IMG/VR virus record: IMGVR_UViG_3300023116_000248 | Location: 1 to 28,692 of that record | Strand: one strand, 5' to 3' | Source: a virus | Length of the DNA: 28,692 bases | Shown here: piece by piece, positions 1 through 28,692 of the stretch | Layout of the letters: the number at the start of each line of letters is the position of its first letter | How positions within the stretch are numbered: position 1 is the stretch's first letter | Position numbers and translations under genes: made by a program | The notes under the pieces: generated by a model | The model's database searches: none | Seen by the model: the letters and a program-made list of their open reading frames with translations, nothing else | What the model was told of the DNA's origin: nothing

Positions 1-1
1 A

Positions 2-112
2 AAAGATCAGGAAATACTTTTAGAGAAAGCACTGGAAAAACTAGACGCAGGTCTTGTCGCAATGAAAGAGAAATATGCCGAGGATAGAATGCTTCGCATG
101 AAGAACCAGTAA
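2..112 (+). CDS. C-terminal end of an unidentified protein (partial)
   Basis: The reading frame is open from the window edge to TAA at 110-112 and gives 36 residues, mostly charged and helical (many Lys, Glu and Leu, ending R-M-K-N-Q). The start lies outside the window. Codon use and the immediately following promoter fit a genuine gene end. The family cannot be recognised from this fragment. Confidence 0.6.
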   Translation, partial: KDQEILLEKALEKLDAGLVAMKEKYAEDRMLRMKNQ

Positions 113-132
113 ATAAAATAAAAAAAGTTACG

Positions 133-169
133 CACGCTCCTTGACAGATGTTGGGGAGCGTGTTATTTT
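133..169 (+). promoter_or_regulatory. Sigma-70-like promoter with dyad operator, copy 1
   Basis: -35 TTGACA is at 141-146 and -10 TATTTT at 164-169, spacing 17, with a TG one base upstream of the -10. An inverted repeat, CACGCTCC (133-140) and GGAGCGTG (155-162), brackets the -35. The same arrangement recurs upstream of dnaE and of the methyltransferase gene. It drives the gene at 197. Confidence 0.75.
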
Positions 170-196
170 ATTTATGTACATAACAACGGAGGTACA

Positions 197-799
197 ATGA
201 CTAACCCAAAACTAACCCTTACCGCAATTGTTGCGCTTTCGCTTTTTAACTCAATCGCATCTGGAGAAGATATCGAACCATCAGCAGAAATGCCTTGCGA
301 TGATCCAATTGACGGAGATTCTGATTGGGAAGAGGAAATGGAAGCCGACAAAGCTCGACGACACAACAGAATGCAAGAGCTAATGCAACTGCCGATTAAC
401 AAAAGCAAAAAAGAAAAAGTTGACAGACGAATCTATGGTGTGCTGAATCATCTTGCTCAACGTTGTGCTATTCGAACAACGAATGGAAACTTTGCCGGAG
501 AATGGCAAATCTCATTCAGAGTTGACGATCCTGCCAATACAGGTGGACTCACCCCAAATGTAACGGTTATTTATCAACCGGCCCTTTTGGAGAACCCAAA
601 CGCGGATCTTGCCGGACGGCCTTTGTTTGATACGTATTTCATCAACGGGGTGAAGCATCGCCGACTAATCGATTCGCGAAACATTGACGTTGGAGTTTAT
701 GACTGCATTCATTCAATGATGTCCGATCTTGTTGCGGTGCATAAAACCACTCGCATTGATGGCGTATATTGGGATTATTCTTTGATGATGAAATTCTAA
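197..799 (+). CDS. Secreted protein of unknown function
   Basis: This 200-residue protein starts at an ATG with GGAGG (189-193) at good spacing. Residues 1-23 form a typical Sec signal peptide (polar start, hydrophobic A-I-V-A-L-S-L-F core, cleavage probably after A-S-G), so the mature protein should reach the periplasm or outside. The mature N-terminus is very acidic (D-W-E-E-E-M-E around residues 43-49), followed by a basic stretch and a mixed alpha/beta domain with four cysteines. I do not recognise the family. It sits behind the dyad promoter shared with dnaE and the methyltransferase, so it is probably co-regulated with them. Confidence 0.8.
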   Translation: MTNPKLTLTAIVALSLFNSIASGEDIEPSAEMPCDDPIDGDSDWEEEMEADKARRHNRMQELMQLPINKSKKEKVDRRIYGVLNHLAQRCAIRTTNGNFAGEWQISFRVDDPANTGGLTPNVTVIYQPALLENPNADLAGRPLFDTYFINGVKHRRLIDSRNIDVGVYDCIHSMMSDLVAVHKTTRIDGVYWDYSLMMKF

Positions 800-806
800 A
801 AAAGAA

Positions 807-857
807 CTTGACAAATCCGAACAACGTGATACATTAAATTTATGGAGGATAAAATGA
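807..857 (+). repeat. 50-bp promoter/RBS direct repeat, copy 1
   Basis: This segment holds TTGACA (808-813), extended -10 TGATACATT (-10 hexamer 830-835, spacing 16), and the leader ATGGAGGATAAA before the start codon at 854. It matches 1844-1894 at all but about three positions, so a whole promoter plus ribosome binding site unit has been duplicated in front of two unrelated genes. The predicted transcription start (about 842) falls on the ribosome binding site, giving an untranslated leader of about 12 nt. Confidence 0.8.
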
Positions 858-1141
858 GTTGTCCAAGATACGTTGTAGAAATCAAACTCTATGGAACAGA
901 TTGCAGATACACTTGGAAAATGAAGACAAGAGTTGGAGATCATAAAGGCTTTCAAAAAGAAATGGAAGTGTTAGCAGAACTTGGTGAATTTGAAAGAATC
1001 TCCGAAGGATTCGTAAAACACAATGGCGGGTTAGCGAAGATAGAAAGAGAATGGTTGAAGAAAGTTGCAGCACATAAAGTAATGGAACAACACAGCGAAG
1101 CATTTGAGAAACTTGCGGAGAAAGAAAATGAACAACATTGA
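854..1141 (+). CDS. Small hypothetical protein
   Basis: This 95-residue protein starts at 854, not at the ATG at 842, because GGAGG (844-848) lies exactly between them and the 842 codon would be part of the ribosome binding site. It begins M-S-C-P-R-Y-V-V-E-I-K-L, a likely beta strand, and turns into a long charged helix (many Lys and Glu). No domain was recognised. It is the first gene of a three-gene run (854-1627) with overlapping ends and is driven by the promoter at 808-835. Confidence 0.7.
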   Translation: MSCPRYVVEIKLYGTDCRYTWKMKTRVGDHKGFQKEMEVLAELGEFERISEGFVKHNGGLAKIEREWLKKVAAHKVMEQHSEAFEKLAEKENEQH

Positions 1142-1340
1142 GATTCTATATCAAGAATGCAAAGTGTGCGGAAAAACATTCAAACTTCCAACTCGTAAAG
1201 AACTGGAAAAATCAATCTTGTTCAAAGCCAGCGAGGTTCTCGGAATTGATATGGGAAATGGGCATACAGGCGGGAATAGCCTGTTGGCGATGTTGAACTG
1301 TTCAGTTGAGTGTGCGAGAAAACTGGAAAACAAAGAATGA
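1128..1340 (+). CDS. Small putative zinc-binding protein
   Basis: This 70-residue protein (M-N-N-I-E-I-L-Y) overlaps the preceding gene by 14 nt; a GGAG about 12 nt upstream supports this start. It contains C-x2-C (E-C-K-V-C-G-K-T-F) near the N-terminus and C-x3-C (C-S-V-E-C) near the C-terminus, which could bind one zinc ion. The C-x2-C-G-K-x-F pattern is typical of short phage zinc fingers. The partner is unknown. Confidence 0.65.
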   Translation: MNNIEILYQECKVCGKTFKLPTRKELEKSILFKASEVLGIDMGNGHTGGNSLLAMLNCSVECARKLENKE

Positions 1341-1627
1341 CTGACGAAATCAAAGAAAACCTCTTTGAATATATCTGGGCAGGTATCATTTACGGACACG
1401 GCGGCGATGGGGTTGCTAAAATCTACCTTAAAAAAACCGATGCTAAACAGATGGCAGAAGAGTTTTACGAGTGGATTAAGAAAGAAAAGGATGCCAAGTG
1501 TTTTGACTTGAACAGCGACAGAGCAGCAAAGTATAATGTTTGGTGTAATCAAGAAGGATTTATTTTTACAAACAAAAAATACGAATCAGATCACGAATTT
1601 GACGATTTGATTGTGATAACTTATTAA
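1337..1627 (+). CDS. Small hypothetical protein
   Basis: This 96-residue protein's ATG overlaps the upstream TGA (ATGA at 1337-1340), implying translational coupling. It is soluble and acidic with aromatic-rich segments (F-E-Y-I-W-A-G-I-I-Y-G-H-G-G-D-G) followed by an amphipathic helix, and ends D-D-L-I-V-I-T-Y. No family recognised. It is the last gene before the noncoding stretch. Confidence 0.65.
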   Translation: MTDEIKENLFEYIWAGIIYGHGGDGVAKIYLKKTDAKQMAEEFYEWIKKEKDAKCFDLNSDRAAKYNVWCNQEGFIFTNKKYESDHEFDDLIVITY

Positions 1628-1682
1628 GGAATAAAATGAAAAGATACTTCGCCTCGTAACAAAAAATAAGTGAAACAAAAGG

Positions 1683-1711
1683 TTGACATTCATTTCTAAA
1701 TGAAGTATAAT
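1683..1711 (+). promoter_or_regulatory. Consensus sigma-70 promoter
   Basis: TTGACA (1683-1688), a 17-nt spacer and TATAAT (1706-1711) make a perfect match to the sigma-70 consensus, the strongest in the window. The predicted start is about 1718. No ORF with a ribosome binding site follows for more than 130 nt, so the product is probably an RNA. Confidence 0.85.
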
Positions 1712-1717
1712 TGTCTC

Positions 1718-1793
1718 AAATGAAGTTACCCCGATTGTAACGGGTGGGGCTGGAAACAGTCAGTTAGGTGGTATGGTTGCCTAACACCTTTTT
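1718..1793 (+). ncRNA. Putative structured small RNA, about 76 nt
   Basis: Downstream of the consensus promoter lie three short perfect hairpins: GTTAC/GTAAC with a 7-nt loop (1725-1741), GGCTG-GAAA-CAGTC with a GNRA tetraloop (1748-1761), and GTTAGG/CCTAAC (1763-1785). The last is followed by ACC and TTTTT (1789-1793), like an intrinsic terminator. The GGG after the first stem could also pair with CCC in its loop. It lacks tRNA features such as a T arm and U33. Promoter, compact folding and terminator-like end support a phage small RNA; target and role are unknown. Confidence 0.5.
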
Positions 1794-1843
1794 AGGGAGA
1801 AGAGAATTCAAGAACAATATGTTTCGCAATTTTTCTAAATTTA

Positions 1844-1894
1844 CTTGACAAATCCGAACAACGTGATACATTAAATTCATGGAGGACAACATGA
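1844..1894 (+). repeat. 50-bp promoter/RBS direct repeat, copy 2
   Basis: TTGACA (1845-1850) and TACATT (1867-1872) with spacing 16 and an extended TGA before the -10, then ATGGAGGACAAC in front of the uvsE start at 1891. It is nearly identical to 807-857. Transcription would begin about 1879, on the ribosome binding site itself. Confidence 0.8.
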
Positions 1895-2811
1895 ACTATC
1901 GACTTGGTTATGCATGTATTTGCATGGAACTATCGGCTCAAAAGCCAAAGGTTTCCACAAACCGCACAATGCGTAAAGCAACATTTGAAGAAAAGGGAAT
2001 TGCTTATGCTTCCGAACTTGCCTTGCAAAATGTGCGAGACTTGATGACAATCTTGGAATGGAATGTGGCCAATGGTATCACGTTCTTTCGGATGTCTTCC
2101 GAAATCTTCCCTTGGGCATCCGAGTATGCCCTTGAGGATCTTCCGGACTTTGACGTTATTGAGGAGATTCTGTTTAATTGCGGTTTATATGCAGAAGAGC
2201 ACGGCATTCGCCTTACATGTCATCCCGGTCCATTTAACAAACTTTGCTCGCCCAACGAGTCCGTTGTGCTCAATACCATTCGCGATCTGGAAATCCATGG
2301 TCGTCTTATGGATCTATTATGCCAACCTCGAACTCCGCAAGCAAAGATCAACATTCATGTGGGAGGAGCATATAATGATAAACCTATGGCCCTTGCTAAC
2401 TTTTGCAAGAACTTTGCCCGACTATCGGACGCTGTACAATCTCGACTAACCGTTGAGAACGACGACAAGGAGTCTCTATACTCAACCAAAGAGTTGTACG
2501 ATGGTATATTCAAACAAATAGGCATCCCCATCGTGCATGACTATCACCATCACACAATGTGTACTGGTGGTTTGTCGCAACAGGATGCCGTTGAGTTGGC
2601 ACTCCAAACATGGGGCGATGTCGTTCCTGTTGTTCATTACAGTCAGTCTCGCTCTGTCGAGCACAATGATCCAAAAATCAAACCACAAGCACATTCTGAC
2701 TCTTATTGGACCCCAATCGATACCTATGGCCATCGCATGGACATAATGTTGGAATGCAAACACAAGGAGATTGGTCTGTTTAAGATGCGGGAACTTATGG
2801 GGGAAAGATGA
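1891..2811 (+). CDS. uvsE: UV-damage endonuclease UvsE/UVDE
   Basis: This 306-residue protein matches the length and motifs of the UvsE/UVDE family, metal-dependent TIM-barrel enzymes that nick DNA 5' of UV photoproducts in an excision pathway independent of UvrABC. Visible signatures are the N-terminal R-L-G-Y-A-C, F-F-R-M-S-S-E-I-F-P-W, the C-H-P-G-P strand, N-I-H-V-G-G-A-Y, the V-E-N-D-D metal site and V-H-D-Y-H-H-H. The start is placed at 1891 because the upstream in-frame ATG (1879) overlaps the ribosome binding site. The next gene overlaps by ATGA. It would give the phage its own repair of sunlight damage, which fits surface water. Confidence 0.92.
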   Translation: MNYRLGYACICMELSAQKPKVSTNRTMRKATFEEKGIAYASELALQNVRDLMTILEWNVANGITFFRMSSEIFPWASEYALEDLPDFDVIEEILFNCGLYAEEHGIRLTCHPGPFNKLCSPNESVVLNTIRDLEIHGRLMDLLCQPRTPQAKINIHVGGAYNDKPMALANFCKNFARLSDAVQSRLTVENDDKESLYSTKELYDGIFKQIGIPIVHDYHHHTMCTGGLSQQDAVELALQTWGDVVPVVHYSQSRSVEHNDPKIKPQAHSDSYWTPIDTYGHRMDIMLECKHKEIGLFKMRELMGER

Positions 2812-3365
2812 AGAGATGCAGCAAATGCGGAGAAACAAAACCATTGACGGAGTTTCATAAGAACAAGAGAAAAAAAGATGGCCTTCGTTGCCATTGCAAG
2901 GTATGTGCGGCCGAATACAAACGACGGTACCGTCAAGAAAACAAAGAAGCAATTGCCGAATACCAAAGACAATACCGTGAAGATTACAGAGAAACAAGTC
3001 TCGAATACCAAAGACAGTGGCGTGAAGAAAACAAAGAACGCCTAAGACAGTACCAAGAAAAAAGAAAAGCCAAACAACCCGCATGCGTTTATCAAATTGT
3101 AAACTCCGTGAATGGAAGAGTGTATGTTGGCGAGACAACAAGAGGAGAAATTCGTTGGATTGAGCATCGTAAAAAACTTAGAGGAAATTATCACGACAAC
3201 TCCAACCTCCAAGCCGACTTTAATCAGTTTGGAGAAGATGTCTTTGAGTGGAGCATCATTCAGGAACTTCCAAAAGACAAAGAAGTATTAGAACGAGAAG
3301 AAACAAATACAATCCAAAGACTTCTTGCGGAAGGAAAAGAATTGTATAACATTATTTTAAACTAA
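2808..3365 (+). CDS. Zinc-finger GIY-YIG endonuclease-like protein
   Basis: This 185-residue protein has an N-terminal zinc finger (C4-x2-C7 and C30-x2-C33, with C28 also present), then three 15-residue repeats of the type E-Y-Q-R-Q-Y-R-E-x-Y-R-E (about 36-80) forming a charged helix, then a GIY-YIG nuclease domain (about 92-180) seen as V-Y-Q-I-V-N-S ... V-Y-V-G-E-T with downstream W-x-E-H. It resembles free-standing homing endonucleases, which cut DNA lacking their own gene. It overlaps uvsE by ATGA and has no promoter of its own. Whether it is an active mobile nuclease cannot be told. Confidence 0.8.
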   Translation: MKRCSKCGETKPLTEFHKNKRKKDGLRCHCKVCAAEYKRRYRQENKEAIAEYQRQYREDYRETSLEYQRQWREENKERLRQYQEKRKAKQPACVYQIVNSVNGRVYVGETTRGEIRWIEHRKKLRGNYHDNSNLQADFNQFGEDVFEWSIIQELPKDKEVLEREETNTIQRLLAEGKELYNIILN

Positions 3366-3380
3366 CTTTAAGGAGGAAAA

Positions 3381-3632
3381 ATGAGCGATAAAGCACAAAT
3401 AAGAAAACTGGGAGAGTTGGTTAATCATCCACAGCATTACGGTGGAAAAGAAAACACATACGAAGCAATCAAGGTGATTGATGCTTGGGGTTTGGGTTTC
3501 CATCTTGGGAATGTGATCAAATACATTTCCAGAGCAGGAAAGAAAGATCCAAAGACTCTCATCCAAGATTTAAAGAAAGCATCATGGTATCTTGAGAAAT
3601 ATATTGAGAAACTGGAAACAGAACACGAATGA
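3381..3632 (+). CDS. DUF3310 family phage protein
   Basis: This 83-residue protein has a clear AAGGAGG upstream. It contains the DUF3310 hallmarks V-N-H-P-Q-H-Y-G-G-K near residue 14, Y-E-A-I-K-V-I-D-A-W, and N-V-I-K-Y-I-S-R-A-G-K-K-D followed by D-L-K-K-A-S-W-Y-L. The family is widespread in phages, small and helical; some members are annotated as nucleotide kinase-like, but its function is not settled. It ends just before the dnaE promoter. Confidence 0.88.
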   Translation: MSDKAQIRKLGELVNHPQHYGGKENTYEAIKVIDAWGLGFHLGNVIKYISRAGKKDPKTLIQDLKKASWYLEKYIEKLETEHE

Positions 3633-3657
3633 TGTCATAAACACTAAAAAACTTACG

Positions 3658-3694
3658 CACGTCCCTTGACAAATGTCTTGGGGCGTGTTACTTT
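3658..3694 (+). promoter_or_regulatory. Sigma-70-like promoter with dyad operator, copy 2 (dnaE)
   Basis: -35 TTGACA is at 3666-3671 and extended -10 TGTTACTTT has its hexamer at 3689-3694. The dyad CACGTCCC (3658-3665) and GGGGCGTG (3680-3687) pairs over 8 positions with one T.G. Compared with copy 1 both arms have changed together, so the symmetry is conserved rather than the exact bases. Confidence 0.75.
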
Positions 3695-3725
3695 ATTTAC
3701 ACACAATAAAACATCGGAGGATAAA

Positions 3726-6700
3726 ATGGAAAAAATTAAATTTGTCGGATTACATGCTCACACTGGCGTTGGGTCACCATTTGATGGCCTTGGAAAGCCA
3801 GAAGAACACATGGATTTCGCTTACGAGAATGGATGTGAGGCACTCGCAATCACCGACCACGGCAACATGAATGCGACAGCAGGACAAATTCTTCACGCCA
3901 AGCGTATGAAGAAGCAAGGCAAGAACTTTAAGCCAATCTTTGGTGTTGAGGCATACTTCATTGAGTCTCTTGAAGATTGGAAGGTAAAACTCGAAGAGTA
4001 TCGAGCAGACAAGGATAAGGCAAAGCAGATTGACGATGCTCAGTCTGGAACAACTGTTGAGAACGAAGCAGAGTCAAAGTCTGCTACAAAGTATGACATC
4101 AACCGCAAGCGACACATGGTCCTTGTGGCAATGAACCAAACTGGCCTCAATAACATCTTTAAGTTGGTATCTGCATCATACTCTGGTGAATACTTCTATC
4201 GCAAGCCTCGCATTGACCTCGAACTGCTTAGACAGCACAACGAGGGCATCATTGCTTTGTCTGCTTGCCTTGGTGGTGTTTATGCTGGTTGTTATTGGGA
4301 AAACCGAGAAGAAGGCGAAGAAGCAGTACTTCGGTGTATGCGTGAAATGACTGTTAAAATGACCGACATCTTTGGTGATCGTTGGTATGGTGAGTTGCAA
4401 TGGAATGGCATTTCGGAGCAGCACGAACTAAATAATTATGTTATCAAGATGCACGAGGAGTTTGGAATACCTCTTGTGTCAACCTGTGATTCTCATTACC
4501 CAAATCCAACCGCATGGCAAGACCGTGAACTTTACAAGCGTATTGGTTGGCTTGGCAAGGGAGCACCTGAATGGCTTGATAACAACATCCCTGATCACAT
4601 CGACGAAATGGAATACGAACTGTATCCCAAGAACGGCGAACAAATGTGGGAGGATTACAAAAAGTATTCCAAAGAATGTGGAGTAGAATACAATGATGAA
4701 CTTATCAGACAATCCCTTGAGGAAACATATAAGATCGCTTTTGAGCGCATCGAAGACTTTATTCCTGACAATACTGTCCGTCTTCCAGATTTTGTCGTCC
4801 CTGCTGGCCACACCGCTGACAACTATCTATCACAAATGGCTTTCGAAGGTCTTCTTAAGATCTTGGAGCGACGAGGACTTAGAGATTCTGAGGATACTCT
4901 TGCAACTTACAATGACCGCTTGGGTCATGAGCTTAATGTTATTTCTGATCGTGGGTTCAGTCGTTATTTCCTCACTATGAAGGCAATCGTCGATAAGACC
5001 GACGAAGTGCAACTCGCTGGTCCCGGTCGTGGTTCTGCTGCCGGTTCTCTTGTGGCATACGCTCTTGGCATTACTCAAGTTGACCCTATCAAGTATGGTC
5101 TTCTGTTCTCTCGCTTCTTGCGCGCAGATGCAACCGACTATCCTGACATTGACTTTGACGTAAGCGATCCAATGACTCTCAAGGAAAAGCTGATTAACGA
5201 ATGGGGAGAGAACACTGTTGTTCCTATCTCTAACTTTAATACGCTACAACTCCGTTCTCTTATCAAGGACATATCGAAGTTCTATGACATCCCTTTTACT
5301 GAGGTAAACAAAGTTACTGGCGTGATGATGCGTGAAGCTACAGGCCCTGCTAAGAAGCGCAGAGGTATGAAGGCAGGTATGTATACTCCTACTTTCGAAG
5401 AAGTATGCGAGTTTTCTCCATCACTTCAGGCTTTCTTCCGTAAGTATCCTCGTGTTCAGTCTCACGTTGAGGGATTGATGGGTCAAATCCGATCAACTTC
5501 TCGTCACGCCGGTGGTGTTGTAATCGGTGAACAGTTGGACCAATACATGCCTCTCATTTCTTCTAAGGGTGTTCGTCAGACTCCTTGGTCTGAGGGTCAG
5601 AACGTTCGACAACTTGAGCCAATGGGTTTCATTAAGTTTGACATTCTTGGTCTTGCAACTTTAAGAATGATGGAAGAGTGTATTCGTCGTATCCTTGAGC
5701 GTCATCATGGAGTTGAGAACCCAACCTTCGCAGACATCAAGGCATACTATGATGAGAACCTTCACCCTGACGTTATTAACCTGAACGATCAAGAAGTATA
5801 TGAGAACATCTTCCATGACGGTAAGTGGGTTGGGATCTTCCAGTTCGCTGAGAAAGGAGCACAGAAGTTCGCACAGAAAGCAATGCCAAAGTCTATTGTT
5901 GACATTTCTGCTATCACTTCTATCTTTCGTCCCGGTCCTTTATCTGCTGGTGTTCATAACGATTATGTTGATGCAATCAAAAATCCCTTTAGCATTCGGT
6001 ATGAGAACGAGATCATCGAGGAACTTACAAGAGAAACTCATGGCTTCCTTATCTTTCAGGAGCAAATCGCTTTGTTGGCACACCATCTTGGCAAAGATCT
6101 TGACCTTGATGACGCTAACTTGCTTCGTAAGCTTCTGACCAAGAAAGGTCTTGATCCAGCTAAAGAAGCAAAGAAAGAGGAGATCTACAACAAGTTTGTT
6201 CTTGGGTGTGTTGAGAACGGAATGACTGAGGATATGGCTGATGAACTGTGGCAGAAGTTCGAATACTTCTCTGGCTATGGTTTTAACAAGTCTCACGCTG
6301 TATCTTACTCTATCGTCTCTTATCAGTGCGCTTGGCTTGCAACCTATTACAATGCTGAATGGTGTTGTTCCTTCTTGGACAAAGAACCGGAGACAAGAAA
6401 AGAAAAAGCAATCAATCTTGTAAAAGCTCAGGGTTATGAGGTTAAGCCTCTAAACATCAATACTTCAGGTCGTAACTGGACTGTCCTCAATGGAACAACT
6501 CTTGTTGCTCCTCTCACAACCATCAAAGGTCTTGGAGATGCAGCTATAGATGAGATCATAGAGAAGCGTCCTTTCGTCTCAGTAGAGGACTTGTTGTTCG
6601 ATAAGGGTGTAACTGCTCGGAAGCTAAACAAGAAGTCTCTGGACGCTTTATGCCGCTCTAATGCTATGGTTGATTTGATGGACGAACGTTTCAGTGGTAC

Positions 6701-7178
6701 GAAGCATTTCTGGTCTGCCGTTGTCGTTGATAAGCCGAAGACCAAAAAGAAACTTGCTGAGAACATTGAGAAGTATTTGCCGGAGGGTGACTTCACAAGA
6801 AACGAAATGATTGAGCATGTTCAGGCTCTTACTGGTATCTATCCGATGAACTTAGTGGTTCCTGAAGAACTATTGACTAGGTTCGAAAGAAAGGGTCTGC
6901 CACCAATCTCTGAATACGCTGAAAGCGGTGAAGAGTTCTGCTGGTGCATTCCAATCAACGTTAACTCCAAGAAGACCAAGAACAAGAAGTGGTATCACAT
7001 CATAACTGTTATTGACTCTAACTCCGTAACAACTCAAGTTCGTTGTTGGAACATCGGTAACAATTTTGAAGATAGACCATCGGTTAATGTCCCATACTTC
7101 CTAAAGCCAAAGTATGACCCTGACTGGGGTTTCTCAACTTCTGGTCCGATTGACGCTAACTGGGCAAGACTTGCATAA
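3726..7178 (+). CDS. dnaE: DNA polymerase III alpha subunit (DnaE type)
   Basis: This 1150-residue protein, close to bacterial DnaE length, is the replicative polymerase. The start at 3726 follows GGAGG; the in-frame ATG at 3666 lies inside the -35. Domains in order are an N-terminal PHP domain (H10-A-H12, T-D-H-G-N, G-V-E-A-Y-F, K-R-H, S-A-C-L-G-G, C-D-S-H-Y), a palm with G-P-G-R-G-S-A-A-G-S and catalytic P-D474-I-D476-F-D, third aspartate D639 in K-F-D-I-L-G-L, fingers, a helix-hairpin-helix-like segment (T-T-I-K-G-L-G-D-A-A), and a C-terminal OB-like region. All PHP metal ligands appear intact, unlike in E. coli DnaE, so built-in 3'-5' proofreading is likely. No epsilon, clamp or clamp loader gene is in the window. 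Confidence 0.97.
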   Translation: MEKIKFVGLHAHTGVGSPFDGLGKPEEHMDFAYENGCEALAITDHGNMNATAGQILHAKRMKKQGKNFKPIFGVEAYFIESLEDWKVKLEEYRADKDKAKQIDDAQSGTTVENEAESKSATKYDINRKRHMVLVAMNQTGLNNIFKLVSASYSGEYFYRKPRIDLELLRQHNEGIIALSACLGGVYAGCYWENREEGEEAVLRCMREMTVKMTDIFGDRWYGELQWNGISEQHELNNYVIKMHEEFGIPLVSTCDSHYPNPTAWQDRELYKRIGWLGKGAPEWLDNNIPDHIDEMEYELYPKNGEQMWEDYKKYSKECGVEYNDELIRQSLEETYKIAFERIEDFIPDNTVRLPDFVVPAGHTADNYLSQMAFEGLLKILERRGLRDSEDTLATYNDRLGHELNVISDRGFSRYFLTMKAIVDKTDEVQLAGPGRGSAAGSLVAYALGITQVDPIKYGLLFSRFLRADATDYPDIDFDVSDPMTLKEKLINEWGENTVVPISNFNTLQLRSLIKDISKFYDIPFTEVNKVTGVMMREATGPAKKRRGMKAGMYTPTFEEVCEFSPSLQAFFRKYPRVQSHVEGLMGQIRSTSRHAGGVVIGEQLDQYMPLISSKGVRQTPWSEGQNVRQLEPMGFIKFDILGLATLRMMEECIRRILERHHGVENPTFADIKAYYDENLHPDVINLNDQEVYENIFHDGKWVGIFQFAEKGAQKFAQKAMPKSIVDISAITSIFRPGPLSAGVHNDYVDAIKNPFSIRYENEIIEELTRETHGFLIFQEQIALLAHHLGKDLDLDDANLLRKLLTKKGLDPAKEAKKEEIYNKFVLGCVENGMTEDMADELWQKFEYFSGYGFNKSHAVSYSIVSYQCAWLATYYNAEWCCSFLDKEPETRKEKAINLVKAQGYEVKPLNINTSGRNWTVLNGTTLVAPLTTIKGLGDAAIDEIIEKRPFVSVEDLLFDKGVTARKLNKKSLDALCRSNAMVDLMDERFSGTKHFWSAVVVDKPKTKKKLAENIEKYLPEGDFTRNEMIEHVQALTGIYPMNLVVPEELLTRFERKGLPPISEYAESGEEFCWCIPINVNSKKTKNKKWYHIITVIDSNSVTTQVRCWNIGNNFEDRPSVNVPYFLKPKYDPDWGFSTSGPIDANWARLA

Positions 7179-7186
7179 AAACAACG

Positions 7187-7223
7187 CACGTCCCTTGACA
7201 GATGTCTTGGGGCGTGTTACTAT
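7187..7223 (+). promoter_or_regulatory. Sigma-70-like promoter with dyad operator, copy 3
   Basis: TTGACA at 7195-7200 and TACTAT at 7218-7223 with a TG extension. Dyad arms CACGTCCC (7187-7194) and GGGGCGTG (7209-7216) are identical to those of the dnaE promoter. It drives the methyltransferase gene. Confidence 0.75.
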
Positions 7224-7240
7224 TATTGAGGAGGGTATAT

Positions 7241-8677
7241 ATGAAATTTAATAATATTACCGGTAATCCACCGTTTCAGGACACCAAAAATCGAAAGAAA
7301 ACACAGCACAAACTGTGGATCACATTTACCGAAAAGGCCATGAATGAATGGTTGGAGGATGATGGTTCTCTGCTATGGATTACTCCAAGCTCTTGGGGTT
7401 CTCCAAGCAACAAAGTGCTACAAATCCTAAAAGACAATCAAGTCATGATGCTAAATCTGGACACAAAGAAGCATTTTCCCGGTGTTGGTTCCTTATTTAG
7501 TCATTATAGGGTTGATAAGAAAGAATCAGTTGATAGCTTTCCGATAACATCTAACGAAGTTGAGTTCGATTTCAGTTTTGATGGAGTCTTTTATGTTCCA
7601 AATGATGTTTGTAAGCAATCTTTGTCAATCCACAAGAAAGTTACATTCCAAGATGTCGAAAAGTTTGAGATTAATTACGATTACGTAACCTGTCACAATG
7701 TTATAAGGCATGCTTTTAAACTTCATGACAAGAAAGTCGATGAACTGAAGAAGAAAGCATCAAAAACAACAGAAGCAACAGAATTATCCAAGATCAACGA
7801 GCGATTAGCCAAATTAGCCGAGACCAGAAAGACAATAGACATCACAATTAGCGAAACACAGAGTGCGAAACATGTATATCCTGTGTTTCACACCAACAAC
7901 AAGGTGTGGTACTCTTCGATCAGGCAAGACTTTGCAGACAAGAAAAAAGTTATGTGGTCTAGGAGCGGATATGTCAAAGCTTTTTACGATGATGGCAAAT
8001 ATGGCTGCACAGACATGGGCTATTACATTCTTGTTGACAGCGATGCAGAAGGAGAGCGTCTTGCTTCCTTTATGGGTTCTGAGTTGATGACATATATCTT
8101 TAAGACAGCCAAATGGTCTGGTTTCGGTAACGAAAAGGTGTTTTCATCAATCCCAAAGATCTCTTTGTCAAAAAACCTTACAGATAAAGAAATCTATAGT
8201 CTCTTTGGCATAACAGATAATGAACAAAAGTATATCAAGAGTATCCTGAATCCACCGAAGAAGTCAAGAGCCACAAAGAATGCCGAGAAAGAGATAAAGT
8301 CAGAGGAGAGAGTAAAAAATCTTGGAGAAGTATTCACACCAAGAGAGCTTGTTCTCGAACTACTGAATGAATTACCGGAAGACAGATGGTCTAACCCGAA
8401 CGAGACCTTCATAGATCCAGCCTGTGGTAATGGTAACTTCTTGGTAGAGATTTTCATCAAGCGTTTGGATAGTAACATTGACCCTATGACAGCAGCAGAA
8501 ACTCTCTATGGTATTGACATAATGCCTGATAACATTAGTGAATGTCACAAAAGAATTAGAGAAGTTGCAATGTCTACTAGTGTTGACATGTCCGAGTTTG
8601 ACGAGGTACTACAAAGAAACATTGTGGTTGGTAACTCATTAGAGCAAAAAATTGATGAATTGTTCTTGACAAATTGA
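7241..8677 (+). CDS. Circularly permuted N6-adenine DNA methyltransferase
   Basis: This 478-residue protein starts after GAGGAGGG. The catalytic adenine-methyltransferase motif IV, G-N-P-P-F-Q, is at the very N-terminus (residues 8-13), followed by L-L-W-I-T-P-S-S-W (motif V/VI-like). The middle (about 150-340) is a likely target-recognition region. The C-terminus holds G-E-V-F-T-P (motif X-like), the AdoMet-binding motif I D392-P-A-C-G-N-G-N-F, L-Y-G-I-D-I (motif II) and I-V-V-G-N-S-L, the sequence that normally precedes N-P-P-F. The enzyme therefore looks like a gamma-type (Eco57I-like) methyltransferase cut just before motif IV with its halves swapped. It may protect phage DNA or pair with the next gene; the recognition site is unknown. 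Confidence 0.85.
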   Translation: MKFNNITGNPPFQDTKNRKKTQHKLWITFTEKAMNEWLEDDGSLLWITPSSWGSPSNKVLQILKDNQVMMLNLDTKKHFPGVGSLFSHYRVDKKESVDSFPITSNEVEFDFSFDGVFYVPNDVCKQSLSIHKKVTFQDVEKFEINYDYVTCHNVIRHAFKLHDKKVDELKKKASKTTEATELSKINERLAKLAETRKTIDITISETQSAKHVYPVFHTNNKVWYSSIRQDFADKKKVMWSRSGYVKAFYDDGKYGCTDMGYYILVDSDAEGERLASFMGSELMTYIFKTAKWSGFGNEKVFSSIPKISLSKNLTDKEIYSLFGITDNEQKYIKSILNPPKKSRATKNAEKEIKSEERVKNLGEVFTPRELVLELLNELPEDRWSNPNETFIDPACGNGNFLVEIFIKRLDSNIDPMTAAETLYGIDIMPDNISECHKRIREVAMSTSVDMSEFDEVLQRNIVVGNSLEQKIDELFLTN

Positions 8678-8694
8678 TTAGAACATATTACATT
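8666..8694 (+). promoter_or_regulatory. Sigma-70-like promoter inside the methyltransferase 3' end
   Basis: TTGACA (8666-8671), a 17-nt spacer and TACATT (8689-8694). The -35 lies within the last codons of the methyltransferase gene. It allows separate transcription of the gene at 8732. Confidence 0.7.
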
Positions 8695-8731
8695 ATTAGT
8701 ATATTCAACAACAACACTCCTCGGAGAAACA

Positions 8732-9937
8732 ATGAAGAACATCCAAAAAAGACACATTGTAAGAAAAGCTGAGATTGCTAATGAATACTTGCTGGCACAG
8801 TTTGTAGCAGAAGGTCTTGAGCAAGAAGGATTATCTGTTCCAACTTCTTCAGAGTCATTACGAAACGAATACGACCAGTATCTTCTTTCTTTGCCACAAG
8901 AATATATGGATGTCAAAACCAGAGCAAAGCTTGACTCAGAGATAGAGCACTTGAGGCCACTTACTGAATCTAGCGCAGTATCTTTAGTGCGGTCTATAGT
9001 GGCCAAATACTCTCATATTGAGCAAGTAAGGGTCTCTCCCTATAACAAGGAGGGTCTGAAAGAAGGCGTTGGTCAAAAAGCAGATTTGCTTGTAGAGGTA
9101 TTGTCTTCTGGTGAATGGGACTCTGTGTACGTGTCTCTGAAGCAGTATAGTGAGTTCTCGAACCCACAAGTTGCATCCGGTACTTTCTTCTCCACCATTG
9201 CAGGCTTGTCTTTTGACATTGCCGGTCGAGGTAGTTACTTTGCTCCTGACGGGTCTAAGTTTGGCTCAAAAGCAAAAGATTACAATACTTTGGTGACACA
9301 TTTTGTATCAAGTTATGGTGACCAGTGCCGAGGTCCATTACAGAGACTCAGAGAGGCCAGTAACGAAGTTCATAAGCTCCGATATGAAGAGATAAGACCA
9401 TCAGAGCAAGTTCTTGATTTAGCTAGAAAGACAGCTGGTGACAATGCTATTCCTGAGTTTGTCAGTCTTTTGGGTGATGTGTATTCCAGTAGCCCATCAG
9501 TGCTGAAAGATCGATTTTTGACAAGGGCTGGTCTAAAAGCAGACTCTGGGAAAGAAATGCTTTACACAGCTTATAAGAACGGCCAACCAGTAACCTTTAA
9601 CACGCTTACCGATAAGAAGTTTTCTAATCTTATCAGAGAGATAAACAAAGATGATGTGGAGATCAGAATAACAAGAAGCGGTTCTAATCAAGATGGCCAA
9701 GGTGTTTCTTTTTGTTTCTATAGAGGTGATAATCTTTTGTTACGTGCCGATATGCCATTGACCATTAACATCAATGGTGCTTGGGCAAATGAGGATCGTT
9801 ATTGTCGTGTGAGCAAGCAACACATTTTGGCTAACCATCGTCGGCCAAAGAAAGCAATGCAGCTTGACACTTCTACAAATGTCTGGGTAAAACTGGTACC
9901 ACTATTCAATGAAATTCTAAAAAACAGGGAGATTTAA
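8732..9937 (+). CDS. Unknown protein with a possible PD-(D/E)xK-like nuclease core
   Basis: This 401-residue soluble protein starts after CTCGGAGAAAC. The N-terminal 100 residues are helical. Then K-A-D118-L-L-V-E-V, a short acidic turn, and V-Y-V-S135-L-K137-Q-Y form the strand-turn-strand layout seen around the catalytic D and (E/S)-x-K of PD-(D/E)xK enzymes. Serine in place of Glu is a deviation, so this is only a structural suggestion. The C-terminal half (about 280-370) is beta-rich. It directly follows a DNA methyltransferase, which makes a restriction partner possible, but it has its own promoter. A similar D...S-L-K pattern occurs in the protein at 14226. Confidence 0.6.
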   Translation: MKNIQKRHIVRKAEIANEYLLAQFVAEGLEQEGLSVPTSSESLRNEYDQYLLSLPQEYMDVKTRAKLDSEIEHLRPLTESSAVSLVRSIVAKYSHIEQVRVSPYNKEGLKEGVGQKADLLVEVLSSGEWDSVYVSLKQYSEFSNPQVASGTFFSTIAGLSFDIAGRGSYFAPDGSKFGSKAKDYNTLVTHFVSSYGDQCRGPLQRLREASNEVHKLRYEEIRPSEQVLDLARKTAGDNAIPEFVSLLGDVYSSSPSVLKDRFLTRAGLKADSGKEMLYTAYKNGQPVTFNTLTDKKFSNLIREINKDDVEIRITRSGSNQDGQGVSFCFYRGDNLLLRADMPLTININGAWANEDRYCRVSKQHILANHRRPKKAMQLDTSTNVWVKLVPLFNEILKNREI

Positions 9938-10050
9938 TGGAACATTTAGCAAATTGCCACGGTGAATGGAATGCCCTCATCGCCTTGGTATCATCATTGC
10001 CGCTTGTCGGCGTTTGGGTAAAGTCAAAACTTGGAGGTAACAATGACTAG
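9937..10050 (+). CDS. Small single-span membrane protein
   Basis: This 37-residue ORF's ATG overlaps the preceding TAA (TAATG at 9935-9939) and its end overlaps the next start by 8 nt. The sequence has a short polar head with one Cys and His pairs, then a hydrophobic span W-N-A-L-I-A-L-V-S-S-L-P-L-V-G-V-W-V, and a basic tail K-S-K-L. It looks like a one-pass inner-membrane peptide. Its place in a chain of overlapping genes supports it being real. Confidence 0.55.
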   Translation: MEHLANCHGEWNALIALVSSLPLVGVWVKSKLGGNND

Positions 10051-10342
10051 ATTTGAGATGGGATTACAGAACGTTGCAGCAATCCACGAACAAGTGGAGC
10101 AAGCGAAAAGCAAAGAGCAGCATATGGCTGACTATATTGCATCAATCAAGGCTCTCGAAGAGGCTATGGAGCCATACAAAGAGCAAAAGCGAGAACTAAA
10201 GGCCAATTATGTTGAGAATGGATGGCTTACTAAGGAAGACATTAGTTTGACCGTAAAAGCTTATCGTCTTCTCAAGACAGACATTGATCTTGACCAATTA
10301 ATCGATATTTACGAATCACTCAGAAGCAAGGAGGAAAAATGA
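10043..10342 (+). CDS. Small helical hypothetical protein
   Basis: This 99-residue protein starts at ATG 10043 with GGAGG at 10034-10038 (an upstream in-frame TTG is inside the binding site). Mostly charged helix (residues 5-60, probably coiled coil), then a compact segment N-G-W-L-T-K-E-D-I. No family recognised. Linked by ATGA overlap to the next gene. Confidence 0.7.
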   Translation: MTRFEMGLQNVAAIHEQVEQAKSKEQHMADYIASIKALEEAMEPYKEQKRELKANYVENGWLTKEDISLTVKAYRLLKTDIDLDQLIDIYESLRSKEEK

Positions 10343-10548
10343 GATTTATTCGAATAGAAATCATGAGCGACGAAGAAGTTGTCGTTAATGTCAACAGGAT
10401 TACAAAGATCTATAGGTGTGTGTCTGGTCCGTACCAAGGTGTTCATATTAGGGTCGGTGATAGCGATTTGTACACAAAATTCACCACCATTGAGGCAGCA
10501 GTTGATTATGTCCAGCGAGCACCATCAGTAAGCTTGGGAGTGGCATAA
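10339..10548 (+). CDS. Small beta-rich hypothetical protein
   Basis: This 69-residue protein's ATG overlaps the upstream TGA, with AGGAGG just before it. The pattern is strand-rich: F-I-R-I-E-I-M, V-V-V-N-V-N-R-I-T-K-I-Y, then Y-T-K-F-T-T-I-E-A-A-V-D-Y-V. This V-N-x-x-x-I layout is common in tiny phage proteins of unknown role. The next gene begins at its stop codon. Confidence 0.65.
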   Translation: MRFIRIEIMSDEEVVVNVNRITKIYRCVSGPYQGVHIRVGDSDLYTKFTTIEAAVDYVQRAPSVSLGVA

Positions 10549-10787
10549 TGCAAGTAACAAATGAGAACCAAGAGGACACTGCTCTTCTCACTCAAGCAGA
10601 TTTGGCAGTGGCTGCATTTGCTCTTGCGGAGACATTTAACTCTTATTTGATGGCATATGAATCAGAGGATTTCGGAGAAATGTCAAAGGATCAGATGGAA
10701 ACATCAATGAATCATCTTCGAACAGCATTTGTTAAATTTGATGCACTACTGAAGTCAATGCCAAAAGGAGAAGCAAATGATTCTTAG
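10548..10787 (+). CDS. Small helical hypothetical protein
   Basis: This 79-residue protein starts at TAATG overlapping the previous stop. Acidic, all-helical in appearance (L-A-V-A-A-F-A-L-A-E-T-F core), without cysteine or membrane span. It overlaps the dUTPase gene by 11 nt. Function unknown. Confidence 0.65.
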   Translation: MQVTNENQEDTALLTQADLAVAAFALAETFNSYLMAYESEDFGEMSKDQMETSMNHLRTAFVKFDALLKSMPKGEANDS

Positions 10788-11235
10788 ATATGAAAAAATT
10801 CGAATGGGTGCGAAATCTCCTTCTCGATCAAATCCTTCTGATGCTGGGCTGGACGTATTTTATTGTCCAGAGCCTAACGCTAGGCCATTGATGATTCATC
10901 CGGGACAAACTGCTATTTTAGAAACCGGATTAAAGTTTGAGGTTCCGCATGGATTTATGTTGGAGGTCAAAAACAGATCTTCAATGGCATCAAAAAAACA
11001 ATTGCTTGTTGGAGCATGCGTCATAGATCCTGGATACAGCGGAGAAGTATTTATTAATCTCCATAATGTAGGGATGAAGCCACAAATAATGAGTGCTGGT
11101 GATAAGATCGCACAACTTGTTTTGTTGCCTGTTTATCATTTCCAGTGTCAAGAAGAGCCAGCCGGTACTATTTATGACAGGCCGTTGTGTATCTCCAATA
11201 GGGGAGAAGGTGGCTTTGGTTCTACTGGTTCTTAA
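10777..11235 (+). CDS. dut: dUTPase (deoxyuridine triphosphatase)
   Basis: This 152-residue protein is the normal length for a trimeric dUTPase, which splits dUTP to dUMP and pyrophosphate to keep uracil out of DNA. All five motifs are visible: S-D-A-G-L-D-V (1), N-R-S-S (2, usually G-R-S-S), G-A-C-V-I-D-P-G-Y-S-G-E (3, with catalytic Asp), G-D-K-I-A-Q-L-V (4), and the C-terminal flap N-R-G-E-G-G-F-G-S-T-G (5). The start is preceded by AAAGGAGA. Its presence suggests ordinary thymine-containing DNA. Confidence 0.95.
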   Translation: MILRYEKIRMGAKSPSRSNPSDAGLDVFYCPEPNARPLMIHPGQTAILETGLKFEVPHGFMLEVKNRSSMASKKQLLVGACVIDPGYSGEVFINLHNVGMKPQIMSAGDKIAQLVLLPVYHFQCQEEPAGTIYDRPLCISNRGEGGFGSTGS

Positions 11236-11558
11236 TGGCTGAATACAAAAGAAAATTTGTCTTTTATGGCAAGGAAGAATACCTGGCTGAGTTTAAGTTA
11301 CGGATGGAATACCATGACTTATCTCAGTCAGAATTCTTTCGTGCTTGTGTTGAGGCTGTCATAGGTAAAGAAGACTTGATAGAAGATTTTATCGAGGATT
11401 ACAAAGACAAGAAAGACAAAGGTAAACAAAAGAATATGAGAAAGAAGATCCGGAACGAACGCAAAGAGGCAGAGGAAATGGTTTCCAAGCTTGGTCTTGA
11501 TGATGGAGAGATTGAGAATATATTTGACATCATCGCCCAAGAACACCCAGAGCTATAA
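11235..11558 (+). CDS. Phage hypothetical protein, ribbon-helix-helix-like N-terminus
   Basis: This 107-residue protein begins at the last base of the dUTPase stop. The N-terminus K-R-K-F-V-F-Y-G (strand) followed by two helices with L-S-Q-S-E-F-F-R-A-C-V-E-A-V resembles a ribbon-helix-helix dimer, which would suit DNA or RNA binding. A lysine/aspartate-rich linker follows, then an amphipathic helix ending D-I-I-A-Q-E-H-P-E-L. Similar proteins are common in T4-like marine phages, from memory. A T-rich terminator-like sequence follows directly. Confidence 0.65.
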   Translation: MAEYKRKFVFYGKEEYLAEFKLRMEYHDLSQSEFFRACVEAVIGKEDLIEDFIEDYKDKKDKGKQKNMRKKIRNERKEAEEMVSKLGLDDGEIENIFDIIAQEHPEL

Positions 11559-11577
11559 AAAAATCGGTTTTTTCTTT
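11557..11577 (+). terminator. Weak A/T-stem terminator candidate
   Basis: Seven A, TCGG and six T, then CTTTT. The stem is only A-T pairs, so it is weak as a classic terminator, but its position between the dUTPase run and the acidic protein gene fits. Confidence 0.4.
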
Positions 11578-11629
11578 TCCCAACCTCTATTTAAGATGTA
11601 TTTTAACCATTCTATAAGGAGAAATTATT

Positions 11630-12211
11630 ATGGCTAAGAAGAATTTATTAAATGAAGCACAAATCAGACGTTTCCAATCTCTTGCTTCCATCCCTGTCGT
11701 CAACGAAATGAAGTATGGCGAAAAAGAAATGGAAGAAGGTATGCACGGTGACAAAGAAAAGATGGAAGAAACCCAAACCATCAGTGAAGAAGAAGAAATG
11801 GAAATGGACGCTGAAGTGGAAATGGATGCTGAAATGCCAGAGCCAATGGATGCTGAAGAAAAAGAAGAAGAAGCTGAAGAAATGGCTGACGAAATGGATG
11901 ACAGCGACGTTGATCTTGAGGAAGACGATGTAGAGAAGCTTCTTGCTGCTTTTGATGCTGCAATGGATGTTGTAGAAAAGCTCCGTGCTGCTCTTGGTGC
12001 TGGAGAAGAAGCTGAAGAAGCTGCTGATGAAATGGAAATGGAAGAACCAGCAGAACTCGAAGCTCCAGAAGAGCCAATGCTTGATGATGAAGCAGAAGAA
12101 ATGGCTGCTGCTGGACTCGTAGAAGAAGTTGCTCGTCGTGTTGCAAAGCGTCTTAGCGAAGCAAAAAAAGCACAAAAAGCACTTGATAAGGCTCTTGGTA
12201 CAAAAAAATAA
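11630..12211 (+). CDS. Highly acidic scaffold-like (prohead core?) protein
   Basis: This 193-residue protein starts after AAGGAG. The N-terminus L-L-N-E-A-Q-I-R-R-F-Q-S-L-A resembles the start of small acidic virion-associated proteins in T4-like marine phages (recalled, not searched). Residues about 45-160 are almost entirely Glu, Asp, Met and Ala, in E-E-E-M-E-M-D-type runs. The C-terminus switches to a basic amphipathic helix (V-A-R-R-V-A-K-R-L ... K-K-A). An acidic body with a basic helical tail is typical of capsid core or scaffold proteins. The strong terminator downstream suggests its message ends there. Confidence 0.65.
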   Translation: MAKKNLLNEAQIRRFQSLASIPVVNEMKYGEKEMEEGMHGDKEKMEETQTISEEEEMEMDAEVEMDAEMPEPMDAEEKEEEAEEMADEMDDSDVDLEEDDVEKLLAAFDAAMDVVEKLRAALGAGEEAEEAADEMEMEEPAELEAPEEPMLDDEAEEMAAAGLVEEVARRVAKRLSEAKKAQKALDKALGTKK

Positions 12212-12222
12212 CAAATAACCAC

Positions 12223-12251
12223 TTGACAATATCATAGAATGTGTTAATAAT
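12223..12251 (+). promoter_or_regulatory. Sigma-70-like promoter abutting a terminator
   Basis: TTGACA (12223-12228), a 17-nt spacer and AATAAT (12246-12251). The expected start, about 12258, falls inside the left arm of the terminator hairpin beginning at 12256. It drives the genes from 12292. Confidence 0.7.
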
Positions 12252-12255
12252 ATAG

Positions 12256-12280
12256 GGAGAGGGAAACCTCTCCTTTTTTT
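12256..12280 (+). terminator. Strong intrinsic terminator
   Basis: Perfect 7-bp stem GGAGAGG/CCTCTCC closed by a GAAA tetraloop and followed by seven T. It ends transcripts of the acidic protein gene. Because the neighbouring promoter starts within its left arm, transcripts from that promoter could form only a shortened stem. Confidence 0.9.
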
Positions 12281-12291
12281 ATGGAGTGACA

Positions 12292-12678
12292 ATGTTATTA
12301 TATGTTGTTGTATTTTTAATTGGGTATTGTTCTGCTCTTCTTGTCATGTATACTCTTAGTATTGGTAGGGCCGTGTTTCTTTTACAAGATGTAATGAAGT
12401 GGAGTGCTTTCCTACTTGCACAGGTTGAGCAAACCTACAGAGAAGCCCAAGAGTACAGAAGCAAAGCTATAGATAAAACTGGATTATCGCCGAGACAAAA
12501 GATAAATAGAAAAACTATTGACAGAAACATAGTTAGCGAAATGAAGAAAGAGGCCATTAAAAGCTATTTAAAACAATGGCCCGATTCCTTTTCGCACCTT
12601 TTGGAGTTCAAAGATTGGGATTCCATGCTAAAATATGTCGATAGACAAGCTAAAATTATAAGGAGACGAAATGATTAA
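12292..12678 (+). CDS. Membrane-anchored hypothetical protein
   Basis: This 128-residue protein starts at ATG 12292 after TGGAG; the GTG at 12286 lies on the binding site. Residues 1-25 form one hydrophobic span (L-L-Y-V-V-V-F-L-I-G-Y), followed by a long basic helical region inside the cell, Y-R-E-A-Q-E-Y-R-S-K. The C-terminus is basic, A-K-I-I-R-R-R-N-D. It overlaps the ClpP-like gene by 8 nt. No family recognised. Confidence 0.7.
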   Translation: MLLYVVVFLIGYCSALLVMYTLSIGRAVFLLQDVMKWSAFLLAQVEQTYREAQEYRSKAIDKTGLSPRQKINRKTIDRNIVSEMKKEAIKSYLKQWPDSFSHLLEFKDWDSMLKYVDRQAKIIRRRND

Positions 12679-13336
12679 TTTGACCAAAAAAGGAAAAAAG
12701 AAAGTAACTAAAGAAGAAATCTCCGAGGAAGAATTCACCGAAGAAGAGATGGAAGACGGAGATCTTCAGGATCAAATTCTTTCAATGCTGGGTCTAGCAA
12801 AAAACCCAGAAGCAAGAAGTATTATGATGATGGGAGATTTAACAGAAGAGAGGTCGCTCGAAATTATTACAGCACTTCTTGTATTGTCAGCACAAGTCAA
12901 CCCAGAGACTGGAGTTCCAGATCCAATCAAAATCTATGTCTCAACTTATGGCGGCTCGGCAGATGAGATGTTTGGCATCTATGATGTAATGAGTATGTGT
13001 AAGGCAAAAGGTGTTGTCATTGAGACCATTGGTCTTGGAAAAGTAATGTCAGCAGGAACTTTGATCCTCGCGGCTGGCTCCAAGGGACACAGAAAGCTCG
13101 GAAGACATACTCGTGTTATGATCCATGCTGTAGCCGGTGGTTCGATGGGAGAGCTTCACTCAATCCAGAACGAACTTGAACAAATGAAAGGTCTTCAGGA
13201 CTCATACATTCAGGCCATTTCTGATGAAACTGAGCTGAGTAAAAAGCAAGTACAAAGCCTAATTAATAGGAAAGTAAATGTGTATCTCACTGCCGAAGAA
13301 GCAATTGAGAAAGGACTTGCTGACGGGTTGATGTAA
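12671..13336 (+). CDS. ClpP-like serine protease
   Basis: This 221-residue protein has an acidic N-terminal extension (about 1-35, E/K-rich) followed by a ClpP fold: I-K-I-Y-V-S-T-Y-G-G-S, the nucleophile in G-K-V-M-S127-A-G, A-A-G-S-K-G-H-R and the histidine in R-V-M-I-H152. The Ser-His spacing of 25 equals that of E. coli ClpP. The C-terminal part Y-L-T-A-E-E-A-I-E-K-G-L-A-D also fits. Where ClpP has the catalytic Asp, the sequence reads I-N199-R-K-V-N with no Asp; an Asn in this place is known in Listeria ClpP1. Next to a scaffold-like protein it may process capsid proteins, or act with host Clp ATPases. Confidence 0.85.
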   Translation: MINLTKKGKKKVTKEEISEEEFTEEEMEDGDLQDQILSMLGLAKNPEARSIMMMGDLTEERSLEIITALLVLSAQVNPETGVPDPIKIYVSTYGGSADEMFGIYDVMSMCKAKGVVIETIGLGKVMSAGTLILAAGSKGHRKLGRHTRVMIHAVAGGSMGELHSIQNELEQMKGLQDSYIQAISDETELSKKQVQSLINRKVNVYLTAEEAIEKGLADGLM

Positions 13337-14229
13337 TGGATAAAATCTTCTATAATGAAGGATCAGCAGCTAAACTAGGATGGACTCCCGACTGGTTTGG
13401 CTGTTCTGATTTTGACGAGGACTTGGTTGATGCAATCACCAAGTTTCAGAAAGAACACGGTTTAGATGCTGATGGATTGATGGGTCCAACGACTTATCGC
13501 AGGATCTATAATCAAAGAATGTCTGAGCTTGATGAACATCGCCCTTCTTCGTCAAAGATGAACAAAGAATCCTATATCATCTATAACTCTGACTACTACC
13601 CAATTCAGTGGCCAAAAGTTCGATTATTCTTTGAGGCGGATGGATATAAACTAACCAAAGGTTTTAAACCTGCTCGCCAAAAGCGTAACCCAAACTTCTT
13701 TGTTTGTCACTGGGATGTGTGCCTTTCCTCTGAGATTTGCTATAATGTTCTCAACAAAAGAGGCATCAGTGTTCATTTTGCAATTGACAATGATGGAACA
13801 ATCTATCAATTCATGGACATGAATCATGTCGCTTATCATGCTGGTTCCCGTAAATGGAACGAAGGGTCTGTTGGAGTTGAGATCTCTAACGCTTTTTATC
13901 CAAAGTATCAGTCATGGTATGACAAAAAAGGCTTCGGTAAAAGACCAATGGTCTGGAATGCACAGGTTCACGGTAAAAAAGTAGAAAAACACCTCGGTTT
14001 TTACCCGATTCAGATTCAGGCATTGCAAGCCCTAATGAAATCTGTTCATATGGCCACAGGAATCCCCCTGAAGGCCCCTTTAGATAGAAAGGGCAATACT
14101 AGTACCAAAGTAAGTAAACCGGTCGCTGACGGTCGTTTTGATGGCTTTGTGAGCCACTACCATTTGACCACTAGAAAAATTGACTGTGCTGGTTTGGACC
14201 TTAAGAAAATTCTTGGAGAGATAAAATGA
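13336..14229 (+). CDS. N-acetylmuramoyl-L-alanine amidase endolysin with peptidoglycan-binding domain
   Basis: This 297-residue protein starts at TAATG on the protease stop. Residues about 8-58 form a peptidoglycan-binding domain (F-Q-K-E-H-G-L-D-A-D-G-L-M-G-P-T-T). Residues about 115-290 form an Amidase_2 domain with zinc ligands H125 (V-C-H-W-D), H276 (S-H-Y-H) and C284 (K-I-D-C-A-G); the His-Cys spacing of 8 matches T7 lysozyme. It also shows S-V-H-F-A-I-D-N-D-G-T-I-Y-Q and N-E-G-S-V-G-V-E. There is no signal peptide, so it needs a holin or acts on the virion. Likely job: cell-wall breakdown at lysis. Confidence 0.9.
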   Translation: MDKIFYNEGSAAKLGWTPDWFGCSDFDEDLVDAITKFQKEHGLDADGLMGPTTYRRIYNQRMSELDEHRPSSSKMNKESYIIYNSDYYPIQWPKVRLFFEADGYKLTKGFKPARQKRNPNFFVCHWDVCLSSEICYNVLNKRGISVHFAIDNDGTIYQFMDMNHVAYHAGSRKWNEGSVGVEISNAFYPKYQSWYDKKGFGKRPMVWNAQVHGKKVEKHLGFYPIQIQALQALMKSVHMATGIPLKAPLDRKGNTSTKVSKPVADGRFDGFVSHYHLTTRKIDCAGLDLKKILGEIK

Positions 14230-15404
14230 AAGAGATAATCACGCTAATGGAGCAAATTGTAAGAGAACAAGAAGAGAAAGGAGGGGTCGAAGCAGCACCA
14301 ACTGCAAAAAAAGACACCAAGAATCTTGGTATTGATCTTGGAGAGATTGCAAGCATCTTGATGACTGGTACAGAGTCTGAGAAAATTCGAAAATCATCAG
14401 TTGCGGCATTAAATACTCTAATGGCTAATGCAAACATTGAGATTAATTTCTCTTCAGCAGAAACACTGGTTGATTCTTTTAAATTCTTTGACCTTAAATC
14501 AGAAGAGGTGCTGACTGAAAAGTGCTCAAGTCTCGGTGGTTTGGTATCAAAGTTCGCACTGACAGCAGGGCTTATCTCAATCCTAGAGCAATTTAATGCT
14601 GTATCCGCTGGGTTTGTTAATGAAGCATATATTGCAACTCTAATGGGAGGAAAGTCTGTTCCGGTTGGAGCAGGTGGCATTGAGGACATTGCAGTTCAGC
14701 AGAATGGAGAGAGGGTCGGTATATCTCTTAAGACTAAAGTAACAGAAAAACTTGGTGGTTCATTTGGTAACTTGTTGGAGACCCTTTCTATTCCTTATAG
14801 CCTACCAGCCGATAAGCAAATTAAAAGAATTAGAGGTGAAGATACAAAGACTGGTGTTGATGGTGACAGAAGGTTTGTCAAACCACCAGAAAATCCAGTT
14901 AACCCTGGCGGTCTGTATTATCTTTCTTTCATAAAACAAGATGACGGAATGACCATTGCAGCCTACAAGATAAAGACGTCCGACATCATCGGTTCAGCAA
15001 AACCAGACGAAAATGGATTCTATAACATCGAGGAACTCAACAATGTTCTTGCTTCCAAGTCGCCAGATGTAGAAGAAAAAGCATACTATACATTGGGTGC
15101 AGCTTTAAGCCCACAAGACTTTAATGATGCTCTAAGGTCTGAAATGTCTGAGGTTTTTGATTCTCTCATGGTTCTTGATGGATGGTACGGAGAATTTAAA
15201 GAGATGTTGATAAACTATATCTCAACACTGGATAGATCTAGCTTTGACGAGTTTCAGAACTATCTGGACTCTGGATCAAACTTTACCTTTAAGGCATTCA
15301 GCCAGAACGCTTGTGACCAGAATATGATGCAAGAAAATAAAAATAACTCCTTGTCTGAACTTGAGCTTCTAATGGAGCAAGTGGTTAGAGAAATAATTTC
15401 TTAA
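14226..15404 (+). CDS. Unknown phage protein with matching motifs at both ends
   Basis: This 392-residue protein overlaps the endolysin gene by ATGA. The N-terminus reads I-T-L-M-E-Q-I-V-R-E-Q and the C-terminus L-E-L-L-M-E-Q-V-V-R-E-I-I-S-stop, so the same helix motif caps both ends. The middle contains G-I-E-D154-I-A-V-Q then E-R-V-G-I-S167-L-K169-T-K, a strand-turn-strand resembling a PD-(D/E)xK core and the pattern in the protein at 8732. A glycine/proline-rich segment (P-P-E-N-P-V-N-P-G-G) follows. It could be a virion protein with targeting tails or a nuclease; neither is proven. Confidence 0.65.
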   Translation: MKEIITLMEQIVREQEEKGGVEAAPTAKKDTKNLGIDLGEIASILMTGTESEKIRKSSVAALNTLMANANIEINFSSAETLVDSFKFFDLKSEEVLTEKCSSLGGLVSKFALTAGLISILEQFNAVSAGFVNEAYIATLMGGKSVPVGAGGIEDIAVQQNGERVGISLKTKVTEKLGGSFGNLLETLSIPYSLPADKQIKRIRGEDTKTGVDGDRRFVKPPENPVNPGGLYYLSFIKQDDGMTIAAYKIKTSDIIGSAKPDENGFYNIEELNNVLASKSPDVEEKAYYTLGAALSPQDFNDALRSEMSEVFDSLMVLDGWYGEFKEMLINYISTLDRSSFDEFQNYLDSGSNFTFKAFSQNACDQNMMQENKNNSLSELELLMEQVVREIIS

Positions 15405-15420
15405 AAGTTTATCTTTTTTC

Positions 15421-15449
15421 TTGACAACCAGCTCCGAAGCGGTTATATT
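15421..15449 (+). promoter_or_regulatory. Promoter of groEL
   Basis: TTGACA (15421-15426), a 17-nt spacer and TATATT (15444-15449). Immediately upstream is the block AAAAGTTTATCTTTTTTC (15403-15420), an A/T-rich element seen before several other promoters here, possibly an UP element or weak terminator. Confidence 0.8.
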
Positions 15450-15478
15450 AGGAATATAAAATAACTTTGGAGGAAAAA

Positions 15479-17047
15479 GTGAAACATTACAAAGATGGTC
15501 AACCCCTTAATGCGAAAATCATTGAGGGCGTTGACGTTTTAGCAGACAACGTAGCAACAACTCTCGGTCCTCGTGGTCGTAATGTTGCTCTTTACCACAA
15601 GGATCAAAATGTCCCTGTGATCACAAAAGATGGCGTTACGGTAGCGAAGTTCGTTACATTTGATGATCCCTTCATGAATCTTGGAGCACAAGTCATCAAG
15701 CAAGCAGCCGAACAATCAGTCAATGTTGCTGGTGATGGAACAACCACTGCAACCGTTCTTGCACGTAGCATCTTAAAGACCGCACAACAGTATCTTATCT
15801 CTGGTGTTTCTCCTGTAGAAATGAAGAGAGGTATGGACAAGGCAGTTGATGCGATTTGCGACCGTCTAACAGAAATGTCGAGACCAATACAGACCGTTGA
15901 TGACATTAAGCACATCGCAACAATTTCAGCAAACAACGATGATTCGATTGGAACTTTGATTGCGACAGCAGTCGATAGGGCTGGCAAGGATGGCTCTGTG
16001 CTCGTGGAAGAAGCTCGAAGCATGTCTACCTCTCTTGACTTGATTGAGGGCTTTAGATTTGATTCTGGCTATGTTTCCAATAAGTTTATCAACAATGAAC
16101 GAAATGGAACAGTAGAGTACGAAAACCCTCTTATCCTGATTACAGACGAGAAGGTTGAGCATATTGAGCAAATCATGCCCACCCTAGAGGTTGCTGCAAG
16201 AGACAATCGACCGCTATTGATCGTTGCAAATGATTTCGAAGGTCAAGCATTGGCAGCTTTGATTGCGAACGCAGTGCGTGGAACAATGAAAATCTGTGCT
16301 GTGAAAGCACCTCGTTATGGTGAGGAGCGAAGAAACATTTTGCGAGACCTTTGCACAACCATTGGTGCAACATTTATCACCAGAGAGGACGGATATGTTC
16401 TTGCTGATGTTAAACTGACACACTTTGGTGGATGCAAAAGAATTAACGTTCTCAAGGGATGGACAACAATCGTAGGAGGAAAAGGAAATGGTGAGGAGAT
16501 CGATACGCGCATTGAGGCGATTAAAAACGAGATACAACAAACTGACAACCTATCTGAGTGTGAACGACTTCAGGAACGTATCACTCGACTTGCTTCGGGA
16601 GTCGCAGTTATCAAAGTCGGAGCCGCCACAGAAGTAGAGATGATTGAGAAGAAGCATCGTATTGATGATGCTTTGGAAGCTGTCAGAGCAGCAAGGGAAC
16701 TGGGTACACTACCTGGCGGTGGCGTGGCTCTTGTAAGAGCAACCACTGATCTGGTGATTGACACAGACAACGGTGAACAAGCAATCGGTGCTCAAGTGAT
16801 CTTACAAGCCTGCCAAGCACCAATCAGACAAATGGCAACAAATGCCGGAGAGTCTGCTGACATTATTGTTGCGAAAATCAAAGACCAGACTGGTGACAAT
16901 GGTTATGATTTCTTGAGGAGAGAGGTAGTTAATATGTATGAACGAGGGATCATTGATCCTTGCAAAGTTACAACCTCGGCTCTGAGGAATGCAACCTCGG
17001 CAGCTGGTACTTTGTTGACAACATCGCATGCTATTGTTGATTGCTGA
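15479..17047 (+). CDS. groEL: GroEL-like 60-kDa chaperonin
   Basis: This 522-residue protein starts at GTG with GGAGG (15469-15473). Group I chaperonin motifs are intact: T-L-G-P-R-G-R-N-V near the N-terminus, I-T-K-D-G-V-T-V-A, the ATPase loop G-D86-G-T-T-T-A-T, R-I-D-D-A-L-E-A-V-R-A-A with the hydrolysis Asp, G-G-G-V-A-L near residue 413, and a final A-G-T-L-L-T-T. It is about 25 residues shorter than E. coli GroEL because it stops at A-I-V-D-C and lacks the flexible Gly-Gly-Met tail. No groES lies nearby, so it may work alone (as proposed for phage EL) or with host GroES. It probably folds virion or replication proteins. Confidence 0.96.
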   Translation: MKHYKDGQPLNAKIIEGVDVLADNVATTLGPRGRNVALYHKDQNVPVITKDGVTVAKFVTFDDPFMNLGAQVIKQAAEQSVNVAGDGTTTATVLARSILKTAQQYLISGVSPVEMKRGMDKAVDAICDRLTEMSRPIQTVDDIKHIATISANNDDSIGTLIATAVDRAGKDGSVLVEEARSMSTSLDLIEGFRFDSGYVSNKFINNERNGTVEYENPLILITDEKVEHIEQIMPTLEVAARDNRPLLIVANDFEGQALAALIANAVRGTMKICAVKAPRYGEERRNILRDLCTTIGATFITREDGYVLADVKLTHFGGCKRINVLKGWTTIVGGKGNGEEIDTRIEAIKNEIQQTDNLSECERLQERITRLASGVAVIKVGAATEVEMIEKKHRIDDALEAVRAARELGTLPGGGVALVRATTDLVIDTDNGEQAIGAQVILQACQAPIRQMATNAGESADIIVAKIKDQTGDNGYDFLRREVVNMYERGIIDPCKVTTSALRNATSAAGTLLTTSHAIVDC

Positions 17048-17073
17048 GACTATTTATACCGGAGGCCCTATAG

Positions 17074-17337
17074 ATGGACGATTCTGAAATCAGAGACTTA
17101 AAAGATGCATTGGTCCGACTCACTATGCAAATAGAGAGAATGTCTGATAAGCAAGATGAAATGCTTGAGGATGTTAAGAAGATCAAAGAAGCAATCTACA
17201 ATCCTGATCAAGGACTCTATGCTAGAGTTCGTGACTTGGAACAGTGGAAAGACGGTGTAAGTAAGTTTACTTGGACTGTTGGTATTGCTGTTATGGGTCT
17301 GATTATAGAAGCCATCTACTCCGGTATCTTTAGTTAA
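17074..17337 (+). CDS. Coiled-coil protein with C-terminal membrane span (holin-like)
   Basis: This 87-residue protein starts after ACCGGAGGCCC. Residues 1-45 form a coiled coil (I-E-R-M-S-D-K-Q-D-E-M-L-E-D-V), then Y-N-P-D-Q-G-L-Y-A-R-V-R-D-L-E, then a hydrophobic segment about 66-84 (T-W-T-V-G-I-A-V-M-G-L-I-I). This layout is common for phage XhlA/holin-associated proteins. An endolysin without signal peptide is encoded upstream, so a lysis role is plausible but unproven. Confidence 0.65.
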   Translation: MDDSEIRDLKDALVRLTMQIERMSDKQDEMLEDVKKIKEAIYNPDQGLYARVRDLEQWKDGVSKFTWTVGIAVMGLIIEAIYSGIFS

Positions 17338-17384
17338 CTAATCAACAAGTGTGTTACAAATAAGAAACATATCTTGGAGGAAAA

Positions 17385-17717
17385 ATGAGAGTAAAAATAG
17401 CGTATTCTGTCGAGCTTGATGAGGTCGAGAGTGAGCTAAATGAAATTGGCGGTGGCATTGTTGAGAAACTCAGAGATGCTGCTGCAAAAATCGATAGTGC
17501 ATTTGATCTTTTGCTGGAAAACAGAAATAGTTATGGTAGAAGCTCGGCTATCATCGATGAGGCTAGACGTGCCTTAGTTGGTGCGGATGCAACATTGGCC
17601 GACATGCAGGCAGTTATGTTTGCCCTACAGGGATTTTATGAAGGAGACAAAAATGTTCGCGACGGGAGATCTGGTATGGATACCGCAGGGAGCCTATCTG
17701 ATGCGGAAAAGAAATGA
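17385..17717 (+). CDS. Hypothetical helical protein
   Basis: This 110-residue protein starts after CTTGGAGGAAAA. It has a short strand V-K-I-A-Y-S-V-E-L-D followed by helices rich in Ala and Glu. Its last 65 nt overlap the next gene in another frame, an unusually long overlap. Similar short proteins are common in T4-like marine phages from memory. Function unknown. Confidence 0.65.
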   Translation: MRVKIAYSVELDEVESELNEIGGGIVEKLRDAAAKIDSAFDLLLENRNSYGRSSAIIDEARRALVGADATLADMQAVMFALQGFYEGDKNVRDGRSGMDTAGSLSDAEKK

Positions 17718-17895
17718 AAAAGATAATCTGTTTTCGAATGCTGAAGTTGCAACAAAACCAGTAATAGGAGTATTTGTTGGAGAGGCAGAAAATAGAGATT
17801 ATAAAAAAGTTATGGTAGGAGACACCTTCTACGAGGTTAACAACAAGGAGATAAAATTTTATGTTGAGAGGCGCAAGACCGAATTGGCTAATTGA
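17653..17895 (+). CDS. Small SH3/KOW-like protein of the G-D-L-V family
   Basis: This 80-residue protein starts at ATG 17653 with AAGGAGAC ahead, inside the 3' end of the previous gene. The N-terminus F-A-T-G-D-L-V-W-I-P and later V-I-G-V-F-V-G-E, K-V-M-V-G-D-T-F-Y-E-V and K-F-Y-V-E-R give the strand pattern of the small proteins that fill 21416-28692. It is the family's most upstream member in the window. Function unknown. Confidence 0.65.
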   Translation: MFATGDLVWIPQGAYLMRKRNEKDNLFSNAEVATKPVIGVFVGEAENRDYKKVMVGDTFYEVNNKEIKFYVERRKTELAN

Positions 17896-18157
17896 GCTAG
17901 TTGAGGTGATGGAGTACGAAGGTTCATATAGATTAATTGAGTTCTATGTGAACCCAAGACATGTTGTATCTGTTGAGGACCATATGCCCACACCCCATCT
18001 GATAGAAGAGACTCAGAGGATTGGGCTTGCTAAGAGAATCGAATTTAGCACAATAACTCTTAAAGAATATGGTACACCCAAGCGAGTCATAGTTGTCGGT
18101 TCAGCTCGATCCATCTCCGAGAAAATTAATAACAGAAGAGGGTTACTGAAGGGATGA
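17861..18157 (+). CDS. Small hypothetical protein
   Basis: This 98-residue protein begins at ATG 17861 after AAGGAGATAA and overlaps the upstream gene by 35 nt. It appears alpha/beta, with R-L-I-E-F-Y-V-N-P-R-H-V-V-S-V and a final K-R-V-I-V-V-G-S-A. The N-P-x-H-V pattern recalls short phage regulatory-like proteins, but no assignment is justified. Linked by ATGA to the glutaredoxin gene. Confidence 0.65.
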   Translation: MLRGARPNWLIELVEVMEYEGSYRLIEFYVNPRHVVSVEDHMPTPHLIEETQRIGLAKRIEFSTITLKEYGTPKRVIVVGSARSISEKINNRRGLLKG

Positions 18158-18420
18158 CTTATTTTAAAATTATAGCCAAAAAAGACTGCGTGTTCTGTTT
18201 GAAGGCTAGGATTCTACTTATGGAGCGTGGTGAGAATTTTGAGTTCTGTGACGTTGACAGCAGCCCAGAGTTATTACAGGCATACAAGGCTAATTATAAG
18301 CACAGTACTGTTCCAATGATCCTAATGAAGGATACTGGGAGTAAGTATGAAAAGTTTATCGGTGGCTTTAGTGAACTGGTAGAACTGTTCCGCACCAGAG
18401 AAAAATTGGAGGTAAAGTGA
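18154..18420 (+). CDS. Glutaredoxin
   Basis: This 88-residue protein has the thioredoxin-fold glutaredoxin signatures: redox motif C12-V-F-C15, cis-proline motif S-T-V-P54, and G-G-F-S-E-L near residue 70. It would pass electrons from glutathione or thioredoxin reductase to disulfides; in phages it usually serves ribonucleotide reductase, though no nrd gene is in the window. A third Cys (C32) is present. The start overlaps the previous TGA. Confidence 0.9.
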   Translation: MTYFKIIAKKDCVFCLKARILLMERGENFEFCDVDSSPELLQAYKANYKHSTVPMILMKDTGSKYEKFIGGFSELVELFRTREKLEVK

Positions 18421-18563
18421 AAAATGGAAAGAAAAACGAAAAAATCTACAAAGAAGACGACAGCACCTGTTCTTGTGTCTGCATTAATGATGAGATTTTA
18501 CAATTCCAAACTTCGCACAATAAACAAGCGATAACAACCAATAATTTCTGGGGGCTACAATGA
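18417..18563 (+). CDS. Tiny ORF, frame uncertain
   Basis: A 48-residue GTG ORF fits exactly between its neighbours with GTGA and ATGA overlaps and contains C-S-C-V-C. A second frame offers a 36-residue very basic peptide from ATG 18424 to 18534 (K-K-S-T-K-K-T-T). One GGAGG (18408-18412) is 4 nt from the GTG and 11 nt from the ATG, so spacing does not decide. At most one is likely real. Confidence 0.35.
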   Translation: MKNGKKNEKIYKEDDSTCSCVCINDEILQFQTSHNKQAITTNNFWGLQ

Positions 18564-19750
18564 TTTGGCTATTGAGTTCATTACTGAGCGTTGCTTCGGC
18601 AGACGCTCTTAATGCAGTTGAGACTAGCTATACGGGTGCTACTATCCTGCAAGGTGATACTGATGTCTGGTTCGCTAATGTAACGGATGCGAACTATGAG
18701 CATTCTGATTATGCTTATGGGTTTTTCGAGGGTAATACCCTGTATGTTGGAAACTCTGATCAATACGGAAACTCTATCGATGCTATCGTAGAGTTCTTCT
18801 GGTTTCAGTCGTCCATTGATAGAGGTTCTGACTTCTATGTTGGTGTGGTCAAAGTGCGAGCAACTCCTGGCCGTGACTGTCCTTGGTATCTTGGAGGAAC
18901 TGATTGTGAACTCTGGGCCGACGACTGGCAGGACTGGGGTGAGTACCCTGTTGTTTCTGTTGAGGCCATCACAGATGTGTCCAGAGAACAAGGTGCATTC
19001 CGTTGGGACTGGGCTGTTCCATTTGAGAACTATGGTATTGATGCCTATGGTCAGGTAAGTATCTCAAATCGTTATGGAATTGGAGCAAATGCATCGGCTG
19101 GCGCAGAAGGATCTGCCATGACCGCCCTCAGTCTCCCTGAAGGAACAAACATCAATGGTGTCCCTGTTAATGGAAGTGCTCAAGGTTCTGCGGAGATCCA
19201 ATCAAAAGGTTATCTCAATTCTGAATTCATGGTCCAGACTCAATATGAAACTACCCTTTATGAATGGGATGTGTTTGTGAATGGCCGTGCTGATCTGATG
19301 GCGTGGGACACCTACCTGAACCTTGGAGTAAGAGCAAATCAATCTGCTTATTATGAATACTTCCTTCCAATTCAGGTTGAGACTGGTCACAATTTCTATA
19401 TGGACCAATTCAACTTTGTTTCTAACTTTGACATCGGAAACATAAATCCATTCGCTTATGAGTTGGGACTTAGCCTTCAGGGTGTTGAGATCGCACCACC
19501 ACTCTATGAAGAGCCAGAAGAAGAGCCTGAGCCGTCCTCAGAGCCTACTGAGGAGCCGATAGAAGAACCAGAGGAAGAAGACACTGCTGTTCCTGATCAA
19601 GAAGACACAGGCGATTCTGAAGCCTCTGAAGACAGATTGGAACTAGATGGCGACACACCTGAACGTGTAAAGGCTGGTTGTAACTCGATTGATAAAGCAG
19701 TTTGGTTGAGTCTTTTAGTTATACCATTCATTCTGAGGAGAAGAGAGTGA
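18560..19750 (+). CDS. Secreted surface protein with MYXO-CTERM-like C-terminal anchor
   Basis: This 396-residue protein has a short signal peptide (residues 1-14, I-W-L-L-S-S-L-L-S-V-A-S-A). The body (about 20-310) is rich in aromatic, Asn, Gly and acidic residues and looks all-beta; it has paired cysteines (R-D-C-P-W-Y ... D-C-E-L-W). Residues about 315-365 are a Glu/Pro/Ser/Thr linker with E-D-T-A and E-D-T-G. The end is A-G-C-N-S, then W-L-S-L-L-V-I-P-F-I-L, then R-R-R-E. A Gly-Cys, one membrane span and an Arg cluster match MYXO-CTERM/GlyGly-CTERM-type sorting tails. The protein is probably displayed on the infected cell surface. Role unknown; superinfection exclusion or surface remodelling are possibilities. 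Confidence 0.75.
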   Translation: MIWLLSSLLSVASADALNAVETSYTGATILQGDTDVWFANVTDANYEHSDYAYGFFEGNTLYVGNSDQYGNSIDAIVEFFWFQSSIDRGSDFYVGVVKVRATPGRDCPWYLGGTDCELWADDWQDWGEYPVVSVEAITDVSREQGAFRWDWAVPFENYGIDAYGQVSISNRYGIGANASAGAEGSAMTALSLPEGTNINGVPVNGSAQGSAEIQSKGYLNSEFMVQTQYETTLYEWDVFVNGRADLMAWDTYLNLGVRANQSAYYEYFLPIQVETGHNFYMDQFNFVSNFDIGNINPFAYELGLSLQGVEIAPPLYEEPEEEPEPSSEPTEEPIEEPEEEDTAVPDQEDTGDSEASEDRLELDGDTPERVKAGCNSIDKAVWLSLLVIPFILRRRE

Positions 19751-20049
19751 CCTATCGTCCATTGCCAGATTTTTTATATATTTCTAGGTCTGAAATCGAC
19801 GGGCACGGTCTTTTTACTTCCAAATCTTTAGAGAGCGATTTTGTACTTGGGATTACTCACGTCAAAGATAATCGATTTGAGGATAATTATATTAGAACAC
19901 CACTGGGTGGTTTCTTTAATCACTCTGAGGATCCAAACTGTGAGGCTTATATCGTCGATGACTATATTATGCTAAAAACAATCAAGCCGATTAATGCAGG
20001 CGAAGAGATTACAGTGTTTTATTGGCTGTACTCAATTGATGAAAATTAA
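19747..20049 (+). CDS. SET-domain protein (putative lysine methyltransferase)
   Basis: This 100-residue protein starts at GTG overlapping the upstream TGA, with GAGGAG ahead. It is a minimal SET domain: G19-H-G-L-F near the start, then G-G-F-F-N58-H-S-E-D-P-N-C65 (AdoMet and pseudoknot motif), and A-G-E86-E-I-T-V-F-Y92-W-L-Y95. There are no pre- or post-SET domains, as in Chlorella virus vSET. The family transfers methyl groups to lysines of proteins. The target here is unknown; the flanking genes encode exported proteins, but this one has no signal peptide. Confidence 0.88.
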   Translation: MTYRPLPDFLYISRSEIDGHGLFTSKSLESDFVLGITHVKDNRFEDNYIRTPLGGFFNHSEDPNCEAYIVDDYIMLKTIKPINAGEEITVFYWLYSIDEN

Positions 20050-20064
20050 TTTACGGAGGAGAGA

Positions 20065-20643
20065 ATGATTCTATTATTGATACTTAATGCCCTAGCAGGT
20101 CAGCCCCCTGAGACTGTAGCAAAAGAGCCAGTAATAGTAGAGAACAAACCACCAGAAGTTTACATTGACGGAGCACTAATTGTTGACGAGACAAGTGTTC
20201 TAAATCAAGCTCACGTCGATTCAGTTATAAGTGGCCTAGCTGCACAGTATGCCCACCACTATTTTCCAACAGATTTGGAGCCGATCATTTTCGATGACTT
20301 TAGTAATTCTTATGCTGAGGATTGCAACTACCAACTGAATACTTATGAGTGCTCTTTAAATAATGATCACTGGACTGTGATGACAAACATTCACATGACC
20401 AAAGAGGTTCTTGGTGTGTCAATGAAAATTTACGATAATTACGGTAAACTTCGAGCAGCATCCGCAACAAATTTAGTGGTTAAGACAGAGTGCCGAAGAC
20501 CTCCTCGTAGAAGGATACCACACCCCACCCAAGGGTCTGCGCCATACGACCCACCAGAGGAGTGTAAAGAGGTTTATCCTCGCCTATTATCCAAATCTTT
20601 AAGTCAATCAATCAAGATTTTATTTAGCAACATTCGTCCGTAA
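20065..20643 (+). CDS. Secreted hypothetical protein
   Basis: This 192-residue protein starts after ACGGAGGAGAG. Residues 1-12 are a very short hydrophobic signal (I-L-L-L-I-L-N-A-L-A-G), then a Pro/Glu-rich segment. The folded part has four cysteines (D-C-N-Y, Y-E-C-S, E-C-R-R, E-C-K-E) that could form two disulfides in the periplasm, and a basic proline-rich loop (R-R-P-P-R-R-R). The stop codon lies in the stem of a terminator. No family recognised. Confidence 0.7.
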   Translation: MILLLILNALAGQPPETVAKEPVIVENKPPEVYIDGALIVDETSVLNQAHVDSVISGLAAQYAHHYFPTDLEPIIFDDFSNSYAEDCNYQLNTYECSLNNDHWTVMTNIHMTKEVLGVSMKIYDNYGKLRAASATNLVVKTECRRPPRRRIPHPTQGSAPYDPPEECKEVYPRLLSKSLSQSIKILFSNIRP

Positions 20644-20666
20644 GCCCGATGGCTACGGACTTTTTT
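20636..20666 (+). terminator. Intrinsic terminator
   Basis: GTCCGTA (20636-20642) pairs with TACGGAC (20654-20660); the inner AGCC/GGC extends the stem past a bulged A, and six T follow. It ends the 18560-20643 transcription unit; the stop codon of that gene is in the left arm. Confidence 0.9.
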
Positions 20667-20724
20667 ATTATAGCCTTTTACTTTTTTGTTTTTTCGTTCC
20701 CTATTTACTTATGAGGACGATGAT

Positions 20725-21426
20725 ATGAAATTAAAATTACTATTCTTGGCATTGATGATGTTTCTGAGTACTTCCTTTACTCACACAACCGAATGGTCCG
20801 ATGAATATATTCGAGATGTTAATCCTTTTTCTAACATTGGCATGAAGAATGCAATAAGGTCATCTGTGCAAATCCATTCTTTCGTTGATGGTAAGCCGTT
20901 TAGCTTTGGGTCTGGAAATTATTTTAGACTCGGAAAACATAGGTTTATTCTGACGGCTGCTCATGTCGTTGACAAAGCCGACAGTGTTCTGGTTGTCGAG
21001 AGAAGCATGGATGGAGTAATCGGAACAGTAGTGTACCAGAACGATAAGACTGATGTGGCAATCCTTAGATTGGATCAAAACCTAAAACACACAAAGCCCA
21101 TATATTACAGAACCGCTCATGAGAATTTGATGGGAGAATCAGTATACTATGTTGGTCACCCAGCAGGAGTTACTTTCTTCGTAGAGGAAGGGATCTTCTC
21201 TGGTTATCATGCAGAAAGACTTCTTGTCAATGTTTATGGTTACCCCGGCTCTAGCGGGTCTGTACTGTTTGATGATGATGGTCGTGTTGTTGGTGTTCTG
21301 TCTGCGGTCAAGGCAGAAGTAATTGCTGGGATGATCCCAGTTTACTTGTCTCAATTGACTCTAGCAGCTGACACCAGTTACCTAGACGACATAATTATAG
21401 GACAAATTTTAAGAGATGGAGAATAA
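20725..21426 (+). CDS. Exported trypsin-like serine protease
   Basis: This 233-residue protein is taken from ATG 20725 (upstream in-frame start ignored) with GAGGA ahead. Residues 1-20 form a signal peptide (K-L-K-L-L-F-L-A-L-M-M-F-L-S). The chymotrypsin-fold triad is visible: H80 in T-A-A-H-V, D110 in K-T-D-V-A-I-L and S177 in G-Y-P-G-S-S-G-S, followed by G-R-V-V-G-V-L. There is no PDZ domain, unlike DegP/HtrA. It probably acts in the periplasm or outside, on the host envelope or on its exported neighbours. The next gene overlaps by 11 nt. Confidence 0.88.
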   Translation: MKLKLLFLALMMFLSTSFTHTTEWSDEYIRDVNPFSNIGMKNAIRSSVQIHSFVDGKPFSFGSGNYFRLGKHRFILTAAHVVDKADSVLVVERSMDGVIGTVVYQNDKTDVAILRLDQNLKHTKPIYYRTAHENLMGESVYYVGHPAGVTFFVEEGIFSGYHAERLLVNVYGYPGSSGSVLFDDDGRVVGVLSAVKAEVIAGMIPVYLSQLTLAADTSYLDDIIIGQILRDGE

Positions 21427-21661
21427 AGATCAAGTACCGGAAAAATATAAAGAAGGTACTCTCATAAATGACAACGGCAGAATAGGTATCATTTATAGAG
21501 AGATACGGGCAGGTACGTGGTCAACTCATCCCTTGTTTAACTGGAGAACAAATTACGAGATATACTACTCCGATGGCATGATCTCTATAATGGGCAAGGC
21601 TACGATTGATAGACTGATAGAAGAAGGAACAATCAAGATACTGGAAGTCCCAGAGGATTAG
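21416..21661 (+). CDS. Small SH3/KOW-like protein
   Basis: This 81-residue protein overlaps the protease gene by 11 nt. The pattern E-G-T-L-I-N-D-N-G-R-I-G-I-I-Y, then Y-E-I-Y-Y-S-D-G, then T-I-K-I-L-E-V parallels the G-D-L-V family (strand, short loop, G-I-G-I-I strand, V-x-W-like strand, L-E-V end). It is a divergent member. Confidence 0.6.
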   Translation: MENKDQVPEKYKEGTLINDNGRIGIIYREIRAGTWSTHPLFNWRTNYEIYYSDGMISIMGKATIDRLIEEGTIKILEVPED

Positions 21662-21711
21662 CATGCTACCCTGCTGCCCCACTGGGTATACACGTCGTAG
21701 GAGGGCAACGT

Positions 21712-22008
21712 GTGGATTACAAAAAACATGACTTAGTACTGGTATCGGATGGAAACTCTGCAATGACTTGTATTGTTCTCCACGATAAACTATCAGATTA
21801 TTTTCATGATGAGCTTGGGTCTTTTTATTTTTGTTGGGTCATCGAGCTTTCTTCTTACATAGTGGTGTATGATTATGAAATAATTGAACTTCTTGCTAAA
21901 GATTTTGTGCTAGATTTTCTCCCAGACTTTGATTTCACAAATTATATGGATGAAAATGATTTGTTTGAGAAATTAAAAAGTGCGCTTGGCAAAATTGGCT
22001 ACGAGTAA
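21712..22008 (+). CDS. Small hypothetical protein, divergent G-D-L-V family
   Basis: This 98-residue protein starts at GTG 21712 with GGAGGG (21700-21705). The N-terminus K-K-H-D-L-V-L-V-S-D-G-N-S-A-M-T-C-I-V-L recalls the family fold, followed by a longer acidic helical tail (D-E-N-D-L-F-E-K-L-K). Function unknown. Confidence 0.6.
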   Translation: MDYKKHDLVLVSDGNSAMTCIVLHDKLSDYFHDELGSFYFCWVIELSSYIVVYDYEIIELLAKDFVLDFLPDFDFTNYMDENDLFEKLKSALGKIGYE

Positions 22009-22028
22009 TTATCGGCATTTATCCGAGA

Positions 22029-22382
22029 ATGCCCAAGCTGTCTCATACTTATTGTATGAAGAAAAAATATGACCCCTTCACTCACAAGTATAAAATTGGA
22101 GACCTCATAGTCTATAAGGCCCAACTTTTATACCACAAAGATGAAGTGGGTATGGTGACTGACATCATATTTCTACCTCACGATGATTGCCCTATTTACG
22201 AGATAGATGTCCCAAGCGGCAGAGACATATTGACACAATTTGACGCCCAATTTCTTTTAATACCTCTCGAACACTACAGGGAGTTAAAGAAAAATAGAAA
22301 AAAACTTGAAGAAAATAAACAAAAACTTATTGACACCAAGGAAGAATGTGTTACATTAGAGGAAGAAGATGCAGATAGGTGA
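22029..22382 (+). CDS. SH3/KOW-like domain plus coiled-coil tail
   Basis: This 117-residue protein reads Y-K-I-G-D-L-I-V-Y-K near residue 22, D-E-V-G-M-V-T-D-I-I-F, and D-A-Q-F-L-L-I-P-L-E near 75, then a lysine-rich coiled coil (K-K-L-E-E-N-K-Q-K-L). Neither possible start (22029 or 22056) has a good ribosome binding site, and the 22029 ATG lies in the right arm of a hairpin (22014-22033). Translation may depend on the upstream gene. Confidence 0.6.
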   Translation: MPKLSHTYCMKKKYDPFTHKYKIGDLIVYKAQLLYHKDEVGMVTDIIFLPHDDCPIYEIDVPSGRDILTQFDAQFLLIPLEHYRELKKNRKKLEENKQKLIDTKEECVTLEEEDADR

Positions 22383-22545
22383 TCTTGTAAAACTACACCG
22401 TGATCTGTATGTGCCAGAAATAGTACTTGAGTGGGGTATTGGTATCATACTACACTACTCCCCTGCATACGAAACAGTTTCTGTTTTCTGGCCAAATAAA
22501 GAAGTGGAGAGAGTTTTTTCCCTAATAGCCTTGGAGAAAATATGA
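22369..22545 (+). CDS. Small SH3/KOW-like G-D-L-V family protein
   Basis: This 58-residue protein overlaps the preceding gene by 14 nt, with GAGGAAGA ahead. It begins M-Q-I-G-D-L-V-K-L, continues E-W-G-I-G-I-I-L-H-Y and V-S-V-F-W-P-N-K, and ends A-L-E-K-I. It is a canonical compact member. Its stop overlaps the next start (ATGA). Confidence 0.7.
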   Translation: MQIGDLVKLHRDLYVPEIVLEWGIGIILHYSPAYETVSVFWPNKEVERVFSLIALEKI

Positions 22546-22760
22546 AAAGATTTGACTTTCGTAGGGAACTGAAGGAGTTGCAAGAAGGTGATCTTGTAAC
22601 ACAGCATCGAGGACACAGGTCGAGAGTAGGTAGTGATTGGGGCATCGGTACAGTGATTGAGGCTGATGCGGTATACATACGAGTGTTCTGGCCGAGATGG
22701 AATAAAGTCTTCTCAATGAATAGATTAGAGTTGGAGTTTATTGATGCTGAAAGTCGGTGA
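22542..22760 (+). CDS. Small SH3/KOW-like G-D-L-V family protein
   Basis: This 72-residue protein has a 15-residue charged helix before Q-E-G-D-L-V-T, then D-W-G-I-G-T-V-I, Y-I-R-V-F-W-P-R-W and N-R-L-E-L-E-F-I. The V-F-W-P segment closely matches the preceding gene, suggesting tandem duplication. GGAG at 22533-22536 serves the ATGA start. Confidence 0.7.
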   Translation: MKRFDFRRELKELQEGDLVTQHRGHRSRVGSDWGIGTVIEADAVYIRVFWPRWNKVFSMNRLELEFIDAESR

Positions 22761-22941
22761 TTTGGTATCATTTAGAATACTCCTTGAGGCTGATAACACT
22801 GGTTCGTTTTGGACTTGGAAAGAAGGTATTGGCCATATTACTGGTGCTGTGTATCTTGAGGATGGCAAAATGTTTTATGAAATCGTCGATGCTGAGGGTA
22901 GATTGCATGATGTCCCACCAAATGATATAAACAAACTTTAA
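22744..22941 (+). CDS. Small SH3/KOW-like G-D-L-V family protein
   Basis: This 65-residue protein starts at ATG 22744, 17 nt inside the preceding gene; TTGGAG upstream is the likely binding site. M-L-K-V-G-D-L-V-S-F-R, then E-G-I-G-H-I-T-G-A-V and F-Y-E-I-V-D-A-E-G. It lacks the terminal L-E-V, ending N-D-I-N-K-L. Confidence 0.7.
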   Translation: MLKVGDLVSFRILLEADNTGSFWTWKEGIGHITGAVYLEDGKMFYEIVDAEGRLHDVPPNDINKL

Positions 22942-22949
22942 GAAAAAAC

Positions 22950-22977
22950 TTGACAAATCATTGAGACGTGATATATT
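22950..22977 (+). promoter_or_regulatory. Extended -10 promoter, leaderless start
   Basis: TTGACA (22950-22955), a 16-nt spacer ending TGA, and TATATT (22972-22977). The next start codon (22984) lies 7 nt after the -10, where transcription is expected to begin. Confidence 0.75.
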
Positions 22978-22983
22978 GATTTT

Positions 22984-23151
22984 ATGGTAGAGATTGGTTC
23001 ATTAGTGAGACACAAATCGAGTGGGACTATTGGTATATGTATATACATTTCCCATACCCCAGAGGCCATCCACCATATAGAGGTCTGGGTACCAAACGAT
23101 AGTACCACCCGTTGGTGGTCCGAAGAGTACTGTGAGGTAATATGCAGGTAG
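22984..23151 (+). CDS. Small SH3/KOW-like protein, probably leaderless
   Basis: This 55-residue protein begins M-V-E-I-G-S-L-V-R-H, then G-T-I-G-I-C-I-Y-I and I-E-V-W-V-P-N, ending C-E-V-I-C-R. No ribosome binding site exists between the promoter and ATG. Its last codons (GAG GTA ATA TGC AGG TAG) carry the binding site and start of the next gene, the same junction as in the 27511-28692 array. Confidence 0.65.
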   Translation: MVEIGSLVRHKSSGTIGICIYISHTPEAIHHIEVWVPNDSTTRWWSEEYCEVICR

Positions 23152-23315
23152 GGGACCTGATAAAGATACAAAGTAACGACAAGCAAGTCACTTTGATTGG
23201 CATCTTTCTTGGGGTATCAGAGAAGTTTGATTATAGAATATATTATAATAATGATCGGATTGCCGATTTTGATTTTAGATTTTGGACTTTTGAGGTGATA
23301 GATGGACATAGGTGA
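23142..23315 (+). CDS. Small SH3/KOW-like G-D-L family protein
   Basis: This 57-residue protein overlaps the previous gene by 10 nt. M-Q-V-G-D-L-I-K-I-Q, then L-I-G-I-F-L-G-V, Y-R-I-Y-Y-N-N-D and W-T-F-E-V-I-D-G-H-R. It overlaps the next gene by 14 nt. The binding site GAGG is inside the upstream coding sequence. Confidence 0.65.
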   Translation: MQVGDLIKIQSNDKQVTLIGIFLGVSEKFDYRIYYNNDRIADFDFRFWTFEVIDGHR

Positions 23316-23454
23316 TTTAGTAATGCATAAAGAAGATCGTAGGATTGGGTTAATACAAAGACTACCAGCCATTGGTGACCCATTCTATCTTGTTGAGTTT
23401 GTTGGCTCTGGTCTTTGTTTGTGTCACTTTCATTCATTGGTGCTTGTATGTTAA
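23302..23454 (+). CDS. Small SH3/KOW-like G-D-L-V family protein
   Basis: This 50-residue protein has GAGG eight nt upstream within the previous gene. M-D-I-G-D-L-V-M-H-K, R-R-I-G-L-I-Q-R-L, F-Y-L-V-E-F-V-G, ending H-S-L-V-L-V-C. Overlaps the next ORF by 7 nt. Confidence 0.65.
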   Translation: MDIGDLVMHKEDRRIGLIQRLPAIGDPFYLVEFVGSGLCLCHFHSLVLVC

Positions 23455-23627
23455 AAGAGCTTAATGAAGGCGATCTTGTTTTGGTCGAGTCCGATGTTCC
23501 TGCTGGTATTGCTCAACTATCGTTTATTGGTATAGTGGTATCTATTAGTCCTTATTTTGTTCACGTTGTCAATCTCAAAGACGCAAAGAGTTATAGGATC
23601 ACTCCCGATTGGTGCGAGGTTATATAA
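23448..23627 (+). CDS. Small SH3/KOW-like G-D-L-V family protein
   Basis: This 59-residue protein begins M-L-K-E-L-N-E-G-D-L-V-L-V, then F-I-G-I-V-V-S-I-S, Y-F-V-H-V-V-N-L and ends D-W-C-E-V-I. It closes the 22984-23627 sub-array. No obvious ribosome binding site; translational coupling to the overlapping upstream gene is likely. Confidence 0.65.
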   Translation: MLKELNEGDLVLVESDVPAGIAQLSFIGIVVSISPYFVHVVNLKDAKSYRITPDWCEVI

Positions 23628-23645
23628 AAAACTTTATCTTTTTAC

Positions 23646-23673
23646 TTGACAAAACTTTTCATCGTGATACAAT
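23646..23673 (+). promoter_or_regulatory. Extended -10 promoter
   Basis: TTGACA (23646-23651), a 16-nt spacer ending CGTGA, and TACAAT (23668-23673). Preceded by the AAAAAACTTTATCTTTTTA block. It drives the membrane protein gene at 23705. Confidence 0.8.
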
Positions 23674-23704
23674 AATAACAACTCAACAACAAAGGAGAAA
23701 AACA

Positions 23705-24064
23705 ATGAGTGTAAAAAACCCTTTTGAAGACAATAAAAACAGAGAGCAGACCAGAAAGTGGCTTGCGGATAAGATTGACTACTATGCAAACTGGCTATAT
23801 CTCTTTGATCAAATAACCAAATGGTCTGGCTGGCTCTTCTTGATTATTTCACTCGTCTGGACAATCTATAGCACTTTGTCTGGGGTTTCTAACTCCCGAC
23901 CCAGCCAACAATCAGCAATGATGTTATCAGGGCTTCTGACTGGCTTTGTTACTCTTTTTGCGTGGTTTGCTTATGAAATGTGGAGGTCCATCTCTTTTGG
24001 TGTGCTTTGGACCCTTGCTGCAATCGAAGAATGGACTCGTCCATCACAACTCAGCGATGACTGA
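23705..24064 (+). CDS. Two-span membrane protein
   Basis: This 119-residue protein starts after AAGGAGAAAAAC. Polar N-terminus with W-L-A-D-K-I-D-Y-Y, then membrane spans about 40-60 (G-W-L-F-L-I-I-S-L-V-W-T-I-Y) and about 75-96 (L-S-G-L-L-T-G-F-V-T-L-F-A-W-F), then an amphipathic aromatic tail. No family recognised. Holin-like topology is possible, but it is far from the endolysin. Confidence 0.75.
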   Translation: MSVKNPFEDNKNREQTRKWLADKIDYYANWLYLFDQITKWSGWLFLIISLVWTIYSTLSGVSNSRPSQQSAMMLSGLLTGFVTLFAWFAYEMWRSISFGVLWTLAAIEEWTRPSQLSDD

Positions 24065-24099
24065 GTTGGAACATCAACCCTTTAACAACGGAGGTCATC

Positions 24100-24438
24100 A
24101 TGGCCCGTTACAAAGACTGCGTTCATTGCGGTGATACATTTAGACTAGATGCTCCTCGCAAGAGGCGCGTCGGTGGTAAGATTAACGAGTGTGCTGATTG
24201 TGTCGAGGAACTTGATACAGAAACAGCACCAGTAATCCGAGGCTTTGTCTCTGGCTCTGCAAAGCAAGCAGCAATCTCTTTTGTCAGGTTTGACAATGAG
24301 AAAGACGCAGTGCGCTATGGCAAAGCATGGAGAGCCAATAGTGGATGGAACAATCAACGGACTGGTGGATTGAATGACGTAACATTCTCTCACGCTGGCG
24401 CAAATGCAACCGAAGAACCAAAAAAGAAAGGGGCCTAA
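24100..24438 (+). CDS. Putative zinc-ribbon protein
   Basis: This 112-residue protein starts after ACGGAGGTCATC. The N-terminus holds C-V-H-C-G-D-T-F and C-A-D-C, a four-cysteine zinc ribbon within the first 35 residues. The remainder (R-F-D-N-E-K-D-A-V-R-Y-G-K-A-W) looks like a small alpha/beta domain with a lysine-rich end. Nucleic-acid binding is plausible for the ribbon. Function unknown. Confidence 0.7.
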   Translation: MARYKDCVHCGDTFRLDAPRKRRVGGKINECADCVEELDTETAPVIRGFVSGSAKQAAISFVRFDNEKDAVRYGKAWRANSGWNNQRTGGLNDVTFSHAGANATEEPKKKGA

Positions 24439-24439
24439 G

Positions 24440-24640
24440 ATGACGACAGAAACAGAGTTTGAGAAAGCACAGAAGTTTGCATTAAGAATGGTAGAGAGAT
24501 TTACTTTGACCGAACTACTACTTAATAGTATGGAGATGATCGATACCCTTCCAGAAGATCAAAAAGATGCAGCATGGCAAGCAGTTATGTTATTGGTCGA
24601 AGGGGCTAAAAAAAGCGGAGTGTTGATCGCGGAGGCATAA
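24440..24640 (+). CDS. Small helical hypothetical protein
   Basis: This 66-residue protein starts at ATG 24440, two bases after the upstream stop, with GGGG as a weak binding site. All-helical, acidic and Met-rich (L-T-E-L-L-L-N-S-M-E-M-I). No family recognised. Confidence 0.6.
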   Translation: MTTETEFEKAQKFALRMVERFTLTELLLNSMEMIDTLPEDQKDAAWQAVMLLVEGAKKSGVLIAEA

Positions 24641-24641
24641 T

Positions 24642-24827
24642 GTGGATTATGAGATAGGTGACCTCGTTATTGATGACATCATGGGCATTGGGCTAATCAT
24701 TGACATTATGCACGATGATAATGATGTTGATGGGCTGATCTATCTCGTTTTCTATGCTAAAGATGACCAACACGTTTTAGAGTATTCAGATGAACTAGTA
24801 CCCTACTACCCTGACTACATGGACTAA
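24642..24827 (+). CDS. Small SH3/KOW-like G-D-L-V family protein
   Basis: This 61-residue protein starts at GTG 24642, six nt after GGAGG (24631-24635). D-Y-E-I-G-D-L-V-I-D-D, G-I-G-L-I-I-D-I-M, I-Y-L-V-F-Y-A-K, then a very acidic end. A competing ATG at 24640 gives only five codons. Confidence 0.65.
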   Translation: MDYEIGDLVIDDIMGIGLIIDIMHDDNDVDGLIYLVFYAKDDQHVLEYSDELVPYYPDYMD

Positions 24828-24840
24828 TACAGGAGAAACA

Positions 24841-25140
24841 ATGGCAAATCTAGCATTCAGCAAGAAAGAACCTTGGGCAAAAGCTCAAGACGCAATGACT
24901 AAGCACATTCTGGACCAAACCGATGGTGCTTTTAAAGTGAGACAGGATGAAGGAGCGATCTGTGTTTATGCCGAAAGACCAGATACTTTGCCAGAGGGAC
25001 CAGCAGGCTATATGCTAAATCCACCATCTGCTTATCGAGAAGGTGCTGATCTCCCTGTTCGCTTTATGGGCTGGAGATGTGTTTATTTCTCTGTTCCTTC
25101 TGGCTATCTTGATTATATGTGGAAGAAGAGTAAGCAATGA
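24841..25140 (+). CDS. Hypothetical protein
   Basis: This 99-residue protein starts after CAGGAGAAACA. Alpha/beta in appearance with a Pro-rich middle (D-T-L-P-E-G-P-A-G-Y) and R-C-V-Y-F-S-V-P-S-G-Y-L-D-Y-M-W near the end. No family recognised. Its stop overlaps the next start (ATGA). Confidence 0.65.
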   Translation: MANLAFSKKEPWAKAQDAMTKHILDQTDGAFKVRQDEGAICVYAERPDTLPEGPAGYMLNPPSAYREGADLPVRFMGWRCVYFSVPSGYLDYMWKKSKQ

Positions 25141-25343
25141 CCTCTCAAATACTAGAAGTTGGTGATCTGGTTCATTACATCCAGAGACCTGTTTATGACG
25201 GTGATTATCCAGAGGACTTCGGCATCGTTCTTAGGCTCTATAAAGAGGGCTATGTGGTTGTCCATTGGTTTCGCGAAGGAGCCACATCCATAGAGAAAAA
25301 AGTGAGACAAACAAACGATGGCCCCATGAAAAAGATTGCGTAA
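25137..25343 (+). CDS. Small SH3/KOW-like G-D-L-V family protein
   Basis: This 68-residue protein reads L-E-V-G-D-L-V-H-Y-I, F-G-I-V-L-R-L-Y, G-Y-V-V-V-H-W-F-R, with a basic end K-K-I-A. ATGA overlap with the preceding gene indicates coupling. Confidence 0.65.
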   Translation: MTSQILEVGDLVHYIQRPVYDGDYPEDFGIVLRLYKEGYVVVHWFREGATSIEKKVRQTNDGPMKKIA

Positions 25344-25377
25344 TCTTCGAGGCCCATAAAAAACTTTATCTTTTTTC

Positions 25378-25405
25378 TTGACAAATCAAAACATCGTGAT
25401 ACATT
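25378..25405 (+). promoter_or_regulatory. Extended -10 promoter
   Basis: TTGACA (25378-25383), 16 nt ending CGTGA, TACATT (25400-25405). Preceded by AAAAAACTTTATCTTTTTTC. Drives the gene at 25428. Confidence 0.8.
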
Positions 25406-25427
25406 ATAAACATCAATGGAGGCGACG

Positions 25428-25613
25428 ATGAAAGCAGGCGACTTGGTTGTCTGGAACTGGTGGTCAGACACAGAAGGTGATGGTCAAAGCGTTGGTGTAA
25501 TCAAAAGAGTTTGGGAGTCTTACCTTACATCAGGGTTGTTTTTCTATGAAGTCCAGTTTGGTGACGGTTCTATTGTTCACGACCTATTAGAAAAAGAGTT
25601 GGAGTTGTTATGA
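25428..25613 (+). CDS. Small SH3/KOW-like G-D-L-V family protein
   Basis: This 61-residue protein starts at 25428; the in-frame ATG at 25416 is fused to the GGAGG. M-K-A-G-D-L-V-V-W-N-W-W, S-V-G-V-I-K-R-V-W, F-Y-E-V-Q-F-G-D-G, ending L-E-L-L. It has its own promoter. Confidence 0.7.
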   Translation: MKAGDLVVWNWWSDTEGDGQSVGVIKRVWESYLTSGLFFYEVQFGDGSIVHDLLEKELELL

Positions 25614-25632
25614 TAAAAATAATGAAAACTAC

Positions 25633-25660
25633 TTGACAAATCTTTAAGACATGATACGTT
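25633..25660 (+). promoter_or_regulatory. Extended -10 promoter
   Basis: TTGACA (25633-25638), 16 nt ending CATGA, TACGTT (25655-25660). Drives the gene at 25682. Confidence 0.75.
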
Positions 25661-25681
25661 ACAAACAACCAAGGAGGAAAC

Positions 25682-25930
25682 ATGACTTCATTCTGGAAAC
25701 AGTATCTCGCGCACAACAACGCAACACCCTATGAAAAATCAACAGGTGTCACACCACAGGCTGGTGATCTTGTGATTGTAAAGACAACTTTGATGGACCC
25801 TGAGTATCCGATGTTTGTGGTGGGTTGCATTCTTGATGCCGAGCATCCCTTTGGAGATGCTGGTGTAACAGTCACGTTCCGTGGCGAGACACGCGAGATG
25901 CATTACACTTGGTTAAGAAAAGTTTGTTAA
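25682..25930 (+). CDS. SH3/KOW-like G-D-L-V family protein with N-terminal extension
   Basis: This 82-residue protein follows AAGGAGGAAAC. About 25 polar residues precede Q-A-G-D-L-V-I-V-K, then F-V-V-G-C-I-L-D-A and V-T-V-T-F-R-G-E, ending Y-T-W-L-R-K-V-C. Confidence 0.65.
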   Translation: MTSFWKQYLAHNNATPYEKSTGVTPQAGDLVIVKTTLMDPEYPMFVVGCILDAEHPFGDAGVTVTFRGETREMHYTWLRKVC

Positions 25931-25935
25931 AATAC

Positions 25936-25963
25936 TTGACAAATCTTTGAGACGTGATACATT
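25936..25963 (+). promoter_or_regulatory. Extended -10 promoter
   Basis: TTGACA (25936-25941), 16 nt ending CGTGA, TACATT (25958-25963). Drives the 25994-26665 run of three genes. Confidence 0.8.
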
Positions 25964-25993
25964 ACTACTACCCACCCAAGTACAGGAGACATT

Positions 25994-26236
25994 ATGCCTA
26001 AGAAGCGAAAGATCAAGAACCCCTACAAGTTAACACTAGAAGAAGCAATACAGATTGCCGAAGGAGAGAAAGAGGTAGATGAGGACAAGTACATCGCAAC
26101 TTGGCAATGGCTAATCGACACCGATCATGCTTGGAACCTACAGGGATGGTACGGTAGGGCCGCTGCCGAATACGTGAGAACAGGGCTTTGCACAATGCCC
26201 ATACAATCAAGTGATGGAGGAGACAATGGAAAGTAA
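25994..26236 (+). CDS. Conserved phage small protein
   Basis: This 80-residue protein has a basic N-terminus (P-K-K-R-K-I-K-N-P), then W-Q-W-L-I-D-T-D-H-A-W-N-L-Q-G-W-Y-G-R-A-A and a final G-L-C-T. The W-x-x-L-I-D-T-x-x-x-W-x-L-Q-G-x-x-G-R-x-A pattern is familiar from many tailed phages (recalled). The function of that family is unknown. Overlaps the next gene by 11 nt. Confidence 0.75.
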   Translation: MPKKRKIKNPYKLTLEEAIQIAEGEKEVDEDKYIATWQWLIDTDHAWNLQGWYGRAAAEYVRTGLCTMPIQSSDGGDNGK

Positions 26237-26447
26237 TAACGAGATCAACATCAGCATCAACGTGAGCGACGACTTACTAAAGAAAATGATGTCACTGATG
26301 GTATCAATGAGCCAACCGCCAACAATGGGCATTCCAGCAGCAATGCTCGGAGCATTGGCCGGACCACCACCATCAGCACCAAAGGAAGATAAAACACCAA
26401 TAGGGTTCAGACCACCAGAAACTGCTAACAACAAGGAGAAACAATGA
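26226..26447 (+). CDS. Small hypothetical protein
   Basis: This 73-residue protein starts at 26226 after GGAGGAGACA. N-terminal strand N-I-S-I-N-V-S-D-D and a Met-rich helix, then a proline-rich disordered tail (G-P-P-P-S-A-P-K). No family recognised. ATGA overlap to the next gene. Confidence 0.6.
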   Translation: MESNNEINISINVSDDLLKKMMSLMVSMSQPPTMGIPAAMLGALAGPPPSAPKEDKTPIGFRPPETANNKEKQ

Positions 26448-26665
26448 ATAGCAACCTAAAACCATTCCGCGCTACCACCGAAGAGGCCGTACAAATCTTC
26501 GAGCATATTTATTCGATGTGCCCCACTAACTTTACTTATAGTGCCTTTATGGGGGACAACTTTCAGATTACTTGCAATCGAACTGGAGAAACAATCGTTC
26601 TAGGAATGTGGTCTTTCCGAGACCCAGACAGCGTACTAATCGCATTCAACAAAGATTTTCTATAA
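26444..26665 (+). CDS. Small hypothetical protein
   Basis: This 73-residue protein is coupled to the previous gene by ATGA with AAGGAG ahead. Helix (T-E-E-A-V-Q-I-F-E-H-I-Y) followed by strands (F-Q-I-T-C-N-R-T-G-E-T-I-V-L-G-M-W). No family recognised. Confidence 0.6.
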   Translation: MNSNLKPFRATTEEAVQIFEHIYSMCPTNFTYSAFMGDNFQITCNRTGETIVLGMWSFRDPDSVLIAFNKDFL

Positions 26666-26681
26666 AAGTTAATCTTTTTAC

Positions 26682-26709
26682 TTGACATCTCTCAGCAATG
26701 TGATACATT
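26682..26709 (+). promoter_or_regulatory. Extended -10 promoter
   Basis: TTGACA (26682-26687), 16 nt ending TGTGA, TACATT (26704-26709). Preceded by AAAAGTTAATCTTTTTA. Drives the gene at 26742. Confidence 0.8.
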
Positions 26710-26741
26710 ACTAACACAACCAACAAACATTGGAGGTCAAA

Positions 26742-27500
26742 ATGACTATTACGTCAGAACAACTAAAAGAAACTGCTGAGAGATGTCGATTGCTTGGCCT
26801 AGAACGAAAGGCCGATGCGCTTCTTAGCATGAATGACTATCTCTCCGAGAAAGGTTATCTCACTGGTCGCCAGAGCGAGTATGCTTCTCAAATGATAAAT
26901 GAGTTTACTGATGATGTAGTTGGAGAAAGGATTGCCCAACGTCAGGCTTGGGTAGATGCTTGGGATAGTGGCGATAAAGACTTTCTTGCTTGGCTCGACT
27001 TCTTGACCTTGTACTATACACTACATTGCGTACAACAACGTTCGAATGAGAACCACATCCTGTGGTACAAACACACGGCACGCGATGTTCGTAATGCCTT
27101 AGAGGCAAGAGAAAGGGTAAGTTGCCCTATCAATCAAATCGAGCGTTTGTTTGGGTCTAAACTGTACGACAAACTTCGTGCTACCTACGATGCTACCCCC
27201 ATGTATAGTGTGGGTGACTTGGTGTGTATAAGAGGAACTAGCAAAACATTCCCTGCTCATCGGATCATTCACTACGCGCACAAAGACGAGCGAGGCGAAG
27301 GTCCAAACGTATACCCAGACTACAAAGTCGCAGAAGGTTATAAGATTGCGCTGGTTGCGGAAGTCACCAACTACACAGTTGCTTGTCGTCAAGTTCATAA
27401 AACCAAGGGAACCACTCGTCTCTACAAGATTGTCGCATTCAGCGGAGGACAACAAGATGAGTGTTGGATTGAAGAAAGTGCAATCAAACTAGTAAAGTAA
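26742..27500 (+). CDS. Two-part protein: helical domain fused to a G-D-L-V SH3-like domain
   Basis: This 252-residue protein starts at ATG 26742 after TTGGAGGTCAAA. Residues 1-150 are helical with L-S-M-N-D-Y-L-S-E-K-G-Y-L-T-G-R-Q-S-E-Y-A, a pattern recalled from marine phage proteins of unknown role, and a Trp-rich W-V-D-A-W-D-S-G-D. Residues about 160-252 begin Y-S-V-G-D-L-V-C-I-R and end R-L-Y-K-I-V-A-F-S-G ... W-I-E-E-S-A-I-K-L-V, the same layout as the small family proteins with insertions. It is the only large protein here carrying that domain and directly precedes the tandem array. Confidence 0.7.
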   Translation: MTITSEQLKETAERCRLLGLERKADALLSMNDYLSEKGYLTGRQSEYASQMINEFTDDVVGERIAQRQAWVDAWDSGDKDFLAWLDFLTLYYTLHCVQQRSNENHILWYKHTARDVRNALEARERVSCPINQIERLFGSKLYDKLRATYDATPMYSVGDLVCIRGTSKTFPAHRIIHYAHKDERGEGPNVYPDYKVAEGYKIALVAEVTNYTVACRQVHKTKGTTRLYKIVAFSGGQQDECWIEESAIKLVK

Positions 27501-27510
27501 TGGAGGTAGT

Positions 27511-27663
27511 ATGCAAGTAGGCGATTTAGTAACAGCACCGACGGGTGCGCTTGCTATGATTGTTGACATGACATGTGTTCAGGCCAAAGTGTTCTGGCTC
27601 TCTGCTCCAAGGTTTGGGTCTAATGGGTGGATATATCTACACACGCTCGAAGTCGTAACATAA
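27511..27663 (+). CDS. Array cassette protein 1
   Basis: This 50-residue protein has GGAGGTAGT directly before the ATG. M-Q-V-G-D-L-V-T-A-P, L-A-M-I-V-D-M, A-K-V-F-W-L-S, Y-L-H-T-L-E-V-V-T. It ends before the C-K-stop junction; a promoter separates it from cassette 2. Confidence 0.65.
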   Translation: MQVGDLVTAPTGALAMIVDMTCVQAKVFWLSAPRFGSNGWIYLHTLEVVT

Positions 27664-27688
27664 TCTCAAAAAAAGTTTATCTTTTTCC

Positions 27689-27716
27689 TTGACAAATCCT
27701 ACCACCGTGATACACT
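27689..27716 (+). promoter_or_regulatory. Extended -10 promoter inside the array
   Basis: TTGACA (27689-27694), 16 nt ending CGTGA, TACACT (27711-27716). Preceded by AAAAAAAGTTTATCTTTTTCC. Drives the cassettes from 27747. Confidence 0.8.
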
Positions 27717-27746
27717 ATGTATGTAACCAACAACAACGGAGACAAA

Positions 27747-27899
27747 ATGCAAGTAGGTAGTCTAGTCAGATACAAAACCAGTGGCTGGATCGGCTTTGTA
27801 TTAGAAACTAACTGTGACAGGGCACTTGTCCATTTTCCAAATCATCGAAATCCTGTCTGGTGGTTAGACCAGATACTAGTGGAGGTACTATGCAAGTAG
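27747..27899 (+). CDS. Array cassette protein 2
   Basis: This 50-residue protein starts at 27747 after ACGGAGACAAA. M-Q-V-G-S-L-V-R-Y-K, W-I-G-F-V-L-E-T, A-L-V-H-F-P-N-H, W-W-L, ending V-E-V-L-C-K. Overlaps cassette 3 by 10 nt. Confidence 0.7.
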   Translation: MQVGSLVRYKTSGWIGFVLETNCDRALVHFPNHRNPVWWLDQILVEVLCK

Positions 27900-28066
27900 G
27901 AAGTTTAGTCAGATACAGGAAAGAATACCCAGACGGTATGAAGATAGACTGGATTGGAGTAGTGATTGATAACACTCGTGTCGGTGGCGCACCTATCCTT
28001 GTCCAGTACAGCAACGGAATGAGACACTGGAAACAACCCAATGACTTGGAGATAATATGCAAGTAG
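27890..28066 (+). CDS. Array cassette protein 3
   Basis: This 58-residue protein reads M-Q-V-G-S-L-V-R-Y-R, D-W-I-G-V-V-I-D-N, I-L-V-Q-Y-S-N-G, ending L-E-I-I-C-K. Its first ten residues closely match cassette 2. Ten-nt overlaps at both ends. Confidence 0.7.
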   Translation: MQVGSLVRYRKEYPDGMKIDWIGVVIDNTRVGGAPILVQYSNGMRHWKQPNDLEIICK

Positions 28067-28224
28067 GCGACCTAGTAGATGATGGACTTGGCAACATTGG
28101 CATCATAACAGTAGTTGATAAAAACAGCACGTTACCCTATTTCGCCCAGTTTCTCAATACTTATGAGGGATGGGTGATTACTGGCTGGTACACAGACGAA
28201 GACTTGGAGGTAGTATGCAAGTAG
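28057..28224 (+). CDS. Array cassette protein 4
   Basis: This 55-residue protein reads M-Q-V-G-D-L-V-D-D-G, N-I-G-I-I-T-V-V, Y-F-A-Q-F-L-N, W-Y-T-D-E-D-L-E-V-V-C-K. Ten-nt overlaps at both ends; GGAGATA of the upstream gene is its binding site. Confidence 0.7.
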   Translation: MQVGDLVDDGLGNIGIITVVDKNSTLPYFAQFLNTYEGWVITGWYTDEDLEVVCK

Positions 28225-28361
28225 GATCACTAGTCAGGGATAAGATTTGGAATAGGATAGGTATTGTCGAGGCTGTTCAAGGTCGTAAATATAGGATACA
28301 CTGGAACTGTGGTGATACATTTTGGTGTCAGGAACGTAATGTGGAGGTAATATGCAAGTAG
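28215..28361 (+). CDS. Array cassette protein 5
   Basis: This 48-residue protein, the shortest member, reads M-Q-V-G-S-L-V-R-D-K, N-R-I-G-I-V-E-A-V, Y-R-I-H-W-N-C-G, ending V-E-V-I-C-K. Ten-nt overlaps at both ends. Confidence 0.7.
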   Translation: MQVGSLVRDKIWNRIGIVEAVQGRKYRIHWNCGDTFWCQERNVEVICK

Positions 28362-28522
28362 GCGATTTGATAACGGTTGTATTTCACGGACGTTGCAATG
28401 GGGATTTCGGCACTATCGTGAAGATTGAAAAGAGACCGGGGTTTGTAGCACAACACACAGTAATACTTGCAAACGGTGCAGAGATTATATTGACCCCCAT
28501 CCAGTGTAAGGTGTTGGCATGA
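28352..28522 (+). CDS. Array cassette protein 6
   Basis: This 56-residue protein reads M-Q-V-G-D-L-I-T-V-V, D-F-G-T-I-V-K-I, H-T-V-I-L-A-N-G, ending Q-C-K-V-L-A. Its end is divergent: the junction lacks GGAGG and overlaps the next ATG by only ATGA. Confidence 0.65.
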   Translation: MQVGDLITVVFHGRCNGDFGTIVKIEKRPGFVAQHTVILANGAEIILTPIQCKVLA

Positions 28523-28692
28523 AAGTAGGCGATTTAGTGAGAACCATTCCTCTCCCAGACCAACACCATCTCCCCCCCCAGAATGGGCATTCTTTTAGAG
28601 GTTGATGTAGGCTATCATCCAGTAATGGTGCTTTGGTTTGATGGTACAAAGAGGTCTATCCCTTGGAACAGATTGGAGGTAGTATGCAAGTA
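28519..28692 (+). pseudogene. Array cassette protein 7, frameshifted at a C8 run
   Basis: The frame from ATG 28519 (M-K-V-G-D-L-V-R-T-I-P-L) hits a stop at about 28603-28605. After eight C (28572-28579) another frame reads M-G-I-L-L-E-V-D, V-M-V-L-W-F-D-G-T, W-N-R-L-E-V-V-C-K, the expected second half of a cassette. Losing one C would join both halves. This may be a sequencing error, a broken gene or a phase-variable switch. Confidence 0.7.
28684..28692 (+). CDS. Start of array cassette 8 (partial)
   Basis: ATGCAAGTA after GGAGGTAGT is the standard cassette start (M-Q-V). The rest lies beyond the window. Confidence 0.6.

Follow-up and report, generated by a model that had tools for sequence, protein, structure and literature searches.

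Each of three sites in the virus record IMGVR_UViG_3300023116_000248 is probably a composite terminator-promoter of about 40 bp that works like the PeSL (promoter-early stem-loop) cassettes. The whole record, 28,692 nt long, is the window analysed here, and most of the phage genome lies outside it. As judged from the anatomy of the sites, a transcript arriving from the upstream gene would carry a hairpin followed by a U-rich stretch and would be terminated or attenuated there. The same base pairs would form a strong host sigma-70 promoter, with a consensus -35 box in the 5' half of the hairpin, a 17-bp spacer that is also the 3' arm, and an extended -10 box that is also the U-tail. The fresh transcript would start just downstream, lack the hairpin and so escape the terminator, and the site would both insulate and restart transcription at each module boundary. 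RNA 3' ends would then be expected within TTATTTTATTT, with fresh 5' ends lying 5-9 nt beyond each -10 box. The use of sigma-70 is suggested by the consensus match.

The three elements and the genes beside them are:

132 to 163, plus strand: RNA hairpin of copy 1, GCACGCTCCTTGAC-AGAT-GTTGGGGAGCGTGT, with 14 pairs, a 4-nt loop, -22.2 kcal/mol and a terminator score of d=+15.2
141 to 169, plus strand: promoter of copy 1 by pattern, TTGACA-N17-TATTTT with a TG extension
197 to 799, plus strand: ORF of 200 aa that follows copy 1, its N-terminus hydrophobic; relatives were not found to carry this cargo
1879 to 2811, plus strand: UvdE-like UV endonuclease, a conserved gene between copies 1 and 2
2808 to 3365, plus strand: gene resembling endonuclease VII/GIY-YIG homing endonucleases, variable cargo in the interval from UvdE to copy 2
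3657 to 3688, plus strand: RNA hairpin of copy 2, with 9+3 pairs, a UU/UU internal loop, a U-G wobble in the arm and -20.8 kcal/mol
3666 to 3694, plus strand: promoter of copy 2 by pattern, TTGACA-N17-TACTTT, upstream of dnaE
3726 to 7178, plus strand: dnaE, DNA polymerase III alpha type, 1150 aa, a conserved gene between copies 2 and 3
7186 to 7217, plus strand: RNA hairpin of copy 3, near-identical to copy 2 and different from the relatives' element at the same place
7195 to 7223, plus strand: promoter of copy 3 by pattern, TTGACA-N17-TACTAT
7241 to 8677, plus strand: Eco57I/N6-type DNA methyltransferase, 478 aa, cargo downstream of copy 3
8732 to 9937, plus strand: protein of 401 aa with no assigned family, the second cargo gene after copy 3

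The promoters are those named in a preliminary description of this DNA, which had also noted their dyad arms; both are present as quoted. TTGACA lies at 141, 3666 and 7195, the spacer is 17 nt in all three, and the -10 boxes (TATTTT, TACTTT and TACTAT in copies 1, 2 and 3) are each preceded by TGT, which makes them extended -10 elements. The arms occupy 133-140/155-162 in copy 1, 3658-3665/3680-3687 in copy 2 and 7187-7194/7209-7216 in copy 3. In a local pattern search allowing up to 3 mismatches, TTGACANNTGTNNTGGGGCGTG has 3 matches in the window, only at these sites, against 0.03 expected, which excludes chance for the three. An Rfam search of the window gave no match. In copy 1 the -35 box sits in the loop-proximal hairpin arm, the spacer is the 3' arm and the -10 region is the U-rich tail. 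In copy 3, which folds at -20.8 kcal/mol, a UU/UU internal loop separates 9 pairs from 3 others, and the RNA folding z-scores are -4.6, -5.8 and -4.2 for copies 1, 2 and 3.

The preliminary description had both arms changing together with symmetry kept. Symmetry is complete only in copy 1 (8/8). The arms of copies 2 and 3, CACGTCCC/GGGGCGTG, match at 7/8 positions in DNA because a T faces a G, and they pair completely only as RNA, through a U-G wobble. Likewise, between copy 1 and copies 2 and 3 one paired change is compensatory (U-A to C-G) and the other is one-sided (C-G to U-G).

By its own terms, the preliminary description would have been refuted by an absence of further copies and of conserved symmetry in relatives; relatives proved to conserve both the copies and their pairing. 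The relatives, all uncultivated fragments, were gathered by scanning viral contigs for the pattern and by searching for dnaE, and 34 distinct elements were collected from viral contigs; two of these (in L072 and L091) come from contig groups outside demonstrated kinship with the window. A covariance model built from 19 copies matched further copies in the relatives' full records. Promoter and hairpin coincide in all copies, and most hairpins fold at -18 to -22 kcal/mol. The arm sequences vary (CACGCTCC, CACGGTCC, CATGCCGC, CACACCCC, ACAAGCCC and TTAAACCC among them), and pairing is retained. In the 26 of the 34 copies that align without gaps, 85% of cells are paired; sliding the 3' side lowers this to 37-56%. 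Changes on both sides occur at 5 pairs. Such changes fill 23 cells, whereas shuffling gives 5.1 and none of 500 shuffles reached the observed number, counts that are not probabilities since the sequences are related and the cells are not independent events. The earlier set of 19 sequences gives the same picture. Copies 2 and 3 are near-identical across 38 bp, as they would be if the repeat had no function as such and its copies were recent duplicates, alike by descent. That reading is highly improbable, as it leaves unexplained the double-sided changes in 26-34 distinct copies, which neither shuffles nor register sliding reproduce.

Across all 34 copies, arm mismatches comprise 16 G-U and 2 A-C, and in 31 of them folding favours the sense RNA over the antisense; both counts are to be read with the copies not being independent. 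One subset of relatives has CATGCCCC/GGGGCATG arms that form a nearly perfect DNA dyad, so that sense and antisense are poorly separated there. Kept pairing, excess of wobbles and sense bias together indicate that what is conserved is a hairpin of RNA, formed in transcripts that come in from the upstream gene. A transcript initiated at the element's own promoter would start beyond the hairpin. This is good evidence, drawn from sequence comparison, for selection on RNA pairing in the promoter direction, and of the two explanations offered in the preliminary description it supports the hairpin in read-through transcripts.

The other explanation, an operator whose dyad binds a dimeric phage regulator co-regulating three operons, is very unlikely. 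An inverted repeat around the -35 boxes of three promoters in one genome is what it predicts, and the CATGCCCC/GGGGCATG dyads would suit it. However, a protein-binding palindrome should conserve its sequence and tolerate G-T no better than A-C, and here the arms vary while pairing is kept and the wobbles break the symmetry of DNA, not the pairing of RNA. A scan of 10 small ORFs found no helix-turn-helix family, although the window holds only a minor part of the phage genome. The conserved palindromic DNA sequence of an operator was not observed, and the reading was rejected on the arm variation and the common wobbles.

The strand and the length of the stem bear on one more reading, in which the sites are N4-type DNA-hairpin promoters and a virion RNA polymerase reads an extruded template-strand hairpin. 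N4 virion-RNA-polymerase promoters have a hairpin stem of 5-7 bp. The likeness is that the promoter overlaps an inverted repeat, and the differences lie in polymerase signals, stem length and strand: the sites match sigma-70 (TTGACA, 17 nt, TGnTA), the template strand folds worse, and the stem, at 12-14 pairs, is far longer. This reading is scarcely credible; a short template-strand hairpin with N4-type conserved bases was not found, and the reading was rejected on strand, stem length and the sigma-70 hexamers.

A terminator-like U-tail is one of two features that go beyond the preliminary description, the other being the link to variable gene cassettes. The -10 region directly follows the 3' arm and, in the window's three copies, is T-rich and not TATAAT-like; tails hold 6.4 T in 12 nt as against 5.0 at hairpin-less promoters. 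By the score of d'Aubenton Carafa, which exceeds 0 in 0.3% of random 90-mers from these phages (99th percentile -13.8), copy 1 reaches +15.2, copy 2 -8.7 and copy 3 -15.2, and the remaining copies range from +10.5 to -47. Only 2 of 18 copies score above zero, the cut-off used for intrinsic terminators, most others being borderline, and weak U-tails occur, UUACAUUAUAUA for example. Termination is thus likely at copy 1 and plausible at the remaining copies. Like intrinsic (Rho-independent) terminators, the elements combine a GC-rich RNA hairpin with a U-rich stretch after it; they differ in holding a consensus promoter inside the hairpin and, in most phage copies, in the weakness of the U-tail.

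A strong sense-RNA hairpin with only moderate U-tails in most copies could also stabilise the 3' end of the upstream mRNA or serve as an RNase processing site, overlapping the promoter for compactness. We regard this as unlikely, since two copies score as genuine terminators, copies 2 and 3 stand around the top 1%, and the tails are enriched in T relative to hairpin-less promoters. An elaboration of the terminator-promoter, and a very improbable one, is a recycling device in which the polymerase that terminates in the U-tail, still at the superimposed -10 box, is re-used for initiation there. Were it true, read-through would be converted to fresh starts at module boundaries and not merely stopped.

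The hairpin is not forced by the promoter motif, because a second class of promoters, which read TTGACA-N16-TACATT or nearly so and likewise carry the TG extension, occurs without it:

808, 1845, 22950, 23646, 25378, 25633, 25936, 26682 and 27689: promoters of the N16 class

When the promoters of the window and its relatives are split at -12 kcal/mol, the folding energy averages -19.9 kcal/mol in 18 of them and -2.8 kcal/mol in the other 36, the hairpin class being selected as those below -12.

Other promoters in the window are arranged in further ways. An array of small-ORF operons spans 22950-27716, each with a near-identical N16 extended -10 promoter, and several have an upstream A-tract/T-tract sequence resembling an UP element. 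At 1683-1795 a perfect TTGACA-N17-TATAAT promoter precedes some 75 nt of non-coding DNA that close with a hairpin and a T-rich tail, possibly a small RNA; it has no Rfam match, its core has no exact copy in viral contigs, and its folding z is only -0.9. At 12223-12275 the expected start of a promoter falls inside the 5' arm of a strong terminator hairpin (GGGAGAGGGAAACCTCTCC plus TTTTTTT, d=+40.7), and a transcript begun at this promoter would have only a shortened stem. That layout recurs with changed sequence, down to about 66% DnaE identity, at L008 2488(-), L011 11509(+) and L012 5879(+).

The elements lie at the borders of variable genes, and the same borders carry elements in five related contigs, the window included: before dnaE in 5 of 5, and after dnaE in all 4 that reach that far. 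Before dnaE, the cargo is a homing-endonuclease-like gene in the window and in L010, and a GmrSD_N-like gene in L011. After dnaE, the window has the Eco57I-like methyltransferase and the 401-aa protein, which we would guess to be the restriction partner of the methyltransferase; L010 has an unrelated methyltransferase and a 254-aa protein, and nothing is inserted in L008 and L011. Copy 3 of the window is of the copy 2 type, whereas L008, L010 and L011 carry different elements at that place, and the adjoining end of dnaE still aligns. This placement suggests a transfer between elements. Recombination between copies may be how cargo is exchanged and gene modules are shuffled. The cargo beside the elements varies among relatives and copy 3 looks transplanted, but no recombination event was observed. 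The elements would also mark where these phages swap methyltransferase- and endonuclease-type cargo.

Methyltransferase and GmrSD-type genes fill element-bounded slots beside dnaE at 7241-9937 in the window, 7111-8904 in L010 and 4407-5642 in L011. Some come with partner genes that lack an assigned function, and the slots vary among relatives.

Several of the element-carrying contigs are linked by a DnaB-type helicase (61-66% identity). A relative of 187 kb (G024, locus L035), with a DnaE 73% identical to that of the window, encodes the T4-type families Gp23 (major capsid) and gp20 (portal). T4-type head genes in a relative with DnaE make the group look like a T4-like branch that uses a DnaE polymerase. 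We infer that the window's own fragment belongs to the T4-like phages, the capsid and portal genes having been observed in G024. Among dnaE relatives at a greater distance (59-62% identity), most gave no good match to the covariance model, DnaE of phage isolates is below 60% identity, and the tight pattern was found in bacterial genomes only in two Clostridia contigs, where the matches have other surroundings.

Two observations concern related and unrelated contigs. G024 and its relatives form an uncultivated group in which T4-type capsid, portal, UvsX, SSB and helicase genes, spread over several contigs, accompany a DnaE polymerase and GroEL. A separate contig group (L072 3168, L075 7205 and L086 7000) shows no relation to the window's proteins and carries the hairpin-promoter GCAGCCCTTGACACAAGTCGAGGGCTGTGTTATAAT, at -25.1 kcal/mol one of the strongest among near matches.

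PeSL cassettes were reportedly described in T4-like myoviruses by Arbiol in 2010. Titles and citing papers present the PeSLs of T4-like phages as motifs that unite a promoter with a terminator and through which modules are shuffled. Against that outline, the likeness lies in a strong sigma-70-like promoter fused to a stem-loop, in several copies per genome at the borders of variable modules, and in a group of phages whose capsid and portal are of T4 type; the difference, within the same outline, is the DnaE and GroEL lineage. Of the PeSL features, the sigma-70-like TTGACA-N17-TGTTA promoter in all copies, the stem-loop fused to it and the T4-like carrier group were found here. A literature search for published promoter-in-terminator overlaps returned nothing on point. 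In the haloarchaeal virus HGTV-1, a conserved promoter with an inverted repeat precedes many ORFs and has been likened to PeSLs (PMC3950731), but that promoter is of the archaeal TATA-box type and the present one is of the sigma-70 type.

Our analysis adds an uncultivated lineage, with DnaE and with head genes of T4 type, to the phages known to carry composite promoter/stem-loop cassettes, and supplies covariation evidence for a stem-loop acting as sense RNA. It also provides a natural series of compact candidate terminator-promoters with matched arm changes that are directly testable. In the approximately 89 kb of RB49 covered by our comparison, many promoters overlap hairpins whose loop in most cases falls within the spacer (+14) or near the -10 box (+24.5), whereas here the loop comes just after the -35 box (+6.5) and the -10 box doubles as the U-tail. 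A similar layout, with the -35 box inside the stem and the loop at +8, is found at only one RB49 promoter, which lies at 18532, immediately before gene 43 (DNA polymerase). The elements fit a PeSL-like set in a DnaE-bearing lineage, in which one layout predominates.

Follow-up and report, generated by a model that had tools for sequence, protein, structure and literature searches.

An array of small SH3-like barrel genes in a phage contig, with coding junctions that may act as seams for cassette exchange

From about 22 kb to its end, the window analyzed here (the whole of the linear IMG/VR record IMGVR_UViG_3300023116_000248, 28,692 bases) carries many small plus-strand genes whose products start with M-x-V-G-D/S-L-V, which raises the question of what these genes are and how so many came to lie side by side. 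The record is a fragment of a larger phage, and its gene content includes DnaE-type polymerase, ClpP-like protease, GroEL, amidase, UvdE, SET-domain and trypsin-like genes. A UvdE UV-endonuclease (1879-2811) and a full-length GroEL (15467-17047) are thus found on one phage fragment, together with a SET-domain ORF (19702-20049, Pfam E 2.9e-10). Between 18560 and 19750 lies the gene of a secreted-looking protein of 396 aa with an acidic linker and a C-terminal Cys/hydrophobic/Arg tail, for which searches of NCBIfam and Pfam gave no match; the tail resembles MYXO-CTERM-like sorting tails and could hint at the host.

A sequence-only reading had proposed that about two dozen genes of the region are paralogues of one minimal barrel domain, expanded in one phage under diversifying pressure. 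The ordered pattern behind this proposal (G-D/S-L-V, G-I-V-V, V-x-W, W, L-E-V) was confirmed in the window genes. A family HMM, seeded with six genes (27511-28522) and iterated over the 265 six-frame ORFs of the window, gathered 17 ORFs at E<=0.001-0.01 (22029, 22369, 22542, 22984, 23142, 23302, 23448, 24642, 25137, 25428, 25682, 27511, 27747, 27890, 28057, 28215 and 28352), and the best value for spurious or minus-strand ORFs was E=0.13. A second profile, whose alignment was restricted to sequences from other contigs but whose search was begun from the window seed, so that it is not fully independent, recovered 15 of the 17 at E<0.005 and gave weaker scores to 23448 (E 0.04), 22744 (E 0.075) and 25682 (E 0.27). 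These comparisons support the view that the ORFs of the profile form one GDLV barrel family. By profile, the proposed single family holds for 16-17 ORFs (22029-23627, 24642-25613, 25682 and 27511-28522) but is not supported for the genes at 17653, 21416 and 21712 or for the C-terminus of 26742, and the count comes to about 18-20 rather than two dozen. The genes at 17653, 21416 and 21712 stayed below significance in both profile searches of the window ORFs; each occurs as a single gene in synteny, with orthologues of its own in relatives. The protein of 21416-21661 keeps its synteny across many array-bearing contigs, with 62-78% identity in several, and is possibly a fixed core gene of the array phages. 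The C-terminus of 26742 did not reach significance in the profile searches either. Its AlphaFold model is confidently helical at the N-terminus and, at low confidence, beta at the C-terminus, where a short turn precedes the last strand; this would be compatible with the family fold, and a fold search with the model gave no significant match. The genes are as follows.

17653..17895, + strand: GDLV-starting 80-aa protein, syntenic single gene, no significant family match
21416..21661, + strand: GTLI-type small protein, widely syntenic, no significant family match
21712..22008, + strand: small protein, no significant family match
22029..22382, + strand: family member with helical C-terminal tail, syntenic in relatives (HMM, other-contig profile)
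22369..22545, + strand: family member (HMM, other-contig profile)
22542..22760, + strand: family member (HMM, other-contig profile)
22744..22941, + strand: borderline family member, syntenic in relatives (E 0.075, other-contig profile)
22984..23151, + strand: family member, downstream of promoter 22950 (HMM, other-contig profile)
23142..23315, + strand: family member, overlaps the preceding gene by 10 nt (HMM)
23302..23454, + strand: family member (HMM, other-contig profile)
23448..23627, + strand: family member (HMM, other-contig profile)
24642..24827, + strand: family member (HMM, other-contig profile)
25137..25343, + strand: family member (HMM, other-contig profile)
25428..25613, + strand: family member, downstream of promoter 25378 (HMM, other-contig profile)
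25682..25930, + strand: family member by iteration, syntenic in relatives, downstream of promoter 25633 (E 0.27, other-contig profile)
26742..27500, + strand: 252-aa protein, helical N-terminus and GDLV-starting beta C-terminus
27511..27663, + strand: cassette, GDLV barrel of 50 aa, LEVVT end ahead of a promoter (chain end) (HMM)
27747..27899, + strand: cassette, first gene past promoter 27689 (HMM; overlap junction)
27890..28066, + strand: cassette, modeled five-strand barrel; 92.6% nucleotide identity to a non-syntenic G001 cassette
28057..28224, + strand: cassette, 81.8% nucleotide identity to L040 (HMM)
28215..28361, + strand: cassette (HMM)
28352..28522, + strand: cassette; 96.3% nucleotide identity to a non-syntenic G001 cassette, background 73-83% (HMM)
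28519..28692, + strand: cassette, frame disrupted at a run of C, extends to the contig end, intact relatives exist

At the frame break of 28519-28692, L030 (2006-2178) and L013 (2150-2322) are one base shorter, and L030 is intact; the break may be a sequencing error, an assembly effect or real. The final base of the record is also that of a repeated 20-mer (28673-28692 equals 28204-28223, a truncated junction); the array therefore very likely continues past the contig, and this end within a repeat may be an assembly break or effect.

The structure prediction that had been suggested as a check on the family gave a barrel. The product of 27890-28066, the sole member modeled with high confidence (AlphaFold on a 111-sequence alignment, pLDDT 92.9), has strands at 6-12, 18-27, 36-40, 45-48 and 53-57 and a short helix at 50-52, and shows the five strands and the 3-10 turn ahead of the last strand that characterize SH3-like barrels; this SH3/Tudor-like fold in one modeled member supports a one-family fold. 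The top PDB matches in Foldseek were Tudor domains, Spindlin and YorP (TM about 0.7, best E=0.011), which indicate no more than "SH3-like", and the matches in viral structure libraries were many small uncharacterized proteins. Individual family members had no significant match in Pfam, PHROGs or NCBIfam. The conserved columns (G4, L6, V7, G23, V38, W40, W47, L53 and E54) form the core, and the variable columns fall in the loop after strand 1, the strand 2-3 hairpin, strand 4 and the turn. In SH3-like barrels, the ligand face is usually made of loops and a hairpin of this kind, so we may fairly infer a binder scaffold. A role as methyl-lysine readers, an idea prompted by the SET-domain ORF of the window, was rejected, as SET was above cut-off in 3 of 20 array-bearing records; Pfam scans of the family members also gave no Tudor match.

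How the genes are joined was analyzed across the collected loci. Where two genes are tightly spaced, the final codons of the upstream gene contain the start region of the downstream one (GGAGGT...ATGCAAGTAGG, or TTGGAGGTGATCARTGAAAGTCGGTGA), and the overlaps of such neighbors are quantized at 14 nt (275 cases), 10 nt (123) and 4 nt (63). Two consensus sequences describe the junction: tTgGAGGTgATcA followed by (A/G)TGAAAGTcGGTGATT, and tTGGAGGTA.T followed by ATGCAAgTAGG; both include the full Shine-Dalgarno sequence at -10/-11. The loci were collected partly by junction patterns, which inflates absolute junction frequencies, and 271 of the 14/10-nt junctions lie outside all scan patterns, with an identical consensus. 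In the window, the following copies were found.

27502..27521, + strand: junction sequence GGAGGTAGTATGCAAGTAGG (Shine-Dalgarno sequence and start), 0 expected in shuffles
27881, 28048, 28206 and 28343: further copies of GGAGGTAGTATGCAAGTAGG; weaker copies at 23133 and 27738; truncated copy at the contig end (28673..28692)

The stretch that ends one protein also serves as the start signal for the gene after it, and the C-terminal VCK or INESR results from reading that gene's start out of frame. Furthermore, the Glu of L-E-V is encoded by GAG in 358 of 377 overlapping genes, compared to 44% GAG elsewhere in the same proteins; hence this strand is written as a Shine-Dalgarno sequence. Of 352 chain-end genes, 168 have L-E-V as well, which argues for a structural strand in its own right. 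The "W...L-E-V end" that had been taken as a family feature is accordingly a real strand, and partly a by-product of overlapping frames, as GAG GTN also supplies the next gene with its Shine-Dalgarno sequence. Such an arrangement points to translational coupling of neighboring genes.

The window and its relative G001 are collinear at a background of 73-83% DNA identity. Against this background, window 27890-28077 (92.6%) and 28352-28538 (96.3%) match G001 cassettes at non-syntenic places, and both blocks start at an ATG and end about 20 nt beyond the next ATG. Near-identical cassette pairs between contigs had unrelated neighbors on both sides in 70 of 112 cases, and local similarity within arrays ended at junctions in 35 of 49 and 32 of 46 cases, compared to 13% and 19% expected; the breakpoints were HSP ends, unconditioned on whole-cassette matches, and the breakpoint counts and the cassette pairs are not fully independent. 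Cassettes are mobile, with breakpoints at the junctions, and the exchange probably proceeds by homologous recombination at the junction. Alternatively, the junction could be a strong conserved ribosome-binding/start motif alone, comparable to the start-associated sequences (SAS) of cluster K mycobacteriophages, with recombination being incidental. Start-associated repeats are already known (PMC3203893, PMC7302621) and the junction does carry a full Shine-Dalgarno sequence, but such a motif would leave unexplained the enrichment of similarity breaks at junctions (about four to five times) and the movement of single cassettes between contexts, and we consider it rather unlikely as the whole account. 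Conservation of the motif for translation would not preclude recombination there.

Promoter-like sites accompany the array: 14 were found on the plus strand and 1 on the minus strand, with 0.2 expected by shuffling.

27689..27716, + strand: promoter-like site TTGACA-N13-TGATACACT (pattern scan)
22950, 23646, 25378, 25633, 25936 and 26682: further TTGACA-N13-TGATACACT-type sites in the region

Window 27669-27757, which covers the promoter and first codons, matches G001 directly upstream of the homologue of 28352; a promoter leader is modular as well. A second promoter-like family, at 141, 3666 and 7195 of the window, reads TTGACA-N14-TGTTAC(T/A)TT with upstream acgcacg(t/c)(c/t)cc, unlike the array promoters.

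Several roles for the barrels were weighed. Nucleic-acid or RNA-polymerase binding modulators of the KOW/NusG type, with the array tuning phage or host transcription, would agree with the SH3/KOW-like fold and with the weak matches of the 26742 model, some of which are ribosomal and NusG folds. We nevertheless judge such a role unlikely, given that Pfam scans of the family members returned no KOW or NusG match, that pI ranges from 4.1 to 10 with a median net charge near 0, and that the column profile has no conserved basic patch. Nucleic-acid binding or DNA mimicry by charge was likewise not supported, as the pI is not uniform. Another idea is that the members assemble with one another, as a hetero-oligomeric ring or as part of the virion (Sm-like or decoration). 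Small SH3-like barrels often oligomerize, and co-translated overlapping genes would favor a fixed stoichiometry. The copy number, however, varies from 7 to 38 per record (20 larger records, which may be fragments), the gene order is reshuffled among close relatives, unlike that of a fixed complex, and the genes have an accessory position with separate promoters, all of which makes this assembly very unlikely.

The array is not confined to one phage. Exact matches to the junction 20-mer were found in 24 viral contig stretches, and wider patterns gave 54 and 111. A profile search of 136 viral loci (1.3 Mb) gave 1,098 matches at E<0.001, all on the majority strand of the locus; in all, 1,014 distinct family members occur in 89 uncultivated viral contig groups, with one strand per contig (contigs sharing near-identical stretches were merged for contig-group and best-relative counts alone). 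No cultured phage record was found by DNA or by consensus tblastn, whose sensitivity is limited for 50-aa proteins. In bacterial genomes, the junction pattern gave chance-level single matches, and the other-contig profile matched 0 ORFs in those control loci (602 kb). In the closest relative, L008, a gene pair recognized by reading alone (11819-14222), an AAA ATPase and a peptidase/VWA-like gene, follows the array. Among the 874 members with any match, the best relative was in another contig for 799 and in the same contig for 75, and near-identical cassettes gave 186 matches between contigs versus 6 (3 pairs) within loci, contrary to the idea of an expansion in one phage. The pooled dN/dS between near-identical cassettes was 0.16, and pN/pS exceeded 1 in 1% of pairs; the cassettes are under purifying selection, and the suggested diversifying pressure finds no support in these values. 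In-genome tandem duplication with diversifying selection, in which one phage amplified a barrel gene and the copies diverged under positive selection, is already largely refuted by these counts and ratios and highly improbable, although the three within-locus pairs and a same-contig share above the chance expectation of about 1-2% do speak for it.

Our preferred reading, to which we give a probability of roughly 0.6, is a modular, junction-recombining pool of small barrel binder proteins, probably host-directed. In this reading, each array unit is a small gene for a single SH3/Tudor-like barrel of five strands and about 50-80 residues, whose core is conserved and whose loops vary. The L-E-V codons of the upstream last strand serve as the Shine-Dalgarno sequence as well (TTG GAG GTN), and the final residues with the stop codon (VCK-stop, INESR-stop) are the out-of-frame next start (ATGCAAGTAG..., ATGAAAGTNGGTGA...). 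Recombination between any two junctions could then add, delete or swap whole cassettes with translation intact, since the same about 20-25 nt stand at both ends of most cassettes, and the phages of the group would share a pool of stable barrel lineages. The architecture and the cassette exchange are seen in the sequences themselves; the function of the barrels is inferred. Most likely, the barrels act as small protein-binding inhibitors or adaptors, each with a different host target, in takeover or counter-defense, presumably expressed from strong sigma70-type promoters; gene size, variability, promoters and accessory status are the grounds for proposing this host-directed action.

Small uncharacterized genes fill much of large phage genomes, and here one fold covers tens of them per phage. 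The joining rule predicts gene starts, co-translation and gene movement, the junction sequence allows arrays to be found by pattern search, and single genes swapped between phages at a seam, as if from a shared parts kit, offer a concrete route for phage mosaicism that stays in frame. Should every barrel prove to bind its own host target, the arrays would amount to a ready catalogue of phage-evolved inhibitors. More tentatively, and at somewhat less than even odds, uncultivated large phages may possess a phage-specific cassette system in which the same about 25 nucleotides serve as protein strand, ribosome-binding site, start codon and recombination seam, forming an exchangeable library of barrel inhibitors against host or defense proteins.

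That this fold is frequent in phages is known already; the array with its coding junction is, as far as we found, undescribed, since the open-access literature searched held no published description of such arrays. Integron gene cassettes are single-gene modules exchanged via attC sites by an integrase. By analogy, the array cassettes may be likened to them as single-gene modules with a shared short joining sequence that are exchanged as units, but the exchange here would be homologous, at coding junctions of 20-25 nt, unlike that by integrase and attC. The Tudor domains of Polycomb-like proteins (PHF1/PHF19) and Bacillus subtilis YorP align with TM about 0.67-0.70 over 56-64 columns at E 0.01-0.06, which speaks for a shared fold alone and not for homology, in line with the lack of a sequence family match. 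In the Viral AlphaFold Database report (PMC12487901), SH3/Tudor-like barrels form the largest bacterial-virus-specific structural clusters, the same kind of fold as that of the array barrels; its passages on them concern the fold, and the tandem arrays, coding junctions and cassette exchange are features of the present system. In gene organization, the arrays resemble the SAS/ESAS of cluster K mycobacteriophages and cluster EF Microbacterium phages, short Shine-Dalgarno repeats that directly precede numerous small non-structural genes and mostly share one orientation (PMC3203893, PMC7302621). Both systems place a short conserved repeat with a Shine-Dalgarno sequence next to the starts of small genes. 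SAS/ESAS has a different sequence and serves genes from many families; instead of a 13-bp GGGATAGGAGCCC-type repeat upstream of unrelated genes, the arrays show the consensus TTGGAGGTA.TATGCAAGTAGG or TTGGAGGTGATCA(A/G)TGAAAGTCGGTGAT in one protein family. Unlike SAS/ESAS, the array junction enters the start codons, encodes the C-terminus of the protein before it, and marks recombination breakpoints.
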